A stretch of DNA of 64,000 bases, from assembly GCF_003201475.1 (NCBI RefSeq), contig NZ_QJJK01000004.1, positions 8,631 through 72,630 of the forward strand, written 5' to 3'. Under the pieces are notes generated by a model. It was not told the origin of the DNA and searched no databases. It saw only the letters and a program-made list of their open reading frames with translations. A program made the position numbers and the translations under genes. Positions 1 through 64,000 of the stretch are shown in pieces (positions within the stretch are counted from its first letter, which is position 1; every line of letters begins with the position of its first letter). The stretch is from Chelatococcus asaccharovorans (GTDB lineage: Bacteria; Pseudomonadota; Alphaproteobacteria; Rhizobiales; Beijerinckiaceae).

Positions 1-348
1 GGGCGAGATAGGCATATTCGCCGGCGCTCTCCGCGTCCCACCACATGGCGCAGAGGTGGTGGCCGCCGACGGGCGGGTCGGCCTCCAGCACCCTGAGGTC
101 GAGCCCCGCGCCGGAGAAACTCAGGATCTCGCGCGGCAGCAGCGCCGCGCCGGTGCCGGCATTGGCCAGCCGCGCGATGACCATCAGCGGGTTGCAGGTA
201 TTCAGCCTGAGTGGCTTCAGGCCGCGCGCGCCGAACCACATCCGAATGGTGGTGAACAGCCCGGAGCGCGGGCTGTTGGTAAAGATCGGCAGGCCGACGC
301 GCTTTTCCAGCGTGGCCACATCCCCATCGAAGGCGAGACGGCGCCCGA
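1..348 (-). pseudogene. Truncated LysR-family regulator copy (C-terminal part, runs off the window)
   Basis: This stretch is nearly base-for-base identical to 2448-2795, which encodes the C-terminal effector-domain half of the intact LysR gene at 2386-3303; the offset is a constant 2447. The similarity stops abruptly near 348, so the DNA-binding N-terminal half is missing. The 3' end lies left of the window, so whether the stop codon survives cannot be seen. It is a partial duplication, not a working regulator. The two copies bracket the RTX gene and the IS630 remnant, so the region has probably been rearranged by a duplication or insertion event. Confidence 0.8.
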
Positions 349-740
349 GCTTGCTGACGCCGGCTGTGCCGCGTCAGGCGCCTGCGCTATGGGCAGGCGC
401 GCGCGCCATGCCTTGTCAGGAAACGCGCCCAGAATGCGACGTTTCCAGCTTGCCCTGAAGGCACGACGCTTGCTCCGAGGTGTAATATTTGCCGTATGGT
501 TGTGGTAATGACTTGTTATTCCGTAAGCCGTTATGCGCTGCATTGGTGTGAGCGTTGATATTTTTCTTACGGAAAAATATATATATTTATCGATACTTGC
601 GACAATGGCCGCTGGAAGGGGGGGTAGAACAGGCTTGCTGTGTGCTTGTCTGAGTATTAAGAACACTGTATAGCCGCCGCTGCGGCAGACGCCTTAGCTT
701 GTGGCCTGGCCTGCCCCTTTTGTCTTGAGAGGATCCGACC
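349..740. other. Gene-free stretch upstream of the RTX gene, with AT-rich probable promoter
   Basis: No convincing gene is seen. A perfect 8-bp stem (378-385 with 393-400, loop 386-392) lies just beyond the end of the truncated lysR copy. From about 545 to 600 the sequence becomes strikingly AT-rich, with runs of T and A around a TTAC centre and a stretch of alternating TA. This is the most AT-rich spot in the left part of the window and the likeliest promoter or bending region for the RTX gene at 741. A GAGAGGA ribosome-binding site lies a few bases before that start. Confidence 0.45.
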
Positions 741-1805
741 ATGGCTCTTGATCCAGAAGTAGTGGCGTCTAACGAGAAAGTAATACGTCGCGTTACGCCA
801 ACCCATCCCCAACTGAATGCTCCTGCCAGCGATGGCAGCCACTGGTTCACATTCCCCAATAAGGCGATCAGGACGCAGAACTACGCCGACCTCACTGCTG
901 ATACCGTCCATGTCGACTTCAAGAATGATACGACCGGTGTGAACTTTACAGGCACGAACGGTAACTCCGGTAACGAGAAAGGGAGCGTCGGCTTCGGCCC
1001 GGTCGGTAGCAACGTATTCGACGATAACTTCTACAACATCAACAGCCTCGGTTCTGGTGGCCTTGAGAGTCATGCTGACGGTGACTGGATCAACGCCGGC
1101 TCTGGCGGCGACAACATCGCCGCCGGCGGCGGAAATGACTTCGTCTACACTGGCAAAGGTACGAATTTCGTCAATGCGGGTTCGGGAAATGACTATGTTA
1201 TAACCTGTACCGCGGGCAAGAATTTCATCGCTCTTGGCACCGGTGACGACATCGCCATCTTCAACAACATCGGCCAGGCCACCGTCGGCGGTGCGCAGGT
1301 GTCGGACAACGTGATCTCCGACTTCAGCTACGACGGCAGTGACCTCATCGTTCTCGATGTCAGCAATATGAACAGCAAGTTCGGTGGCAGTCTCGTCAAT
1401 GGCGACGGCGTCTGCCTGAAACCGATCGTCAACCAGCTTGTTGGTCTGAAGGTGGTGTTCCAGATGATCAGCGGCCACACGGATGTGGAGCAGCTGCCGT
1501 TCCGGAGCGCCAATGCTTTCCAGGCCGTTGGTGCGTTCGCCAACAGCCAGGCGCTGGCGAAGTCGCTCCAGTTCGGCGGCGCCAACGAGCTGTCCAGCTC
1601 GCCGGGCTTCGGCAACCTCTCGGTTGACGATGTCCTGATCGTGACCTGGCTTGACAGCGACGGCGACGCCCACGTCTCGGGTGCCAAGATCGTCAGCACG
1701 CAGTTCCAGTTCGATCACCAGACCTACAACTTCGACATCACCGACATCGTCGAGCTGACCGGCGTGATGGCGATCAACTACACCGAACTCGCCTTTACGC
1801 AGTAA
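741..1805 (+). CDS. RTX / hemolysin-type calcium-binding repeat protein, probably secreted
   Basis: A 354-residue protein with no N-terminal signal peptide. Residues about 120-165 hold several glycine/asparagine/aspartate nonapeptides of the RTX type (GGDNIAAGG, GSGNDYVI, GTGDDIAIF), which bind calcium and fold into a parallel beta-roll. The C-terminal 180 residues are beta-rich, acidic and low in lysine, and end in aliphatic and aromatic residues (LAFTQ), as expected of an uncleaved type I secretion signal. No catalytic domain is recognisable, and no type I exporter genes are adjacent. The start has a GAGAGGA Shine-Dalgarno. Its flanks are a broken lysR copy and repeat DNA, so it may have moved with that segment. 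Exact role unknown. Confidence 0.7.
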   Translation: MALDPEVVASNEKVIRRVTPTHPQLNAPASDGSHWFTFPNKAIRTQNYADLTADTVHVDFKNDTTGVNFTGTNGNSGNEKGSVGFGPVGSNVFDDNFYNINSLGSGGLESHADGDWINAGSGGDNIAAGGGNDFVYTGKGTNFVNAGSGNDYVITCTAGKNFIALGTGDDIAIFNNIGQATVGGAQVSDNVISDFSYDGSDLIVLDVSNMNSKFGGSLVNGDGVCLKPIVNQLVGLKVVFQMISGHTDVEQLPFRSANAFQAVGAFANSQALAKSLQFGGANELSSSPGFGNLSVDDVLIVTWLDSDGDAHVSGAKIVSTQFQFDHQTYNFDITDIVELTGVMAINYTELAFTQ

Positions 1806-1869
1806 GCGTAAGGAAAATCATCCAATTCCCGTGGGTGACAGCGTTTCAGGATTCGGCGCACGCGCCGGG

Positions 1870-1901
1870 CCCTAGTTTTCAATACCATGCATGCTGACTT
1901 T
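1870..1901. repeat. Direct repeat, left copy (32 bp)
   Basis: This 32-bp string beginning CCCTAGTTTTCAATACC recurs at 2087-2118 with one mismatch. The two copies flank the palindromic element at 1915-2059. Confidence 0.8.
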
Positions 1902-1914
1902 ATACGGAACCGTG

Positions 1915-2059
1915 ATGTCATTCCGGGGCGGGCCGGAAGGCCCGAGCCCGGAACCCATGAACACCACGCTTAACCGGGGAGGCCCAGTCCGATGCGTCTT
2001 TTCTCGGGCCGCGTGTTTATGGATCCCGGGCTCGTTGCTGCGCAACGCCCCGGGATGAC
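1915..2059. repeat. Dispersed palindromic repeat element
   Basis: The outer arms (GTCATTCCGGGGCG near 1917-1930 and CGCCCCGGGATGAC near 2046-2059) are inverted near-copies. A second inner pair (GAGCCCGGAACCCATGAACA and TGTTTATGGATCCCGGGCTC) is also inverted. Such GTCATTCC...GGGATGAC elements are typical intergenic repeats of Rhizobiales genomes, and a related one lies at 25891-26021. It could form a long hairpin and act as a transcription stop behind the RTX gene. Confidence 0.7.
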
Positions 2060-2086
2060 CGTGGGATTCCATCCAAATACAGCATG

Positions 2087-2118
2087 CCCTAGTTTTCAAT
2101 ACCATGCATGCCGACTTT
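2087..2118. repeat. Direct repeat, right copy (32 bp)
   Basis: Second copy of the 32-bp repeat at 1870-1901 (31 of 32 bases identical). The pair may be a duplication made when the palindromic element between them was inserted, or a remnant of tandem duplication. Confidence 0.8.
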
Positions 2119-2171
2119 CCAATCTGAGGCCGCACCGGTCGCCATGCCCGATCCTCGCACCGGAGGAAGTT

Positions 2172-2378
2172 ATGAAGGCGCAGCCGATCACGCTTTCCGA
2201 GACCGCGCGTCTTGAACTCGAGCACTGGATGGAGACCGCCTCTCCCGATGAACAGGTGCGGGCGCGGTGCATTCTCCTTGCCGCCGCAGGCGCGCGGAAC
2301 AATGTCATCAGCGAAACCGTCAACCTCTCCGAGCAGGCCGTAGGGAAATACTCACCGGCTGAGAACTGCATCGGATGA
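2172..2378 (+). pseudogene. IS630-family transposase remnant (N-terminal helix-turn-helix part)
   Basis: The ATG at 2172 has a strong GGAGGAAG ribosome-binding site. The translation (LSETARLELEHWM, then QVRARCILLAAAGARNN and SEQAVGKY) matches the start of IS630-type transposases, where a helix-turn-helix follows an LL-A-G-N motif. The similarity breaks off after the second helix near 2347 and the frame ends at 2378, so the DDE catalytic domain is entirely missing. It is a dead fragment next to the 3' end of the lysR gene and was probably involved in the local duplication. Confidence 0.6.
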
Positions 2379-2393
2379 TTCCATCTCAGCCGG
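2355..2393 (-). terminator. Hairpin overlapping the lysR stop codon
   Basis: A perfect 10-bp inverted repeat (CCGGCTGAGA at 2355-2364, TCTCAGCCGG at 2384-2393) with a 19-nt loop spans the end of the lysR gene on the minus strand. No T-run follows, so a classic Rho-independent terminator is uncertain. The arm on the IS630 side lies exactly at the junction of the remnant, so it could instead mark the edge of the rearrangement. Confidence 0.45.
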
Positions 2394-3303
2394 ATTTGCT
2401 CTTGGCGGAATGGTCCGCCTGGGCAAGGGCGATGTGCCGTGCCATATCGGCGAGATAGGCATATTCGCCGGCGCTCTCCGCGTCCCACCACATGGCGCAG
2501 AGGTGGTGGCCGCCGACGGGCGGGTCGGCCTCCAGCACCCTGAGGTCGAGCCCCGCGCCGGAGAAACTCAGGATCTCGCGGGGCAGCAGCGCCGCGCCGG
2601 TGCCGGCATTGGCCAGCCGCGCGATGACCGTCAGCGGGTTGCAGGTATTCAGCCGTAGCGGTTTCAGGCCGCGGGTGCCGAACCACATCTGAATGGTGGT
2701 GAACAGACCGGATGGAGGGCTGTTGGTAAAGATCGGCAGGCCGACGAGCTTTTCCGGGGTCGCCACATCCCCATCGAAGGCGAGATGGCGCCCGACGACC
2801 CAGACGAGATCGATCTGCCAGAGCGGCGTGATGACGATTTTTTCGTGGGCGCGCGGCTGGGACAGAAAGGCGATGTCGATAGCCCGGTCGAGCAGAAGCT
2901 GCTCGAGCCGCGTGCTGAAATCCACCGTGACATCAACTTGCAGGCTTGGATGCCGGGCCGCTATCGCCGCGAGCAGATCCGGCAGGATCCGCGCCGCGAA
3001 GGAATCGGCCGCGCCGATGCGCAGAAGGCCGCGGCCCGGTAAATCCTCGCGTGAGCGGCGCTGCACCAGCTCCGCATGGGCCAGCATGCGCTCCACGTCG
3101 CCGTAGATGCTCGCGCCGAGCGACGTCGGCACGGGGCGATACAGAGATCGATCGAAAAGCTCACCGCCAAGGATGCGCTCGAGCTCCTTCACGCGCAGGC
3201 TGACGGTCGGCTGGGAGAGGTTGAGATGTGCAGCCGCGGCACGAAAACCGCCGAGGCGGGCCACCCAGTAGAAGGCCTCTGCCTGACCGAAGGTGTAGCG
3301 CAT
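2386..3303 (-). CDS. LysR-family transcriptional regulator
   Basis: A 305-residue regulator, normal length for the family. The N-terminus (FGQAEAFYWVARLGGFRAAA, then LNLSQPTVSLRVKELE) is the typical winged helix-turn-helix. The rest is a periplasmic-binding-protein-like effector domain. An upstream in-frame start at 3369 exists, but the ATG at 3303 gives the usual LysR N-terminus and is preferred. The gene is divergent from the ABC importer / hyu operon with a 176-bp shared intergenic region, so it very likely controls that operon in response to its substrate. A partial duplicate of its 3' half lies at 1-348. Confidence 0.9.
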   Translation of the reverse strand: MRYTFGQAEAFYWVARLGGFRAAAAHLNLSQPTVSLRVKELERILGGELFDRSLYRPVPTSLGASIYGDVERMLAHAELVQRRSREDLPGRGLLRIGAADSFAARILPDLLAAIAARHPSLQVDVTVDFSTRLEQLLLDRAIDIAFLSQPRAHEKIVITPLWQIDLVWVVGRHLAFDGDVATPEKLVGLPIFTNSPPSGLFTTIQMWFGTRGLKPLRLNTCNPLTVIARLANAGTGAALLPREILSFSGAGLDLRVLEADPPVGGHHLCAMWWDAESAGEYAYLADMARHIALAQADHSAKSKSG

Positions 3304-3479
3304 GGTTGGGATCGCGATCCATTGGCGCCGCGTATGTCGCCATTCGACATGATAGCCAATTCCAATCAAGTGGCCAAGTCTTCTTATTTTTTTTCAGTGC
3401 CATCCCGGTGATACGCTGACTGGATTGGCCGCGCCCTCGTGTCCCGCGCGGTGACCGTCACAAAAAGAGGGGGACTTCG
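3304..3479. promoter_or_regulatory. Divergent promoter region between lysR and the importer/hyu operon
   Basis: A 176-bp gap separates the divergent starts. It contains an AT-rich run near 3381-3393 and, before the importer start, a GAGGGGGA ribosome-binding site. By LysR convention the operator should lie here, but I could not pick a single convincing T-N11-A box. Confidence 0.5.
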
Positions 3480-5039
3480 ATGGATCATATTCAGACAGAC
3501 CGTCGCCGCTTGCTTGCCGGGGGTGCCGCGGGGGCGTTAGCCTCCTTTCTGCCAGCCAGTCTGCTCCATGCCCAACCCAACGACGGCAAGACGCTGACGA
3601 TCGTGCTGCCGAGCAACCCGATCACCATCGATCCGATCAACCAGCTCAATCATGATGCGATGGTACTGGGACAAACGGTGTTCGAGAACCTGGTCGAATA
3701 TGATGTCGATGGGGTCTTGCGGCCGCAGCTCGCGAAGGCCTCGCCGACGATTTCCGCCGACAAGAAGACCTATGTCTTCGAATTACGCGACGACGTCACG
3801 TTCCAGAACGGCAAGAAGATGACTGCGGAGGACGTGAAGTACAGCTTCGACTATCTGCTCGACCCGGGCAACAAGGCGGCGCGGCGGTCTCTCTTCACGC
3901 GGATCACCAAGGTGACGGTGCTGGCACCGGACAAGGTGCAGTTCGACCTCAGCGAGCCCTATGGTCCGTGGCTTTATTTCCTCACGAAATACATGGGTAT
4001 CTTCCCGGCGGGATCGCGCAAGGAACACGGCGACGACTATTTCAAGTCCCGGCCGGCCGGCGTGGGGACCGGATTCGGTATCTTCGAGGAATGGAAGCCG
4101 AACGACTATATCAGCTTCAAGAAAAACCCGAATTACTGGCAGAAGGGACTGCCGCACTGGGACCGTCTCGTCGTCAAGATGATCCCCGAGGATGCGACCC
4201 GCGTCGCCTATCTCCTGACCAACCAGGTCGATATCATCAGCGCGCCGCCGCCGCGTGAGTTCAACCGCCTGAAGACCATGCCGGGTGTCACCGGTGGCTC
4301 CCGCCCGACGCTGGGCGGTGCGCTCTTGATGTACACCAACACCCTCAAGCCGCCGCTCGACGACGTGAACTTCCGCAAGGCGATTTCCTGCGCCATCGAC
4401 CGCAAGACGATCGGCGAGAAGGTCTATTACGGGCTGCTCGAGCCGTCCGCCGTGCCGGCGCCTTCACGGGGCTGGTGGTACAACGCGGAGGCCGACAAGG
4501 AACTCGGCTTCAATCTCGATCGCGCCAAGGAATTCCTCGCGAAATCGAAGTATCCGAATGGTGCCGAGCTCGACATCAGCATCCAGGCGGAGCCTTATCT
4601 GCTGGACACCAAGGATGCCGCCATCTTCGTGCAGGCGCAGCTTGCCAAGATCGGCGTCAAGGTCAATCTCAAGGTCTATGAATTCTCGGTTCTCATCCAG
4701 CAGGCAATTCGGGGAGAGCACCAGATGGCCTTGCAGGTCTTCATGTCGCCCGGCGAGCCAAGCTATATCATCCAGGTCTGCCTGACGCCGGATCAGGTTC
4801 TATCGAAGAGCACAGGCTATAACAACCCGGAGATGAATGCCTTGCTCGCGGCGGCCTTTGCCGAGACGGAGCAGGAGAAGCTCAAGGATATCTATGGCAA
4901 GATACAGACGCTCGCCGCGCGTGACGCGCCTCTCGGTGTGCTCGGCTATGTTCACGCCTCGAATCTCTGGCGGGATACTGTGAAGGACTTCAAGGTCAAC
5001 CAGGGATTGACCATGTTTGTCGGCGAGACCAAAGTCTAG
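3480..5039 (+). CDS. ABC importer substrate-binding protein, oligopeptide (DppA/SBP_bac_5) family
   Basis: A 519-residue periplasmic binding protein. The first 32 residues (DRRRLLAGGAAGAL, ending in HAQ) are a twin-arginine-type signal peptide. The mature protein has SBP family 5 features: DPINQLNHDAMVLGQTVFENL near the start, FELRDDVTFQNGK, and DVNFRKAISCAIDRKTI in the middle. It should capture a peptide-like or amide-containing ligand for the two permeases and two ATPases that follow at once. It is the first gene of an operon that runs through hyuAB and a PLP enzyme to 13874. The ligand is not given by the sequence; the downstream hydantoinase/oxoprolinase genes suggest a cyclic amide or modified amino acid rather than a plain dipeptide. 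Confidence 0.9.
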   Translation: MDHIQTDRRRLLAGGAAGALASFLPASLLHAQPNDGKTLTIVLPSNPITIDPINQLNHDAMVLGQTVFENLVEYDVDGVLRPQLAKASPTISADKKTYVFELRDDVTFQNGKKMTAEDVKYSFDYLLDPGNKAARRSLFTRITKVTVLAPDKVQFDLSEPYGPWLYFLTKYMGIFPAGSRKEHGDDYFKSRPAGVGTGFGIFEEWKPNDYISFKKNPNYWQKGLPHWDRLVVKMIPEDATRVAYLLTNQVDIISAPPPREFNRLKTMPGVTGGSRPTLGGALLMYTNTLKPPLDDVNFRKAISCAIDRKTIGEKVYYGLLEPSAVPAPSRGWWYNAEADKELGFNLDRAKEFLAKSKYPNGAELDISIQAEPYLLDTKDAAIFVQAQLAKIGVKVNLKVYEFSVLIQQAIRGEHQMALQVFMSPGEPSYIIQVCLTPDQVLSKSTGYNNPEMNALLAAAFAETEQEKLKDIYGKIQTLAARDAPLGVLGYVHASNLWRDTVKDFKVNQGLTMFVGETKV

Positions 5040-5054
5040 ACGCGGCCGGATCCC

Positions 5055-6002
5055 ATGTTTCGCCTCGTTGCCGGCCGCATGCTGTCGTCCATTGGTACGC
5101 TGTTGTTCGTCGGGCTGGCGCTGTTCCTCCTGACACGCTCCGGGCCGGGCTCTCCGGCGCGGATCGTTCTGGGTGCGGACGCCACCCAGCAGCAGATCGC
5201 GCAATTCGAGGAGAGCCACGGCCTCGATCGGCCGGTTCTCGTGCAGTATGGATCGTGGCTGGCGGATGTCGTCCTGCGCGGAGACTTTGGAAAATCCTTC
5301 GTCACCGGCCGCGATGTCGCGGTTGAAATCTCGGCATCGCTTCCGGTGACGTTATCGATCGTGCTTCTGGCCTTCCTGATTGCGCTGGTTTTCGGCCTCG
5401 CCATCGGCATCGCGGCCGCCTTGAATCCGGGGGGCGTATTCGACAGGCTGGCGCGGCTGGGCGCCGTCGTCGGCCTGTCGATACCGGCCTTCTGGCTGGG
5501 CATCATCCTCATCCGCTTCATCGCGGTGGATCTGCGGCTCCTGCCGCCCGGCGGCTATGCGCCGCTCTCGGCGGGGCTCATGGTGCATGTGCAAACCATT
5601 CTGATGCCCGCGGTCTCGCTCGCCGTCTACTACATCGCCGTGCTGGCGCGGATGACGCAGGCGAGCCTGCAGGAGGCGCTCAGGGGGGACTATGTGCGCA
5701 CCGCGCGCGCCATGGGGCTTCCGTCCTGGAAAGTCGTCGCCTATGCGCTCGTCAACGCCTTGCCACCGGTCATCAATCTGGCCGCGCTCTCCTTCGGCTA
5801 TATGTTCGGCTGGGCCTTGATCATCGAACAGGTCTTCAATGTTCCGGGGCTGTCCCGCGCTCTGCTGAATGCGATCTCGCAGCGCGATTTCCTGCTCTTA
5901 CAGGGTATCGTCTTCCTGTTCACCGTCATCTTCGTTCTCGCGAATCTCATCGCCGATCTCGTCAACCGCACCCTGGACCCTCGCCAGAGGAGCACGGCAT
6001 GA
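5055..6002 (+). CDS. ABC importer permease, DppB family
   Basis: A 315-residue integral membrane protein with an N-terminal transmembrane segment, a short periplasmic loop (FEESHGLDRPVLVQYGSWL) and five further helices. The EAA coupling motif (EALRGDYVRTARAMGLP) is clear, and the C-terminus (LLLQGIVFLFTVIFVLANLIADLVN) is typical of DppB/OppB. It forms the heterodimeric channel with the next protein. It starts 15 bp after the binding-protein gene and its stop overlaps the next start by 4 bp (ATGA), showing translational coupling. Confidence 0.92.
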   Translation: MFRLVAGRMLSSIGTLLFVGLALFLLTRSGPGSPARIVLGADATQQQIAQFEESHGLDRPVLVQYGSWLADVVLRGDFGKSFVTGRDVAVEISASLPVTLSIVLLAFLIALVFGLAIGIAAALNPGGVFDRLARLGAVVGLSIPAFWLGIILIRFIAVDLRLLPPGGYAPLSAGLMVHVQTILMPAVSLAVYYIAVLARMTQASLQEALRGDYVRTARAMGLPSWKVVAYALVNALPPVINLAALSFGYMFGWALIIEQVFNVPGLSRALLNAISQRDFLLLQGIVFLFTVIFVLANLIADLVNRTLDPRQRSTA

Positions 6003-6883
6003 ACCACTGGTCGCAAGCTCTCCGCGCCGTGGACTGGACCGGCTGGCTCGGCGCCGCCTTCGTCGTGCTGATGCTTGGCAGCGCCGTGTTCGCGCCGTTC
6101 ATCGCGCCGTTCGATCCGATCGAGGTCAGGCTGGAGGACAGGCTCGCTGCGCCGGATGCGGTCCATTGGCTGGGCACCGATCAGGCCGGCCGCGATGTGT
6201 TCAGCCGCGTCATCTATGGCGCGCGCGCCTCGCTCACCGTGGGGATCGGCGCGGTGGTCATCGGCGCACTCATCGGCGTGTCGGCGGGGCTGTTCGCGGC
6301 CTACAAGGGTGGGCTGGGCGACCAGCTCGTCATGCGCATCATCGATGGCATCGCCGCGATCCCGCTGCTCGTCTGGGCCATCGCCATCGTCGGCATCCTC
6401 GGGGTTGGCCCGGTGCAGATCGGGCCAGTGGCGCTGCCGAACGAGGCGAAGATCGTGCTGCTGGTCGGCGTGCTGTTTTCGCCCGTGTTCGGTCGCGTCA
6501 CCTATGCCGTCGCGCAGCGCGTGGTGCGTGCCGATTTCGTCAAGGCGCGCCTGCTGCAGGGCGCGCGACACCGCGATATCGTGCTGGGCGACATCCTGCC
6601 CAACTGCCTCTCGCCGATCATCGTCCAGGCGACGCTGCTGGTCGCCATCGGTATTGTCATCGAGGCTTCCGTCAGCTTCGTCGGGCTGGGGGTACAGCCG
6701 CCGAGCCCGAGCTGGGGCACCATGCTGTCGGATGCCCGCAGCGCCATCTATTCCGGCGAGTGGTGGCTGCCGGTCTTCCCGGGCCTCGCCATCTCGCTCA
6801 CGGTGGTCGGGTTCAACCTGCTCGGCGATGCCGTGCGTGACCTGTTCGATCCGCGCAGCGAAGCCAGGACGCTGGTCGCATGA
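5999..6883 (+). CDS. ABC importer permease, DppC family
   Basis: A 294-residue inner-membrane protein and partner of the DppB-type permease. It has an N-terminal helix, the family-typical stretch HWLGTDQAGRDVFSRVIYGAR, and an EAA loop (ADFVKARLLQGARHRDIVLG). Near the C-terminus it carries SFVGLGVQPPSPSWGTMLSD, a hallmark of DppC/OppC. It overlaps both neighbours by 4 bp. Nothing is truncated or out of place, and the substrate range is set by the binding protein. Confidence 0.93.
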   Translation: MNHWSQALRAVDWTGWLGAAFVVLMLGSAVFAPFIAPFDPIEVRLEDRLAAPDAVHWLGTDQAGRDVFSRVIYGARASLTVGIGAVVIGALIGVSAGLFAAYKGGLGDQLVMRIIDGIAAIPLLVWAIAIVGILGVGPVQIGPVALPNEAKIVLLVGVLFSPVFGRVTYAVAQRVVRADFVKARLLQGARHRDIVLGDILPNCLSPIIVQATLLVAIGIVIEASVSFVGLGVQPPSPSWGTMLSDARSAIYSGEWWLPVFPGLAISLTVVGFNLLGDAVRDLFDPRSEARTLVA

Positions 6884-7875
6884 GCACGGTTGGAACGAGC
6901 CCGTCCGCGACGAGCAGCCCCCTTCTGGCCATAGAAGGACTGCGCGTCGGCTTCCGCGCGGCAGGTGGCGGCGTGATCGAGGCGGTGCGCGGCGTGGACT
7001 TCACGGTGGCGCCCGGCGAGGCCGTCGGCATCGTCGGGGAGTCCGGTTCCGGCAAGAGTCTCAGCATGTTGGCGGTGATGCGCCTGCTCGGCAGCACCGC
7101 CGGCATCACCGGCGGGCGCATCACATTCGATGGGCGCGATCTCACGGCGCTCGGCGAGGCGGAGATGCGCAGGCTCCGCGGTCGCGACCTGGCTATGGTG
7201 TTCCAGGACCCGCAGAGCTCGCTCAATCCGGCGCTCACCATCGGACGGCAGATTGCCGATGTGGTCCGCGCCCATCGCGGCGTCGGCCAGACCGAGGCGA
7301 GGCGGGTGGCGGCCGAGGCCCTGGAGCGGGTCGGCATCCGCGACGCGGGGAGGCGCCTCGATGCCTATCCCCATGAGTTCTCCGGCGGCATGCGTCAGCG
7401 CGCGCTGATCGCCATGGCGATCGCCTGCCGTCCGCGCCTTCTGATCGCCGATGAGCCGACGACAGCGCTCGATGTGACGGTGCAGGCGCAGATTGTCGAC
7501 CTGATCGCCGATTTGCGCCGCGATCTCGGCCTTGCGGTCGTCTTCATCTCCCACAATTTGCAGCTCGTCGCGGAGATCGTCGACCGCGTCGTCGTCATGT
7601 ATGGCGGCAAGGTCGTCGAAGATGGGCCCGTCGAGACCATCGAGCGCGCCGCGCGCCATCCCTATACCAGGCTGCTGCGATCCTGCGTGCCGCGGCTGGA
7701 TGGGCCGGTCGGGCCGCTCGCGACCATCGAGGGAACGCCGCCGCGCCTCGGCCGCATGCCGGCAGGTTGCCCGTTCGAGCCGCGCTGCCCCTGCCGCGAG
7801 GCCCTCTGCGCGACGGAGATGCCGCCTCTGGTCGCCGCCGAGGCGCATCGGCTCGCCTGCTGGAGGCCGCAATGA
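6880..7875 (+). CDS. ABC importer ATPase, DppD family
   Basis: A 331-residue nucleotide-binding subunit with Walker A GESGSGKSL, Q-loop VFQDPQSSLNP, signature FSGGMRQRALIA, Walker B LLIADEPTTALD and H-loop FISHN. The C-terminal oligopeptide-transporter extension (CPFEPRCPCREALC) carries the cysteines that bind an iron-sulfur cluster in some homologues. It is the first of two ATPases that power the importer and is coupled to its neighbours by 4-bp overlaps. Confidence 0.93.
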   Translation: MSTVGTSPSATSSPLLAIEGLRVGFRAAGGGVIEAVRGVDFTVAPGEAVGIVGESGSGKSLSMLAVMRLLGSTAGITGGRITFDGRDLTALGEAEMRRLRGRDLAMVFQDPQSSLNPALTIGRQIADVVRAHRGVGQTEARRVAAEALERVGIRDAGRRLDAYPHEFSGGMRQRALIAMAIACRPRLLIADEPTTALDVTVQAQIVDLIADLRRDLGLAVVFISHNLQLVAEIVDRVVVMYGGKVVEDGPVETIERAARHPYTRLLRSCVPRLDGPVGPLATIEGTPPRLGRMPAGCPFEPRCPCREALCATEMPPLVAAEAHRLACWRPQ

Positions 7876-8783
7876 GCGAGCCCCTCCTGTCCCTCCAGGG
7901 CGTCAGCAAATCATACCCGCGCGGCGGCTTCCTCGACAGGATGCTGGCGCGGGCCAAGCCGTTTGTCGCGCTCGACAACGTCTCGCTCGATATCCACCGG
8001 GGCGACGTGGTGGGCATCGTCGGCGAGAGCGGGTCCGGCAAATCAACCCTGGCCAGTCTCGCGGTCGGGCTCATCGCCCCCACCGCGGGCCAGATCCTGC
8101 TCGATGGCGCGGATCTCACTGAACTGATGCGCGATCATGCCGGGCCGTGGCGTCGGCGCGTGCAGATGGCGTTCCAGGATTCGAGCAGCGCGCTCAATCC
8201 ACGCAAGACGGTCGAGCTCTGCCTCGCCGAGACATTGGCGCTGCGTGGCGTTGCCCGCGCTGCGCGGCGGGCAGAGGCCCATGGACTGCTCGCGCTGGTT
8301 GGCCTTGGCGTCGAACTCGCGCCGCGCCTGCCGCACGAGTTGTCCGGCGGGCAACGCCAACGCGTCGGGCTTGCCCGCGCGCTCGCCATGCAGCCGGATA
8401 TCCTCTTCGCCGATGAGCCGGTGTCCGCGCTCGACGTATCGCTTCAGGCGCAGGTGGTGAATCTGCTCGCCCGGCTCACGCGGGAACTCGGCCTGACGCT
8501 CGTGTTCATCAGCCACGACCTTGCCCTTGTCCGCACATTATGTAGCCGGCTCATCGTCATGCGGAATGGTGCCATCGTCGAGCAGGGCGCATGCCGTGAC
8601 GTGCTGGACAATCCGCAACATGCGTACACCAGGCTTTTGATTTCCGCCGTGCCCAAGGGCCTTGCGGGACGAAAAGACCGGCCATCCAGCCAGAACTCTT
8701 TACGGGGTGATGTGTTCGAGCCGCCGCCGACCGCAGTCGATCATGGCGTATTCACGGTTCAAGATTTGGTCGAACGGACCTGA
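7872..8783 (+). CDS. ABC importer ATPase, DppF family
   Basis: A 303-residue second nucleotide-binding subunit with Walker A GESGSGKST, Q-loop AFQDSSSALNPRK, signature LSGGQRQRVGLARAL, Walker B ILFADEPVSALD and H-loop FISHDLA. The ATG at 7872, overlapping the previous stop by 4 bp, was chosen over longer upstream frames because the family motif LLSLQGVSKSYPRGG begins here. The C-terminal 40 residues (after AVPKGLAGR) replace the usual cysteine-rich tail and look non-homologous. It completes the importer before the hyu genes. Confidence 0.92.
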   Translation: MSEPLLSLQGVSKSYPRGGFLDRMLARAKPFVALDNVSLDIHRGDVVGIVGESGSGKSTLASLAVGLIAPTAGQILLDGADLTELMRDHAGPWRRRVQMAFQDSSSALNPRKTVELCLAETLALRGVARAARRAEAHGLLALVGLGVELAPRLPHELSGGQRQRVGLARALAMQPDILFADEPVSALDVSLQAQVVNLLARLTRELGLTLVFISHDLALVRTLCSRLIVMRNGAIVEQGACRDVLDNPQHAYTRLLISAVPKGLAGRKDRPSSQNSLRGDVFEPPPTAVDHGVFTVQDLVERT

Positions 8784-8815
8784 ACGCTTAACAATGGAAT
8801 GTCGAGACGACATCA

Positions 8816-10897
8816 ATGTCCCAGAATAGTTACAGGATAGGCGTCGATATCGGCGGAACCTTCACCGATGTTGTCGTTGCACGCGACGATGGCTTGATCG
8901 AGACCCGGAAGGTGCCGTCGACGCCCGACGATTACAGCCGTGGCATCGCCATGGCGATCAAGGCGCTGGTCGAGGAGTTCCAGACCACGCCGGATCGCAT
9001 CACCGGCATCGTCCATGCGACAACGGTCGCGACCAATGCCATCCTGGAATACAAGGGGGCCTGCACGGGCCTCCTGACGACGGCCGGCTTCCGCGACGTG
9101 CTGGAAATGCGGCGGCTGCGCATTCCCGTGCTCTACGACCTGCAATACGACAAGCCGAAGCCGCTCGTGGCGCGGCGTCTCAGGCTGGAGGTGCGCGAGC
9201 GGCTCAGTGCGGACGGCGGCGTCAGGCTGCCGTTGTCGGAAGACGATGTCGTGGCCGCGGCACGGCAATTCCGGGAAGGCGGCGCCGAGGCGGTCGCCGT
9301 CAGCTTCCTGCATGCCTATGCCAATCCCGCCCATGAAATCGCGGCGGAGGAAATCCTGCGCCGCGAGCTTGGTCCTGATGTCTATATATGCCGGGGCTCC
9401 GAGATCCTTCCCGAGATCCGCGAATATGAACGCACCAGTACGGCGGTCGTGAATGCCTATATCGGACCGGTGGTGCGCAATTACGCCAGCGCCCTGACGG
9501 CGCGGCTCGCCTCCATCGGGGTGACCTGCGCGGTGGATATGATGCATTCGGGCGGCGGGATCATGCGGCTCGAGTCGGCGGTGCGCCGTGCCGCATCGCT
9601 CGTAGAGTCCGGGCCGGCGGCCGGCGTCATCGCCTGCGCGCGGCTGTTTCCCGGGCGCGACGAGCCCAGTATCATCTCCTTCGACATGGGCGGCACCACG
9701 GCCAAGGCGGCGCTCGTGGAGGATGGTGAGCCCGCGCGGACCACGGAATATGAGGTCGGCGCCGGCATCAACCTGTCGAGCAAGCTGGTCAAGGGGGGCG
9801 GCTACCCCATCAAGATGCCGTTCATCGACGTCTCCGAGATCGGCGCCGGCGGCGGCAGCCTCATCGGTATCGACCGGATGAACCAGGTCTCCGTCGGCCC
9901 CCAGAGCGCCGGCGCCTGGCCCGGCCCGGTCTGCTACGGCCTTGGCGGCAAGCAGGCCACGCTGACCGATGCCTTCCTCACGCTGGGCTATATCAATGAC
10001 GAGGCGTTGGCCGGGGGCACCTTCCCGCTGCAGGCGGAGGCCGGGCGCGCGGCGCTCAACGATCAGGTGGCGCGCCCGCTCGGGCTTGAACTGTCTCGCA
10101 CGGCCCGCGGCGTGCTGACGCTCGCCGTCACCACCATGACGCGCGCCGTCAAGGCGGTGTCCACCTATCGCGGCCGCGATCCGCGCCAGTCGACCCTGAT
10201 CGCCTTCGGTGGCAACGGGCCGGTGGTGGCGACGGAGGTCGCCATGGCCCTCGGCATCCGGCGCGTCATCATTCCGCGCGCCGCCGGCGTATTCAGCGCG
10301 CTCGGGCTTCTGCGCTCGGATGTGGAGCAGGAATTCGTGCGCCCGTCGCGGCATCGCGCCGGCGAGCTCGACGACGCCGGCCTCGCCGCCCTGTTCGAAG
10401 AGCTCGCAGCCGACGCCCGCCGCATCATGACCCTTGAAGGCTACGACCAGTCGGGTGCCACGTTCCATCGCGCGGCCGACCTGCGCTATGTCGGACAGGC
10501 CTACGAGCTCACGGTGCCGGCCGAGCGGCTGGCGCTGGAGGAACTGACGGAGCTGTTCCATCGCGAGCACGAGCGCACCTATGGGCATCGCTCACAAGGT
10601 GACACGGTGCATCTCGTCAATGCGCGCCTCACGGTGCGGCTGCCGCTGGTGGCGCCGCCGCCGCAGTTTCACCCGGATAGGCCGCTGCGGCGCGCCGACC
10701 GGCGGGTCGTCTTCGCGGCCGACTGTGCGCCCGCGACCGTGGCGGTCATCGGTCGTGGTGAACTGGACGCCACGCCGCGGCGCGGGCCTTTCGTGGTCGA
10801 GGACTATGACAGCACCGCGATCATTGGCCCGGGCCAGGCGGCGAGCCTCGACGCCGCGGGCAACATCGTCATCGCGCTCAGTGGAGAAGCGGCATGA
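8816..10897 (+). CDS. hyuA: Hydantoinase / 5-oxoprolinase subunit A (ATP-dependent)
   Basis: A 693-residue HyuA-family protein with the actin-like ATPase fold: phosphate-1 motif IGVDIGGTFTDVV at the start, SFDMGGTTAKAALVEDG in the middle, and the family signature GAGGGSLIGID followed by GPQSAGAWPGPVCYG. With HyuB it hydrolyses an internal amide ring (5-oxoproline, hydantoins and related lactams) using ATP. It follows the importer by 32 bp and overlaps hyuB by 4 bp. The exact ring substrate cannot be read from the sequence; acetophenone- and caprolactam-type enzymes belong to the same family. Confidence 0.9.
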   Translation: MSQNSYRIGVDIGGTFTDVVVARDDGLIETRKVPSTPDDYSRGIAMAIKALVEEFQTTPDRITGIVHATTVATNAILEYKGACTGLLTTAGFRDVLEMRRLRIPVLYDLQYDKPKPLVARRLRLEVRERLSADGGVRLPLSEDDVVAAARQFREGGAEAVAVSFLHAYANPAHEIAAEEILRRELGPDVYICRGSEILPEIREYERTSTAVVNAYIGPVVRNYASALTARLASIGVTCAVDMMHSGGGIMRLESAVRRAASLVESGPAAGVIACARLFPGRDEPSIISFDMGGTTAKAALVEDGEPARTTEYEVGAGINLSSKLVKGGGYPIKMPFIDVSEIGAGGGSLIGIDRMNQVSVGPQSAGAWPGPVCYGLGGKQATLTDAFLTLGYINDEALAGGTFPLQAEAGRAALNDQVARPLGLELSRTARGVLTLAVTTMTRAVKAVSTYRGRDPRQSTLIAFGGNGPVVATEVAMALGIRRVIIPRAAGVFSALGLLRSDVEQEFVRPSRHRAGELDDAGLAALFEELAADARRIMTLEGYDQSGATFHRAADLRYVGQAYELTVPAERLALEELTELFHREHERTYGHRSQGDTVHLVNARLTVRLPLVAPPPQFHPDRPLRRADRRVVFAADCAPATVAVIGRGELDATPRRGPFVVEDYDSTAIIGPGQAASLDAAGNIVIALSGEAA

Positions 10898-10953
10898 GCG
10901 ACACGGACATGAGCGATACTGACTTGCGCGACACTGACATGAGGGATGTCCAC
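10894..10953 (+). repeat. Four tandem 15-bp units coding an N-terminal pentapeptide repeat of HyuB
   Basis: Four imperfect 15-bp units follow one another exactly in frame and encode MSDTD, MSDTD, LRDTD and MRDVH. Three of the four begin with ATG and one with TTG, so each unit supplies another possible start codon. Confidence 0.85.
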
Positions 10954-12711
10954 GCGACCGCTCGCCCGGCCGTCGGCTCCGCCATCGATCCGATCACCCT
11001 CGAGGTCATCCGCAACGCGCTTGCCTCCACCGCCGACGAGATGGCGCTGATCATCATGCGCAGCGCCTATTCGCCGGTCGTGCGCGATATCATGGATTAC
11101 TCAACCGGCCTCTGCGATGCGCAGGGCCGGGTCATTGCGCAGGGCCTGACGCTGCCGATCCAGCTCTGTTCCTTCCCGCGCATCATGCAGTTCGTGCGGG
11201 AGCGCTTCGGCGCGACCCTCAAGGAGGGCGATGTCCTGATCGCCAATGATCCCTATGGGTCCGGCGGGCAGCATCTCCCCGATGTCTATATCCTCAAGCC
11301 GATCTTTGCCGATGGCGTGCTGGCCGGCTTCGCGGCGACCGTCGCCCATCACACCGATCTCGGCGGCATCGTGCCGGGGAGCGTTGCCATCTACGCGACC
11401 GAGATCCAGCAGGAGGGGCTCCGGCTGCCGCTGCTCAAGCTTTACGAAGCCGGCAAAGCAAATGACGCCGTCTTCGGCATCCTCGAGGCGAACACGCGCT
11501 CGCCGGTCGAGGTGCTGGGGGACATCCGCGCGCAGATCGCCGCTTGCAACGTGGCGGAGGAGGGGCTGAAGGCGCTGGTTTCGCGCTACGGCAAGGCGCA
11601 GCTCGACAGCTATATCGAAGCTTTGCACGACCATGCCGAGGCGATGATGCGCCAGACGATCCGCGATCTGCCCAACGGCGTCTATCGCGCGACGGATTAT
11701 ATCGACGGGGTGGGGGAGAACCCGGCGCCGCTCGCCATCGTGGCGACCGTCACCGTCGGCGACGACACCATCGACATCGACTTCACCGGCACGGCGGACC
11801 AGGTGGCAGCCAGCATCAACTGCCCGATCTCCTTGCCGGAATCGGCCGCCTTCAGTGCCATCCGCTGCCTGTCGCAACAGGACATTCCGAATTGCGAGGG
11901 CTATCTCAGGCCTATCACGGTGCGTGCGCCTGAAGGCTGCCTCGTCAATCCGCGCTATCCCGCCGCCTGCGGCGCCCGTGGCGTCGTCGGCTACCGGGTG
12001 TTCGACGCGATCATGCAGGCGCTGGCACAGGTGGTGCCGGAGCGCGCCATCGGCGGTTCCGAAGGCGGGCCCTATCTGCTGGCCTCCGGCGGCCTGCATC
12101 GGGGGCGGCCTTTCGTGCTCAACGAGATGGTCGTCGGAACCTGGGGCGCGCGCGCCACGAAGGACGGCATCGAGGGCATTTCAAATCCGGCCGCCAACCT
12201 GTCCAACCAGCCGATCGAAATGATCGAGACGGATATGCCGATCGAGGTGCTGGACTATGGCCTGGTGCCCGACTCCGGCGGGCCGGGCGAGTTCCGCGGC
12301 GGCCTCGCCTTCGTGCGCAGCTTCAGGTTTCTCACGGACGCGCGTTTCACCCTGCGCGGTGATCGCCGCGCCCATCCGCCCTATGGGGTTGAAGGAGGCG
12401 GCACGGGGACGCCGTCGGAGCATCTCCTGGTCCGCCTGGATGGCAGCGCGCGCAACCTGCCGACCATGCCGATGGAGAGCTTCACCGCCCATGCCGGCGA
12501 GGTTTTCCGCCTGACCGGTGCGGGTGGGGGCGGCTACGGCAATCCGCTGATGCGGGAGCCGTGGCGCGTACTCGACGATATCCGCGAAGGCAAGGTGACA
12601 CGAGAGGGGGCGTTGCGCGACTATGCGGTCGTCGTGGGCGATGATCTGACCGTGGACGCGGTGGCAACGCAGCGTCTTCGTCGGGAGCGTGGACTGGAGC
12701 AACAATCGTGA
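10894..12711 (+). CDS. hyuB: Hydantoinase / 5-oxoprolinase subunit B
   Basis: A 605-residue HyuB-family subunit. After a repetitive N-terminal tail the family core begins at AIDPITLEVIRNALASTADEM. Motifs include DVLIANDPYGSGGQHLPDV, an N-D-P-Y and His metal-site region, and PDSGGPGEFRGGLAFVRSF near the C-terminus. It pairs with HyuA (4-bp overlap) to form the ATP-dependent ring-opening amidohydrolase. Starts are possible at 10894, 10909 or 10939 because of the in-frame repeat; 10894 is chosen for its ATGA overlap with hyuA. The gene also overlaps the following PLP-enzyme start. Confidence 0.9.
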   Translation: MSDTDMSDTDLRDTDMRDVHATARPAVGSAIDPITLEVIRNALASTADEMALIIMRSAYSPVVRDIMDYSTGLCDAQGRVIAQGLTLPIQLCSFPRIMQFVRERFGATLKEGDVLIANDPYGSGGQHLPDVYILKPIFADGVLAGFAATVAHHTDLGGIVPGSVAIYATEIQQEGLRLPLLKLYEAGKANDAVFGILEANTRSPVEVLGDIRAQIAACNVAEEGLKALVSRYGKAQLDSYIEALHDHAEAMMRQTIRDLPNGVYRATDYIDGVGENPAPLAIVATVTVGDDTIDIDFTGTADQVAASINCPISLPESAAFSAIRCLSQQDIPNCEGYLRPITVRAPEGCLVNPRYPAACGARGVVGYRVFDAIMQALAQVVPERAIGGSEGGPYLLASGGLHRGRPFVLNEMVVGTWGARATKDGIEGISNPAANLSNQPIEMIETDMPIEVLDYGLVPDSGGPGEFRGGLAFVRSFRFLTDARFTLRGDRRAHPPYGVEGGGTGTPSEHLLVRLDGSARNLPTMPMESFTAHAGEVFRLTGAGGGGYGNPLMREPWRVLDDIREGKVTREGALRDYAVVVGDDLTVDAVATQRLRRERGLEQQS

Positions 12712-13874
12712 TGAACACCGTCGGTGCTGCGGCGCTGAATGCGCCGAAGATCGGGAAGGCGGCGAGCCGCGCCCATCTCGAGACCCCGGCGGCTGTGCTT
12801 GACCTGCCGCTCTTTGAGCGCAATCTAGCGACGCTAGCCGAGACCTGCCGCGCCGCGGGCATCGGCGTTCGGCCGCATGCCAAGTCGCATAAATCAGCCG
12901 AGATCGCGCGGCGGCAACTGGCGGCCGGTGCGCTCGGCATCTGCTGCGCCAAGCCGGGCGAACTCCTCGCCCTCTTCGAGGCCGGCATCGAGGACCTCAT
13001 GCTGACGGCGCCGGTCGCCAGCGCTGCGAAGATCGATGCGCTGGCGCGCGCAGCGGCGCGCGGTGCCCGGCTGATGGTCGTTGTGGACCGGGCGGATCTC
13101 ATCGCCGCTTACGGCGAAGCCGCCCGGCGTCACGACACGCGCATCGACGTGGTTGTCGATCTCGATGTCGGCCTCTTGCGCAGCGGCGTGGCGGAGCCGA
13201 CCGAGGCCGTCGCGCTGGCGCTTGCTGCCGCCGACCATCCCTATCTGCGCTACGCGGGTGTGCAGGCCTATCAGGGGCGCATCCAGCATATCGATGATTT
13301 CGGCGCGCGGCGCGCGGCCAATGACGAGGCCGTCCGGCGGCTGGTGCCGATGCTGGACGCGCTCAAGGCGGCCTCGCTGGCGCCTGCCATCATATCCGGC
13401 GGTGGCACCGGCAGCCATGTGCTGGATGCCGAGCGCCGTCTGTTCACCGAAGTGCAGCCGGGCTCCTACGTCTTCATGGATGAGGGTTACAACTCTGTCG
13501 ATATCGCCGGGCGCGGCGCGCTTGTCTTCGGCCCGGCCCTGCGGGTTGCCGTGACTGTGATCGGCCACTCCTCGGCCGGTTTTGCCATCACCGACGGCGG
13601 CAGCAAGAGCTTCGCCTGGGATGGGCCGGCGCCGCGCGTGCTGCTTCCCGGCCCGAGCGGCGACAGGCTGGTCGGCACGATCGAGTGGTGTGGCGACGAG
13701 TTCGGCCGCATTCTTCCGGCAGCCGGCTGTGCAACCCTGCCCATCGGCACGGTCGTCGAATGCACGGTTCCGCATTGCGATCCGACCATCAACATGCATG
13801 ACGTGCTGCATGTGGTCGCTGGCGACCGGCTGGTGGCGCAATGGGCAGTCGAGGGCAGGGGCCGCGCGGATTGA
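12711..13874 (+). CDS. DSD1 / D-threonine-aldolase-like PLP enzyme (alanine-racemase fold)
   Basis: About 387 residues. The N-terminal TIM-barrel is of the alanine racemase type, and the PLP lysine is expected in RPHAKSHKS (about residue 58). The C-terminal beta domain ends in CTVPHCDPTINMHDVLHVV, where the His and Asp of the PHCD stretch match the divalent-metal site of D-threonine aldolase, D-serine dehydratase and 3-hydroxy-D-aspartate aldolase. It should cleave or dehydrate a beta-hydroxy D-amino acid. It is last in the importer/hyuAB operon (GTGATG junction with hyuB), so it plausibly acts on the D-amino acid released by ring opening. The ATG at 12711 or the GTG at 12708 could start it. 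Confidence 0.8.
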   Translation: MNTVGAAALNAPKIGKAASRAHLETPAAVLDLPLFERNLATLAETCRAAGIGVRPHAKSHKSAEIARRQLAAGALGICCAKPGELLALFEAGIEDLMLTAPVASAAKIDALARAAARGARLMVVVDRADLIAAYGEAARRHDTRIDVVVDLDVGLLRSGVAEPTEAVALALAAADHPYLRYAGVQAYQGRIQHIDDFGARRAANDEAVRRLVPMLDALKAASLAPAIISGGGTGSHVLDAERRLFTEVQPGSYVFMDEGYNSVDIAGRGALVFGPALRVAVTVIGHSSAGFAITDGGSKSFAWDGPAPRVLLPGPSGDRLVGTIEWCGDEFGRILPAAGCATLPIGTVVECTVPHCDPTINMHDVLHVVAGDRLVAQWAVEGRGRAD

Positions 13875-13899
13875 AATCCGCGCAGACCTCACGCCCCAA

Positions 13900-14751
<852 letters not shown>

Positions 14752-15038
14752 GAAACGACATCCTTCGCAGCATTAGACGGCACCGGCGTTATCGAGCGGG
14801 CGGCGCCGGAGTGCAAGGGGTTGTCGGCATTGGCTGTGCTTGAGTCAAGGTCCAACTCACGCATTGCGGCGAGCCTTGAGCGCGCTTCAGGTGATCTTGC
14901 CGCAGCCTCTTTCATTTTACCCATCCGGTAGCAACTTATTGACCGCGCCACCCAATCGGAATTGAAGTTGCGCGGGGCAGGATGCGATCAAGGCGGCGGA
15001 ATTCCCCGGCCCCCGCCGCTGAACATCGGTTTTGAGAT

Positions 15039-17615
15039 ATGGAACGCAATCCGATCCGCTATGTCTGGGCCCGCAGCCGGGGCGTGCACTGCCTGGCCCT
15101 CCTTATCATTCTCGCGCTGTTGCCAGTCCTGTGGCTCCTGCTCCTGGTGCCGCGCGAACTCGTCGACATGGTCTTCCTCGGCGAGGCCGGCGCGGATGGG
15201 CCCGTCACGGCCTTCCTGCGCCTTGCCCTGCCGCTGTCACCGCATCTCGGTGGCGAGCGGGTGCTGTTCCCGGGCTTCCTCCTGACGCGCGACCAGGCCT
15301 TCCTCGTCGGCGCGATGATCGCTGGAGCCCTTGTCTTGCTCAGGGCGCTGCTCCGGGTCTCCATCCGGTTGATCAGCGCGCGCCTTGGCCCTGTCCTGGC
15401 CGATGACCTTCGGCTCATTCTGTTTCGCCATCTGGTCTCGGAACGCACAACCAGCGATGCAGCCGAGAATGCGATCACCTCGCTCGGACACCGGGTTGCG
15501 GCCGTCACGCCATTCCTTGGACGGGCCATCGCCGCACCCGCGCTGTTCATTGCCGAAGGCGCCATCGTGCTTCTGTTCGCGTTTAGCCTGAGCCTCTGGC
15601 TCGGCCTGGCATTGATGGCGGCCGCGGTGCTCGACGCGATGCTTGTCCCGGCCCGCGAGGCGGAGCGAGACACGACGATGAGGCGGACGACGGCGGGAGA
15701 GGCTGAGGCGATCCAGATGGGACGTCATGCCATCGAGCGTCTGCCTGCCATCCGCGTGCATGGCACGGCAGAGGGCGAGGCCAGCCGTTTTGCCGAGCGC
15801 CTGGCAGGCGTTGCGAATAAGAACCGGCCGCCGCTGCGCCAACTCACCTGGCTCGGCATTGCCTTGCGCACGGTGCGTGACGGCATGCCGGTGCTGATTC
15901 TCATCGTCGGCGGCTGGCTGATGATGCAGGACAAACTAACGCCTGGCGGGCTGCTGGCGGCCGTCAGCGCTGCCTTCCTGGTGATCCGCCCGGTCGAGGC
16001 CATGGCCATGTGGACGCGTGAGCGGCATGCCGCGACCCAGCTTTTCGACGAGATCGCGCGCTCGATCGGCGACCTCAAGGCGCGGACGAGGCGCTTCGCC
16101 GATACGGATCTGCCGGAACGCTGGAGCCTTCTCCGCATCGAGCGGGCATCGATCTTCGACCCCGTAACCAGCCATCGGCTTTCGGCCATCGACCTCGACA
16201 TTCCCCTGCCGACGCGTGCGGCGCTGGTGACGGATGACGAGGGTGGCGGACATATCATCGCGGCGGCGCTCGGCGGCGCGCTGGAGCCCTCGTCGGGCGA
16301 GATCACGCTGGACAGCGTCAATCTCCTGCATGTGCCCGCCGCGCGCCGCGCCCGGCGCGTCGCCCTGGCCGGCCACACACCCATCGTGCTCGATGGCACT
16401 TTGCGCCAGAACATTCTCTATGGCGCGCCGGACCTCGACGGGCAGGACGTCGATGCGCTGCTATGCGATGTGATGCGCACGGCCGGCATCGACGATGACG
16501 CCTATGCGCTCGGCCTCTCCACGAGCGTCAGCAGCCAGACCTCATCGCGGCTGGCGGAGCGCGTGGTCGAGGTCCGCCGCGCGATCCGCGCGGAGCTGTC
16601 GGCTGCCGGCATGGGGGATCTGGTCGATCCCTTCGAGCCGAATCGCTACAATCGCTACGGTACTGTTGCCGAGAACATCCTGCACGGCGTGCCCGTCGGC
16701 GATACGTTCCGGGAGGTTCATCTCGCCTCCAATCCCTTCCTGCGGGCCGTTCTCGAAGCCGAGGATCTGACGCGGCCGCTGTCGGAGATGGGGTTCGCCA
16801 TTGCCGCAAGTCTCGTTGAGATCTTCGACGGCGTCCCGGACGGCCATCCCTTGTTCCAGCGCTTCGCCTTCTTCAGCGCCACCGAACGCGGCCTCTGTGC
16901 GGACATGGTTGCACGCCGATCGGAGCGCCGTCGATCGGCCGAGACCGGGCGCGATCGCGACCGGCAGATCGCCCTTGCGCTGCGCTATTGCGAAGCACGG
17001 CATCGCCTCGGCATGCTCGATGAGGCGATGGAGAAGCGCCTTGTCGCGGCGCGCCATACCTTCGCGCGGCTGCTCCCGCCGAGCCTGCGGCCGGCGATTT
17101 CCTTCTATGAGCCGGACGAGATCTGTGCGGCCGCTTCCCTCAGCGACAACCTCTTGTTCGGGCGCATCGCCTATGATGTGGCGGGCGCCGAAGACAAGGT
17201 GCACGCGACAGCGCGGCGCGTTCTCAGCGATCTCGGTCTTGGCGAAGAGGTGCTGCGCCTTGGGCTTTCGGCCCATGTCAGCCATGGCGCCGAGCGCCTC
17301 CAGCATCTGAACACAGCCTTGATCGATCTGGCGCGCTGTCTCGTCCGCCGTCCGGACCTCCTCATCCTCGACCGCGTGTTCGACGGCCTCTCCATTGCAG
17401 AGGCGGCCGCGTTGATGAAGCGTCTGGATTCGGACATGGGGGATGGCAGCCTCGTCGCCGTCGTGCCCTCCACCTTCGATCTCGGCGGGTTTTCGCAGAT
17501 TGTCCGGTTCGAAGGCGATCACATCCGGATCGGTCAAGCCGAGGCGGAGGATGTCACGGCGGGGGCGCCGCTTAGGCTTGCTGCGAGCGAATCGGCCGTC
17601 GCGGCGAAAACATAG
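15039..17615 (+). CDS. ABC exporter-like membrane protein with degenerate, expanded nucleotide-binding domain
   Basis: An 858-residue protein. Residues 1-340 contain about six membrane helices in a type I exporter arrangement. From about 370 a nucleotide-binding-domain-like part begins, but its catalytic motifs are lost. The Walker A position reads TDDEGGGHI (398-406) without the lysine. The signature is SHGAERLQH (748-756) instead of LSGGQ. Walker B ends in ILDRV (D778, Arg replacing the catalytic Glu), and the H-loop region VVPSTFD lacks the histidine. The segment after the Q-loop appears three times: NILYG at 458, NILHG at 546 and NLLFG at 704, with about 250 extra residues between Q-loop and signature. 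It is probably an ATPase-dead or unusually powered membrane protein. Role unknown. Confidence 0.8.
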   Translation: MERNPIRYVWARSRGVHCLALLIILALLPVLWLLLLVPRELVDMVFLGEAGADGPVTAFLRLALPLSPHLGGERVLFPGFLLTRDQAFLVGAMIAGALVLLRALLRVSIRLISARLGPVLADDLRLILFRHLVSERTTSDAAENAITSLGHRVAAVTPFLGRAIAAPALFIAEGAIVLLFAFSLSLWLGLALMAAAVLDAMLVPAREAERDTTMRRTTAGEAEAIQMGRHAIERLPAIRVHGTAEGEASRFAERLAGVANKNRPPLRQLTWLGIALRTVRDGMPVLILIVGGWLMMQDKLTPGGLLAAVSAAFLVIRPVEAMAMWTRERHAATQLFDEIARSIGDLKARTRRFADTDLPERWSLLRIERASIFDPVTSHRLSAIDLDIPLPTRAALVTDDEGGGHIIAAALGGALEPSSGEITLDSVNLLHVPAARRARRVALAGHTPIVLDGTLRQNILYGAPDLDGQDVDALLCDVMRTAGIDDDAYALGLSTSVSSQTSSRLAERVVEVRRAIRAELSAAGMGDLVDPFEPNRYNRYGTVAENILHGVPVGDTFREVHLASNPFLRAVLEAEDLTRPLSEMGFAIAASLVEIFDGVPDGHPLFQRFAFFSATERGLCADMVARRSERRRSAETGRDRDRQIALALRYCEARHRLGMLDEAMEKRLVAARHTFARLLPPSLRPAISFYEPDEICAAASLSDNLLFGRIAYDVAGAEDKVHATARRVLSDLGLGEEVLRLGLSAHVSHGAERLQHLNTALIDLARCLVRRPDLLILDRVFDGLSIAEAAALMKRLDSDMGDGSLVAVVPSTFDLGGFSQIVRFEGDHIRIGQAEAEDVTAGAPLRLAASESAVAAKT

Positions 17616-17911
17616 CGCTCACCATGTGCGTTTGTGCACAAGTCGTCACAAGCATCTGGAATTTAATGCTAATTTTCTGGCATTGCGAGCGAACGGATTG
17701 ACGTTGCGTGGATTTTTCCATTCTCCGCCCCCATATGGAGCTTCAAGGAGCCGCCTGTTATGTCAGAAGGCAGTTGCCACATCGCGATCTTCATGGTGCT
17801 GATTAGGCTGAATGGGTTCGCAGAGCGGATTGATTGTGGCAATTGTGGCGAAACATCCCTCGTGTGTGTTAGCGCACGGAATTTGCGGCATTTTTGAGGT
17901 AATGATACCCG

Positions 17912-18781
17912 ATGTGCGCCTATCCTGCTCCAGCCGATGATGCGCTCCTCGTCAAGTTTTGGGGCGTTCGCGGCTCGATTCCGGTCTGCGGAACGGATCA
18001 TACCATTTTTGGTGGCCATACGCCGTGTGTCGAGATCCGCTGCGGCGGCAAGCTCTTCATCATCGATGCCGGCACGGGAATCATCAATCTCGGCCTGGCG
18101 ATCAAGGAGACCGCGCCGAAGCAGATCGAAATCCTGCTGAGCCATCTGCATCTCGACCATGTGATGGGGCTGCCGTTTTTCAAACCGGCCTTGCAAGCAG
18201 ACAAGACCATCCGGATCTCGTGCGGCAACCTCAATGGCGAGACTGCCGAGAAGCCTTTGGAGCGATTGTTCTCGCCGCCGATATTCCCCGTCACGCTCGC
18301 CCAATTGCCCGCAAAATTCACCTACAACGGCTTCCGGGCAGGAGAGACTCTGACGATCGGGGATCATAGCGTGCGGACCTGTCCGCTGGATCACCCTTCG
18401 GGTGCAACCGCCTATCGTTTCGACCAGGGCGGGCGCAGCGTCTGCTACGTCAGCGACGTCGAGCATGGCGAGAACTGGCCCCCCGAGAACCTGATTGAAT
18501 TCGTCAGGAACGCCGACCTCGTCATCTATGATGCGATGTTCTGCGAGAATGAATACAGCCATTGCCGGGGATGGGGCCATTCTACGGTCACTGCCGGCAT
18601 CGAGCTCTGCCGCCGCGCCGGGGTGAAGCAACTCGCAGCGTTCCACATGCACCCCATGCACAATGATGCCTTCTTGCTCGACATGGAGGCGGACCTTGCC
18701 AAGGCGATGCCGGGGTCCTTCATCGCCCGGCAGGGACAGTCGCTCGTCTTCGAGCCCGTCGCGGTGGAAGTGCCTGCCTGA
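17912..18781 (+). CDS. Metallo-beta-lactamase-fold hydrolase
   Basis: A 289-residue protein. The start KFWGVRGSIPVCG, then FGGHTPCVEI and FIIDAGTG, is typical of a branch related to class II cyclic-nucleotide phosphodiesterases and RNase Z-like proteins. The dinuclear metal motif HLHLDH is at residues 78-83, with further ligand candidates in PLDHPSG, SDVEH and FHMHPMHND. It is likely a soluble zinc- or iron-dependent phosphodiesterase or hydrolase. It lies 296 bp after the degenerate ABC protein on the same strand, and that gap shows no gene. Substrate unknown; a role with its neighbour is only suggested by position. Confidence 0.8.
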   Translation: MCAYPAPADDALLVKFWGVRGSIPVCGTDHTIFGGHTPCVEIRCGGKLFIIDAGTGIINLGLAIKETAPKQIEILLSHLHLDHVMGLPFFKPALQADKTIRISCGNLNGETAEKPLERLFSPPIFPVTLAQLPAKFTYNGFRAGETLTIGDHSVRTCPLDHPSGATAYRFDQGGRSVCYVSDVEHGENWPPENLIEFVRNADLVIYDAMFCENEYSHCRGWGHSTVTAGIELCRRAGVKQLAAFHMHPMHNDAFLLDMEADLAKAMPGSFIARQGQSLVFEPVAVEVPA

Positions 18782-18923
18782 TTTTTCCTGCCCGCCATGA
18801 GGTGCGACGTGTCCTCCTGGAGGTGACGTTCGTCTCTTGCCGCGCTCGTCTCTTGCCGCCGGAGCCTCGATCGGTATTGTCCTGCCGGTATTTCCACCCC
18901 GGCAGGCAAGGACAGCGTGAGGC

Positions 18924-19958
18924 ATGACGGTATCCCTTCTGGCAGGCCTCACCGGCGTCGGGCTCGCTGCGGCAGGGGTCTCAGCGGCTCTCGTCCGCCT
19001 GCTCTTCCCACTCATGCAGCGCTATGCGCTGGCGCGTCCGAACGCCCGTTCCAGCCACCGCGTGCCGACGCCGCAAGGCGGGGGCATCGCCGTTCTGGCC
19101 GCCGTGCTCGCCGCGGGTGGGGCCGGGGTCTGGATACTGGCGCCGGCGGCGTTGCTGCCCCTTGCTGTCGTGGCGGTTGCCGCCGTCGCACTGGCTGTGG
19201 TCGGCGCTATGGATGATATCCGCCCGCTGCCGGTGCTGCCGCGGCTTGCCATCCAGATCGGCGCGGTTGCCTTCGGGCTGATCGCCGCGGGCGATATCAG
19301 GCTGTTTCCGGCCATCCTCCCGGCACCCGTGGAGTTCGTGCTCGTCGTCCTGGCCGGCGTCTGGTTCGTCAACCTCGTCAATTTCATGGACGGGCTCGAC
19401 TGGATCACGGTTGCGGAAGTCGTACCCGTCACGGCGGCACTGGCCGCGTTCACGCTGATGGGCGCGCTGCCGATCGATGTAGGGATCGTCGCGGTGGGGC
19501 TGTGCGGGGCGATGATCGGCTTCGCGCCCTTCAACCGCCCGGTGGCGAGGCTCTTCCTGGGCGATGTCGGCTCGCTCCCCATCGGCCTGATCCTCGGGTT
19601 CATGCTCTACCGTCTGGCGGGGGGAGGGCATCTCGCCGCGGCACTTCTCCTGCCGCTGTACTATCTCGCAGATGCGACGCTGACGCTCCTCCTGCGCCTC
19701 AAGCGCGGCGAGAAGGTCTGGCAGGCCCATCGCAGTCATTTCTACCAGCGTGCCACCGACAACGGCTTCACGGTGATGGATGTCGTCGGAACGGTCTTCG
19801 CGCTCAATCTTGGGCTCGCCGCCCTGGCGACGGCCGCGCTCCTCGTCGATGGGCCGCTCGTCACGGCCGGGCTCGTCGTGGCCGGCATCGGCGCGGTGGC
19901 CGTCGTGCTGGCGCGCTTCTCCCGGCCGCGTCCGGCTCTCGCGGGACGGAGGGGCTGA
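18924..19958 (+). CDS. Glycosyltransferase family 4: polyprenyl-phosphate sugar-1-phosphate transferase (WbpL/WecA-like)
   Basis: A 344-residue multi-pass membrane enzyme of the MraY/WecA superfamily, with about ten hydrophobic segments. It carries the sequence RPNARSSHRVPTPQGGGIAVL, the acidic motif VNFMDGLDWIT, and FLGDVGSLPIGLILG near the active site. It transfers an N-acetylhexosamine-1-phosphate from a UDP-sugar to undecaprenyl phosphate, the first step of O-antigen synthesis. The stop overlaps the next gene's ATG by one base. With the neighbouring reductase and dehydratase it matches the P. aeruginosa WbpL/WbpV/WbpM and Rhizobium WreU/WreQ/WreV sets, which begin O-antigen with QuiNAc or FucNAc. 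Confidence 0.87.
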   Translation: MTVSLLAGLTGVGLAAAGVSAALVRLLFPLMQRYALARPNARSSHRVPTPQGGGIAVLAAVLAAGGAGVWILAPAALLPLAVVAVAAVALAVVGAMDDIRPLPVLPRLAIQIGAVAFGLIAAGDIRLFPAILPAPVEFVLVVLAGVWFVNLVNFMDGLDWITVAEVVPVTAALAAFTLMGALPIDVGIVAVGLCGAMIGFAPFNRPVARLFLGDVGSLPIGLILGFMLYRLAGGGHLAAALLLPLYYLADATLTLLLRLKRGEKVWQAHRSHFYQRATDNGFTVMDVVGTVFALNLGLAALATAALLVDGPLVTAGLVVAGIGAVAVVLARFSRPRPALAGRRG

Positions 19959-20890
19959 TGGCGCGGCGGGTCCTCCTGACCGGTGCGACGGGCTTTGTCG
20001 GGCGCCATCTCACCGCCGATCTCCTGCGCGCCGGCTACACCGTCCGCGCGGCCACGCGCCGGCCGGTGACCTTGCCGGCTGACGTCGAGCAGGTCGTCGT
20101 GGGGGATCTCGATCGCCCGATCGATTGGCGCGCGGCGCTTGCCGGGGTGGACGCGGTCGTCCACGCGGCGGGGATCGCCCACGCGGGGCCGGGCATCGCC
20201 GAGGAGCGCTACCATCGCATCAATACGCTGGCGACGGTGGCGCTCGCCGAAGCCGCCGGGCTCGAACGCCGCTTCGTCTTCATCTCCTCCATCCGTGCCC
20301 AGACCGGCCCGACCGCCGCGCGCGTGCTGACGGAGAACGATCCTCTCCAGCCCGAGGATGCCTATGGCCGCTCGAAACGCGCGGCCGAGGAGGCCTTGGC
20401 GCAGCGTGGCGGGGCCTGGGCGGCGCTGCGACCGGTCCTCGTGTACGGCGAAGGCGTCGGGGGCAATATGGGCGCCCTGCTGCGGCTGGCGCGCCTTCCC
20501 CTGCCGCTGCCGCTGAAAAGCCTGACGGGCCGGCGCTCACTCCTGGCCGTCGAGACGCTGGCCGGGGCGGTGCGGCATATGCTGGAGCTGCCCGAAGCGC
20601 CGCGCCGGGCCTTCATCGTGGCCGATCCCGAGCCGGTGACGGTGGGCGAGATCGTCGCTGCCCTGCGGCAGGGCCTAGGGCGAGCGCCGGGGCTTATCGC
20701 GGTCCCTGAAGGCCTGCTGCGGTCGTTATGCGTGCTGGCCGGGAAGAGCGATGCCTTTGCGCGGCTCGCCGGTTCGCTCGCGGTCGATGCCGCAGCCCTC
20801 AGGCAGAGCGGCTTTGTGCCGGAGGTGCAGACGCTGCCGCAGCTGCGTCGGCTGTCGGCCGCGACTTTCGCGCGGCAAATTCGGGAATAG
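19958..20890 (+). CDS. NAD-dependent sugar-nucleotide epimerase/reductase (WbpV/WreQ-like)
   Basis: A 310-residue extended short-chain dehydrogenase. The NAD-binding motif LLTGATGFVGRHL is at the very start, a catalytic Ser lies in VFISSIRAQ, and the Tyr/Lys pair is in DAYGRSKRAAEE. The ATG at 19958 was chosen because it places the Rossmann motif at the N-terminus and overlaps the previous stop. By analogy it reduces UDP-4-keto-6-deoxy-GlcNAc to UDP-QuiNAc, or epimerises UDP-GlcNAc, for the GT4 enzyme before it. Its last 92 bp overlap tail to tail with the dehydratase gene on the other strand. Confidence 0.83.
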   Translation: MARRVLLTGATGFVGRHLTADLLRAGYTVRAATRRPVTLPADVEQVVVGDLDRPIDWRAALAGVDAVVHAAGIAHAGPGIAEERYHRINTLATVALAEAAGLERRFVFISSIRAQTGPTAARVLTENDPLQPEDAYGRSKRAAEEALAQRGGAWAALRPVLVYGEGVGGNMGALLRLARLPLPLPLKSLTGRRSLLAVETLAGAVRHMLELPEAPRRAFIVADPEPVTVGEIVAALRQGLGRAPGLIAVPEGLLRSLCVLAGKSDAFARLAGSLAVDAAALRQSGFVPEVQTLPQLRRLSAATFARQIRE

Positions 20891-22844
20891 CCTCTTCGAG
20901 GATCGCTTCGGCGGCAAGGCGATCGCCACGCGTGATGGCCTCCACGAGGGCGGCCAGGCGCGCCGCAAGATACTGGCGATCGGCGAACAGGGGCTTGGCG
21001 GCCATGACGCCGTCAATACCGGTTTCGGCCATCGGCTCCTGCTGGCTGAACAGGATCTCATGCAGCCGCTCGCCGGGGCGGATGCCGGTCTCGACGATGT
21101 CGATATCGGTGCCCGGCTCGAAGCCGGCCAGGCGGATCATGCGCTCGGCGAGCGCATAGATGCGGACCGGCTGACCCATCTTGAGCACATAGACGGAGGC
21201 CTGTTCACGGGGTGCGGCGTTGCTCGTGACCGGAGCGGGTGAGGGTGTTCCAGTCTGCCGGCCCTCGCCATCGGCGTGGGATGCCGCCGTGATGACGAGG
21301 TCGACGGCCTCGCGCACGGTCATGAAATAGCGCACCATGTCACGATGGGTGACGGTCACCGGGCCGCCACGCGCGATCTGCGCCTTGAATTTCGGGACAA
21401 CCGAGCCATTCGAGCCGAGCACATTGCCGAACCGGACAGCGATGAGGCGCGTGCCGCCATTCTGGTGGCCGGTGCCACCCGCGGCGCTGGCCATCTCCGC
21501 GTCAAGCGCTTGCGCGTACATCTCGGCGAAACGCTTGGTGGCGCCGAGCATCGACACCGGCTCGATGGCCTTGTCGGTGGAGATCATCACCATCGCCTTG
21601 GCGCCGTTCGCGACCGCCGCATCCGCCACGTTCATCGAGCCGAAGACATTGGTGCGAATGCCTTCGCCCCAATCCTGCTCGAGATAGGGCACGTGTTTCA
21701 GCGCCGCGGCGTGGAAGACGACATCAGGCTTGAACTGCGCGAACAGCCCGTCCATGCGCATCCGGTCGCGCACATCGGCGATGGCGCCTTCGACCTTCGT
21801 GTCCGTGCCGAGGGTCGCCAGGGCTTCCGTGATCTGATGCAGGGCGGGCTCGGAGTTCTCGATGACGAGGATATGGGACGCGCCGAAGGCGGCCGACCTG
21901 AGGCACAGCTCGCTGCCGATGGAGCCGCCGCCCCCGGTGACGATGATGCGCCGCCCGCGCACGAAGCGGGCGAGGCGCGCACGATCGATCTCGACCGTCG
22001 GCCGCAGCAAGAGGTCCTCGATCTCGACGGGCTGGAGGGCCGCGGCGCTCACCCCTTCCTCGACGTCCTGCATGCGTGACAGGGGCAGGCCGAGGCGCCG
22101 CGCCCGGAGAAGAAGGTCCGTGCCCTCCGCATCGCTGCCGTGGTCGCCCGTCAGGGCGTTCTGGGTCAGCACAAGCCGGCGGATGGAGACGCCGCGCTCC
22201 CGGAATTCCTCGACCACCCGTTCCAGATCGGCGAAGCTGCCAAGCACGGGGACGCCGCGGATGACCTGGCCGAGTTCGCCCTGGCGCGGCGAGAGGATGC
22301 CCTCCGCCGCGATCTTGCGGAAGGCGCCCGATTCGATGGCGCGCAGCAGCGCCTCGATATCCGTGCCACGCCCCAGGAGCAACGCCGGATGGGCGCCATC
22401 CTTGGCATGGGTTCTGGCCTGCTCGTATTTCAGATAGCGGTAGGCGAGGCGTGGGCCACCGAGCAGCGCGACCTGCAGCAGCCAGTAGAGCGCGATGGTG
22501 ATCTTGCCGAAGAAGAAGAAGCCGTAGAACGTCGACGACGCCAGCACATAGTCGACGACCAGGAGCGTCAGGGCCAGCACCGTCGCGGCCCGGACGATGT
22601 TCGACAGGTCCGGCAGCGAGGCGAAGCGCCACTTCGACTTGTAGAGCGAGAACAGCCAGTAGATGGCCGCGGCATAGAGCAGGAAGACCGGCAGAATCGA
22701 CGGCAAGAGCTCCAGTCGGGTCGCGAGCCGCCCCCCCTCGAAACGGATGACGAAAGCGAGCGTGACGGCAAGCGCCGTCGCGACGAGATCGTGGATCACG
22801 ATCAACGTCTTCTTGAGGGAGGGGATGAGGTCAAGCCGGGCCAT
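20799..22844 (-). CDS. UDP-GlcNAc 4,6-dehydratase, membrane type (WbpM/CapD family)
   Basis: About 681 residues: four N-terminal transmembrane helices, a first Rossmann-like domain (LLGRGTDIEALLRAIESG), then the catalytic dehydratase domain with VTGGGGSIGSELC. The active site reads STDKAIEPVSMLGATKR, where methionine replaces the usual tyrosine, a hallmark of WbpM/FlaA1 enzymes. It makes UDP-2-acetamido-2,6-dideoxy-4-keto-hexose for O-antigen or capsule. The ATG at 22844 is preferred to the in-frame GTG at 22868 because it gives the family-like N-terminus. The unusual Ala/Pro/Ser-rich C-terminal tail lies entirely in the antisense overlap with the reductase gene, so it may be a recent extension. 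Confidence 0.9.
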   Translation of the reverse strand: MARLDLIPSLKKTLIVIHDLVATALAVTLAFVIRFEGGRLATRLELLPSILPVFLLYAAAIYWLFSLYKSKWRFASLPDLSNIVRAATVLALTLLVVDYVLASSTFYGFFFFGKITIALYWLLQVALLGGPRLAYRYLKYEQARTHAKDGAHPALLLGRGTDIEALLRAIESGAFRKIAAEGILSPRQGELGQVIRGVPVLGSFADLERVVEEFRERGVSIRRLVLTQNALTGDHGSDAEGTDLLLRARRLGLPLSRMQDVEEGVSAAALQPVEIEDLLLRPTVEIDRARLARFVRGRRIIVTGGGGSIGSELCLRSAAFGASHILVIENSEPALHQITEALATLGTDTKVEGAIADVRDRMRMDGLFAQFKPDVVFHAAALKHVPYLEQDWGEGIRTNVFGSMNVADAAVANGAKAMVMISTDKAIEPVSMLGATKRFAEMYAQALDAEMASAAGGTGHQNGGTRLIAVRFGNVLGSNGSVVPKFKAQIARGGPVTVTHRDMVRYFMTVREAVDLVITAASHADGEGRQTGTPSPAPVTSNAAPREQASVYVLKMGQPVRIYALAERMIRLAGFEPGTDIDIVETGIRPGERLHEILFSQQEPMAETGIDGVMAAKPLFADRQYLAARLAALVEAITRGDRLAAEAILEEAIPEFAARKSRPTADAAAAASAPPAQSRSA

Positions 22845-23149
22845 GGGTCGTGCGGGATATCCGCTCACATCACGCTTTTGTCAATGTGCGAGCGCCGGTG
22901 CGGCGCCATGCCAGCCGAGCTTCGCGCTCAAGATCGACCTTATTGAGTCCATTCGCTTTTCTCGCCATCTCATGGCCCGATTTTTGAGGATAAAGGTCCA
23001 GATGAAGCTTGCCGATCGATTCGATGGCAGGAACCAAACTGAAGCGGAAATATTTCAATAGGTGATTTGCGTGGGTTGCGATTCGACGTGCGCAACCTGC
23101 ACATGCGGAACTGGGCTGGCGGTAACTTATTGTTAAGTTGGACATTGCG
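22845..23149. other. Divergent intergenic region, no gene seen
   Basis: A 305-bp gap between the divergent dehydratase and OpgC-like genes. It is moderately AT-rich from about 22925 to 23145 and should hold both promoters. No RNA gene or repeat is apparent. Confidence 0.4.
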
Positions 23150-24262
23150 ATGAGCGGATCGAGGCGAATTGACGGCATTGATTTCTGGCGGGGGATCGTC
23201 CTCGCGATGATTTTCATCAATCATGTGCCAGGCAATGGCTTCGAGATTATGACGCACCGGCATGTCGGCTTCAGCGATTCGGCAGAGGCCTTCGTGTTCC
23301 TGGCAGGCGTCTCGGTGGTTCTGGCTTATGGCGGTCGCTGTCTCGGAGGCGAGCCGTGGGGTGGCTTTCGCGCCATCATGAGCCGGGTCGTGACGCTCTA
23401 CGGCGTGCAGATCGCCATGTCCTTCGCGGCGATCGTCATCTTTGCCCTCGGCGCGCTGGTCTTCGACGATAACACGATCATGCATGAGCATGGGCGGGAT
23501 CTCTTCCTGTCCAATCCGATGCGGGCCGTGGTCGCGGTGACCGGTCTCAGCCATCAGCTCGGCTATTTCAACATTCTGCCGATTTATATCGTGTTCCTGC
23601 TCTGGGCACCGGTGCTCCTGTTGCTCGCCCGGCTCGACAGCCGTCTGATGCTGGCAGTGTCCGCGTTGATCTACCTGCTTGCGCACGAATATGGCTGGAA
23701 CTTCCCCACCTGGCCGGTCGCGGGAGGCTGGTTTTTCAATCCCTTCGCCTGGCAGTTCCTGTTTGCTGCGGGCATGTTCATCGGCATCAGCCTGCGTGCG
23801 GGCGAGGGCATAGGCTTCGATCGGCGCTTGTTTGCGGTCTGTGTGGCGATCCTGATCGCATCGGCTTTCGTCGTCACCAAGGCTTTCGGTTTTCTGCCCG
23901 CTCTGCCTGCGCAGCTCAACAGCGTGGTCGACATGAGCAAGACCCATCTGGCGCCGATCCGGATGATCCACTTCCTGGCGCTCGCCTATGTGCTCTACCA
24001 CTCGGGACTGACGCTGATGGCCAAGCGCGGCGCCCTGTTTGCGCCGCTCTGCGTGATCGGGCGGCAGAGTCTGCCGGTCTTTGCCGCCGGCTCTATCCTC
24101 AGCGCCATCGGGCAGGTCGTCATCGGCATGCGCACCACCGGCTTCGTCGATGACCTCCTGTTCATCGGCGGCGGGCTCATTCTTCTCTATGCCATCGCGC
24201 TCTATCTCTCCGATCGCGGGAAGGTCACCGCAGACCGGCCTTCCACCACCAAAATGGCGTAG
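23150..24262 (+). CDS. OpgC-family acyltransferase-like membrane protein
   Basis: About 370 residues with some ten hydrophobic segments. The start IDGIDFWRGIVLAMIFINHVPG and the FSDSAEAFVFLAGVSVVLAYGG stretch match the OpgC domain, named after a protein that adds succinyl groups to osmoregulated periplasmic glucans. It likely O-acylates a periplasmic or surface glycan. The ATG at 23150 is chosen; a TTG four codons earlier is also possible. It is divergent from the WbpM-like gene and next to the O-antigen genes, which fits a role in modifying surface polysaccharide. No glucan synthase gene is nearby. Confidence 0.8.
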   Translation: MSGSRRIDGIDFWRGIVLAMIFINHVPGNGFEIMTHRHVGFSDSAEAFVFLAGVSVVLAYGGRCLGGEPWGGFRAIMSRVVTLYGVQIAMSFAAIVIFALGALVFDDNTIMHEHGRDLFLSNPMRAVVAVTGLSHQLGYFNILPIYIVFLLWAPVLLLLARLDSRLMLAVSALIYLLAHEYGWNFPTWPVAGGWFFNPFAWQFLFAAGMFIGISLRAGEGIGFDRRLFAVCVAILIASAFVVTKAFGFLPALPAQLNSVVDMSKTHLAPIRMIHFLALAYVLYHSGLTLMAKRGALFAPLCVIGRQSLPVFAAGSILSAIGQVVIGMRTTGFVDDLLFIGGGLILLYAIALYLSDRGKVTADRPSTTKMA

Positions 24263-24295
24263 TTACGCCTGGGACTGTGCCCTGGACGGCCTTCG

Positions 24296-25807
24296 TCAGG
24301 CGCGGCTGCTCCCCGCCGCGAGCAGAGCCTCCGTGTCGAGATGGCGGCCGATATGGGCGGCGAGCCCATCGAGTGTTTCCTCGATTGTCATGTCGTAGGC
24401 CAGCGCCTTGTCGGCCCTGCCATCCCTGATTGATGGGCCGTCAATTCCGGTTGTCGCCGTGCCGCTTAGCCACGCCAGAAAAGCCCGGCGGAAGGCGTCT
24501 GCCGTGAACAGCCCGTGCAGATAAGTGCCGAGAACCCGGCCATCCGCCGAGCGGGCGCCTTCCGGCCGGCCATCGAGCCGGAACAGGGGGCGGGCACAAT
24601 CTGCGCCGCTGCTGCGACCGAGATGGATCTCGTAGGCTTCGACGGGGGTCGCGTAATCCAGGGCTTCCGCCTGCACCGGCCGCACGGTCTTATCACCGGC
24701 GAGAACCGTGTCGATGGCGAGATGGCCGAGGCCCTCGGCCGTCCCGGCGGGACCTTCGAGGCCGTCGGGGTCGGCGATCGTGCGCCCAAGCATCTGATAG
24801 CCGCCGCACAGGCCGAGGACGGCTCCGCCGCGGCGGATATGGGCCGAAAGGTCGATGTCCCAGCCCGCCGCGCGGAACGCGGCGAGGTCGGCGATCGTCG
24901 CCTTCGAGCCCGGCAGGATGACGAGATCGGCATCGCCGGGCAGGGCCTGCCCGCGCTCTATGAAGGTCAGAGTCACGGATGGCTCGAGCCGCAGCGGGTC
25001 GAGATCGTCGAAATTCGCGATGCGCGGCAGCACCGGCACCGCGATGCGAATGGTCCCGCCTGCGTTCGGGCGCGCGCGGCGCAGGTCCATCGCATCCTCC
25101 GCCGGCAGGCGATCCGCCTCCGGAAACCAGGGCAGGATGCCGAGGGAAGGCCAGCCCGTGCGCGCGGCGATGGTGTCGAGCCCGGCGGCGAACAGCGCGG
25201 GATCGCCGCGGAATTTGTTGATGAGAAAGCCGCGGATCATCGCCCGGTCGTCCGCATCCAGCACCGCATGGGTGCCGACCAGGCTCGCGATGACCCCGCC
25301 GCGGTCGATATCGCCGGCGAGAATGACGGGCACGCCCGCCTCGCGCGCAAAGCCCATATTGGCGATGTCGCCGCCGCGCAGGTTGGTCTCCGCCGGGCTG
25401 CCGGCCCCTTCGACGATGACGAGGTCCGCCTCGCCCGCAAGGCGCGTGAAGCTCTCCATGACGAAGGGCAGGAGGCGCTCGCGCTTGGATGTGAAATCGC
25501 GGGCCTCAAGCCGGCCAAAGCGCTGGCCGTGGACGATGAGCTGCGACCCGCGCTCGCTGTCCGGCTTCAGGAGGATCGGGTTCATATGGACCGACGGCGC
25601 CACCCTGGCCGCCCGCGCCTGCAGGGCCTGCGCCCGCCCGATCTCGCCGCCTTCGACGGCGGCGGCATTGTTCGACATGTTCTGCGGCTTGAACGGCCGC
25701 ACGCGCAGGCCCTGGCCGGCGAAATACCGGCAGAGCCCGGCGACGAGCAGCGACTTGCCGACATTCGAGCCGGTGCCCTGGATCATGATGGCCGGGGTCG
25801 AGGACAT
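24296..25807 (-). CDS. cobQ: Cobyric acid synthase (adenosylcobyrinate amidotransferase)
   Basis: About 503 residues. The N-terminal P-loop synthetase domain begins [21 protein letters not shown] and continues FKPQNMSNN. The C-terminal class I glutamine amidotransferase-like domain contains the catalytic cysteine in [12 protein letters not shown]. It amidates four side-chain carboxylates of adenosylcobyrinic acid a,c-diamide during B12 synthesis. The ATG at 25807 matches the usual length; an ATG at 25864 would add 19 residues of unlikely sequence. It is the last of three cob genes on this strand, separated from cobO by a palindromic repeat. Confidence 0.93.
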
Positions 25808-25890
25808 ATCAGCTTTCTGCTTCGACGATCTCGTCATAGCCGCGATTCCAGGACCAATCGACATTCAACTGGAATTCCACGCTCGCGCGC

Positions 25891-26021
25891 GTGTCATCCC
25901 CGGCGGCCGGCTTTGCCGGCCGGGAAGGGGATCCATGAAATGGGGCCAGAAAGGGGACCATGAACGACGCGTCTGATCTCTGGATCCCCTTCCCGCCGCT
26001 GCGCGACGCCGGGGATGACAC
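25891..26021. repeat. Palindromic dispersed repeat between cobO and cobQ
   Basis: A 131-bp element with a perfect 15-bp terminal inverted repeat (25891-25905 and 26007-26021) and a perfect inner 14-bp inverted repeat (25922-25935 and 25981-25994). It shares the GTCATCCC...GGGATGAC ends with the element at 1915-2059 and is of the Rhizobiales intergenic type. It lies inside the cob operon and could form a long mRNA hairpin that alters expression of cobQ relative to cobO. Confidence 0.85.
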
Positions 26022-26070
26022 AGAGGTTCCCGAGCCATGCTTCCGGCGTAGGCACTGTGCAACGAAGAAA

Positions 26071-26679
26071 TCAAAACTCGATGCCCTCCTGCGCGCGCAC
26101 GCCCGCCTCGAAATGGTGCTTCACCGGCGTCATTTCGGTCACGAGGTCCGCAGCCGCGATGAGCTCCGGCTTGGCGTTGCGGCCGGTGACGATCACGTGC
26201 AGGTCCGGGCGGCGCGCGGACAGGGTCTCGACCACCTCGGCCAGGGGCAGGTAGTCGTAGCGCAGCGCGATATTGAGCTCATCGAGGATGACGAGCCGGG
26301 TGGCGGGATCCGCCATGAGGTCTTTCGCCTTCTCCCAGGCGCGCGTCGCGGCGGCGATGTCGCGGGCTTTGTCCTGGGTCTCCCAGGTGAAGCCCTCGCC
26401 CATGCTGTACCAGCGCACCTGATCGCCGAAGGCCTCGAGCGCCTTGCGCTCACCGGTGGACCAGGCGCCCTTGATGAACTGCACGACGCCGACGGTCCAG
26501 CCATGGCCAAGGGCGCGCAGCATGAGCCCGAAGGCCGCCGTCGACTTGCCCTTGCCCTTGCCGGTATGGACGATGAGAAGGCCCTTCTCGATGGTTTTGG
26601 AGGCGACCTCGGCATCCTGGGCGGCCTTACGCTTGGCCATCTTCTCGCGATGGCGCGCGTCGTCGGTACTCAAGCTCAT
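26071..26679 (-). CDS. cobO: Cob(I)yrinic acid a,c-diamide adenosyltransferase
   Basis: A 202-residue CobO/BtuR-family enzyme that transfers the adenosyl group of ATP to cob(I)alamin precursors. The phosphate-binding loop is LLIVHTGKGKGKSTAAFGL, followed by VGVVQFIKGAW and the Walker B-like LVILDELNIALRYDYL. The ATG at 26679 has an AGAGGAA ribosome-binding site 5 bp upstream and is chosen over an in-frame TTG at 26694. It lies between cobU (58-bp gap) and cobQ in one probable operon. Confidence 0.94.
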   Translation of the reverse strand: MSLSTDDARHREKMAKRKAAQDAEVASKTIEKGLLIVHTGKGKGKSTAAFGLMLRALGHGWTVGVVQFIKGAWSTGERKALEAFGDQVRWYSMGEGFTWETQDKARDIAAATRAWEKAKDLMADPATRLVILDELNIALRYDYLPLAEVVETLSARRPDLHVIVTGRNAKPELIAAADLVTEMTPVKHHFEAGVRAQEGIEF

Positions 26680-26737
26680 ATATTCCTCTGACAATCTTGC
26701 CTCGGGATATCCCGCGCGGGGTGGTCGCGAAACGGAC

Positions 26738-27265
26738 CTATTTCAGCTTCAGGGGCAGGCCGGCCGCGACCATGATGACCTCATCGGCAACGGCGGCGAC
26801 ACGCTGGTTGATGAGGCCGGCCTGGTCGCGAAAGGCGCGCGCCAGGGCATTGTCCGGCACGATGCCGAGACCGACCTCGTTGCTGACGATGACGACGGGG
26901 CGGTCATTGGCCTCCAGCCGGGTGATCAGCCGGTCGCATTCGCCGCTGACATCGTATTCCGCCAGCATGACATTCGTCAGCCACAGCGTCAGGCAGTCGA
27001 TCAACATCGGTACGCCCGGCGGCGCATCATCCATGACCGCGACGATGTCGATGGGCTCCTCGCGGGTGATCCATCCCTCGCCCCGGCGGTCGCGGTGCTG
27101 GGCGATGCGCGCGGCCATCTCGTCGTCGCGAGGCTCGCTTGTGGCGAGGTAGATCCATGGCGGCGGCAGCGACGTGATGCGGGCTTCGGCTGTGCGGCTC
27201 TTGCCGGAGCGAGCGCCGCCGAGGATCAGGGACAGGAAGGGACGTGGTGGACTAGCCTGGGGCAT
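26738..27265 (-). CDS. cobU: Bifunctional adenosylcobinamide kinase / adenosylcobinamide-phosphate guanylyltransferase
   Basis: A 175-residue enzyme with P-loop LILGGARSGKSRTAE near the N-terminus, then RIAQHRDRRGEGWITREEP, the family motif with the guanylylated His, and LIDCLTLWLTNVM and VIVSNEVGLGIVPDN. It phosphorylates adenosylcobinamide and attaches GMP ahead of lower-ligand joining in B12 synthesis. It is the first gene of the cobU-cobO-cobQ group. No cobalamin riboswitch could be recognised upstream in 27266-27695. Confidence 0.94.
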   Translation of the reverse strand: MPQASPPRPFLSLILGGARSGKSRTAEARITSLPPPWIYLATSEPRDDEMAARIAQHRDRRGEGWITREEPIDIVAVMDDAPPGVPMLIDCLTLWLTNVMLAEYDVSGECDRLITRLEANDRPVVIVSNEVGLGIVPDNALARAFRDQAGLINQRVAAVADEVIMVAAGLPLKLK

Positions 27266-27695
27266 CAGCCATTGGTCTCACGCCCATCGGCGCAATGCAA
27301 GGCGCGCGCGCGTTCCAAAACAGGAACCGGCCCGGCAGGTTCGCAAGGCTGGGAGGGGGCACCGGAGAACGGTCCAGCCACACGGCCCTGCCGAGCCGAT
27401 CGACAATCCTTCGTCCCTGCCGCATGTGAAGTCAAACGGAGCCGGGCGCCGATCGGCAGGCCTGCATTTAAACCGGCGCCGGGCTGTGCGTTGGCACACG
27501 CCGGCATGCACCTGCGACGAAACGCGAACGGTATGTCGCAATGGACCGACAGGGCGGCAACGGATCGACAGGGGCAAGGGATCGACAGGGGCAAGGGATC
27601 GACCCGGCCCGGCTTGCGCGGCACCGGCGCGCGAAGCCCGTTTCGCCGCCTATCCAGCGGTGATAAGGCTGAAGCGTTTCAAGAGGCCGAGCTCC
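27266..27695. other. Gene-free divergent region between cobU and the aminotransferase
   Basis: These 430 bp should contain both divergent promoters. I looked on the cobU strand for the conserved B12-box and core of a cobalamin riboswitch and did not find them. Several frames are open through this high-GC stretch, but none has a plausible start or composition. The only clear structure is the 17-bp tandem repeat at 27545-27605. Confidence 0.4.
27545..27605 (+). repeat. 17-bp tandem repeat
   Basis: Two perfect 17-bp units (GGATCGACAGGGGCAAG at 27562-27578 and 27579-27595) are followed by a partial third unit to 27605 and preceded by a diverged unit from 27545. They lie about 90 bp before the aminotransferase start and could be a polymerase-slippage tract or an iterated binding site. 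Confidence 0.75.
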
Positions 27696-28844
27696 ATGAA
27701 CCGCATTTTCTCCTCCCTCCCCACGACTGTCTTCGAAGCCATGTCGCAGCTTGCCCGCGAGACGGGCGCGGTCAATCTGGGGCAAGGTTTTCCGGATGGG
27801 GCGGGGCCGGACGACGTCCGGGCCAAGGCCGCGGAGGCTGTCGTGTCCGGCTGGAACCAGTATCCGCCGATGATGGGCCTGCCGGAATTGCGCCAGGCCG
27901 TGGCGGATCATTATGCCCATCATCAGGGGCTCGACCTCTCGGCGGATGAGGTGATGGTGACATCCGGCGCCACGGAGGCGATCGCCGGGGCCTTGTTCGC
28001 GCTCATCGAGCCGGGCGACGAGGTCGTGCTCTTTGAACCCATGTACGACGCCTACCTTCCCCTGGTACGGCGCGCCGGCGGGGTGCCCCGCTTCGTGTCC
28101 CTTAAGCCGCCGCATTGGCGCCTGACGGAGGAGGCACTCACGGCTGCCTTCTCGGACAAGACCCGGGTCGTCCTCTTCAACAATCCGCTGAACCCGTCCG
28201 CCGTTGTCTTTCCCGACGAGGACCTCGCCTTGCTCGCCCAGTTCTGCGTCAAGCACGACGCCATCGCGGTCTGCGACGAGGTCTGGGAACATGTGGTGTT
28301 CGATGGGCGCCGCCATCGCCCGCTGATGGCGGAGCCCGGCATGCGCGAGCGCACCGTGAAGATCGGCTCGGCGGGCAAGATCTTCTCACTCACCGGCTGG
28401 AAGGTGGGCTTTGCCTGCGCGGCGCCCGACATCCTCAAGGTGCTGGCCAAGGCGCACCAGTTCCTGACCTTCACGACAGCCCCCAACCTGCAGGCGGCGG
28501 TGGCCTACGGGCTTGGCAAGCCGGACGACTATTTCACCGGCATGCGGGCGGATTTCGAGCGCAGCCGGGATCGCTTCAGCCGCGGCCTCATGGAGCGTGG
28601 TTTCACCGTGCTGCCGAGCCACGGCACCTATTTCCTCAATGTCGACATCGCGCCGCTCGGCGAGGTGGATGATGTCGATTTCTGCAAGCGCCTCGTCACA
28701 GAGCGTGGGGTTGCGGCCATACCGGTGTCCGCCTTCTATGCGGAGGGCGCGGTGCGCACGGTGGCGCGCTTCTGTTTCGCCAAAACCGACGCGACGCTCG
28801 ACCGCGCCCTGGAACGCTTGGAAGGCCTTGTACAGCGCCGTTGA
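27696..28844 (+). CDS. Class I/II aminotransferase, kynurenine/methionine aminotransferase (YbdL) type
   Basis: A 382-residue fold-type I PLP enzyme. Its early sequence NLGQGFPDGAGPDDV is characteristic of the kynurenine aminotransferase / methionine aminotransferase branch. The PLP lysine lies in KIGSAGKIFSLTGWKVGF, and FNNPLNPSA plus VCDEVWEHVVFD are the cofactor-binding stretches. It should transaminate aromatic or sulfur amino acids with 2-oxo acids in the cytoplasm. The ATG at 27696 begins MNRIFSSLPTTVFEAMS, as in homologues. It is probably a stand-alone gene; the next gene follows after 79 bp and could be co-transcribed. Confidence 0.88.
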   Translation: MNRIFSSLPTTVFEAMSQLARETGAVNLGQGFPDGAGPDDVRAKAAEAVVSGWNQYPPMMGLPELRQAVADHYAHHQGLDLSADEVMVTSGATEAIAGALFALIEPGDEVVLFEPMYDAYLPLVRRAGGVPRFVSLKPPHWRLTEEALTAAFSDKTRVVLFNNPLNPSAVVFPDEDLALLAQFCVKHDAIAVCDEVWEHVVFDGRRHRPLMAEPGMRERTVKIGSAGKIFSLTGWKVGFACAAPDILKVLAKAHQFLTFTTAPNLQAAVAYGLGKPDDYFTGMRADFERSRDRFSRGLMERGFTVLPSHGTYFLNVDIAPLGEVDDVDFCKRLVTERGVAAIPVSAFYAEGAVRTVARFCFAKTDATLDRALERLEGLVQRR

Positions 28845-28923
28845 ACTCCCGCACATTGTCTGGCACCACTCGTCTATCAATGCGTTCTGAAACGCGCCTC
28901 ACTCCAGCTTGGGAACAGCCGGC

Positions 28924-30021
28924 ATGATCCGTTCTCTGATGCTCCGCTCCTTGGTGTCGCTCGCCGCACTGGCGGCCGCCGGGGCCGCCATTGCGCAGGA
29001 TAAGACCGTCAACGTCTATAACTGGTCCGACTATATCGACCCGACCGTGCTTGAGGATTTCACGAAGGAGACCGGGATCAAGGTCGTCTACGACACCTAC
29101 GACAACAATGAGATCGTCGAGACGAAACTGCTCGCCGGCAAATCCGGCTACGACATCGTGGTGCCGTCCGGGCCGTTCCTGCAGCGCGAGATCAAGGCCA
29201 AGGTCTTCCAGCCGCTCGACAAGTCGAAGATCCCCAATCTCGTCAATATGTGGCCGGACGTGACCAAGAAGCTCACCGTGTTCGACCCCGGCAATGTCTA
29301 TGCCGTCAACTACATGTGGGGCACCACGGGCATCGGCCTGAATGTCGACAAGGTGAAGGAGCGCCTCGGGGATGTGCCGCTCAACACCTGGGATCTCGTG
29401 CTGAAGCCCGAGATCGCGGCGAAATTGAAGGATTGCGGCATCTATATGCTGGATTCCCCGGAGGATCTTTTTCCGGGCGTGCTGAACTACGTCGGCCTCA
29501 ATCCCGATTCGAAGGACGCGAAGGACCTTAACAAGGCGGCTGACGCGCTGATGAAAGTGCGCGGCAACATCCGCAAGTTTCACTCGTCCGAATATATCAA
29601 CGCGCTCGCCAACGGCGACATCTGCGTGGCAGTCGGGTATTCCGGCGATATCGTCCAGGCCAAGGCCCGGGCCGAGGAAGCCAAGAACGGCGTCAACATC
29701 AGCTATGTCATTCCGAAGGAAGGCGCGCTGATGTGGTTCGATTCCATGGCCATCCCCGCTGACGCCAAGAACGTCGCGGAGGCGCATGCCTTCATCGATT
29801 TCATGAACAGGCCGGAGATCGCGGCGCGCAACGCCAATGCCGTCCACTATGCGAGCGGCAATCTCGCGGCGAAGAAGAACGTGGACCCTGCCATCCTCAA
29901 CGATCCCGGCATCTATCCGGATGAACAGACCATGTCGCGCCTGTTCACCAACACCGCCTATAACGAGCAGGCCCAGCGCACCGTGACGCGTCTGTGGACG
30001 CGGATCAAGACCGGACGCTGA
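28924..30021 (+). CDS. potF: Polyamine-binding periplasmic protein (PotF/SpuD-like)
   Basis: About 365 residues. A Sec signal peptide (LRSLVSLAALAAAGAAIAQ) is followed by a mature start KTVNVYNWSDYIDPTVLEDF, the classic PotF/PotD beginning. Other family stretches are YDTYDNNEIVETKLL, GYDIVVPSGPFLQ, YAVNYMWGTTGIGLN and LPEGALMWFD-like KEGALMWFDSMAIP. It should bind putrescine or spermidine in the periplasm. The ATG at 28924 is chosen; a TTG 15 bp earlier also opens the frame. The membrane and ATPase subunits are not adjacent, so it is an orphan binding protein using a transporter encoded elsewhere, or it serves as a polyamine sensor. Confidence 0.9.
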   Translation: MIRSLMLRSLVSLAALAAAGAAIAQDKTVNVYNWSDYIDPTVLEDFTKETGIKVVYDTYDNNEIVETKLLAGKSGYDIVVPSGPFLQREIKAKVFQPLDKSKIPNLVNMWPDVTKKLTVFDPGNVYAVNYMWGTTGIGLNVDKVKERLGDVPLNTWDLVLKPEIAAKLKDCGIYMLDSPEDLFPGVLNYVGLNPDSKDAKDLNKAADALMKVRGNIRKFHSSEYINALANGDICVAVGYSGDIVQAKARAEEAKNGVNISYVIPKEGALMWFDSMAIPADAKNVAEAHAFIDFMNRPEIAARNANAVHYASGNLAAKKNVDPAILNDPGIYPDEQTMSRLFTNTAYNEQAQRTVTRLWTRIKTGR

Positions 30022-30126
30022 GGCAGCGCGCCAATCGCCTTCGCATGGTCGTGATGGGCAGTCGGGCCACGGCCGTGTTGCCGGGCGCGGGTGGGGCTTT
30101 CGGCAAGGCGATTGCCCTCACCCCAC

Positions 30127-30149
30127 CCCTCTCCCCCGCAAGGAGAGGG
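30127..30149. repeat. Short hairpin repeat of the CCCTCTCC...GGAGAGGG type
   Basis: A perfect 8-bp stem (30127-30134 and 30142-30149) with a 7-nt loop sits in a CCCTCACCCCACCCC context, a common intergenic repeat of high-GC alphaproteobacteria. It lies between the converging potF-like and small-protein genes and may help stop transcription from both sides. Confidence 0.6.
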
Positions 30150-30205
30150 CGACCGGTGGCGGCGGTTGGGACAGGGGGCTTCCCGGAGGGGCCTGCCCTC
30201 CTATC

Positions 30206-30583
30206 TCACGGCTTGGCGCAGCGGGCGCGAATCAGCACTTCGAAATCAGCGACCGACCCGTCCATCTGCGCCACGTTTTCCTGGCGCTCGCGCCCGGTGG
30301 TGCAGCGGGCAAAGGTCTTGCTCGCCTGGCGCATGACATCGATATGCTTGCGATAGGCCGCGCATTTCGCCTCATCGGTTGCCTGCCCGGCGGCTTCCAG
30401 ATCACGCAAGGCGTTGCGCAGGGTCGAGTCGAGCACGAAGAGGTCGCGCTTGCATGCGGCGGTGCCCGCTTGCGCCTGGGCGGCATGCGGCGCGAAGCCG
30501 AGACTGAGGACGAGGCCGGCGAGGCCCACGCGCAGATAGTGCGCGGCTCCCACGCCCTTCGAGCCTGTCGTTGCGGAAGGCAT
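30206..30583 (-). CDS. Small exported protein of unknown function
   Basis: A 125-residue protein. A hydrophobic stretch (LRVGLAGLVLSLGFAPHAAQAQ) ending in an AQA-Q cleavage-like site indicates export to the periplasm. The mature part of about 85 residues is helical, charged and contains four cysteines (in ACKRDL, AKCAAY, ARCTTG and RARCAKP), which could form two disulfides. No family is recognised. It converges with the potF-like gene and is divergent from glk. Its composition and reading frame look normal for the region. Confidence 0.6.
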   Translation of the reverse strand: MPSATTGSKGVGAAHYLRVGLAGLVLSLGFAPHAAQAQAGTAACKRDLFVLDSTLRNALRDLEAAGQATDEAKCAAYRKHIDVMRQASKTFARCTTGRERQENVAQMDGSVADFEVLIRARCAKP

Positions 30584-30888
30584 CCGTCATTATCCTCTCT
30601 GTGTTCCGATACGATTCCCTATGCAATAGCCTGATCCTGGCCTCCTGACACTTGGTCGCCCGGGCTGTTGCGCGATATTTCTGCCGCGCGCCCTGCCAGA
30701 TGCCGTCAATCGTGCCGATCATGCGCTTGACCCTGCCCTGCCAAAGCGGGACAAGCGGGCAGGTGGCGCAAAGCCAGACGTATCCTGTCCGGGATGGGCG
30801 GCGAAGGCCGGGCGGCAGAACCCAAATGAAACCTTCTTCGCAGCCTTCTTTGCAACCTTTTTGGCAATTTTCTCGTTTCAAAGGGACG
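30584..30888. other. Divergent region upstream of glk, no gene seen
   Basis: A 305-bp gap between two divergent genes. The glk frame stays open far upstream, to 30652, but the sequence before 30889 does not resemble glucokinase. A run of CTT/TTT repeats at about 30833-30880 lies just before the chosen start. No repeat or RNA gene is evident. Confidence 0.35.
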
Positions 30889-31941
30889 ATGACGGCACAA
30901 TTTCCCCACCCCGTCCTGGTCGGCGACGTCGGCGGCACCAATGCGCGGTTTGCACGCGTCGAGACCCCCGGCGCGCCGCTCGAAGCCTCCGTCCAACTGC
31001 ATACCCATGACCATGCGTGTGCCCGTGACGGCGTTGTCGCGGCGATCGCGGCGATGCGCGGCCGCCCTGCGGCGGGAGTATCGGCGGGGGGAGCATCCGC
31101 GGGTTTGCCGGCGCCCCGCTCCATGATCGTCTGTGGCGCCGGCCCGCTGGTGGAAGGCCGCATCCAGCTCACCAATGCAGGCTGGGTGCTCGACCAGCAG
31201 GCGCTGCTCGATGAGCTTGGCCTGGAGGAATGCCTCCTGCTCAACGATTTCGAGGCGCAGGCCCTGTCGCTGCCGGCCCTGCCGCCTGAGGCGCTGCATC
31301 GCATCACGCCCGATCTGGCGCCGGGCGAAGGCACGCGGGTTATCCTTGGTCCGGGCACGGGGCTCGGTGTCGCTGGCCTCATCGCGAGCGGCGGCCAGTT
31401 CACGCCGGTGGCGAGCGAAGGCGGGCATGTGGATTTCGGCCCGGTCACCGATGAGGACTATCGTCTCTGGCCGCTTATCGAGCGGGTGGACGGCCGCGTG
31501 ACGGCTGAATGCCTGCTGTCCGGCCCGGGTCTTTTGCGGATCTACAGGGCGCAATGCGCCGTTGCAGGGCGGGATCCGCGCTATAACGAAACGCCACCGC
31601 TCGTTGAAGCGGCGGTCGGCGGCAGCGACCCCCTGGCGCGCGATACGGTGCGGCTGTTCCTCGCGATCCTGGCGCGCTTTGCCGGAGACGTTGCGCTGAC
31701 CTTCGGCGCGCGGGGCGGCGTTTACCTGTCCGGCGGGATCCTGCCGAGGATCCAGTCCCTGATCGATCCGGCGGCCTTTGGCGCCATCTTCGCCGACAAG
31801 GCGCCGGTGGATGGCTTCATGCGGCGCATTGCGGCCGTTCTCGTGATGGAACCGAAAGGTGTCCTGCTCGGCATGGCCGCCCTCGCGGCGACGCCGGAGC
31901 GCTACCGGCTGGACTGGAAGGGGAGGCTCGCCCGTCGCTGA
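30889..31941 (+). CDS. glk: Glucokinase
   Basis: A 350-residue bacterial Glk-family (not ROK) enzyme that phosphorylates glucose with ATP. Motifs: phosphate-1 LVGDVGGTNARFARVE, LNDFEAQALSLPAL, ILGPGTGLGVAGLI, the glucose-contact SEGGHVDFGP, and GARGGVYLSGGILPR near the adenosine site. The ATG at 30889 is chosen because the phosphate-1 motif then starts about residue 10; a longer frame with an ATG at about 30826 is possible. It appears monocistronic. The next gene, a sugar-type binding protein, begins 278 bp downstream. Confidence 0.92.
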   Translation: MTAQFPHPVLVGDVGGTNARFARVETPGAPLEASVQLHTHDHACARDGVVAAIAAMRGRPAAGVSAGGASAGLPAPRSMIVCGAGPLVEGRIQLTNAGWVLDQQALLDELGLEECLLLNDFEAQALSLPALPPEALHRITPDLAPGEGTRVILGPGTGLGVAGLIASGGQFTPVASEGGHVDFGPVTDEDYRLWPLIERVDGRVTAECLLSGPGLLRIYRAQCAVAGRDPRYNETPPLVEAAVGGSDPLARDTVRLFLAILARFAGDVALTFGARGGVYLSGGILPRIQSLIDPAAFGAIFADKAPVDGFMRRIAAVLVMEPKGVLLGMAALAATPERYRLDWKGRLARR

Positions 31942-32219
31942 CGGCTGCGGGGCGGGCCGCGTCCGGTGATTGTGATCGGTCATTTCGATGTAGTTTAATT
32001 ACATTATTGGGGGATAATCCGTCGCGATTTCCCCATTGAAGCGCGGTTGCAATGTAATTATTCTACGACACGACCCCTTGAATGGCCCTGCTCTCCACAT
32101 CCGGATATGCTCGGCAGATAATCTGGTAATCTGGCGATGCGCGGGTGGGTTACGGCAGAATAAAGCCACGCCACGGGCAGATGGGCAGGCGCGCCATGCA
32201 GCCTGCAGGAGGGAACATT
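31942..32219. promoter_or_regulatory. Probable promoter region of the orphan binding-protein gene
   Basis: A 278-bp gap. It includes an AT-rich imperfect palindrome (TGTAGTTTAATTACA near 31989-32003) and a related TGTAATTATTCTAC sequence near 32053-32066. The two are possible half-sites for one regulator. A GGAGGGAAC ribosome-binding site precedes the start at 32220. Confidence 0.4.
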
Positions 32220-33503
32220 ATGAGCGTGACGAGACGGACTTTTCTCACAACGGGGGCCGCGACGGCGGCGCTTCTGCCCTTCGCGGGCCCGCTGCGCGCT
32301 GACGGCAAGCAGATCAACGTATTCGCGCATCGCGTGATGCAGAACGTCTCCAACGGCACCAAGGGAGGCGACGTCACCCAGGCCTTCACCAAGGCAACGG
32401 GTGACACGGTCAACTGGGTTACGTTCGAGACCGGGCCGTTGCACGACCGGCTGTTCCGCGAGGCTTCGCTCTCGGAATCCACCGTCGATGTCGCCTTCAT
32501 CCTCAATACCTATGCGACGCCGCGCATCGCCAAGCTCTTCGAGCCGCTTGGCCCGCGCATGGCGAAAGATCCGGTCGAGGATCCGAATGATCTGTTCCCG
32601 GGACTCGTCAAGGGCGTGACCATCGACAACGAACTCTATGCGGTGCCGTTCCGTCATGCCTCGACGGGGTTGCATTACAATGAGGAGATCTTCGCCGAGC
32701 GGGGCATCAAGGGGCCGCCTCAGACCATCGAGGAATTCGTCGAAGTCGCGAAGAAATGCACCTATACCCGGCCGGACGGCACGCCCGTCGTCGGCTTCAT
32801 CCTGCCGGGGGTCGCCTATCCCGAGGTCATCGCGCTCGCCCGCGCCTGGGACGCGGATTTCATCACCCCCGACATGAAGGTCGTCGCCAATTCCAAGGAG
32901 ATGGTGGCGGCGCTCACCATGATCCGGGATCTCTACACGTCAGGTGCGGTGCCCAAGAACCTGACGAGCATGAAGGCCGAAGACGCCAATACCTGGATGC
33001 AGCAGGGCCGCGCGGCCATGGCGGCGAGCTCGATGAGCCGCAATGGCCTCTATAACGACCCCGCCAAGTCGCAGGTCGCCGGCAAGATCAAGACCACTTA
33101 TTTCCCGATCGCCGAGGCGCTGAAGGGCAAATACGAGGTGGCGCCCACCAAGGTCGAGTTCTGGAGCATGGCGATCCCGAAGAACTCCAAGAACAAGGAC
33201 CTTGCCTGGGCCTTCATCAAGGCAATGTCGTCGAAAGATGCGACGCTTGCCGCGGCGCTCAACGGCAACGGGCCGGTGCGCAACTCCACCTATGACGACC
33301 CGCGCATCAAGGCGGCGCTGCCCTATGCCGACGCCGAGCGCAAGGTGCTCAAGGTCTCGCGCGTGCCGCTGCCGGCGTTCGACAACGCCGCGCGTGCGGC
33401 CGACCTGTTCAAGGAGCAGGCCGAGACCGTGGTGCTTGGCATGAAGACGCCGCAGCAGGCCATGGATGAGCTGACGGTGACTGTCCAGAAACTGATCAGC
33501 TGA
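32220..33503 (+). CDS. ABC importer solute-binding protein (family 1), orphan
   Basis: A 427-residue periplasmic binding protein with a twin-arginine signal (TRRTFLTTGAATAALL) ending near RADG. The mature part has family 1 features: INVFAHRVMQNVSNG, VDVAFILNTYATPRIAKLF, LYAVPFRHASTGLHYNEEIF and MSMAIPKNSKNKDLAWAFI-like text (WSMAIPKNSKNKDLAWAF). These proteins usually bind sugars, polyols or sulfonated/phosphorylated organics. No permease or ATPase lies next to it, so it must work with a transporter encoded elsewhere, or it is a relic. The ATG at 32220 has a good ribosome-binding site. It converges with the deacylase gene across a strong hairpin. Confidence 0.82.
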   Translation: MSVTRRTFLTTGAATAALLPFAGPLRADGKQINVFAHRVMQNVSNGTKGGDVTQAFTKATGDTVNWVTFETGPLHDRLFREASLSESTVDVAFILNTYATPRIAKLFEPLGPRMAKDPVEDPNDLFPGLVKGVTIDNELYAVPFRHASTGLHYNEEIFAERGIKGPPQTIEEFVEVAKKCTYTRPDGTPVVGFILPGVAYPEVIALARAWDADFITPDMKVVANSKEMVAALTMIRDLYTSGAVPKNLTSMKAEDANTWMQQGRAAMAASSMSRNGLYNDPAKSQVAGKIKTTYFPIAEALKGKYEVAPTKVEFWSMAIPKNSKNKDLAWAFIKAMSSKDATLAAALNGNGPVRNSTYDDPRIKAALPYADAERKVLKVSRVPLPAFDNAARAADLFKEQAETVVLGMKTPQQAMDELTVTVQKLIS

Positions 33504-33525
33504 CCGCAGTGGAATAAGAGGGGAG

Positions 33526-33565
33526 GGGCGCGGTCATTCCGGGCCTAGCCTGGATGACCGCGCCC
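33526..33565. terminator. Bidirectional terminator-like hairpin
   Basis: A perfect 12-bp inverted repeat (GGGCGCGGTCAT at 33526-33537, ATGACCGCGCCC at 33554-33565) with a 16-nt loop that can pair further. It sits in the 79-bp gap between two converging genes, the usual place for a shared terminator. Confidence 0.65.
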
Positions 33566-33582
33566 GCGACAGGCTCGCGGCC

Positions 33583-34632
33583 TCAGATCCCGTCGATCAG
33601 GGCCTCGCGCGTGGTATCCTCGCCCAGATGGACCAGGACGTCCCCCGGCTCCGCAAGGGCGGGGACGCGCCTGCAGATGACGAGGCCGGCGGCTGCGAAA
33701 TGCACCGGCTCCGGTGCACGGTCAGGCCGTTCGGGGTCGCTCAGCCAGCCGGCCACGTCGCCGGCCGCGACCCTGTCGCCCAACATGAAGGCGGGCTCGA
33801 ACAGCCCGCGCCCCGGCGCGCGCAGGAAATGCTCGCCGGCGACCGCGAGAAGGCGCGTCGATGGGGCGTCCGGCGCTCGCGCCAAGGCGGCATCCCCCGG
33901 GAGGATACCCATATGGCCAAGCGCGCGGCGCAGGCCGTCAGCCGCGATGGCGACGGTCTGGCGCGTGACGCCGCCGCTGCCGCCGAGTTCCGTCGCCATG
34001 GCAGCGACGCCTGCATCGAGGGCGGCCGCGACGAGCGTTCCTTTGGCCTCGGGGCGTTTCACCACCGCGGTCACCGGAGCCCCGAAGGCGGCCAGCAGGT
34101 CGAGCACGCGTGCTGCGAGGGCCCTATCGGTCGGCAGCCGGCCGAAGGCACAGGGCAGATAGTCGAGAGTGCTGCCGCCGCTGTGAAAGTCCAGGAGATA
34201 ATCCGCAGCGGGAAGGAGCAGGCGCGTGATGCCTTCGGCGATCTGGCTGGTCGGGCCGCCGTTCGCCTCGCCGGGGAACAGGCGCGCGAGATTGCCGCCG
34301 TCGATGGGCGAGGTGCGCCGGCCGGCCTGCGCCGCCGGCGGGTTGGCGGTGGGCACGATGATGAGCCGGCCGTTGATGTCGCCGGGCGCGAGCTCACGGG
34401 CCAGCGCGCCGAGGACGATCGGGCCCTCATACTCATCGCCGTGGACGCCGCCTGTGCAAAGGGCGGTTGGTCCCGGACCGCCGTTGATCACGACGACCGG
34501 AATGACGATCTGGCCATAGGCGGAACGGTCATGCGACCAGGGCAGGCGGAGCGCACCGACGTGGCGCCCGGGCTGGTCGAGCGGGATGTCGAGCCGCGCC
34601 GGTCCGACGGAAGCCCCTGACGGCGTGCTCAT
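33583..34632 (-). CDS. Aspartoacylase / succinylglutamate desuccinylase-family N-acyl amino acid deacylase
   Basis: A 349-residue zinc carboxypeptidase-fold protein. The metal site H64-x2-E67 lies in TGGVHGDEYEGP, and the third ligand is in LLDFHSGGSTLDY. The TELGGSGGVT stretch supports a carboxypeptidase-like active site. It resembles DoeB-type deacetylases and should remove an acyl group from an amino acid derivative. It overlaps the preceding desulfhydrase-like gene by 4 bp (ATGA), so the two are co-translated and probably act in succession. A clear paralogue lies at 57565-58608, likewise ATGA-coupled to a PLP enzyme. The exact substrate is unknown. Confidence 0.85.
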   Translation of the reverse strand: MSTPSGASVGPARLDIPLDQPGRHVGALRLPWSHDRSAYGQIVIPVVVINGGPGPTALCTGGVHGDEYEGPIVLGALARELAPGDINGRLIIVPTANPPAAQAGRRTSPIDGGNLARLFPGEANGGPTSQIAEGITRLLLPAADYLLDFHSGGSTLDYLPCAFGRLPTDRALAARVLDLLAAFGAPVTAVVKRPEAKGTLVAAALDAGVAAMATELGGSGGVTRQTVAIAADGLRRALGHMGILPGDAALARAPDAPSTRLLAVAGEHFLRAPGRGLFEPAFMLGDRVAAGDVAGWLSDPERPDRAPEPVHFAAAGLVICRRVPALAEPGDVLVHLGEDTTREALIDGI

Positions 34633-35672
34633 GCCGCTGCTTCCCCAGTGAAGGTTTCTCCCGCGAAGGCATCCGCATGGGTGAACAGCCCGGGCGTGCC
34701 ACCGGAATGCAGGAAGACGACAGAGTGATGCGGCTGGAGCACGCCCGTGCGTAGGGCTGTGACGATGCCGGCCATGCCCTTGCCGGTGTAGACGGGGTCG
34801 AGCACGAGGCCTTCCGTGCGTCCGGCAAGCCTTACGGCGGCGACGCTGGCCGGCGAGGGCTTGCCGTAGCCGGGCGCGATTTCGCTGTCGATGATGTCGA
34901 AGTCATCCTCCGTGAGCCGGGTGCTGATGTCCAACAGGGTCGAAGCTTCGCCCGCCGTGCTCGAGATCCAGGCCTTGAGGCGTGGCGCCGGCTGCTGGGC
35001 GCTGATGCCGAGGAGCCGCGTGCGGCAGCCGAGATGCTTGAATCCGAGGGCGAGGCCCGCCAATGAAAGGCCGGAGCCGCAGACCGCCACCATGACGTCC
35101 GGCACCGCACCCCGCGCCTCGAAATCCTTCATGAGTTCGGCCGCCCCGGACATCCAGCCGCAGACGCCGACCGCCGCGCTCACGCCGGTGAGCTGCACGA
35201 TGAAAGGCTTGCGCCCTTGCGCCGCATAGCCCGCGGCGATCGCGGTCATTTCGTCGGCGACTGCCGTGTCCCATGGGTCGGTCACGGCCGTGAAGGTGAC
35301 AGTCGCGCCGAACAGGTTATCCAGGAGCAGATTGCCCACCATCTCCGTGCCCATAGCCGCGCGGAGATGGAGATGGCAGCCAAGGCCGAGCTTGGCGGCG
35401 GCGCCGGCCAGCGAGCGGCAGAAGTTGGACTGGCTGCCCGCCGTGGTGATCAGGATATCGGCTCCCGCCGCCAGCGCCTCCGCCAGGATGAAATCGAGCT
35501 GCCGCAGCTTGTTGCCGCCCAGCGCATAGCCGGCCATGTCCTCGCGCTTGATCGCGAGGCGGGCGATGCCCAGGGCCCGCGCCAGCCGCGGGGCTTCATC
35601 GAGCGGTGTCGGCAGGCGTGCCAGCGCAAGACGCTCAAGACCGGTGGTCGGATCACGCAGGGTCGAAGGCAT
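34629..35672 (-). CDS. D-cysteine desulfhydrase / ACC deaminase-family PLP enzyme
   Basis: A 347-residue fold-type II PLP enzyme. The PLP lysine lies in AGYALGGNKLRQLDF, the phosphate loop in CGSGLSLAGLALGF, and the C-terminal FLHSGGTPGLF is the family hallmark. Members deaminate D-cysteine, D-amino acids or 1-aminocyclopropane-1-carboxylate. The start at 35672 gives the typical N-terminus (LARLPTPLDEAPRLARALG). It is first in a two-gene unit with the deacylase, and divergent from the RpiR regulator across a 614-bp gap. It may act on the amino acid released by the deacylase, or supply it; this is an inference from coupling. Confidence 0.85.
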   Translation of the reverse strand: MPSTLRDPTTGLERLALARLPTPLDEAPRLARALGIARLAIKREDMAGYALGGNKLRQLDFILAEALAAGADILITTAGSQSNFCRSLAGAAAKLGLGCHLHLRAAMGTEMVGNLLLDNLFGATVTFTAVTDPWDTAVADEMTAIAAGYAAQGRKPFIVQLTGVSAAVGVCGWMSGAAELMKDFEARGAVPDVMVAVCGSGLSLAGLALGFKHLGCRTRLLGISAQQPAPRLKAWISSTAGEASTLLDISTRLTEDDFDIIDSEIAPGYGKPSPASVAAVRLAGRTEGLVLDPVYTGKGMAGIVTALRTGVLQPHHSVVFLHSGGTPGLFTHADAFAGETFTGEAAA

Positions 35673-36286
35673 GGCCGTTTCCTGAATTGTTCTGGTTGTC
35701 CCGGATGAAGTCGAGGTGAAGGATGTCGTCGTCCTGACGGAGGGCTGCGGCCTGGAGACAACGGTCCAATTGCTTGCATCTCGGCTCCAGAATCGCTGCC
35801 ACCTGTCCAGACGGCGATGCCGAGCATATAACGTCGCTGCAGCGGTCGCGAGGGATTTGTAGTTTTATTACTTAACCTCTATGGCCTCAGCTTCCCCAAG
35901 TGTGGCTCGCAATAATCTCCATAATTTATCGATCTAATCGCAGAGGCCTACGATCTCTTGGTATTGTACCCAATTTTCATAGGGACGTTATCAGCTCCCC
36001 TCCGGCGGCCCGAAATCTGGGGATTGAAACGCCGAGCCCTTTTTGAAAGATAAATCTTATGTATCAATCTTTGGTTTGATCATGAAGCTCCCTGCGTCAA
36101 TGAACCTTCAGTCATTCATGTGTGATTTCTGGAGGAAAATTACATCCGCTCGGCCTCGACGTCGAAGCGGCTGGGGTTGGTGCAGGTCGCGCGATGATGA
36201 GGGCTCATCAGGTTGCACTTTTGAGCGGCAGAGAAGGGTCACGCGTCGATCACGAGGTGAAATTGCAACGCGACCGAGGGGGGGCT
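35673..36286. other. Long gene-free divergent region upstream of rpiR-type gene
   Basis: These 614 bp separate the desulfhydrase-like gene from the RpiR regulator. From about 35850 to 36100 the sequence is AT-rich and holds several possible promoters for both directions, as expected for an RpiR-controlled divergent pair. In-frame starts upstream of 36287 give protein sequence unlike RpiR. No RNA gene, repeat or insertion sequence was recognised. Confidence 0.4.
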
Positions 36287-37270
36287 ATGGCTCCGGATCA
36301 TTCTGATGTTGCACCCGGCCGTGGGCCCATTGCGAGGGCTAACGAGCCACTGACGCAGGACGCGTCACACTTCCTGGACAAGATCGCAGCCCGCCGCGCG
36401 CAATTGTCTCCATCGGAGCGTAAGGTCGCTGATTTTGTTCTGGATCATCCGGAGCGCATCATTCGCATGTCGATCGCCGAGCTTGCCGCATCGGTGGGCG
36501 TGAGCCAGCCGACGGTGCTACGCTTCGTCCGTTCCGTCGGCCTGTCACGCTATCCCGATCTCAAGCTCCTGACCGGCCAGAGCATCGTCTCCGGCACGCC
36601 CTATCTGCACAGCGAGGTGCGGGCGCAGGACACGCTGGACGAGGTTGCAAACAAGATCTTCGATTCGAGCATCCATGTGCTCAATGCAGTCCGGCAATCG
36701 ATCGACCGGGAGGCCTTGACGCGAGCCGTGCAGACGATCGCCACTGCGCGGCGGATCGATTGCTTCGGAGCGGGGGCCGCCAGCATCCTGGCCATCGAGG
36801 CGCAGCACAAGCTCATGCGCCTCGGCCTGCCCGTGGTCTCCTATGTCGACACGCATCTCCAGCGCATGGCCGCGGCCACCTTGGGCTCCGGCGATGTGGT
36901 TCTGTGCTTCTCCCATACGGGCGAGATCCGCGACACGCTGAAGATGGCCAACAAGGCGCGGGAGGTCGGCGCGCGCGTCATTGCCCTGACCCGGCCGGGC
37001 ACGGCACTCGCCGCCGCGGCGCATATCCTGCTCGCCATCGACGCGCATGAGAATACGGAGGTCTATGCGCCCATGACCTCACGGATCGCCCATGCGGTGC
37101 TCTTGGATATCATCGTCACGGCCGTTGCACTGCATTTCGGCGAGCCGATGCTGAAGCGTCTGCGCGACGTCAAGGACAGCCTTGCCGATCTCCGCCTACC
37201 GACGGGGCCGGCTTCGCCGGGCAGACAAGGCCTCCCTGGCAAGATGCCGCCGGGCCGGCGCGGGGCGTGA
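36287..37270 (+). CDS. RpiR-family transcriptional regulator (HTH + SIS domains)
   Basis: About 327 residues. An N-terminal HTH_6 domain (RRAQLSPSERKVADFVLDHPE, then SIAELAASVGVSQPTVLRF) is followed by a SIS sugar-isomerase-type ligand domain (IDCFGAGAASILAIEAQHKL, then VVLCFSHTGEIRDTL). The ATG at 36287, preceded by GAGGGGGG, is preferred over an upstream start at 36122. The C-terminal 35 residues are rich in Pro, Gly and Arg and look like an extension. It is divergent from the desulfhydrase/deacylase pair and probably controls it. SIS domains usually sense phosphosugars, but amino-sugar or amino-acid ligands occur. Confidence 0.88.
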   Translation: MAPDHSDVAPGRGPIARANEPLTQDASHFLDKIAARRAQLSPSERKVADFVLDHPERIIRMSIAELAASVGVSQPTVLRFVRSVGLSRYPDLKLLTGQSIVSGTPYLHSEVRAQDTLDEVANKIFDSSIHVLNAVRQSIDREALTRAVQTIATARRIDCFGAGAASILAIEAQHKLMRLGLPVVSYVDTHLQRMAAATLGSGDVVLCFSHTGEIRDTLKMANKAREVGARVIALTRPGTALAAAAHILLAIDAHENTEVYAPMTSRIAHAVLLDIIVTAVALHFGEPMLKRLRDVKDSLADLRLPTGPASPGRQGLPGKMPPGRRGA

Positions 37271-37716
37271 TCCCGCGGCTCGCGCGGCGGTGAGGCGTGC
37301 AGGCCGGTAGGGCACGATACTGCGGATCCGAAGCGACGGAAATAAAGCTAGATTTCACTGCCGCACTATGTCGTAAGCGCTTCTGTCCCGGCGGCATAAG
37401 GCCTACGCAAGGTCAGGGATCGGTTGGGAGAGCCGCTGCCGGGGGCAACTGTGTTGCTCATGCGAGCGCGATGGGCGTTCTGGCCCTGAGCATGGCGTTG
37501 AGGATGACGAACAACTGGCGGGCGACGGCGATAAGGATTGTCTTGGGCGCCTTGCCCTTCTGGCGCATCCGATACCGGAGGGAAGAACCGGGCGGGAGAC
37601 AATCCGGACCATTGGCCCCAGCGTCATTGACCCCAGCGTTCGCGCATCCGGGCAGTGTTGTCCGCTGGAACGCCGGTCGAAATCGCAGTCGTCGCGGCCC
37701 GGCCGTCATAAGCATC
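37271..37716. other. Gene-free stretch with an insertion-sequence remnant
   Basis: A 446-bp region between the converging rpiR-type and phosphonopyruvate-hydrolase-like genes. Apart from the IS110-type fragment at 37458-37575 it holds no recognisable gene. It marks the left boundary of the phosphonate-related block. Confidence 0.4.
37458..37575 (-). pseudogene. IS110-family transposase C-terminal remnant
   Basis: On the minus strand the translation reads YRMRQKGKAPKTILIAVAR and then QLFVILNAMLRARTP. This matches the well-conserved C-terminal end of IS110/IS116/IS902 transposases (K-ALVAVMRKLL-ILNAMLR pattern). The rest of the transposase is missing and no terminal repeats are visible. It shows that mobile elements have visited the edge of the phosphonate block. 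Confidence 0.6.
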
Positions 37717-38589
37717 CTATTTCAGGAAGCGCCGCTCGCTCGCTTTTTCCGCATCCATATCCTGAAGGCCAAATATGTCCTCGACCGATGCGATGTTCTT
37801 GCTGACGCTTTCGGCACTGCCATCGGCGATGATGCGACGGAACGCGTCTCGCATCGCGGTTACGGCCGCGCGCAGTCCGTGATTGCCGTATATTACCACC
37901 GCGATCCTGCCGAGGGCGCGAATGCGCTTTTCGTCGAGATCGGGATAGGATGTCGGGACGAGTACGAGCGGCGCGTTGCCCCGCCAGGCACGTACGAAGC
38001 TTTCGATTTCCTCCGGCGTCTGCCGTTTCGAATGGATGAGGATCATGTCGGCGCCGGCCGCCTCGTAGGCGGCCGCGCGTGCCAACGCTTCCTCCTCTCC
38101 GAGGCCGGCGATCAGCGCCTCGGTTCGCGCAATCACGAGGAAGCCCGGGTCGGTCCGGCTTGCGACCGCGGCCTCGATCTTGCCCTCAAATTCCTCGATG
38201 CGGACGAGGTCTTGACGCCCGCCGGCGACAAGGCTGGTGACTTTCGGAAAGGTCTTGTCTTCGATAACCACCGCGGCCGCGCCGGCGCGCTCGTATTCGC
38301 GAACGGCATGAATGACGTTGATGGCGTTGCCGAAGCCGGTATCGATGTCAGCGATGATAGGCAGGGAAACCCGCCCTGCCATCGCCCGCAGCATGTCGAG
38401 GTGCTGCGTCATCGTAACGAGGCTCATATCGGCAAGCCCATAGAGGGCGGAGAGTTCGAAGCCGGACGCCCATATCGCGTCGAAGCCCGCCTCCTCTGCC
38501 AGGAGAGCGGACAGAGGACTGTGTGCCGCGATCGCGCGGATGAGGCCGCGCTCGGCAATCTTCGCTTTGAGTGCGCCTGGATTGCTCAT
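37717..38589 (-). CDS. palA: Phosphonopyruvate hydrolase-like enzyme (PEP mutase / isocitrate lyase superfamily)
   Basis: A 290-residue TIM-barrel protein of the PEP mutase branch. The active-site loop reads EDKTFPKVTSL (residues 110-120). PEP mutases have EDK-x-FPK-x-NS, and the known phosphonopyruvate hydrolase replaces that Asn by Thr118; here the Thr is also residue 118. The Mg-site stretches ADIDTGFGN and VIEDK are intact, and the KKCGH motif of isocitrate lyases is absent. The predicted reaction is phosphonopyruvate to pyruvate plus phosphate. The ATG at 38589 overlaps the aminotransferase stop by 4 bp. The pairing matches L-phosphonoalanine degradation (transaminase then hydrolase). 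An oxaloacetate- or carboxy-PEP-type activity cannot be excluded. Confidence 0.8.
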   Translation of the reverse strand: MSNPGALKAKIAERGLIRAIAAHSPLSALLAEEAGFDAIWASGFELSALYGLADMSLVTMTQHLDMLRAMAGRVSLPIIADIDTGFGNAINVIHAVREYERAGAAAVVIEDKTFPKVTSLVAGGRQDLVRIEEFEGKIEAAVASRTDPGFLVIARTEALIAGLGEEEALARAAAYEAAGADMILIHSKRQTPEEIESFVRAWRGNAPLVLVPTSYPDLDEKRIRALGRIAVVIYGNHGLRAAVTAMRDAFRRIIADGSAESVSKNIASVEDIFGLQDMDAEKASERRFLK

Positions 38590-39800
38590 GGCCGGCTTCC
38601 TTCGCGCAGCGCCGCACAGGCGGCGATGATCCTGTCGCAGGCGCGTTTGAGATCGGTCGCGTTTGCGGCATAGGAGATACGGATGTAAGGCGAGGCCATG
38701 AAGCCGCTGCCTGGCACGACGGCAACGGCGAAAGCGCTGAGAAGGTACATGGCGAAATCGGTATCGGTCTCGATCAATGCCCCGTCGGTCGTTCGTTTGC
38801 CGATCACGCCCGTACAGTTGGCGAAAACGTAGAATGCACCCTGCGGCGTCTCGCAGGTCAGGCCCTGCGCCAAACTGAGTGCTGCAACCACCAGATCGCG
38901 CCGCTTGCGGAAATCCGAGACGAAGCCGGCCAGATAGGCCTGATCGCCGCCGATCGCTTCGATTGCCGCATATTGCGAGATCGAGGAGGTATGGGACGAG
39001 GTCTGCCCCTGAATGGTGTTCATCGCTTTGATGAGCGCGCCGGGCCCGGCGCCGTAGCCAACCCGCCAGCCCGTCATGGCGTTGGTCTTCGATACGCCGT
39101 TCACAACGAGACATCGGCCTGCAAGATCGGGCGCCACTTCCGCCATGGTGGCGAAATTGATATCGTAAACGAGCTTTTCGTAGATGTCGTCGCAAAGCAC
39201 ATGCACATGCGGATGAAGGCGCAGCATCGCCGCCAACACCGCAAGATCGGCAGCGGAATAAACGGTTCCTGTCGGATTGTTCGGAGAATTGAGCAGCAAC
39301 CATTTCGTGCGCGGTGTGATCGCCGCCGCAAGGTCATCGGGGCGAAGTTTGAACCCGTGCGACTCGATGCATGGCACCAGCACCGGCTTCCCGCCGGCAA
39401 GGACGACCATATCCGGATAGGACACCCAGCACGGCGTTGGAACGATCACCTCGTCGCCCGGATCGAGGCTCGCAAAGAGCGCGTTGAAGACCACCTGCTT
39501 GGCACCGCATCCGACGGTGATCTGGTCCAGGCCGAATTCGAGCCCATGATCGCGGCGGAACTTCTCCTGAATGGCTTCACGGAGCGGCATCATGCCGGCG
39601 ACGGCCGTGTATCGCGTCTTGCCGGAGCGGATCGCCGAGATGCCCGCTTCCTGAATCGCCAACGGCGTGTCGAAATCCGGCTCGCCCTGGCTGAGAGCAA
39701 TGATATCAGCCCCTGCGGCCTTCAATTCGGCCGCGCGCGCTGTCATCGTCTTGGTTTGCGAGGGGCGAACGAGTTCAAGGCGACGGGCAACGAGGGCCAA
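38586..39800 (-). CDS. Class I aminotransferase, probable phosphonoalanine (or aspartate-type) transaminase
   Basis: A 404-residue fold-type I enzyme of the aspartate/prephenate aminotransferase type Ib branch (SQGEPDFDTP, then LNSPNNPTGTVYS, VLCDDIYEKLVYD, and the PLP lysine in NGVSKTNAMTGWRVGYG). It is followed with a 4-bp overlap by the phosphonopyruvate-hydrolase-like gene, so the likely substrate is L-phosphonoalanine, an aspartate analogue, giving phosphonopyruvate. If the next enzyme acts on another oxo-acid, this could be an ordinary aspartate transaminase. The LysR gene upstream is on the same strand, 179 bp away. Confidence 0.82.
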   Translation of the reverse strand: MALVARRLELVRPSQTKTMTARAAELKAAGADIIALSQGEPDFDTPLAIQEAGISAIRSGKTRYTAVAGMMPLREAIQEKFRRDHGLEFGLDQITVGCGAKQVVFNALFASLDPGDEVIVPTPCWVSYPDMVVLAGGKPVLVPCIESHGFKLRPDDLAAAITPRTKWLLLNSPNNPTGTVYSAADLAVLAAMLRLHPHVHVLCDDIYEKLVYDINFATMAEVAPDLAGRCLVVNGVSKTNAMTGWRVGYGAGPGALIKAMNTIQGQTSSHTSSISQYAAIEAIGGDQAYLAGFVSDFRKRRDLVVAALSLAQGLTCETPQGAFYVFANCTGVIGKRTTDGALIETDTDFAMYLLSAFAVAVVPGSGFMASPYIRISYAANATDLKRACDRIIAACAALREGSRP

Positions 39801-39935
39801 GGGGTTCCTCCGGTCAATAGACGGTCGCGCCTGATTGCAGCACGCAACGAAACAACTCGCTGTGATTACGGAACAGGCCGATGAGGCTATCTATCGACCG
39901 GCTCGGTGGTACAGGCTAGGCGCCCATCCGGCAAA

Positions 39936-39947
39936 TCGATATATCGA
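39936..39947. promoter_or_regulatory. Perfect 12-bp palindrome, candidate operator upstream of the aminotransferase/hydrolase pair
   Basis: TCGATATATCGA lies in the 179-bp gap between the LysR gene and the aminotransferase, about 136 bp upstream of the latter's start. A related sequence (ATCGATCGATATTTTGA) is found in the divergent promoter at 40917. Both could be binding sites for the adjacent LysR regulator. Confidence 0.35.
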
Positions 39948-39979
39948 CTTATTTGATGCTGTTATCGCATTAGATGATT

Positions 39980-40894
39980 TCATGCAGAGCCCGCGCTGTT
40001 CTGGCGGAAGAGGCGGACGAGCCATCGACAGAACAGGCGGGCAAGTTGCGGATTGCCGCTTCGATCAACGGCATAGACACGGTAGACCATACCGCTTGGA
40101 ACCCGTGTGCCGGGGATGACGGTCACGAGGCCATCACGGATCAAGTGACTGACGATGATCTCCGGCGCCACGAGAAGACAATTGCCATTGGCGATCGCCG
40201 GCAGCGCCAGATAGTGATGATCGTAACGCGCGCCTGAATGGATGTCGGCCGGTGTGAGGTTCATCGCCCGCAGCCAGGTCGGCAGGATATCCGGCCGGGA
40301 GGTGATGGTCAGCATGGGAGCCGCGTTGATGGTCGACGGGCCTTTACCCGCGACCAGCGCGGACGCGCCGACACAGACGAGCTGCTCTGAGTAGAGTTCC
40401 CATTGATCGGCTGGCTCGATAACGGAGAGATCGCGCGTGATCAGCACGTCGAACCCATCCCCTGCCGCGGGAGGCGACAGGGAATTGACGATATCGACGA
40501 TCGCTCCTCCGTATTCCTTTGAGAATGCCTGAATGTTCGGAACGAGCAGGGTATAGGCGAGCGTGGTCAGCGATGTGCGCACCACAATCCTGTTCACTTC
40601 CCGCTGCGGCCTGCGGCGCATGCGTTGCGCGGTGTAGCAGATCGTGTCCAGCGGTTCGGTCACAACCGTTGCGAACAACCTGCCGAACTCGGTCAGCTCC
40701 GTGTCGCGACCACGTCGCTGGATCAGCTTCGCCCCGAGATAGTCTTCGAGATTGGCAAGGTAGCGGCTGACCGAGCTTTGGGTCATGCCGAGCGACCTGG
40801 CGGCACGTGTGACGCCGCGCTCGCGCGCGATGCTGACGAAGGCCCGTATGGCATTCAACGGCACGTCCAGTTGTTCGTCGGCCACCCTTCGCAT
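39980..40894 (-). CDS. LysR-family regulator of the phosphonate block
   Basis: A 304-residue regulator. The N-terminal helix-turn-helix (LNAIRAFVSIARERGVTRAAR, then LGMTQSSVSRYLANLE) is typical; the effector domain follows from about residue 95. It lies between the aminotransferase/hydrolase pair, on the same strand, and the divergent hydrolase/ABC operon at 41031. It is therefore well placed to control both sides, as PalR does in phosphonoalanine degradation. It is not closely similar to the LysR protein at 2386-3303. Confidence 0.88.
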   Translation of the reverse strand: MRRVADEQLDVPLNAIRAFVSIARERGVTRAARSLGMTQSSVSRYLANLEDYLGAKLIQRRGRDTELTEFGRLFATVVTEPLDTICYTAQRMRRRPQREVNRIVVRTSLTTLAYTLLVPNIQAFSKEYGGAIVDIVNSLSPPAAGDGFDVLITRDLSVIEPADQWELYSEQLVCVGASALVAGKGPSTINAAPMLTITSRPDILPTWLRAMNLTPADIHSGARYDHHYLALPAIANGNCLLVAPEIIVSHLIRDGLVTVIPGTRVPSGMVYRVYAVDRSGNPQLARLFCRWLVRLFRQNSAGSA

Positions 40895-41030
40895 CCTCCA
40901 ACATCATACGCGCGCCATCGATCGATATTTTGACGCCTTAGATCACATTTCTCGATAGTCGTCATGTCATTGTCGTGGCAGGCGCATATTCGATTGGCGC
41001 AAGTAAAGCGACAACTAAAGGGGGTCATCA
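40895..41030. promoter_or_regulatory. Divergent promoter between lysR and the phosphodiesterase/ABC operon
   Basis: 136 bp with a perfect ATCGATCGAT palindrome at 40917-40926 followed by an AT-rich ATTTT. The GTG at 41031 is preceded by AAAGGGGG. The repeated TGTCAT/TGTCGT text near 40965-40979 faintly resembles a Pho box but is too degenerate to call. Confidence 0.4.
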
Positions 41031-42551
41031 GTGAAATTTTTGGTTGTAAGCTTTGATGGCCTGCGCCCTGATCTGCTATCACGGCGACTGACCCCGAATA
41101 TTGGCCGCCTTCAGTCCCTGGGCATGACCCTGTCCCGGCACCGGACGGTTTATCCGAGCGAAACAAGAGCCGCCTTCCCGAGCCTGGTTACCGGCGCAAC
41201 GTCGAATATTCACGGCATGGTCGGCAACAAATTCGTTGATCGAGCCGTCGTCCCGAACCGGTATATCGACACCGCCGATGCCGACCTGCTGCGCCGCCTG
41301 GATCTGACAAGCGACGGGCGTCTGATGACAGCGCCGACCCTCGGCGAAATCCTGTATCGCGCCGGAAAATCCCTTGCGGTCCTGGCGACCAACACGCCGG
41401 GAACCACACGGCTGTTCAATCACAAGGCCGAGGATCTCGGCCATGTCCGGTTTTCCGGGCATTTCCGCGAAGCCTGCACGCCGGACGCTCTTCTCGCCCG
41501 CATCGAGGCTGAGGTCGGAGCCTTGCCGCCAGCTCCTGAAAAGGGAGCGCCGGACTTCGAAGGGCAGGTCTGGATCACCTCCGCATTCCTCGATGTCGTC
41601 TGGCCGACGATCCGTCCCGACGTGACGATCCTGTCCTATGGCGAGCCGGACACGACCTCTCATTTCCATGGAACGGCATCGGCAACCACGCGCTCCGTCA
41701 TCGAATTGTGCGATGCCCAATTCGGCCGCATTCTTGATTGGTGGGAAGCGGAGGGGCAGTCGGACGGCGTTCAGCTGGTGATTTTGTCCGATCACGGACA
41801 TATCACCGCCCACACCCGCGTTTCCGTTGGCTGTGAACTGCGTTCGGCGGGCTTCAACCCTGGTACCGCACCGGCGGCTGGCGTTGACGTGGTCATCGTG
41901 CCCGGCCAGGTCGGCGCGCTCTATCTGGCGGAACGCTCGCCCGCGAATCTCGACAGGCTGGTGGAGGTGCTGACGGAGCGCCCATGGTGCGGACCGATCT
42001 TCACGGCGCCGCGGAATACTGTCGAAGGCCTTGCGGCGGGTAGCTTCGCGTCGAGCCTCGTCTTCGCCGATCACGAACGCGCGCCGGACGTCTATTTTTC
42101 CTTCAAGGCCGACGACAGTATCGATGCTTTTGAAATGTCCGGCGGCACGTTCTACGACAATGATCGCGTCCCCGGCCTTGGCGTCCATGGCGGCCTTCAT
42201 CCGAAGGAGCTCGCCGCCGTCGGGCTTGCTGCCGGCTCGGCCTTTCGCGGAGACGGGCTGGTCTCGGAAGTCCCTTCAGGCATCTGCGATATCGCGCCGA
42301 CGATTCTTCATCTCCTCGGTTTGGCGATCCCCGCCTCAATGACCGGGCGCGTTCTCAGCGAAGTATTGGGGAATGCCGAGACGGCGGTCGCCGAGGATCT
42401 GCGGATCGAGCACGAGACGCTGGAAACCGGCCTGAACGCCTTCCGGCAGGAACTGCGGCGCGTTCACGTCGCGGGAACGATTTATCTCGATGGCGCGACT
42501 GCGGCCGCGACCAGCATTGTTTCCCAAGAGGCATTGGAGGTCGCGGAATGA
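41031..42551 (+). CDS. Alkaline-phosphatase-superfamily hydrolase (nucleotide pyrophosphatase / phosphonoacetate hydrolase type)
   Basis: A 506-residue protein with no signal peptide, so cytoplasmic. The set of metal and catalytic residues of the NPP/PhnA branch is complete: D9 (SFDGLRPD), nucleophile T45 (YPSETRAAFPS), D207 and H211 (EPDTTSHFHG), D254 and H255 (SDHGH) and H386 (VHGGLHP). It should hydrolyse a phosphodiester, a phosphonate monoester or a C-P bond. It is about 80 residues longer at the C-terminus than PhnA. It is the first gene of an operon with a Ugp-like importer (4-bp overlap) and divergent from the LysR gene. The GTG start has AAAGGGGG upstream. In this context a phosphonate ester is the favoured substrate. 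Confidence 0.8.
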   Translation: MKFLVVSFDGLRPDLLSRRLTPNIGRLQSLGMTLSRHRTVYPSETRAAFPSLVTGATSNIHGMVGNKFVDRAVVPNRYIDTADADLLRRLDLTSDGRLMTAPTLGEILYRAGKSLAVLATNTPGTTRLFNHKAEDLGHVRFSGHFREACTPDALLARIEAEVGALPPAPEKGAPDFEGQVWITSAFLDVVWPTIRPDVTILSYGEPDTTSHFHGTASATTRSVIELCDAQFGRILDWWEAEGQSDGVQLVILSDHGHITAHTRVSVGCELRSAGFNPGTAPAAGVDVVIVPGQVGALYLAERSPANLDRLVEVLTERPWCGPIFTAPRNTVEGLAAGSFASSLVFADHERAPDVYFSFKADDSIDAFEMSGGTFYDNDRVPGLGVHGGLHPKELAAVGLAAGSAFRGDGLVSEVPSGICDIAPTILHLLGLAIPASMTGRVLSEVLGNAETAVAEDLRIEHETLETGLNAFRQELRRVHVAGTIYLDGATAAATSIVSQEALEVAE

Positions 42552-43723
42552 GCAGCATTGTTTTCGATGAGATCGAGAAATCCTATGGCGCAACTGCCGT
42601 TCTGAAGAAGGTCTCCCTGTCGATCGCCGACGGTGAGTTCATGACTCTCCTTGGGCCGTCGGGCTGCGGAAAGTCGACGCTGCTGAGAATTTTGGCCGGG
42701 CTGGAGCTGCAGAACGCGGGAACCGTGTCGATCGGAGAGCTGCCGGTTGACGGCATCCGCCCGAAGGGGCGGGATGTGGCGATGGTGTTCCAATCCTATG
42801 CGCTTTACCCGCACATGACGGTTGGCAGCAATATGGGGCTGCCGCTTCGCATGCGGCGGCTGAACGCCTGGCAGCGCCTGCCTGTTGTCGGGCGGCTCCT
42901 GCCCGGCACGCACGCAACGACGCGGGATATCGCCGCCGAGGTGGCCAAGACGGCGGAGGCGCTCGGCATCGGCCATCTTCTCGATCGCAAGCCCGGGCAA
43001 CTGTCGGGCGGCCAGCGGCAGCGCGTTGCGGTCGGCCGCGCCATGGTCCGGCATCCAGCCGTTTTCCTGATGGACGAACCGCTGTCGAACCTCGACGCCA
43101 AACTGCGCGTGCAAATGCGGGGTGAGATCAAGGAGCTGCACCAGCGCCTTGGTGTCACCTTCGTCTACGTGACCCATGACCAAGCCGAAGCGATGACGCT
43201 CTCCGACCGGGTGGCGGTCATGCTCGACGGCGAACTTTTGCAGGTCGCGCCGCCGCAGCGGATCTATGCCGATCCTGATGATCGCCGGGTGGCCGAGTTC
43301 ATCGGCTCTCCGAAGATCAACATGCTCGAGGGCATCGTTCAGGAGCACGGCCGCGTCGCGGTTGCCGGCGCGACACTGAACTCCGCCATCGGCTGCACCG
43401 CCGGGACAGCGGTCAGCGTCGGGATCAGGCCGGAGGCGCTTCACCTCGATCCGCATGCGGGCATCGAGAGCTTCACCGGCTCGGTGCGGCTGGTGGAGCA
43501 TTTGGGCTCGGACCTTTTCGTGCACCTCGATCTCGCCGGTCAGGATACACGCTTGATCGCACGGCTGCTTGCCGAACGCGCGCCGCATATTTCGATCGGC
43601 CAGACCCTGCATCTCGCCTCCGACCCCGAGCGCATCCTGTTCTTCGATGCGAACGGGCACCGCATTCGTCGGGATCATGAGACCCGCGCAGCGTCCGTCG
43701 CGCAATTGCGGGAATTGGCATGA
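42548..43723 (+). CDS. ABC importer ATPase, UgpC/MalK family
   Basis: A 391-residue ATPase with Walker A GPSGCGKST, Q-loop VFQSYALYP, signature LSGGQRQRVAVGRAM, Walker B VFLMDEPLSNLD, H-loop VTHDQAEAM and a C-terminal TOBE/OB regulatory domain. A segment of some 25 residues between the Q-loop and signature (RRLNAWQRLPVVGRLLPGTHATT) is longer than in typical MalK/UgpC proteins. It powers the two permeases that follow. All junctions from 41031 to 45617 overlap by 4 bp, so the phosphohydrolase and importer are made together. Confidence 0.92.
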   Translation: MSSIVFDEIEKSYGATAVLKKVSLSIADGEFMTLLGPSGCGKSTLLRILAGLELQNAGTVSIGELPVDGIRPKGRDVAMVFQSYALYPHMTVGSNMGLPLRMRRLNAWQRLPVVGRLLPGTHATTRDIAAEVAKTAEALGIGHLLDRKPGQLSGGQRQRVAVGRAMVRHPAVFLMDEPLSNLDAKLRVQMRGEIKELHQRLGVTFVYVTHDQAEAMTLSDRVAVMLDGELLQVAPPQRIYADPDDRRVAEFIGSPKINMLEGIVQEHGRVAVAGATLNSAIGCTAGTAVSVGIRPEALHLDPHAGIESFTGSVRLVEHLGSDLFVHLDLAGQDTRLIARLLAERAPHISIGQTLHLASDPERILFFDANGHRIRRDHETRAASVAQLRELA

Positions 43724-44682
43724 TGGCGGAAATCGTCCCCCTTCCGCGCGACCGGGCCACGAGCGTGCCGAGATCGGACAACTCCGGACCGCCTCTGGCA
43801 GTTCGCGCTCATCGTCTTGCTGAAATCGCGGTCGCCTGGGCGCTCGCCGGTCCCGCGCTCGGCCTGCTTGTGGCCCTGTTCATTCTGCCGGTTTTCGCCG
43901 TCTTCGCCATCGCGCTGACCGACTGGCAGTTCGGTGCAAGCACGATGTCCTTCGTCCGGTTCGCCAATTTCGCCGAAGTGTTTGCCGATCCGAGTTTCAG
44001 GGTGTCCCTGAAGAACACCATCGTCTATGTGCTGATCGTCGTGCCCGGCACCATCGTCCTCGGGCTTGTGATCGCGCTTTTGATCGAGAGCGGCAAGTGT
44101 CGCGCCTTCTACCGCGCCATCCACTTCCTGCCCTTCATGGCGACGCTCACAGCGATGGCGATCGCCTGGGAGGCGCTGCTGCATCCGACCATCGGGCTCC
44201 TGAACCAGGCGCTTTCCGCCATCGGTCTGCCGACGGCCAACTGGCTGCGCGACGAGAACACCGTGCTTCCCGTGCTCGCCGTCATCGGCATCTGGCAGAA
44301 TCTCGGCTTTGCCATGGTGCTGTTCCTCGCAGGCCTCAAGGCCATCCCGCAGGATCTCTATGACGCCGCCGATATCGACGGCGCTGATCTCTGGCTCGAC
44401 CGGCTCACAACCGTGACGCTGCCGATGCTCGGACCGGTGATGATGTTTGTCGTGATCGTCGTGGCGCTCAAAGCCTTCGAGGCCTTCGACACGGTGCAGA
44501 TCCTCACCCAGGGCGGGCCGGGGCACGCTTCCGAGGTCCTGCTCTACACACTCTATCGCGAAAGCTTCCAGTATCTGCGCACCGGTTACGGCGCCGCCGT
44601 CACCATCGTCTTCCTCGTCATCGTCGTGGCGCTCACCCTCATCCAGGCTCGCGTCATGGACAAAAGGGTGCATTACCAATGA
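43720..44682 (+). CDS. ABC importer permease, UgpA family
   Basis: A 320-residue permease with six predicted helices after a hydrophilic N-terminal stretch of about 40 residues. The EAA loop (DLYDAADIDGADLWLDRLTTVTLP) and the C-terminal FEAFDTVQILTQGGPGHASEVLLY are hallmarks of UgpA/MalF-like carbohydrate permeases. It pairs with the next permease. Composition is the high-GC type of the main chromosome. Confidence 0.92.
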   Translation: MMAEIVPLPRDRATSVPRSDNSGPPLAVRAHRLAEIAVAWALAGPALGLLVALFILPVFAVFAIALTDWQFGASTMSFVRFANFAEVFADPSFRVSLKNTIVYVLIVVPGTIVLGLVIALLIESGKCRAFYRAIHFLPFMATLTAMAIAWEALLHPTIGLLNQALSAIGLPTANWLRDENTVLPVLAVIGIWQNLGFAMVLFLAGLKAIPQDLYDAADIDGADLWLDRLTTVTLPMLGPVMMFVVIVVALKAFEAFDTVQILTQGGPGHASEVLLYTLYRESFQYLRTGYGAAVTIVFLVIVVALTLIQARVMDKRVHYQ

Positions 44683-45617
44683 GCGTGACCCGTTCCGGAC
44701 CCGCCATCACCGCAGACTCCCGCACCGTGGCACCCGTGCCCGGCCGCGCTGCGCGGGTGATGACCAGGCCGCCGGTCGTTGCGGCTGGCCAGGGACTCTC
44801 CGCCCCCGCCGCTATCATCCGCCATGCGGTGCTGCTGATCACCGGCGTGCTCATCCTCGTACCCTTCGTCTGGATGGTCTCTCTGTCGCTCAAGCCGCCC
44901 GGCGAGATCTTTCGCGCCTCCTTCTCCTTCTTTCCGCAGCAATGGTATGCGGTTCAGAACTACACCCGGGCACTCACCGAGGCGCCGCTGCCCCAGTACA
45001 TGCTGAACGGCTTCGTTGTCTGCGCCGTCATCCTTATCGTGCAGATCCTCGTCTGCGCGCCGGCGGCTTACGCGTTGGCAAAACTCGAATTCAAGGGCCG
45101 CCACCTGCTGTTCGGCCTGGTGCTGATCGGCCTGCTCATCCCCCACCAGGTGCTGGCCCTGCCGCTGTTCATCCTCGGTTACCAGTTCGGCATCCTCAAC
45201 ACCTATGCGGCGCTCGTCTTCCCCTTTGTCGTCTCACCCTTCGGCATCTTCCTGTTCCGGCAGTTCTTCAAGGCGATCCCCGACGACATCGTGCATGCCG
45301 CCCGCCTCGACGGCCTCTCCGAACTCGCCATCGTCTGGAGGATCATGGTGCCGATGGCGCTGCCCGCCGTCATCGCGTTCTCGATCTTCTCCGTCGTCTC
45401 CCACTGGAACGACCTCTTCTGGCCGCTGATCGCTGTGCGCGACGAAAACCTCATGCCACCCTCCCTCGGCATCATGGCCTTCAAGAACGAGGAGGCCGGC
45501 AACGACTACGGCCCCCTCATGGCCGCATCTACATTGATTGTGCTTCCGCTCGCAGTAGCGTTCATCGCCGCGCAGCGGTGGTTCATCGAAGGTCTCACTA
45601 CAGGCGCAATTAAATAA
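44679..45617 (+). CDS. ABC importer permease, UgpE family
   Basis: A 312-residue permease with VWMVSLSLKPPGEIF after the first helix and the EAA loop IPDDIVHAARLDGLSELAIVWRIMVPMALP. It ends with an amphipathic helix QRWFIEGLTTGAIK, as in UgpE. The main part is rich in C at third positions, but from about 45525 the codon usage shifts toward A/T and stays so in the genes that follow. A composition breakpoint therefore seems to lie inside the last 30 codons of this gene. It completes the importer with the binding protein at 45637. Confidence 0.92.
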   Translation: MSVTRSGPAITADSRTVAPVPGRAARVMTRPPVVAAGQGLSAPAAIIRHAVLLITGVLILVPFVWMVSLSLKPPGEIFRASFSFFPQQWYAVQNYTRALTEAPLPQYMLNGFVVCAVILIVQILVCAPAAYALAKLEFKGRHLLFGLVLIGLLIPHQVLALPLFILGYQFGILNTYAALVFPFVVSPFGIFLFRQFFKAIPDDIVHAARLDGLSELAIVWRIMVPMALPAVIAFSIFSVVSHWNDLFWPLIAVRDENLMPPSLGIMAFKNEEAGNDYGPLMAASTLIVLPLAVAFIAAQRWFIEGLTTGAIK

Positions 45618-45636
45618 TTCCCTAGGAGGATTGGTC

Positions 45637-46914
45637 ATGCACACAACCCGTCGTTCGTTCGTGATGAGCGGGGCAGCCGCAGCTGGCGCGCTTGTGCTGT
45701 CGCCAGGCCGTATCCTTGCTGCGTCACCGATTGAGCTTTCGATCAGCCACGGTGCGCCGACTTATCTGAACATGCTTAATGCGCTTGGCACGGCGTTCCA
45801 TGCTGACCACTCGGGGATGGGGGCAAAGTTCATTGCCGATGGCGATAATTGGGACCCCCTTCTTCAGAACACCCTGCGGGAGTCTGTAGTCGGGGCGCTG
45901 CCCGATATCACATGGCAGTCGCTGACCTACGCTAGGATTTTGGCAAAACGTAGCGTTGCTCAGCCACTTAACGAATTTGCGGGCGACGCAAACGCAGTCG
46001 AAAACCTCGGCATCTCGAGAGCATTGGTCGAGACTACCCTTGTCGATGGCAAGATCTTTGCCCTGCCTTTCGGCACCACGATCCCTGTTGTGTACTACAA
46101 CATGGATTTGCTTCGCAAGGCTGGTTATCAAAAACCTACCCCGCCAACGACGTGGGATGAGATGATCGCGATCGGGAGACAAGTTGCTGCACTCGGAGGG
46201 AATATTAACGGCGGCTATATTGAATACACCTCTACCAACGCGTGGATCTTCCAGAATCTGCTCGCATCCCTTGGTGGTCACATGATGAATGCTAAGCAAA
46301 CCGAGATCGCGTTCGACGGCGATGAAGGTCTTGAGGCAATGCGCATTCTAGCGCGCTTCGGCGAGATCAACAACGTCGACATGACGCAGGAGCAGTCACG
46401 CCAAGCGTTCAACGCTGGAGTGTCAGGGATTCAGATTCGCTCAGCAAGTGGCATTAGTTCGGTGGTGAAGGCCGCTGCGGGTCATTTCGAACTTCAAATA
46501 GGTGAATTTCCGATATCAAGTTCGGCTGGCCGCCTCGTCGGCGCCGGTCACGGCTTCTTCATGTTCACGAAGAATCCTGATCGGCAAAAAGCCTCTTGGG
46601 AATTCTTAAAGTTTGCCGCCCAGGCCAAGGGGCAAGCTATCCTCGCTCAATTCACCGGTTATATGCCGATCAACCTCTTGACGCTCAACGACCCAGCGTT
46701 TCTCGATCAGTATTTCAAAGCAAATCCATACCACCGAGCGATCGTCAAGAGCCTTGCGGTGACGGGCGATCAGTTCTCCTTCCCATCGGACAACACGGTG
46801 AAAATTGTGGAGATGATGGCGGACGAAATGCGGAAGGTCGTCACGAAGCGCGAAAAGCCGGAAGATTCTCTTGCAACCATGGCTACAGAAACGCGGAAGA
46901 TGCTTCAATCCTGA
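45637..46914 (+). CDS. UgpB-like solute-binding protein, copy 1
   Basis: A 425-residue periplasmic protein with a twin-arginine signal (TTRRSFVMSGAAAAGALVL). Family stretches: DNWDPLLQNTLRES, TWQSLTYARILAK, ALPFGTTIPVVYYNMDLL, STNAWIFQNLLASLGG and GDQFSFPSDNTVKIVEMM. A strong TAGGAGGA lies 6 bp before the ATG at 45637; an in-frame TTG at 45631 is unlikely. It is 19 bp after the permease gene and should deliver ligand to it. Its GC content is clearly lower than that of the permeases. A close paralogue with the same motifs lies at 52309-53580. UgpB-type proteins bind glycerophosphodiesters or sugars; the ligand here is unknown. Confidence 0.9.
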   Translation: MHTTRRSFVMSGAAAAGALVLSPGRILAASPIELSISHGAPTYLNMLNALGTAFHADHSGMGAKFIADGDNWDPLLQNTLRESVVGALPDITWQSLTYARILAKRSVAQPLNEFAGDANAVENLGISRALVETTLVDGKIFALPFGTTIPVVYYNMDLLRKAGYQKPTPPTTWDEMIAIGRQVAALGGNINGGYIEYTSTNAWIFQNLLASLGGHMMNAKQTEIAFDGDEGLEAMRILARFGEINNVDMTQEQSRQAFNAGVSGIQIRSASGISSVVKAAAGHFELQIGEFPISSSAGRLVGAGHGFFMFTKNPDRQKASWEFLKFAAQAKGQAILAQFTGYMPINLLTLNDPAFLDQYFKANPYHRAIVKSLAVTGDQFSFPSDNTVKIVEMMADEMRKVVTKREKPEDSLATMATETRKMLQS

Positions 46915-46982
46915 TCTGTCCTCATCGGTGCCATGCGTATCGCTGGCTATTGAAAAAATCACAAACAAAAGAGGTACCACAA

Positions 46983-48119
46983 ATGACAGGGTTGCCGTCC
47001 GACCGTGCTCCGAATTGGATCGCTCCCGAAAAGCTTCTCAATATGGCGGGGAATTTACCGCCTCGAGTACCGACGGTTTTTGATCGATGGTATCGCGAAG
47101 CGATTGAAAAGACACTGATCGACCATGCGCCACATGAACTGATCGGGGCTCATCAATTCCGAGGTTCCGAACGCGATCGCGCCGCAGGTGCGCGATTTGT
47201 CGCAAAACGGCTCGATGAGGCTCCCACCTCTGATAGGCTGATCGTTACCAATGGAACCCAAAGCGCCATAGTGATGCTGATGGCGGGCTTGGTCGGCCGT
47301 GGGGGCAAACTTGCAGTTGAAGAACTCAGCTATCCGTCGGTGAAGTATTTTGCTGAGTGTTTTGGCATCGAGCTCTGCAGTGTGCCGATGGACGAGGAGG
47401 GCGTTGTTCCAGATGCATACGAAAAAATATGCAAGGAAAGCCGTCCCACGGCCTTTTATGCAATGCCGACACTGCAAAACCCGACAACGGCCATTATGAG
47501 CACGGAACGCCGTCAGGCCATTGCTGGGATTTCACGTCGCTACGGCGTCTCAATCATCGAAGACGATATCTATAGTCTTTTGCCAATGGATCCACCTTTG
47601 CCGCTGTCGGCGTTTGCGCCTGAGATCTCCTGGTACATTTTGGGGACTGCCAAGTGTATCGCCCCAGCCCTGAAGATCGCCTATCTCGTCGCACCGAGTG
47701 CGAAAGAGGCGCTGGCCCGGTTCTGGCCCGGAGTAAGGGCGACTTACTGGATGTGCGCACCTATTAACGCGAGTGTTGCCTCAACGCTGATCGAGAGACA
47801 AGGGGCGGACGAGATCATCTCCGCGGTTCGACGAGAGACGCAAGCGCGTCAGGCCCTTGTCAGGGAAATGCTCTCCGGGGCTGACTATCGGGCACACTCT
47901 GAGGGCTTGCAGGTGTGGTTAAGTCTTCCACAATCCCGGCCCCGTGCCGAGTTTGTGTCAGAGGTTCGCTCTCTCGGTGTCGAGATCAGTTCCAGTGATA
48001 CATTTTTTTTCGGCAAGGATATTGCGCCAAACGCCATCCGCTTTGGTACCGGAACGGCACCTACTCGCGCGGAATTTGAACATGGGCTTCGTGCAATCGC
48101 ACAAGCTCTCCGACGATAA
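46983..48119 (+). CDS. PLP aminotransferase resembling the MocR catalytic domain, without DNA-binding domain, copy 1
   Basis: A 378-residue fold-type I protein. It has the cofactor motifs of MocR/2-aminoadipate aminotransferases (VTNGTQSAIVMLMAGL, YAMPTLQNPTTA, IIEDDIYSLLP) and the PLP lysine in LGTAKCIAPALKIAYLV. Unlike MocR proteins it has no N-terminal winged helix, so it is an enzyme rather than a regulator. The ATG at 46983 has an AGAGGT ribosome-binding site. It follows the binding-protein gene by 68 bp and precedes hyuBA. It is paralogous to the protein at 60111-61247. The amino donor or acceptor is not known. Confidence 0.85.
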   Translation: MTGLPSDRAPNWIAPEKLLNMAGNLPPRVPTVFDRWYREAIEKTLIDHAPHELIGAHQFRGSERDRAAGARFVAKRLDEAPTSDRLIVTNGTQSAIVMLMAGLVGRGGKLAVEELSYPSVKYFAECFGIELCSVPMDEEGVVPDAYEKICKESRPTAFYAMPTLQNPTTAIMSTERRQAIAGISRRYGVSIIEDDIYSLLPMDPPLPLSAFAPEISWYILGTAKCIAPALKIAYLVAPSAKEALARFWPGVRATYWMCAPINASVASTLIERQGADEIISAVRRETQARQALVREMLSGADYRAHSEGLQVWLSLPQSRPRAEFVSEVRSLGVEISSSDTFFFGKDIAPNAIRFGTGTAPTRAEFEHGLRAIAQALRR

Positions 48120-48280
48120 GGACACGGTGGCGTGTTCCATACCGGCTAAGCAGAAAACGCAAAGCCTGGAATTTACAGTTGTGACAGGCATCGTGCGGTG
48201 CCGGACGTTTCCGGCTCGCACCTGCGTTGGAGATTGGGTGTTTGTCCTCGGAAAAGCGGGGATCGGAGCGGCGAAATAGA

Positions 48281-50002
48281 ATGAGTGCACTTACCATGTC
48301 CTCGAACCAGCAAAGATCAAACGACTGCTTCGACGAATCGTCGGACCAAGGCTTCAACGCGATCGAACTTGAGATTCTTTGGAACCGTCTCGTTTCAGTT
48401 GTTGATGAAGCTGCAATCGCCCTGCAAAGAACGGCGTTCTCAACCGTCGTTCGCGAATCCAATGATTTCACGATGGTCTTGATGGATTCCAGTGGAGCGA
48501 GCATCGCAGACACCAACGTCGGGACGCCATCGTTTGTTGGAATTCTTCCCCGCACGCTTAAGCAATGCCTGCAGGCCATTCCGCTGGAGGATTGGCGGCC
48601 CGGCGATCGAGTCATTACGAATGATCCTTGGATGACAGCCGGGCATGTTCTTGACCTTGCTATGCTCTCGCCGATTTTTCACGCTGGCAAGCTCATCGGC
48701 TTTTGTGGTTCTCTCGCGCATCTGCCGGATATCGGGGGCGCGCTGTTTTCCGCCGATTGCAGGGAGGTATTTGAAGAAGGCCTGCAAATTCCGCCAACGA
48801 AATTCCTTGAAGGAGACCAGGAGAACGCAACGCTCGTCGCTCTGATTCGGTCCAACGTGCGTGTCCCGGATCAAGTCATCGGAGATATCTATTCGCAGGT
48901 GACAGCACATGACGTTTGCCGGCGAAAAGTGGACGAATTCTTGTTGTCCGCGCAACTCACAAATCTCGATGCCATATCCTCGGCATTGCAAGACCGAGCC
49001 GATAGCGCAATGCGGGCGGCGATTGAAGTAATACCGGATGGACGGTATTGCTCTGAATTGGTCGCGGATGGGTATGACGATCAGGAGACTCGTATTGTCT
49101 GCGCTGTCACGATAGTTGGATCGAGCCTGCATATCGACTATACGGGAAGTTCCCCCCAGATTGGCCGTGGCATCAATTCGGTTCTGAATTTTACATATGC
49201 GCTGTCAGTCTATCCACTTAAGTGTGCTCTCGATCCTGCGACGCCGCGGAATGAAGGCTCGTATCGCTCAATCACTGTCATCGCGCCTGAGGGTTCAATT
49301 CTTAACCCGAGAAAGCCCGCAGCTTGCAACGCGAGGCAGTTGACAGCGCATCTCCTCGCTGGGGCGATCTACAAATGCCTTTCACAGGTCGTACCCGACA
49401 AGACAATCGCTGAATCGGGCACTGCTCCAACGTTGCGATCCGTATACAGCGGCATCGATCAGCATGGCAAACGCTTTTCCCAATTGCTCTTCGGCAGTGG
49501 TGGGATGGGCGCTTCAGCGTTCAAAGACGGATATTCCTGCACCCCGTTTCCAACGAACACTGGTTCGGGAAGTATTGAGGCTTTCGAGGCAGCAGCACCT
49601 CTTGTCGTTTGGCGCAAGGAGCTTGTTCCGGACTCCGGCGGTCCTGGCCAGTTTCGCGGCGGCCTTGGCCAAGAAATCGAGATCGAAATTGCTTCTTCAA
49701 ACGCGGTTCAAGTTTCTCTCATGGCCGACCGCCAGCGGCATCCACCGGAGGGATTGCTCGGAGGAGGACCCGGCGCACCCGTCACGATTCACTTGGATGA
49801 TGGTTCAACTCCGCATCCAAAATCTCGAAGCCTCCTTTTTCCCGGACAGAAGATTGTTCTTCGATATGCGGGCGCGGGCGGCTTCGGCCCTCCATCGCGT
49901 CGAGCGCGTGAGGCCATACTGCTCGATCTGAAAAATGGCTATGTCACGAGACGCGGGCTCCTGAACGAATATGGCATGGATATCAAGGAAACTATCGAAT
50001 GA
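48281..50002 (+). CDS. hyuB: Hydantoinase / 5-oxoprolinase subunit B, second copy
   Basis: About 573 residues. The HyuB core starts at AIELEILWNRLVSVVDEAAIAL; other family stretches are DRVITNDPWMTAGHVLDLAM, NARQLTAHLLAGAIY and PDSGGPGQFRGGLGQEIEI. It works with HyuA, which overlaps by 4 bp. Here hyuB precedes hyuA, the reverse of the order at 8816-12711, and the two HyuB proteins are only distantly alike, so this pair was acquired separately. The ATG at 48281 is chosen; an ATG at 48296 is also possible. GC is lower than in the first hyuAB locus. Substrate unknown. Confidence 0.88.
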   Translation: MSALTMSSNQQRSNDCFDESSDQGFNAIELEILWNRLVSVVDEAAIALQRTAFSTVVRESNDFTMVLMDSSGASIADTNVGTPSFVGILPRTLKQCLQAIPLEDWRPGDRVITNDPWMTAGHVLDLAMLSPIFHAGKLIGFCGSLAHLPDIGGALFSADCREVFEEGLQIPPTKFLEGDQENATLVALIRSNVRVPDQVIGDIYSQVTAHDVCRRKVDEFLLSAQLTNLDAISSALQDRADSAMRAAIEVIPDGRYCSELVADGYDDQETRIVCAVTIVGSSLHIDYTGSSPQIGRGINSVLNFTYALSVYPLKCALDPATPRNEGSYRSITVIAPEGSILNPRKPAACNARQLTAHLLAGAIYKCLSQVVPDKTIAESGTAPTLRSVYSGIDQHGKRFSQLLFGSGGMGASAFKDGYSCTPFPTNTGSGSIEAFEAAAPLVVWRKELVPDSGGPGQFRGGLGQEIEIEIASSNAVQVSLMADRQRHPPEGLLGGGPGAPVTIHLDDGSTPHPKSRSLLFPGQKIVLRYAGAGGFGPPSRRAREAILLDLKNGYVTRRGLLNEYGMDIKETIE

Positions 50003-52107
50003 ACATCCAAGCGCAGGCGTCTGGTGCAATCCGGATCGGTATCGACGTCGGCGGCACGTTTACCGACTTCGTTTTGATCGACGGCCAGAAGCAAAAGGTA
50101 TCCCTTGGCAAACGTCTGACCACGCACGCCGATCCGAGCCGGGGGATAATTGAGGGTCTTGATCGACTTCTTGCTGAAGGCGGGTACCCGATTGATGAGG
50201 TTGATGGCGTCGTCCACGGCACGACGCTGATTACGAACACAGTCATAGAACGGAACGGTGCGAAAATCGCGCTGGTCACTACTAGGGGCTTCAGAGATAG
50301 CCTCGAACTCGGGAAGGAGATCCGACACGATCGGCATGACCTTCACCTTCGCCGCCCCGAACCTCTTGTGCCCCGCCATCTCCGTCTAGAAGTAACCGAA
50401 CGCTTACGGGCCTCAGGAGACGTGTTGCTTGGCCTGGTGGAATCAGAGCTCCTAGACGTGGCTCAGACGCTGAAGAATGAGGAGGTCGAGGCCGTAGCGA
50501 TTTGTTTTCTTCACAGCTACGCCAATGGCGTCCACGAGCGGTTAGCGCGAGCGATCCTCGAGCAGGAACTACCCGGAGTTCCCATCACCCTTTCTCACGA
50601 AATCGCCCCTGAAATTCGTGAATACGAGCGCGCTAACACTGCCTGTGCCAACGCTTACGTGCAGCCGATGATGGACCGCTACCTGACGAGCCTAGATACC
50701 AAGCTTCGCCAGCGCGGATTTTCAGGAACATTGCGCCTCATGTTGTCGGGCGGTGGTTTAACGTCGGTGGATTTGGCTCAGCAGCGACCAATACACCTTT
50801 TGGAGTCTGGTCCGGCCGCCGGCGCCGCGGCTGCGACCTTCTATAGTCGTCTGCTCGGACTCTCACAGGTAATCTCATTCGACATGGGTGGCACGACAGC
50901 GAAGATGTGTCTTATCCATCATGGACGACCAGAATATTCAACGGAATTCGAGGCGGCCCGCGTAAGCCGCTTTCAGAAAGGCTCCGGTCTACCCATGAAA
51001 ATTCCGGTCATCGATCTCATCGAGATTGGCGCAGGCGGCGGTTCGCTTGCTCGCATCGATGGGATGGGGCTTCTCAAGGTAGGACCACAAAGTGCCGGTT
51101 CCGAGCCTGGGCCTGTTTGCTACGGTCGCGGAGGAACGCAGCCTACAGTTACCGACGCGGATTTGCTGTTAGGCTATATCTCCCCGACGTATTTCTTAGG
51201 CGGGGAAATGCCGCTTCATCTCGGAAAGGTCGTGGATGCGCTTACCAAGGACGTTGCAGAACCTCTCGGCATCGATGCTAGCACAGCCGCAATTGGAATC
51301 AGGAAGATCGTCGATGACAATATGGCTGCGGCCACTCGAATCTACATCGCAGAGAAGGGTGGCGATCCAAGAGACTATTCAATGCTTGCGTTCGGTGGTG
51401 CTGGTCCTGTCCACGCATGCGCTTTGGCGAGACTACTGGGCGTCAGGCGGCTAATCGTCCCAATCGGCGCCGGCGTGATGTCTGCCCTGGGTTTCCTCGT
51501 TGCCGCGCCGACTATCGACCTAGCTCGCAGCTATGGGGCACCGATCTCGAGGATCGATTGGCGGCGTGTTTCAGCTCTGATTCGAGAGATGGATGCAGAG
51601 GCAGCTGCGTTTCTCAATAGCCCGGGCGAACATGTCGACCCGATTGTGCGCTTGTATTCGGTCGATATGCGCTACTCCGGGCAAGGCTTTGAAATTCCAG
51701 TCGCGGTACCGGCACTATCGTTTGAGCGCGACGAGTCGTCACTGCTGGAGGCGAAGTTTCTGGAGGCCTATGAACGGAGATTCGGCCGATCCATCCCGGG
51801 GGTAACTATTGAAGTTCTGACCTGGAGATTGAAAGCTGTCGGCACAGTTCCCCCTGTTTCCGTTGCCCCCCCGGCCTCCGAAGCATGCGCCGCTATCGTG
51901 CAGCCGAAGGAACAGAGACTAGTCTTCTTTGACGGGAGAGGCATGACGTCAACTCCGGTCTACGACCGGTATTCTCTTCCATCAGGGTTCCAGCTCGAAG
52001 GTCCCGCCATCTTCGAGGAGAGGGAATCAACGACAATTGTTGAGCCTGGCTACTTCTGCGAGGTTGATCCTTATCGGAACCTCGTCGTGCAGCCTTGCGA
52101 AGCATGA
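49999..52107 (+). CDS. hyuA: Hydantoinase / 5-oxoprolinase subunit A, second copy
   Basis: A 702-residue HyuA protein with IGIDVGGTFTDFVLIDG at the N-terminus, SFDMGGTTAKMCLIHHG, the family signature GAGGGSLARIDG and GPQSAGSEPGPVCYGRGG. It supplies the ATPase half of a lactam- or hydantoin-opening enzyme with the HyuB encoded just before it. The 201 bp after its stop contain no gene, and then comes the second binding protein. It sits in the middle of the low-GC segment, probably in the same transcript as the aminotransferase and the binding proteins. Confidence 0.9.
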   Translation: MNIQAQASGAIRIGIDVGGTFTDFVLIDGQKQKVSLGKRLTTHADPSRGIIEGLDRLLAEGGYPIDEVDGVVHGTTLITNTVIERNGAKIALVTTRGFRDSLELGKEIRHDRHDLHLRRPEPLVPRHLRLEVTERLRASGDVLLGLVESELLDVAQTLKNEEVEAVAICFLHSYANGVHERLARAILEQELPGVPITLSHEIAPEIREYERANTACANAYVQPMMDRYLTSLDTKLRQRGFSGTLRLMLSGGGLTSVDLAQQRPIHLLESGPAAGAAAATFYSRLLGLSQVISFDMGGTTAKMCLIHHGRPEYSTEFEAARVSRFQKGSGLPMKIPVIDLIEIGAGGGSLARIDGMGLLKVGPQSAGSEPGPVCYGRGGTQPTVTDADLLLGYISPTYFLGGEMPLHLGKVVDALTKDVAEPLGIDASTAAIGIRKIVDDNMAAATRIYIAEKGGDPRDYSMLAFGGAGPVHACALARLLGVRRLIVPIGAGVMSALGFLVAAPTIDLARSYGAPISRIDWRRVSALIREMDAEAAAFLNSPGEHVDPIVRLYSVDMRYSGQGFEIPVAVPALSFERDESSLLEAKFLEAYERRFGRSIPGVTIEVLTWRLKAVGTVPPVSVAPPASEACAAIVQPKEQRLVFFDGRGMTSTPVYDRYSLPSGFQLEGPAIFEERESTTIVEPGYFCEVDPYRNLVVQPCEA

Positions 52108-52308
52108 GCCTATCCGTCGATTTGAATTAAAGCGGCGATATCCGGCGGATGCGATCGAGGTCAACGGTGCCGGGCACAGCGACATGAATAGCCGTTTACA
52201 TCCCGATGCAATGCCCGCGATCGCCATCGTTCTCACCGCATGAAAGCGATCAATCCAACGCGGGAGCGGTGAATTGGAAACAACCTTGCTTCAAATCAGG
52301 AGACCTTC

Positions 52309-53580
52309 GTGAAAACGACACGCAGAACCTTTCTTATCGGCGCAATGTCTTCAAGTTGCCTCGCAACGCCACACGTTAGCCGGGCCGCCAACCGGACGAA
52401 ACTGACAATCAGTAATGGAGCACCCCAATATCAGCAAGTTTTGACAGATCTCGCAACGGAGTTCCGTCGTGAAAGTCCGGAAATCGAAGTCGATTTCGTC
52501 GTCGCTGGCGACAGCTGGGATCCCTTGTTGCAGAATACTTTGCGTGGCTCCTTGGTTGGAGACTTGCCGGACGGAACATGGCAGTCGCTAACTTATGCGC
52601 CGCTCCTTGCCAAACGTGGCATCGCCCAGCCGTTGACCACGCAATTTGGCGGTTCGTCCGAGTTTGAGGCGATGGGCTTACCCAAAGACATGGTCGAAGC
52701 GTCTATGAGGGGCGGACAAGTATTCGCGATGCCTTTCGGAACGACCGTTCCTATCGTTTATTGCAATATGGATCTGCTTCGACGTGGAGGATATTCCAAG
52801 ACGAATGCGCCCGGGACGTGGGACGAGATAGCGGAAGTCGGCGCGAAGGTGGCCGTTCTCGGTAATCCGATAAATGGCGGTTACATTGCATATCCCTCGA
52901 CCAACGCCTGGATGTTCCAAAACCTGCTGGCCTCTTTCGGTGGGCAAATGATGACCGCTGATCAGAGAGAGATCGCCTTCGACGGGCCGGAAGGACTGCG
53001 CGCGCTAGAGGTCCTCTGGCAGCTCGGCGCCGCGAGCAATATAGACATGACTCATCCTCAAGCCATCAACGCCTTTAGTGCTGGCTCGGAGGGATTTCTC
53101 ATAACTTCGGCGAGCGCAACAAAGGCCGTTTCAAAGGCAGCGGCGGGATCGTTCGATTTTCAAGTCGGACAGTTTCCAGTTCACGGTGAGAATGGCCGGC
53201 TCATCGGCGCTGGGCATGGTTTCATGGTGTTCACGAAGGACCCGGAGCGGCAAAAGGCTCTCGGCCAGTTCATGAAGCTAGCGCTCAGCCCCACTGGACA
53301 GATGATCCTCGCGCGCAACACCGGTTATATGCCCGTCAACATCCTTGCTTTAAAGGACGCCAAGTTCCTCGAAGAATACCTTTCGATCAATCCCTACCAT
53401 CGCGCAATCGTAGAGCGTCTGTCGATTACTGGCGATCAGTTCTCATTCCCCTCGGAAAATACAGTCAAGATCGTGGAGATGATCGCGGAGACAATGCGCC
53501 AGGTTGTCGTCCACCAGGCGAAGCCCGCGCAGGCATTGGCGTCGATGGCTGATCAAACCCGGAAGCTGATTAAGACTTAA
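52309..53580 (+). CDS. UgpB-like solute-binding protein, copy 2
   Basis: A 423-residue periplasmic protein with a twin-arginine signal (TTRRTFLIGAMSSSCLA). Paralogous along its whole length to the protein at 45637-46914: DSWDPLLQNTLRGS, TWQSLTYAPLLAK, MPFGTTVPIVYCNMDLL, STNAWMFQNLLASFGG and GDQFSFPSENTVKIVEM. The GTG at 52309 has AGGAG upstream. No permease accompanies it, so it probably shares the importer at 42548-45617 with copy 1 and widens its ligand range. Confidence 0.88.
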   Translation: MKTTRRTFLIGAMSSSCLATPHVSRAANRTKLTISNGAPQYQQVLTDLATEFRRESPEIEVDFVVAGDSWDPLLQNTLRGSLVGDLPDGTWQSLTYAPLLAKRGIAQPLTTQFGGSSEFEAMGLPKDMVEASMRGGQVFAMPFGTTVPIVYCNMDLLRRGGYSKTNAPGTWDEIAEVGAKVAVLGNPINGGYIAYPSTNAWMFQNLLASFGGQMMTADQREIAFDGPEGLRALEVLWQLGAASNIDMTHPQAINAFSAGSEGFLITSASATKAVSKAAAGSFDFQVGQFPVHGENGRLIGAGHGFMVFTKDPERQKALGQFMKLALSPTGQMILARNTGYMPVNILALKDAKFLEEYLSINPYHRAIVERLSITGDQFSFPSENTVKIVEMIAETMRQVVVHQAKPAQALASMADQTRKLIKT

Positions 53581-53702
53581 ACGAGCCTATTTGCATGAGG
53601 GCGGAGCATATTGATGTTCCGTCCTTGTGCCGTGACCTCAAGGCGAATGCTAACGCCTCCATCACGCGTATCGCCTGAATTTCCAATTTTCCCGAGGGTG
53701 CC

Positions 53703-54575
53703 GTGGCAAGCATTTCCATTCAAGAATCCTGTCATCTCCATGTAGTGGAGGCCGGCAGCAACGATCGCGACCCGATCATAATCGTGCATGGCGGACGGGG
53801 CACAGCTGATCACAAAGCCGACTTCTTTGCCTTTCGTCCTCTGTCAAATGCCTTCCATTTGTATGCCTACGATCAACGTGGACACGGCAGATCGTCAGGC
53901 GGGGAGAGTGCGAGCTTTGGTCGGCTGGTTGCCGATTTGGAGCAACTCCGAGTGCGACTATTTGGCCAACGACCCATTTCGATAATCGGCGTCTCATATG
54001 GAGGCATGGTGGCTCTCTCATATGCTATCTCGTACCCCGAGAAGGTCGAGAAGCTTGTGGTGATCGGATGTGCAGCCAGCCATGACTTTGTCGAGCCAGC
54101 CTTGCAGCAATACGAAATCCGAAGAGATTGCGCTCCTCTTACCAGCAAGACAATGGTTCGGCGCATGCTGGACACCGGTTTCGACAGCGATCTCGAACTG
54201 AGGCTGGCCTGGTTTGCGCTTCGGCCCCTTTACGGTCAATGTGCGAATGCGGACGAATTGCTCTCGGCAGCAGCGAGCATTCACTTTGATGCTGCCCTGC
54301 ATCGCTCACTCGTTTTGAATCCGGCCTATGACATGCGCAATCGGCTGGCCGCGGTTGAGGCCAACACGCTTGTTGTCTGCGGAGCCGACGACTGGATCTT
54401 CACGCCGCAGTTTTCCAAAGAGATTGCATCCGGCATTTCCCGTTGCGAACTCTTAATCGTTCCGGATTGCGGGCATGCAGCGCATGTCGGTGCACCCGAA
54501 CTGGTCCTATCTGCGATTCACCAACACGTTGCTGGTCGTGTCTCCGTCCCGAGGCGACGCGCCCCCGCTTGGTAA
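53703..54575 (+). CDS. Alpha/beta hydrolase
   Basis: A 290-residue cytoplasmic hydrolase. The oxyanion strand IIIVHGGRG, the YDQRGHGRS loop, the nucleophile elbow IGVSYGGM (Ser98) and the C-terminal histidine in PDCGHAAH, with an acid in CGADDWIF, form a full catalytic triad. It resembles proline iminopeptidase and ester hydrolase types. The GTG at 53703 is the chosen start. The gene lies 122 bp after the second binding protein and converges with the minus-strand methyltransferase gene, with only 5 bp between the stops. It may release an ester or amide intermediate of the local pathway. Confidence 0.82.
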   Translation: MASISIQESCHLHVVEAGSNDRDPIIIVHGGRGTADHKADFFAFRPLSNAFHLYAYDQRGHGRSSGGESASFGRLVADLEQLRVRLFGQRPISIIGVSYGGMVALSYAISYPEKVEKLVVIGCAASHDFVEPALQQYEIRRDCAPLTSKTMVRRMLDTGFDSDLELRLAWFALRPLYGQCANADELLSAAASIHFDAALHRSLVLNPAYDMRNRLAAVEANTLVVCGADDWIFTPQFSKEIASGISRCELLIVPDCGHAAHVGAPELVLSAIHQHVAGRVSVPRRRAPAW

Positions 54576-54580
54576 CGCAA

Positions 54581-55411
54581 TCATCTACAGCGCGTGGCAA
54601 CGGTCATCTCGGTGCGGTAGCGAACCTCTACATCGCCCCGCTCATCTGCATGCTTGGCGATAAGGCGATCGAGGTTCTCAAGGACAGCTTTCTCTGTGTG
54701 AAGCTCATAGGCTTTTTTCATGTGAGACATGCTAAGGCAATAACCGCGGAAAGCGCGGGCGGGGACAAGTCGGTTCCAGTCTTTTGCGATCCGTTGCACT
54801 CCAGTGAACCCCGCGTCCCTCTCTAGTTCATCAACGAAGTTAGCTTCAGAATAGCCACCCGTAGAATCAGAGTACAAACCGCGGCGGTACATCGGGACAT
54901 GCCGTTCTTGAAACGACTCGAAGTCTGACATAAACTGACTCGCGTCCGGGCGCGGCTTGTGTTGAAGGATGAGAAGCAATCCTCCGTCGATCAATATCCG
55001 CTTGACTTCCGTGTAAAATGCGGAGCGATCGAACCAGTGAGCAGCAGTGGCTGCTGTCACTAACCCACACGAGTTATCACCGACGGGAATCGCTTCCGCG
55101 AAACCGACGATATATTGCGGTACGACCCTTGGAGACGCCGAGGAAGCGCCCGAGCGCTCTACCGCTTTATTGCGCATGTCGTCATTGGGATCTACACCGA
55201 GTACGAACTTTGCTCGTGGAAAGAGTTCGGTCAATTCGCGGGTGAAGATTCCTGTTCCGCAACCGATATCAACGATTCCGTGCTCTGCAGCCAGCCTTGA
55301 GACTCCCTCAAGAGCCGCGATCTCTGAATCGAGTCGATAGCCGGGCCGGTACGAATCGTAGTCATCGTGCACCCCATAGTAGAGCTGCCACGTTTGTGTT
55401 TGAACCGACAT
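54581..55411 (-). CDS. SAM-dependent methyltransferase, copy 1
   Basis: A 276-residue class I methyltransferase. The N-terminal YDSYRPGYRLDSEI stretch is followed by motif I IVDIGCGTGIFTREL and the acidic VLGVDPNDDMR, then VTAATAAHWFDRSAFYTEVKRIL, as in the UbiE-like 'methyltransferase domain' group. The ATG at 55411 has AGGAGGGTC in front, which decides it over 55444. It is the last gene of a seven-gene minus-strand operon and a paralogue of the methyltransferase at 58637-59464. The acceptor is unknown. Confidence 0.85.
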   Translation of the reverse strand: MSVQTQTWQLYYGVHDDYDSYRPGYRLDSEIAALEGVSRLAAEHGIVDIGCGTGIFTRELTELFPRAKFVLGVDPNDDMRNKAVERSGASSASPRVVPQYIVGFAEAIPVGDNSCGLVTAATAAHWFDRSAFYTEVKRILIDGGLLLILQHKPRPDASQFMSDFESFQERHVPMYRRGLYSDSTGGYSEANFVDELERDAGFTGVQRIAKDWNRLVPARAFRGYCLSMSHMKKAYELHTEKAVLENLDRLIAKHADERGDVEVRYRTEMTVATRCR

Positions 55412-55515
55412 GTGACCCTCCTTAGTTCTCAGCCAAGACAACAATTGTGCTGTCGATCATCGAAGTGGGTTCATCCGATCGACCGCAATATTGTCAAAAG
55501 TCGGGGTTCTTTTGT

Positions 55516-55983
55516 TCAGTCACCGTCCCGATCGGCACCTTGGGCGGCGAGGTCGCGATCTGGATTTGCCTCTTGAAACTTGGATAAGCTTGCCGTCAGG
55601 CGCGCAAGGAACCGCGCACAAAGGAAATCCACCCGGTGATCGGAACCATCGAAAGGAACGACCCAAACAAGCCGTTTCCGTAAACTTTCGTCAGCGGAAT
55701 ATGGGAAACTGCCGTCATCGCCGACGCCGATCATCTTCGCCGTGGTTCCTCCGTTGCAAAGTTGCCTGATCGTCTTCCAGTCGGGGTTTTCGTTGGCAAA
55801 CACTTGCTTGTCGCCCTCTTCAGTGGGCCGCCCTCGGGTTTCACGATGGAAGAAGTCAAAGCTATGCGCTGTCGCAAGAATCGCCGTAAAGAGATCGTCA
55901 ATTTGCTGGGTTTTGGTAAATTGATCGACAGCGCGCTCGGCAAGTCCGATATACTCTTGTGCCGTTTCCGGGAATTTTTGCAT
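55516..55983 (-). CDS. Unrecognised small protein of the minus-strand operon
   Basis: A 155-residue protein with no family I can name. The ATG at 55983 has a strong GGAGGG 4-5 bp upstream, which decides the start over a longer frame to 56130 that would overlap the SelA-like gene. It is soluble, with no signal or membrane segment, and looks mixed helical (PETAQEYIGLAERAVDQF, then FTAILATAHSFDFFHRETRG), with an acidic C-terminal tail ending in DRDGD. The spacing to the gene before it is 40 bp and to the gene after it 104 bp. The good ribosome-binding site and operon position support that it is real. Confidence 0.6.
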   Translation of the reverse strand: MQKFPETAQEYIGLAERAVDQFTKTQQIDDLFTAILATAHSFDFFHRETRGRPTEEGDKQVFANENPDWKTIRQLCNGGTTAKMIGVGDDGSFPYSADESLRKRLVWVVPFDGSDHRVDFLCARFLARLTASLSKFQEANPDRDLAAQGADRDGD

Positions 55984-56023
55984 ATAACCCTCCAAACTGT
56001 AGCGTCTGCTATGGGGGCTTTGT

Positions 56024-57568
56024 TCAAGTCCCATGTTGGGCGACAAGTCGCGCATTCCATTCCGCATCTCCAAACTGCCTAAAAAGGGACGGGCTCCGTA
56101 GCTCCCGTGGAGAGCCACCGAGGTGAACAACTCCCTTGATGCGGTCTTCGCAGCGCCGGCCTTCGAAATGATAGTGAAGTTCCATTTGGTCGACTTGATA
56201 CTTCACGAGGAGGTAAATATCGTCGCCGCGGGTGTATCCTTTTACAGGCGTTTCGAAAGTAGTGCTTCGATAAACACCGCTGATTTCCTCCCTTTTCTGC
56301 ATCAACTCTATTGCATGCTCTTCAATTCGGCCGGCGAAAGTTACAACGCTGTTCCAGGATCCCGAAAAAATCCTATCCGGTTCTCGGCCGGCCGCTCGTC
56401 GTTTGTTCCCGATCTCCGACTGCAGATCCCGGAACACGGAGGTCAACGATCCTGAAACTAGGCGGGCCTGTTCGTGATCAACAATATTGAATGGGTCAAT
56501 GACCACGACGTTTTTATTTGTGTGAAAATCCGGAAGTTGAATCTGAAAATCGCGTAGCATACGCGCGACAACCTGGTCAGCTTTGACACGGCTGTCATCC
56601 CAGCCAATCTGGAGGCGCGGCGTCAGTGCCCACCAAGTTGAGGGCTGGATAGAGGCCCGGAAGAGATCAGCGGGAAGGTCTGAAACTATTGTCTTCAACA
56701 AACGATACCACCTCCGCTCGTCAGTCGCGCGCAGAGATGGGGTAAGCCAAGCCTCAAGGGCGACGACTGCTCCAATGATCTCCTCTTTGCCGACCTTCAT
56801 GGACCGACCGAAAGAAAGATGGGGTGGCCCGTTCGCCCAGGCAGCCCGCGCAAGCCGTTCCGATCCGACCAGTAAGCCGCTCGACTGTGGCCCTCTTAGA
56901 TATTTTCCACCGGAATAGATCGCTAAGGTGGCGCCCCGAGATAGCCAGGGGTCAGGCGTGCCGGGGGACAGGCCAGCTGCATCCACTACGATCGGCAAGT
57001 GTCCAACGCGTCGACGTATCTCCTCCAACGACATTTTGCGGTCGGTGGCCTCCGCCCTGCCCAGGAAGCACACCATGCATGCCGTCTCAGCCGCTTTTTC
57101 GAGCGCATCGAGACTCTCGAACGGGACGAGTTCTGCCCCGACAGTAGTCATCACGGAATCATAGGGGAACCGATGTGTCTGCGGAATAAGGACTCGATTT
57201 TTCAAGGCTCCGGTCTTGGGCAATCTCGTCATTGCAACGGGTTCGTTCCCTGCGATGCATGCAGCAGTGGACAACGCCAACGCCGCAACGCTGCCTGCTG
57301 TCACAATGCCCCATTCCGCCCCGATTAGTCGAGCGATGTATCTGCCGACTCCTTCGGCGAGCTCATCCATATCGACAAAGCCCTCACCGGCCGCCTTCAT
57401 GGCGTTCATGACCAACGCAGTTGGATTACTTCCACCAAAGCTCGATCTAGTGCCGGCGCAATTGATGATCGGTCGGACCCCTAACGCCTCGTAGATCCAG
57501 CCGCGGCGAGCGCTTTCACGGGATTTGAGTTGCTCGCACAACGAAGAAAATTGACGATCAGATGTCAT
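56024..57568 (-). CDS. SelA / DgaE-like PLP-dependent lyase with C-terminal extension
   Basis: A 514-residue fold-type I PLP protein. The PLP lysine is in AIYSGGKYLRGPQSSGLLVG, the hallmark of the selenocysteine synthase / D-glucosaminate-6-phosphate ammonia-lyase group; LGVRPIINCAGTRSSFGG near the start is also typical. Around 140 C-terminal residues (from about FAGRIEEHAIELMQKREEI on) go beyond the usual length and end in a His-rich MELHYHFEGRR segment. It probably eliminates ammonia, water or an acyl group from a modified amino acid. It overlaps the deacylase before it by 4 bp, so its substrate may be the deacylated product. It is not a selenium gene: no selB or selenocysteine tRNA is nearby. 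Confidence 0.75.
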   Translation of the reverse strand: MTSDRQFSSLCEQLKSRESARRGWIYEALGVRPIINCAGTRSSFGGSNPTALVMNAMKAAGEGFVDMDELAEGVGRYIARLIGAEWGIVTAGSVAALALSTAACIAGNEPVAMTRLPKTGALKNRVLIPQTHRFPYDSVMTTVGAELVPFESLDALEKAAETACMVCFLGRAEATDRKMSLEEIRRRVGHLPIVVDAAGLSPGTPDPWLSRGATLAIYSGGKYLRGPQSSGLLVGSERLARAAWANGPPHLSFGRSMKVGKEEIIGAVVALEAWLTPSLRATDERRWYRLLKTIVSDLPADLFRASIQPSTWWALTPRLQIGWDDSRVKADQVVARMLRDFQIQLPDFHTNKNVVVIDPFNIVDHEQARLVSGSLTSVFRDLQSEIGNKRRAAGREPDRIFSGSWNSVVTFAGRIEEHAIELMQKREEISGVYRSTTFETPVKGYTRGDDIYLLVKYQVDQMELHYHFEGRRCEDRIKGVVHLGGSPRELRSPSLFRQFGDAEWNARLVAQHGT

Positions 57569-58608
57569 TGGGATTGCTCGATCGGATCGGCTATCGTGTC
57601 GGGCGACCAGATTCTCCCGATATTGAAAAGGCAGTCGCCGACGCGGGCTCTTGCTAAAAAACGTCGACATAGCACGACGCCGCCAACTCCAAAATAGACC
57701 GGTATAGGCTTCCGCCATGGCTCGTCCGTAAAATGGATGCGGCCCGCGTCCTGACCATCGTCCACAGTATCGCCAAGGTTTACGAGTGGCTCGAACAATC
57801 CATTTGCTGGCGCATAGACGAACTCCTTGGGTTGAACGCGATAAAGAAGCCGGATTGAACCAGATTGAGGCTCCTCGGGAGCCTTAGCGAGGAGACCAAC
57901 GTGATGCAGTAGGCGGGCAAGTCCATTCTCCGCCGCAGTGAGCAATCCGAGTGAGGCGGTGCCTCCACCGCCCAACTCAGTCGAGAGACAAGGGATTCCT
58001 CCTAGGCGATCGCAGGCGCCGGTCAGGCTGCGGTCTCCCCCTGTGGACCCATCGGTCGCGAACCCGACAGGCAGCCCAAACACCCGCATGAGGTCAAGGT
58101 CCCGGCGAAGTTGCGAGGTCGACTTCGAGGAAACAACCACCGTTGAAGGCAGGTATTCCAATGAACCTCCTCCTGAGTGAAAGTCGCAAACGAGGTCGCA
58201 GCCGGGCAATAACACCGTTTCAATGAAATGAGCGATCATCATGGTTGGAGGTCCGTTGGGATCTCCTGGAAAACTACGATTCAGGTTGCCATGGTCAAAA
58301 GGTGAAACACGCTGACCAGCCTCAACGGCCGGAGCGTTCGCTCCTGGCAGAACGATGAGCTGTCCCCGAACGTCGTCCGATTGCAGTGACTGGATCAGCT
58401 TGATCAACATGATCTGGCCTTCCCATTCGTCGCCATGGCTGCCCGCGATCAACAGAATCCGAGGACCGGATCCGTTCTTGATGCTCGCGATGGGAACGGG
58501 AATCCATCCATATGCTGACTCGTTTGTCGAGATTGGCACGCGAAGGTAACCAGTCGTCTTTCCCTCTTTTTGAAGATCGATTTCGGTCCAGATCCTTGAC
58601 CTTTGCAT
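57565..58608 (-). CDS. Aspartoacylase / succinylglutamate desuccinylase-family deacylase, second copy
   Basis: About 347 residues, paralogous to 33583-34632. The zinc site is in IAGSHGDEWEGQ and VCDFHSGGGSLEY, and STELGGGGTASLG matches the active-site loop of the paralogue. The ATG at 58608 has GGCAGGA upstream and gives a length like the paralogue; earlier in-frame starts run to 58647. It should cleave an N-acyl amino acid. The stop overlaps the SelA-like gene by 4 bp. The GNAT acetyltransferase two genes upstream may add the group removed here, or the two may act on different intermediates. Confidence 0.84.
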   Translation of the reverse strand: MQRSRIWTEIDLQKEGKTTGYLRVPISTNESAYGWIPVPIASIKNGSGPRILLIAGSHGDEWEGQIMLIKLIQSLQSDDVRGQLIVLPGANAPAVEAGQRVSPFDHGNLNRSFPGDPNGPPTMMIAHFIETVLLPGCDLVCDFHSGGGSLEYLPSTVVVSSKSTSQLRRDLDLMRVFGLPVGFATDGSTGGDRSLTGACDRLGGIPCLSTELGGGGTASLGLLTAAENGLARLLHHVGLLAKAPEEPQSGSIRLLYRVQPKEFVYAPANGLFEPLVNLGDTVDDGQDAGRIHFTDEPWRKPIPVYFGVGGVVLCRRFLARARVGDCLFNIGRIWSPDTIADPIEQSQ

Positions 58609-58636
58609 CGTTGTCCTGCCTTGCATGGTCGACATG

Positions 58637-59464
58637 TCAAGCGCCACAAATAGCGGTTGTAAGTTCAGTGGTGTATGTCACATCGATGATGCCGTTCGCA
58701 TCGCAGTGATCGGATATAATTGACCGCAACTCGCCCATAATCGCGGCGTCGCCCCTCTCCGCACGGGCCATTTTGACTTGAATCGTCGACAAGGCAAAAG
58801 CTTCAAAGCCCTCGGAAGTAAACTGTCTCGGCCAGTCCCACTTTTGCAGCAAGACACCTGAGAAGCGATCATCCGAGGTCAGTTCTGCATGGAAGTCAGC
58901 AGCCGAATGGCCGCCCCGAGCATCTGCGTACGTGCCGGTCCGGTATCCAGGAACGAACTTTTCGAGGAATACCTCGAAGGACCGAAACAGACCGGCCTCA
59001 CACCTTCGCTTGTTTTGCAACAGGGCGAGAAGACCTTCACTGACCAAGACCCGATGGGCCTCGGTATAAAATTGCTCCCGATCGAAGAGCTGTGCGGCGC
59101 CGGCCGCAGTTATCACAGCAACGGATCGATCACCGAACGGAAGCCGCTCGGCCGGAGACTGCACAAATCGGATCGGTCGAACTGTTGTTGTCGCTTCGAG
59201 AGCTCGCTGGATCATCATTGAGCTTGGTTCAAGACCACGGATTTCAAACGTTTCGCCAAGAGCGTCCGATAGCATCCGTGTGAAAATACCTGTCCCACAG
59301 CCCACGTCGACTATCCGACGCGAGGAGCTGCCGAGAGCGAGAGTTCGCTTTGCGATCTCTTGGACGACGTCGTCTGGATATCCCGGTCGTTCCTTATCAT
59401 AGTGTTCGCCAAGCGACTGATAATGTTCCCACGCAATGGGCTTCGTCAGAATTTTGGTCGACAT
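58637..59464 (-). CDS. SAM-dependent methyltransferase, copy 2
   Basis: A 275-residue class I methyltransferase: YDKERPGYPDDVVQEIA, motif I IVDVGCGTGIFTRML, acidic IRGLEPSSMMIQ and VITAAGAAQLFDREQFYTEAHRVL. It aligns along its whole length with the protein at 54581-55411, including the FYTE-HRVL/FYTE-KRIL stretch and the later GGxSxADF motif. The ATG at 59464 with GGAGA upstream is chosen over a longer frame to 59578 that would overlap the GNAT gene. The next gene follows after 28 bp. Two paralogous methyltransferases in one operon suggest two methylation steps or two related substrates. Confidence 0.85.
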   Translation of the reverse strand: MSTKILTKPIAWEHYQSLGEHYDKERPGYPDDVVQEIAKRTLALGSSSRRIVDVGCGTGIFTRMLSDALGETFEIRGLEPSSMMIQRALEATTTVRPIRFVQSPAERLPFGDRSVAVITAAGAAQLFDREQFYTEAHRVLVSEGLLALLQNKRRCEAGLFRSFEVFLEKFVPGYRTGTYADARGGHSAADFHAELTSDDRFSGVLLQKWDWPRQFTSEGFEAFALSTIQVKMARAERGDAAIMGELRSIISDHCDANGIIDVTYTTELTTAICGA

Positions 59465-59517
59465 GACATTTCTCCAGAGAGCGCGTGCGACTTTTGATCC
59501 TGCATGTCTGCAGCATA

Positions 59518-60093
59518 TCAAGACCCGCGGACGTCCACGTGACACCGGCGAAAAGGTGCGGCTCGGGCGAGCTTGCAAGCGCCCGCGCTCGGCCGCCCCA
59601 AATGTCGTGCGAACCGATAGTGGGGTTGGAGACCCGGGATATTTCGCTCGCCACCAATTTGCCTGAAACTATGATGCCGATAAAATCCACCTGCTGTTGT
59701 TCTCCCGTTGCACCACACCAGGACACCCCCGCGCCTACGAATTTCGCGTAAACCGTGCTCCAACACGGCGCTGGCAAATCCAAGCCGTCGAAACTCCGTA
59801 GCCGTTGCCATGCCGCGGATCCTCCAAGCGCTTCCCGGGACGCGCATTTCCTCAAGTCCCATATCTTCGAGAATGAAACTGCCGACAGAGGCCAGGAGCG
59901 GACCGCAGTACGCTCCGACGTGAAATACCTCGTCGGCGTAGGGATATGCCGGCACTGGTTTCGGCGGCGCAGGGGCCAACGCCATAGTCCGAAGCTCGAA
60001 GCCCGCCTCCTCAGAAATCAGACAGACGCGCAGATCGGTATCAGCCAAAGGGACCTGACCAATCGTCCCTGGGTGAGATGAGTAATTGTTCAC
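59518..60093 (-). CDS. GNAT-family N-acetyltransferase
   Basis: About 191 residues. The acetyl-CoA motif A is visible in RIRGMATATEFRRLGFASAVL, followed by EHGLREIRRRGG, and motif B in ARTTAGGFYRHHSF-like text (GRTTAGGFYRHHSFRQIG). Start choice: an ATG at 60111 abuts the aminotransferase stop (TGATG), but the codons just after it form a near-perfect AGGGAGGTGA ribosome-binding site placed 5 bp before a GTG at 60093. Both are possible and 60093 is preferred. It is the second gene of the minus-strand operon and is predicted to acylate an amine intermediate. The C-terminal 30 residues are Arg/Ala-rich. Confidence 0.78.
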   Translation of the reverse strand: MNNYSSHPGTIGQVPLADTDLRVCLISEEAGFELRTMALAPAPPKPVPAYPYADEVFHVGAYCGPLLASVGSFILEDMGLEEMRVPGSAWRIRGMATATEFRRLGFASAVLEHGLREIRRRGGVLVWCNGRTTAGGFYRHHSFRQIGGERNIPGLQPHYRFARHLGRPSAGACKLARAAPFRRCHVDVRGS

Positions 60094-60110
60094 TTTCACC
60101 TCCCTTTTCA

Positions 60111-61247
60111 TCAGCGCGCGTCGTGAAGAGACGCGATGATCGCCAGTCCGCGTTTGAGTTCGTCTTGGGTCGACGGCACTCCAAGGCCGATTCGAAACTT
60201 GTGATCTCCACGTTCATTGTTGACTGCGAAGGAATCGCCGGCGCCCACAACCACTCCGGCGTCGAGAGCTGCCTTCACGAATTCCGAGAGCTGCCAGCCT
60301 CGTGGCAAGTCGATCCAAAGATGATAGTTGGACGCCTTCGACGATATCTGCTCACAGGGCAGGATTGATGCGGCGAGAGCCCGGCGTCTCGACGTCTCCA
60401 ATCGCACTGACCGCAAGATCTCATACGCAATGCCGCTTGAGAGCCAGTGCGATGCAACCTCGGCCACCAGAGGTGCAACCATCCAATTTGTGGTCCGCAC
60501 TCCGGGCCAAAAGACATCCTTTGTGATATGGGCGTTTGGCCCAACGACATAAGCTACTCGCAGCTGCGCAGCGAGCGACTTACTCAGTCCAAGCATGTAC
60601 CAGCTGCGCTCAGGCGCATAGACGGACAGCGGAGGAGGGGAATTTTCAGGGAGCATGCCATAAATGTCGTCTTCGAAGAGCCATAAATCATGGCGTCGAG
60701 CCACTTCTGCAATTTCGGCACGTCTAGCATCCGACATCGTGGCCGAGGTGGGATTATGCAATGTAGGCATGCAATAAAGTGCACGAGCATCATCGCGCAT
60801 CTCTGCGCAAGCTCGCTCGAGGCTGGTGGGAGTGATCCCCTCATCATCCATCGACACAGGATGGAGCTTGATTCCAAATAGTCTCGATAGAGGCTTTATG
60901 GCTGGATAAGTCAGCTCTTCAACGAGCAGGGTACCTCCTGGCTTGACGAAGTACGCCATGAGCATAGCGAGAACATTTTGCGAACCGCTCGACAAAACCA
61001 CGCGTTCCGGATCTGGCTTCTGGTCGAACCGTTGCGCAAGCCAGGTCGATGCAGCTTCTCGATCGCGGGCTGTCCCCATGAAGCGTGGAAAACGGATCGC
61101 GTCGGCGATGTTTGCCCCTCCAAGATCAACAAAACTGTCCTCCAAGGCGCGCTGAACCAAAGGGCTCGGTGGCGGAAAATTCCGTCCGAAGTCGATAGAT
61201 GATGCGGGGACTTGCGCAGCCTTTTTGATACCGGAAAGATCGTCCAC
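60111..61247 (-). CDS. PLP aminotransferase resembling the MocR catalytic domain, copy 2
   Basis: A 378-residue fold-type I enzyme paralogous to 46983-48119: VLSSGSQNVLAMLMAYF, YCMPTLHNPTSATMS, LFEDDIYGMLPENSPPP and the PLP lysine in MLGLSKSLAAQLRVAYVV. It lacks the winged-helix domain of MocR regulators. The GTG at 61247 is preceded by GGGAGG at the right distance. It is the first gene of the low-GC part of the operon, 34 bp after the CDP-alcohol transferase gene, so it may be co-transcribed with the activation genes upstream. Confidence 0.85.
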   Translation of the reverse strand: MDDLSGIKKAAQVPASSIDFGRNFPPPSPLVQRALEDSFVDLGGANIADAIRFPRFMGTARDREAASTWLAQRFDQKPDPERVVLSSGSQNVLAMLMAYFVKPGGTLLVEELTYPAIKPLSRLFGIKLHPVSMDDEGITPTSLERACAEMRDDARALYCMPTLHNPTSATMSDARRAEIAEVARRHDLWLFEDDIYGMLPENSPPPLSVYAPERSWYMLGLSKSLAAQLRVAYVVGPNAHITKDVFWPGVRTTNWMVAPLVAEVASHWLSSGIAYEILRSVRLETSRRRALAASILPCEQISSKASNYHLWIDLPRGWQLSEFVKAALDAGVVVGAGDSFAVNNERGDHKFRIGLGVPSTQDELKRGLAIIASLHDAR

Positions 61248-61281
61248 AATTTGCCTCCCTAATCATGTGTTTTTCACGAGC

Positions 61282-61905
61282 CTAAGGCTCCATCGTTGAC
61301 ACCATCGCGAGCGCAATCGAAGCGGCGAGCGCGAAGGCCGTCGCGATCGGGACAGCCACGCCACGAATGGCCGGGACACGAATTGCGGTCGTCACATGCA
61401 AGATCGCCAATATGATAAAGGCCGCTGCGACCAACGTCGGAAAGACGGAAGCCGGAATGACCGGGCGCGATAGGAGCATGATGGCCAGAAGCGGAGTGTC
61501 GTAAGAAACCGGAATGCCAGTGAACCGCGCGCCGCTTGTCAGCCCAACGTTCTCGAAGTAGCTGAGCCGTATCGCACCTGCCAGAACCAAGAGCAAACTT
61601 GCGACCAGCGATAAGGCGCTGCCTTCGCCAACGAGAATGATCACTGCGGCCGGAAACACAACACCATGGATGAAGTCTGCAAAGCCATCAAAGCTTTTCC
61701 CAAAGTCAGCCACGCCTGGGCGGCGAAGGTGGCCCGTCTTGCGGGCGACATGCCCGTCCCAGTGGTCGAGGAACCACGTCCAGAGCATCGCGGACGTGCC
61801 GAGCTCGACATGGCCGTTCAGCGCGAGGAACAGGCCGGCGATCGCGAACACATAGCCGACGGCGGTGATGGCGTTGGCGTAATCGCGGAGATAGAGCAGC
61901 ATCAT
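61282..61905 (-). CDS. CDP-alcohol phosphatidyltransferase-family membrane enzyme
   Basis: A 207-residue integral membrane protein with about six helices. The catalytic motif reads D47-HW-DG-HV-AR followed by G69-KSF-D73-GFA-D77. All four aspartates of the canonical DxxDGxxAR...GxxxDxxxD are present, but the AR-to-G spacer is 13 residues rather than 8. The enzyme would move an alcohol-phosphate or phosphonate head group from a CMP-activated donor to a lipid or other alcohol. It overlaps the cytidylyltransferase gene by 4 bp. Together with that gene and the aminotransferase this is the layout of phosphonolipid or phosphonoglycan synthesis. GC is back to the high level of the main chromosome. 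Confidence 0.85.
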   Translation of the reverse strand: MMLLYLRDYANAITAVGYVFAIAGLFLALNGHVELGTSAMLWTWFLDHWDGHVARKTGHLRRPGVADFGKSFDGFADFIHGVVFPAAVIILVGEGSALSLVASLLLVLAGAIRLSYFENVGLTSGARFTGIPVSYDTPLLAIMLLSRPVIPASVFPTLVAAAFIILAILHVTTAIRVPAIRGVAVPIATAFALAASIALAMVSTMEP

Positions 61906-62714
61906 CGCGCTCCTTCTTGCAATCGCGCCAGCACGCCCCCTTCGGCTCCCCGCTCTATGCGATCTGCGAAGATGCTCTCGGCGATGCGCAGATCGGCCTC
62001 GCTATCGATTTCGTACCATTTGAGGTCGTCGCACCGGGCTGCCGCCAGCCGCAGCCCATGCCGTTCGATGAGGCGCGCGAACAACTCCTCCGTATAGGAT
62101 TTGACCGCGCCCGCACCGACGATCTCGTCGAGATAGGGAACGATCTTCGAACGCAGGTCCGTGCCCGACAATCGAATGAGATTCATGGTCTTGAAGAGCT
62201 GCGGCGACCCGCTGGCGAGATCGGCGGCCGTTTGCTTCATGCGGAACTCGGCGATGTAGCCGTTATCGGCAAGGACGACAGCAGAGCCTTCCATCATGGA
62301 ATCGAACGGCGCGACAGCCGTGACGTTCTGCGCGTCGCCTAGGTTGAGGCAGCGCAGCGCGTCGAGCTCGAAAAGCACGTCGCCCTCAAGCAGATAGGTG
62401 TCGCCCTGCAGCAGCGCCTCTCGCGCCAGCCAAAGCGAATAGGCGCTGCCTGTTCTGTCGAAGACGCTGGATTCGACATAGGTGATGTCCAGATTGCCGA
62501 AGCGGAGGCCGCATGCATACTGGATAGCATCCTTGCGATAGCCGACGACGATGGTCACGTCCTCGACTCCGACGGCTTCGAGATTGCGCAGCGCGTTGAA
62601 GAGGATTGGCGTCCCATGCACCGCCACGAGGGACTTGGGCATGAGATCGGTATGGGGGCGAAGACGGGAGCCAAGCCCTGCGGCCAGAATGACGGCCTTC
62701 TTTATCTGCGTCAT
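61902..62714 (-). CDS. Nucleotidyltransferase, PntC/LicC-like (phosphonate or phosphocholine cytidylyltransferase)
   Basis: A 270-residue sugar-nucleotidyltransferase-fold protein. The signature is at the N-terminus (VILAAGLGSRLRPHTDLMPKSLV), followed by VVGYRKDAIQYACG, FDRTGSAYSLWLARE, the metal-binding LLEGDVLFE and a C-terminal WYEIDSEADLRIAE. This is the pattern of LicC and of PntC, which activate phosphocholine or 2-aminoethylphosphonate with CTP. The ATG at 62714 has GGAG 7 bp upstream and is preferred over a TTG at 62720. It is coupled to the CDP-alcohol transferase by a 4-bp overlap. PntC is favoured over LicC because of the nearby phosphonate-type genes; no residue proves it. Confidence 0.8.
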   Translation of the reverse strand: MTQIKKAVILAAGLGSRLRPHTDLMPKSLVAVHGTPILFNALRNLEAVGVEDVTIVVGYRKDAIQYACGLRFGNLDITYVESSVFDRTGSAYSLWLAREALLQGDTYLLEGDVLFELDALRCLNLGDAQNVTAVAPFDSMMEGSAVVLADNGYIAEFRMKQTAADLASGSPQLFKTMNLIRLSGTDLRSKIVPYLDEIVGAGAVKSYTEELFARLIERHGLRLAAARCDDLKWYEIDSEADLRIAESIFADRIERGAEGGVLARLQEGAR

Positions 62715-62754
62715 GATCAATCTCCGGTTCGAGGGATGGAAATGAGGTGGCGGC

Positions 62755-63951
62755 CTAACGGCTTTTCAGGGCGTTGAGCGTGCCGACCAGCTTTTCCAGG
62801 GCTGGGATCAGAAGCTCGGGCAGCGCGCCGAAGGACAAGCGCAACCCGACCGGATCGCCGAAGGTCGAGCCGGCCACGGAGGCGACGCCGGTTTCCTCGA
62901 GGAGGAGGCGCGCGATATCGTCGACCGTCTTGACCGGACCTCCGACCGGCAGCCCGGCAAGCAACTCGGTCAGGTCGAGATAGAAGAAGAACGAGCCATC
63001 CGCCCGCGGTACGGGCACATCGGGGAGCCGCGCCAGGATCGCTAGCCCGTCAGTCCGCGCTTTGGTCAGGCGCGCGAACATATGCTTCTCGAACACGCCG
63101 TCCGTGGCCGAGAGGTGGTGCAGGATTGCGTGCTGGGCGATGACATTGGCATTGGACGTCGTGTGGCTCTGCAGTTTCTTCGCCGCCGAGACGATCTCGG
63201 GTGGAGCGGCGAAGTAACCAAGGCGCCAGCCGGTGATCGCGAGTTCCTTGGAAAAGGCATTGACCAGGATCGTTCGCGAGCGGACACTCGGATGCGCGGT
63301 AACGATCGATTCATGCGCCTCGCTGGTGTAGACGAAGCTCGAATAGCATTCGTCCGAGATGATCCAGAGCTGATCGTTTATGGCGAGGTCGCCGATCGCC
63401 TGCAGGGTCGCCCGGTCATAAACGGCACCCGTCGGGTTGTTGGGCGAGTTGAGGATGATTGCTTTCGTCTTCGGCGTCACCGCGGCTCGGATGCTGTCGA
63501 TCGTCGGGACGTAGCTCGGTCCCTTGACGTCGACGAAAACGGGCTTGGCGCCGGCGAGCAGGACCTGCGACGGGAAGGTCGGCCAGCAAGGCCGGAAGAT
63601 GATCACTTCGTCGCCGGGGTTGAAGACGGCCAAGGCCGCATCGAGGAGCGCCTGCTTGGCGCCGTTGGTGATGACGATATTCTCGGCGGTCCATTTCACA
63701 GGTGTGCTCGCCGTCAATTTCGTGGCCACCGCTTCGCGCAGCGGCATGATCCCGATGGAATCGGTATAGCGGTTGACGCCGGCGTCGATTGCGGCAATGG
63801 CGCCGTCGCGTACCGTCTTCGGCGGTGCGATGATCACCTCTCCGGCCGCAAGGTCGATGATCTCTTTTCCGGCTGCGGCTGCAACTTTTGCGGCCTCTCT
63901 GGCGGCGGCGGTTCCCGATCCCGAAAGCAAAGACATCCGTTGCGCAAGCAT
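62755..63951 (-). CDS. Class I aminotransferase upstream of the cytidylyltransferase
   Basis: A 398-residue fold-type I aminotransferase of the aspartate type: IIDLAAGEVIIAPPKTVRDG, ILNSPNNPTGAVYD, IISDECYSSFVY and the PLP lysine in LVNAFSKELAITGWRLGYF. The ATG at 63951 has a near-ideal AAAGGAGG 6 bp upstream. It shares the fold subclass of the aminotransferase at 38586-39800 but is clearly divergent. In a phosphonate biosynthesis setting it would make phosphonoalanine from phosphonopyruvate, or an aminoalkylphosphonate from its aldehyde. The operon may continue beyond the window edge at 64000, where pepM would be expected. Confidence 0.84.
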   Translation of the reverse strand: MLAQRMSLLSGSGTAAAREAAKVAAAAGKEIIDLAAGEVIIAPPKTVRDGAIAAIDAGVNRYTDSIGIMPLREAVATKLTASTPVKWTAENIVITNGAKQALLDAALAVFNPGDEVIIFRPCWPTFPSQVLLAGAKPVFVDVKGPSYVPTIDSIRAAVTPKTKAIILNSPNNPTGAVYDRATLQAIGDLAINDQLWIISDECYSSFVYTSEAHESIVTAHPSVRSRTILVNAFSKELAITGWRLGYFAAPPEIVSAAKKLQSHTTSNANVIAQHAILHHLSATDGVFEKHMFARLTKARTDGLAILARLPDVPVPRADGSFFFYLDLTELLAGLPVGGPVKTVDDIARLLLEETGVASVAGSTFGDPVGLRLSFGALPELLIPALEKLVGTLNALKSR

Positions 63952-64000
63952 GTGCGCCTCCTTTGATCGGACTGTTGGTGGTGTGGCCTTTGGCGGCTGT

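Follow-up and report, generated by a model that had tools for sequence, protein, structure and literature searches.

The question raised by this locus is what a row of seven genes, with an enzyme combination that matched no known pathway, might make or degrade. The window, the 64,000-nucleotide stretch of Chelatococcus asaccharovorans DNA that was analysed, was first interpreted from its letters alone, and the seven genes were then proposed to be an operon for either catabolism of a modified amino acid or synthesis of a small specialised metabolite.

The seven genes and the wider operon

All seven open reading frames proved to be real and lie on the minus strand at the predicted coordinates. 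They are listed here in transcription order.

60111–61247, minus: MocR2, stand-alone EhuR/MppQ-like fold-I PLP enzyme, putative first tailoring gene (NF052286 EhuR, 301.9 bits, cut-off 480)
59518–60111, minus: GNAT-like acetyltransferase (PF00583, Acetyltransf_1, 22.4 bits, cut-off 20.7)
58637–59464, minus: MT1, class I SAM methyltransferase (PF08241, 61 bits; DVGCGTG motif)
57565–58647, minus: DoeB-like deacylase, AstE/AspA family (PF24827, 111 bits)
56024–57568, minus: SelA-like PLP enzyme of SelA/DgaE/Cap15 fold (TIGR01437)
55516–55983, minus: small protein without a family
54581–55411, minus: MT2, second class I SAM methyltransferase (PF08241, 62.5 bits)

The gaps among these genes range from -11 to +104 bp, and GGAGG-type stretches are visible ahead of MocR2, the small protein gene and MT2. 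Residues 16–376 of MocR2 align to positions 94–450 of the EhuR profile; the nearest PDB structure is MppQ (8tn2), and the PLP lysine is presumably the one within GLSKSLAAQLRV. The GNAT assignment is weak (Acetyltransf_7 scores 23.6 bits, below its own cut-off of 27). MT1 and MT2 are 40% identical. The nearest characterised relative of the deacylase is DoeB (6twl, 4e-58), although a structure of unnamed function, 3cdx, scores better (2e-65). MocR2, the related MocR1 described below and the deacylase belong to enzyme families of ectoine utilisation, but they score well under the family cut-offs (302 of 480 bits for EhuR, 227 of 402.7 for DoeB with TIGR02994) and the HTH part of EhuR is missing, and ectoine-type catabolism was rejected as the main reading.

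The SelA-like protein most likely starts at ATG 57568, not 57718, so that it overlaps the stop of the deacylase gene by 4 bp. The lysine of SGGKYLRGPQ is unvarying across 18 aligned sequences. The predicted model (mean pLDDT 87.9) gave Cap15 (8t7j) and DgaE (7lc0) as top Foldseek matches, with TM of about 0.8 by target; it would share their fold and PLP lysine, but identity is about 25% and there is an extra C-terminal beta domain. A DgaE function was rejected (127 of 385 and 108 of 600 bits), Cap15-like chemistry being equally close by predicted fold. For the small protein, Pfam and NCBIfam profile searches returned no match; the only near-full-length match, 63% identical with a stop codon inside the matching stretch, is in B. 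rifense (L007), and B. algeriense has fragments only.

The row of seven genes was confirmed, but the operon begins further upstream and comprises about eleven. Four genes precede MocR2 on the same strand, the first three separated by gaps of 34, -4 and 40 bp and pepM following after 70 bp, just outside the window end.

61282–61905, minus: CDPAP, CDP-alcohol phosphotransferase (PF01066, 33.8 bits, cut-off 22)
61902–62714, minus: NTP, LicC/PntC-like nucleotidyltransferase (best PDB match LicC 1jyk, 1.5e-13)
62755–63951, minus: AT2, Asp-type aminotransferase, candidate phosphonopyruvate transaminase (PF00155, 188 bits)
64022–64936 in extended coordinates, minus: pepM, PEP mutase (TIGR02320, 352.5 bits, above the cut-off of 319.55)

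PepM carries EDKGFPKMNS, which matches the PEP mutase motif EDKX5NS. CDPAP has the motif D..DG..AR(13)G...D...D, with a spacer of 13 that exceeds the canonical 8; a search against the PDB returned nothing for it. NTP resembles PntC and LicC, and its use of CTP is predicted on that resemblance: PntC (6pd1) ranks fifth at 1.6e-9, behind other sugar nucleotidyltransferases, and among NCBIfam models a uridylyltransferase scores best, at 84 of 400 bits. The sequence evidence thus supports well the assignment of the eleven genes as a phosphonate (C-P) biosynthetic operon, with the seven as its putative tailoring part. Because an Asp-type aminotransferase stands beside pepM and no phosphonopyruvate decarboxylase exceeds the cut-off in the genome (best 38.6 of 312.5 bits), the operon most likely belongs to the phosphonoalanine branch. 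The phosphonate context of pepM, nucleotidyltransferase and CDP-alcohol phosphotransferase was missing from the original prediction and changes the nature of the operon.

A probable catabolic and import side in the same region

On the left side of the region lies a second group of genes.

37717–38589, minus: PPH, candidate phosphonopyruvate hydrolase, PalA-like (TIGR02321, 368.3 bits, cut-off 374.4)
38586–39800, minus: AT1, transaminase in PalB position (PF00155, 234 bits; 4 bp overlap with PPH)
39980–40894, minus: LysR-type regulator, PalR position (copies at 60–69% identity accompany the AT1/PPH set in nine stretches)
41031–42551, plus: NPP, NPP-type phosphodiesterase (PF01663, 111 bits; PDB relatives are NPP-family enzymes)
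42548–43723, plus: UgpC-like ABC ATPase (4 bp overlap with each neighbour; 66–74% in stretches with this importer type)
43720–44682, plus: ABC permease 1 (identity 76–84% across 11 stretches that carry this type of importer, 63% in L009)
44679–45617, plus: ABC permease 2 (identity 70–82% across 11 stretches that carry this type of importer, 62% in L009)
45631–46914, plus: SBP1, solute-binding protein, left edge of a low-GC3 block (GC3 0.62 against 0.85 in the preceding gene)
46983–48119, plus: MocR1, second stand-alone EhuR-like PLP enzyme, on the catabolic strand (EhuR, 286 bits, cut-off 480; 39% identical to MocR2)
48281–50002, plus: HyuB-like subunit, caprolactamase/oxoprolinase family (PF02538, 459 bits; start chosen by eye)
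49999–52107, plus: HyuA-like subunit (PF01968, 292 bits; CapA 531 bits, below the cut-off of 1000)
52309–53580, plus: SBP2, second solute-binding protein (54% identical to SBP1)
53703–54575, plus: alpha/beta hydrolase (PF00561, 95 bits)

PPH scores 6 bits below its own cut-off and 82 bits above the PEP mutase model (286.4), with the motif EDKTFPKVTS. Judged from the gene families, the Ugp-type ABC importer, NPP, transaminase, LysR regulator and PPH would form a mirror pathway to the synthesis operon. The genome holds a second PPH set; the 36 kb examined there contain neither an AT1 nor an NPP match.

Recurrence, pairing and composition

As the original prediction required for its support, the gene set recurs in other genomes. 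MocR2, GNAT, methyltransferase, deacylase and SelA-like genes follow CDPAP in the same order in four Bradyrhizobium species at 68–81% identity (68–70% for GNAT, in 4 loci) and, more diverged (32–51%), in Mesorhizobium metallidurans; the latter has a second methyltransferase after SelA, and none was seen in that place in the Bradyrhizobium loci. The deacylase gene, part of the synthesis operon here, belongs to the uptake operon of Microvirga, B. rifense and L009. The SelA-like scan kept 80 of 416 loci, many on short contigs. In the tree, from which two loci containing stops and three short loci were omitted, 19 phosphonate-linked rows (17 with pepM in the stretch read) and one unlinked row form a single branch apart from 69 others. 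G266 falls in this branch with its gene among ABC-importer and oxidase-like ORFs and no pepM in the stretch. At E 1e-8, the 74 other loci of the scan (L010–L083) gave no match to PPH, AT2, NTP or CDPAP queries; PepM was not among the queries, but the PPH query finds PepM at about 40%.

Synthesis and breakdown genes are associated statistically as well. Of the 397 genomes sampled from the order, 7 have PepM (at least 70% identity), 12 have PPH and 6 have both, so PPH occurs in 6 of 7 PepM carriers against 6 of 390 others (Fisher p 1.2e-9; 3.5e-8 with the present genome excluded); counted in genera, the figures are 5 of 5 and 2 of 137. G352 has PepM without PPH. Both genes share a contig in four of the six double carriers and lie on different contigs in G087 and G072. 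On the 14 plasmids in both hit lists the distance between them is 6.8–33.6 kb (combined p 9e-7, tested against positions that are random and independent). A close PPH was not found in G405, G266 or nine of 16 plasmid records (W04–W07, W10, W12, W13, W15, W16). An ABC importer with binding protein is present in 15 of 19 annotated pepM stretches, a set chosen by the author and judged by reading without a background control. In one sister cluster, Rhizobium CCGE531, the synthesis operon has an Asn-synthase-type enzyme and the uptake side a membrane dipeptidase and peptide-type ABC importer, gene pairs that may represent mirror chemistry.

Eleven core genes with GC3 of 0.714–0.847 flank 13 contiguous genes with GC3 of 0.554–0.625, the break falling exactly between MocR2 and CDPAP. 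Of 18 further stretches tested, 8 have a higher GC3 in the core than in the cassette at p<0.02; in the other 10 the contrast is not significant, and in L089 and L121 its sign is reversed. With conserved genes on either side, the block that runs from SBP1 to MocR2 has the look of a specificity cassette that can be exchanged. Permeases and SBP1 diverge at two different rates: in nine stretches picked for carrying this importer alongside other cassette types, the permeases are 70–84% identical and SBP1 28–42%. Outside this set, L009 gives 62–63% and 31%, and L113 28–30% and 34%; in Bradyrhizobium the permeases reach 77–82% (2 stretches) and the best SBP1 52–61% (7 stretches, 4 genomes). Identity ranges for PepM, PPH, AT1 and AT2 were taken from the per-stretch comparison, as the permease-SBP1 comparison mixed paralogues of these four. 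In relatives located on symbiosis plasmids and on a Ti plasmid the pepM core is retained while the decorations differ, and pTi_CFBP1905 carries a pepM cluster of this kind.

Proposed pathway and its alternatives

From the gene families, order, linkage, composition break and recurrence we infer the reactions, product, release and role as follows. PepM would convert PEP to phosphonopyruvate and AT2 would give phosphonoalanine, which NTP would activate, probably as CMP-phosphonoalanine, for transfer by CDPAP to an alcohol, yielding a phosphonate ester. Assembly or decoration of the partner molecule, or of the amino group, may be the task of the aminotransferase-like, GNAT, methyltransferase, deacylase and SelA-like enzymes. 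In the opposite direction, the SBP-permeases-UgpC system would take up such a compound, NPP would split the ester, AT1 would transaminate phosphonoalanine and PPH would cleave the C-P bond to pyruvate and phosphate, with MocR1, HyuBA and the alpha/beta hydrolase removing decorations. Since one cluster would both make and destroy a C-P bond, an opine-like cycle is suggested, in which the compound is released and then recovered by cells with the same cassette. Of the two original options, synthesis of a small specialised metabolite fits the phosphonate operon; as a reading of the seven genes, catabolism of a modified amino acid fits less well, the catabolic half (AT1, PPH, NPP, ABC importer, MocR1, hyuBA) being located on the opposite side of the region. 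A phosphonate operon with a paired catabolic module is highly probable, while the opine-like role is tentative, at somewhat less than even odds. Taken together, the tailoring end of a phosphonate operon with paired breakdown, an exchangeable cassette and opine-like use is our best explanation (probability about 0.72).

Several known systems share parts of this arrangement. Phosphonoalamide biosynthesis likewise joins PepM to an Asp-type aminotransferase, PnaA, to give phosphonoalanine (passages of PMC11867202), but uses ATP-grasp peptide ligation; here nucleotidyl activation and CDP-alcohol transfer are predicted, with other tailoring genes and paired catabolic genes. In the Pnt/Lic-type system, as excerpted from PMC6697681, pepM is also near a LicC-like nucleotidyltransferase, PntC, but aminoethylphosphonate is used; the present operon adds the CDP-alcohol phosphotransferase and tailoring genes. 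Passages of PMC10708946 report pepM with a decarboxylase in a free-living Bradyrhizobium. The pal set of Variovorax and Burkholderia combines transaminase, phosphonopyruvate hydrolase, LysR and transporters (passages of PMC10574752), as the cluster here would with its candidate hydrolase; the cluster adds the NPP-type phosphodiesterase and linkage to a synthesis operon. Rhizopines, a concept taken from part of PMC3999197, and Ti opines likewise have synthesis genes linked to catabolism genes, reside on plasmids of plant-associated bacteria and vary in compound type, but here the compound would be a phosphonate, no NifA promoter was found and the host is not a symbiont.

A NifA/sigma-54 promoter on the synthesis genes is a feature of rhizopine systems; agrocinopines are phosphodiester opines, and the synthesis gene of a Ti opine lies in the T-DNA and is expressed in the plant. 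Agrocin 84 is treated in PMC6429109, which cites agrocinopine papers. With gene starts at eight loci taken from a tblastn match, no convincing sigma-54/NifA site was found in 19 regions of 400 bp upstream of pepM, and such control is unsupported there. The best -24/-12 score was equalled by at least 9% of shuffles (9–11% for L004–L006, where the operon may not start at the position used), and TGT-N10-ACA occurs in two of the 19 (L115, L120). Nodulation and nitrogen fixation genes do not accompany the linked synthesis and catabolism genes in this genome: NodC reached 42.5 of 550 bits, and there is no full-length NifH, the model matching only fragments some 40 residues long (at most 28.3 bits, against a Pfam cut-off of 25); the idea of the host as a symbiont was rejected for this genome. 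Among the 19 other SelA-like carriers NodC exceeds its cut-off in 9 and NifH in 11, plasmid records being searched alone.

The compound could instead be an antimetabolite, antibiotic or plant-active, with the catabolic genes serving self-protection or phosphorus recycling. Phosphonate natural products are noted for potent inhibition (abstract of PMC11867202), an MFS gene follows one sister operon (S. meliloti L114) and in predicted fold the SelA-like protein comes near Cap15, which belongs to an antibiotic pathway. Self-protection would not call for a dedicated importer and complete mineralisation to phosphate, and PPH sets without adjoining pepM exist in this genome and on a Microvirga plasmid, so we consider this reading unlikely. 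Less probable again is a phosphonolipid or phosphonoglycan of the cell surface, the kind of product proposed for most pepM clusters, beside catabolic genes of other purpose. CDP-alcohol phosphotransferases, of which one is present, usually make membrane lipids. PntC logic aims at glycans and lipids, and phosphonoalanine is found in phosphonolipids (passages of PMC6697681 and PMC10574752, respectively). Against this stand the co-occurrence with PPH, the eleven genes, among which no glycosyltransferase or lipid gene was recognised, and the binding-protein importer, which suggests a small soluble compound.

The sharp GC3 change at the MocR2/CDPAP border implies that the history of the seven genes differs from that of the core, which counts against our best explanation. 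Other points against it are the lack of an exporter-family gene among the eleven, the missing NifA-type promoter and nod/nif genes, the PPH score just under its cut-off, the PepM carriers without a close PPH or with it on another contig, the GC3 contrast that fails in some stretches, the different place of the deacylase gene in relatives and the second PPH set. The seven genes might be an unrelated low-GC insert, for instance for modified amino acid catabolism, parked beside the pepM operon, and the deacylase, EhuR-like and hyu genes do resemble catabolic families. Their recurrence directly after CDPAP in the five species named above and the separate branch of phosphonate-linked SelA-like proteins make such an insert improbable.

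No pathway with this gene set was found in the open-access literature searched, in agreement with the original prediction, and its titles and abstracts, with most subscription papers outside, do not describe the pairing of synthesis and breakdown. Work on phosphonate clusters usually looks for antibiotics, and work on phosphonate degradation treats it as scavenging. It is possible, if doubtful, that plasmid-borne "phosphonate opines" exist in Hyphomicrobiales, with constant C-P-making and C-P-breaking/import cores and an exchangeable cassette that sets decoration, binding protein and removal enzymes, as a private currency of phosphorus and nitrogen. A cluster that unites both halves, can change its specificity and is carried on plasmids of symbionts and agrobacteria would make phosphonates private nutrients in which phosphorus serves as the currency, and gene sets now annotated as hypothetical would gain a predicted function and testable compounds.

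Extent of the operon and the branch it probably encodes

The seven minus-strand genes that the original prediction had grouped into one operon were confirmed at their positions, and the operon extends beyond them, being preceded by genes for a CDP-alcohol phosphotransferase (CDPAP), a LicC/PntC-like nucleotidyltransferase (NTP) and an Asp-type aminotransferase (AT2), with gaps of 34, -4 and 40 bp, and by the PEP mutase gene pepM, 70 bp beyond AT2. The features are as follows.

37.7-45.6 kb (within), minus strand: phosphonopyruvate hydrolase (PPH), transaminase AT1, LysR
37.7-45.6 kb (within), plus strand: phosphodiesterase NPP, ABC ATPase UgpC, two permeases
Between the two halves, plus strand: solute-binding protein SBP1, EhuR-like PLP enzyme MocR1, hyuBA, solute-binding protein SBP2, alpha/beta hydrolase
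54581-61247, minus strand, in transcription order: stand-alone EhuR/MppQ-like PLP enzyme (MocR2), GNAT, methyltransferase, DoeB-like deacylase, SelA/DgaE-like PLP protein (most likely starting at ATG 57568), small orphan, second methyltransferase
64022-64936, extended coordinates on the same contig: pepM

The PepM product scores 352.5 bits against a profile cut-off of 319.55 and contains the motif EDKGFPKMNS. For NTP the nearest solved structure is LicC, with PntC fifth, and CTP is its putative substrate. Since a profile search of the genome found no phosphonopyruvate decarboxylase over the cut-off, the natural reading is that the operon belongs to the phosphonoalanine branch, for which the precedent is the pairing of PepM with PnaA, an enzyme of the aspartate aminotransferase type (PMC11867202). 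None of the eleven operon genes belongs to an exporter family. The predicted model of the SelA-like protein (mean pLDDT 87.9, pTM 0.84) retrieved Cap15 and DgaE first in Foldseek, each with a TM-score of ~0.8 by target length; the enzyme could catalyse either an oxidative, amide-forming decarboxylation or an elimination.

Putative uptake and catabolism genes and a compositionally distinct cassette

The left-side AT1, PPH, LysR and transporter genes match the set of transaminase, PPH, LysR and transporters described for phosphonoalanine degradation in the accessible text of PMC10574752. PPH carries the motif EDKTFPKVTS and fits the hydrolase model better than the mutase model by 82 bits, with a score 6 bits below the hydrolase cut-off. 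Elsewhere in the window, a hydantoinase/DSD1-type PLP/ABC region (3556-13874) is ~79% identical to two Bosea plasmids.

The eleven conserved flanking (core) genes have a GC content at third codon positions (GC3) of 0.714-0.847. In the uninterrupted run of thirteen genes that begins with SBP1 and ends with MocR2 (the cassette) it is 0.554-0.625, and the borders fall exactly at perm2/SBP1 and CDPAP/MocR2. Core GC3 exceeded that of the cassette (p<0.02) in eight of 18 other stretches (L005, L008, L093, L094, L095, L112, L113, L114); this was not reached in the other ten (L004, L006, L007, L009, L089, L118, L121, L124, L125, L127), and the sign was reversed in L089 and L121. Some of the 18 come from a common genome. 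Where this importer accompanies other cassette types (nine stretches), identity is 70-84% for the permeases and 66-72% for UgpC, and only 28-42% for SBP1. Binding proteins usually evolve faster, and for this reason Bradyrhizobium serves as a control, with permease identity at 77-82% (two stretches) against 52-61% for the best SBP1 (seven stretches, four genomes).

The genome has a second PPH set (G000:C13, ~138-146 kb; L121, L122) with UgpC, permeases, a diverged binding protein and an EhuR-like gene. Its contig has no pepM and the 36 kb read around it no AT1 or NPP match; it is possibly a consumer set for another variant. An unannotated plasmid record of Microvirga sp. VF16 (L118, L126) holds two PPH sets, has DoeB-like genes within or close to the uptake operon, and gave no match to PepM.

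Distribution of PepM, PPH and the SelA-like gene

Among 397 genomes drawn evenly from the order, PepM (≥70% identity) occurs in seven and PPH (E ≤ 1e-90) in 12, with both in six and PepM alone in G352 (Fisher p 1.2e-9; 3.5e-8 leaving out the own genome). By genus, PPH is present in 5/5 with PepM versus 2/137 others, two of the six carriers of both being of the same genus. The two genes share a contig in four of these six and are on separate contigs in G087 and G072. A PepM form of 55-60% identity with longer reading frames occurs in a further eight genomes, none with PPH. When the best 60 of 84 PepM plasmid records were compared with all 35 PPH records, at least 14 plasmids (281-1717 kb) among the matches listed carried both, 6.8-33.6 kb apart; the p for this spacing, 9e-7, is calculated as if the records were independent, which is only partly true, and becomes 1e-6 with one of a near-twin pair dropped. 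The two genes also share a contig in four genomes of Bradyrhizobium and one of Mesorhizobium. Among 16 plasmid records checked, PPH and PepM occur together in six. The Microvirga record W14 carries PPH twice and gave no PepM match. A close PPH is absent from the remaining nine, and so is PepM from two of these (W04, W05).

Among the matches listed, the plasmids closest in PepM (83% identity) are Agrobacterium plasmids and pTi_CFBP1905, whose cluster has a different tailoring set and no close PPH on the record searched. There (L115, L116; pAt2 and pTi_CFBP1905) pepM accompanies ParB-domain, ornithine cyclodeaminase-like and cysteine synthase-like genes, a set that we take to resemble diaminopropionate synthesis. 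Of 19 annotated pepM stretches, 15 contain an ABC importer together with a binding protein; the 19 were chosen by us, with no background control, and importers are common on such plasmids. The pepM cluster of L117 is a different one, and the sole importer there is a glycine-betaine set in an adjacent operon; none was found in L100 (which stops at the record start), L120 or L129. In one decoration type an SDR and a methyltransferase are accompanied, on the uptake side, by TauD; another combines Asn-synthase-type enzymes with peptide-type importers and, in one case, a membrane dipeptidase. In M. japonicum pMLa (L120) the pepM operon includes a dehydrogenase, asparagine synthetase B and a glutamate cyclase-domain gene, with a hydantoinase gene farther along. 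Long ORFs judged by eye to resemble YD-repeat/Rhs proteins lie upstream of another pepM operon (L088:4620-10413).

This kind of SelA-like gene is rare (3/397 genomes, own included), and one of the three, G266, lacks adjoining phosphonate genes. Near relatives numbered six among 80 loci retained of 416, plus 13 plasmids. In a tree of 89 rows, the 19 labelled phosphonate-linked fall with G266 on one starred branch; for two of the 19, L096 of R. jaguaris and L097 of E. canadensis, the stretch that was read contains no pepM. L096 (Rhizobium jaguaris pRCCGE525a) has the SelA-like gene with a cytidylyltransferase, a GHMP kinase and a CDP-alcohol phosphotransferase, and a very large NRPS/PKS close by. 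NodC is over the cut-off in 9/19 carriers and NifH in 11/19. NifH is on the pepM contig in B. rifense and nifH is ~10 kb away in R. gallicum; nifS, nifW and nifQ are nearby in S. terangae, M. huakuii has genes for cbb3 oxidase and FixH close by, and in S. meliloti AK57 the location is pSymA.

Proposed role of the product

Each enzyme family is already known; in the accessible text of the open-access literature searched, no description was found of the joined make-and-break architecture or of its modular exchange. Making and breaking the C-P bond within one cell at one time is futile; the arrangement would make sense with production and consumption taking place in different cells or at different moments. 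The product may be an antimetabolite, with recycling. We prefer an opine-like private nutrient, at a probability of roughly 0.4. No NifA-type promoter was found, the host is non-symbiotic, some carriers lack PPH and the eleven-gene operon has no exporter family, all of which count against an opine-like role; in its favour are the plasmid carriage, the exchangeable specificity, the occurrence of PPH sets that lack pepM, and the MFS gene that follows one sister operon.
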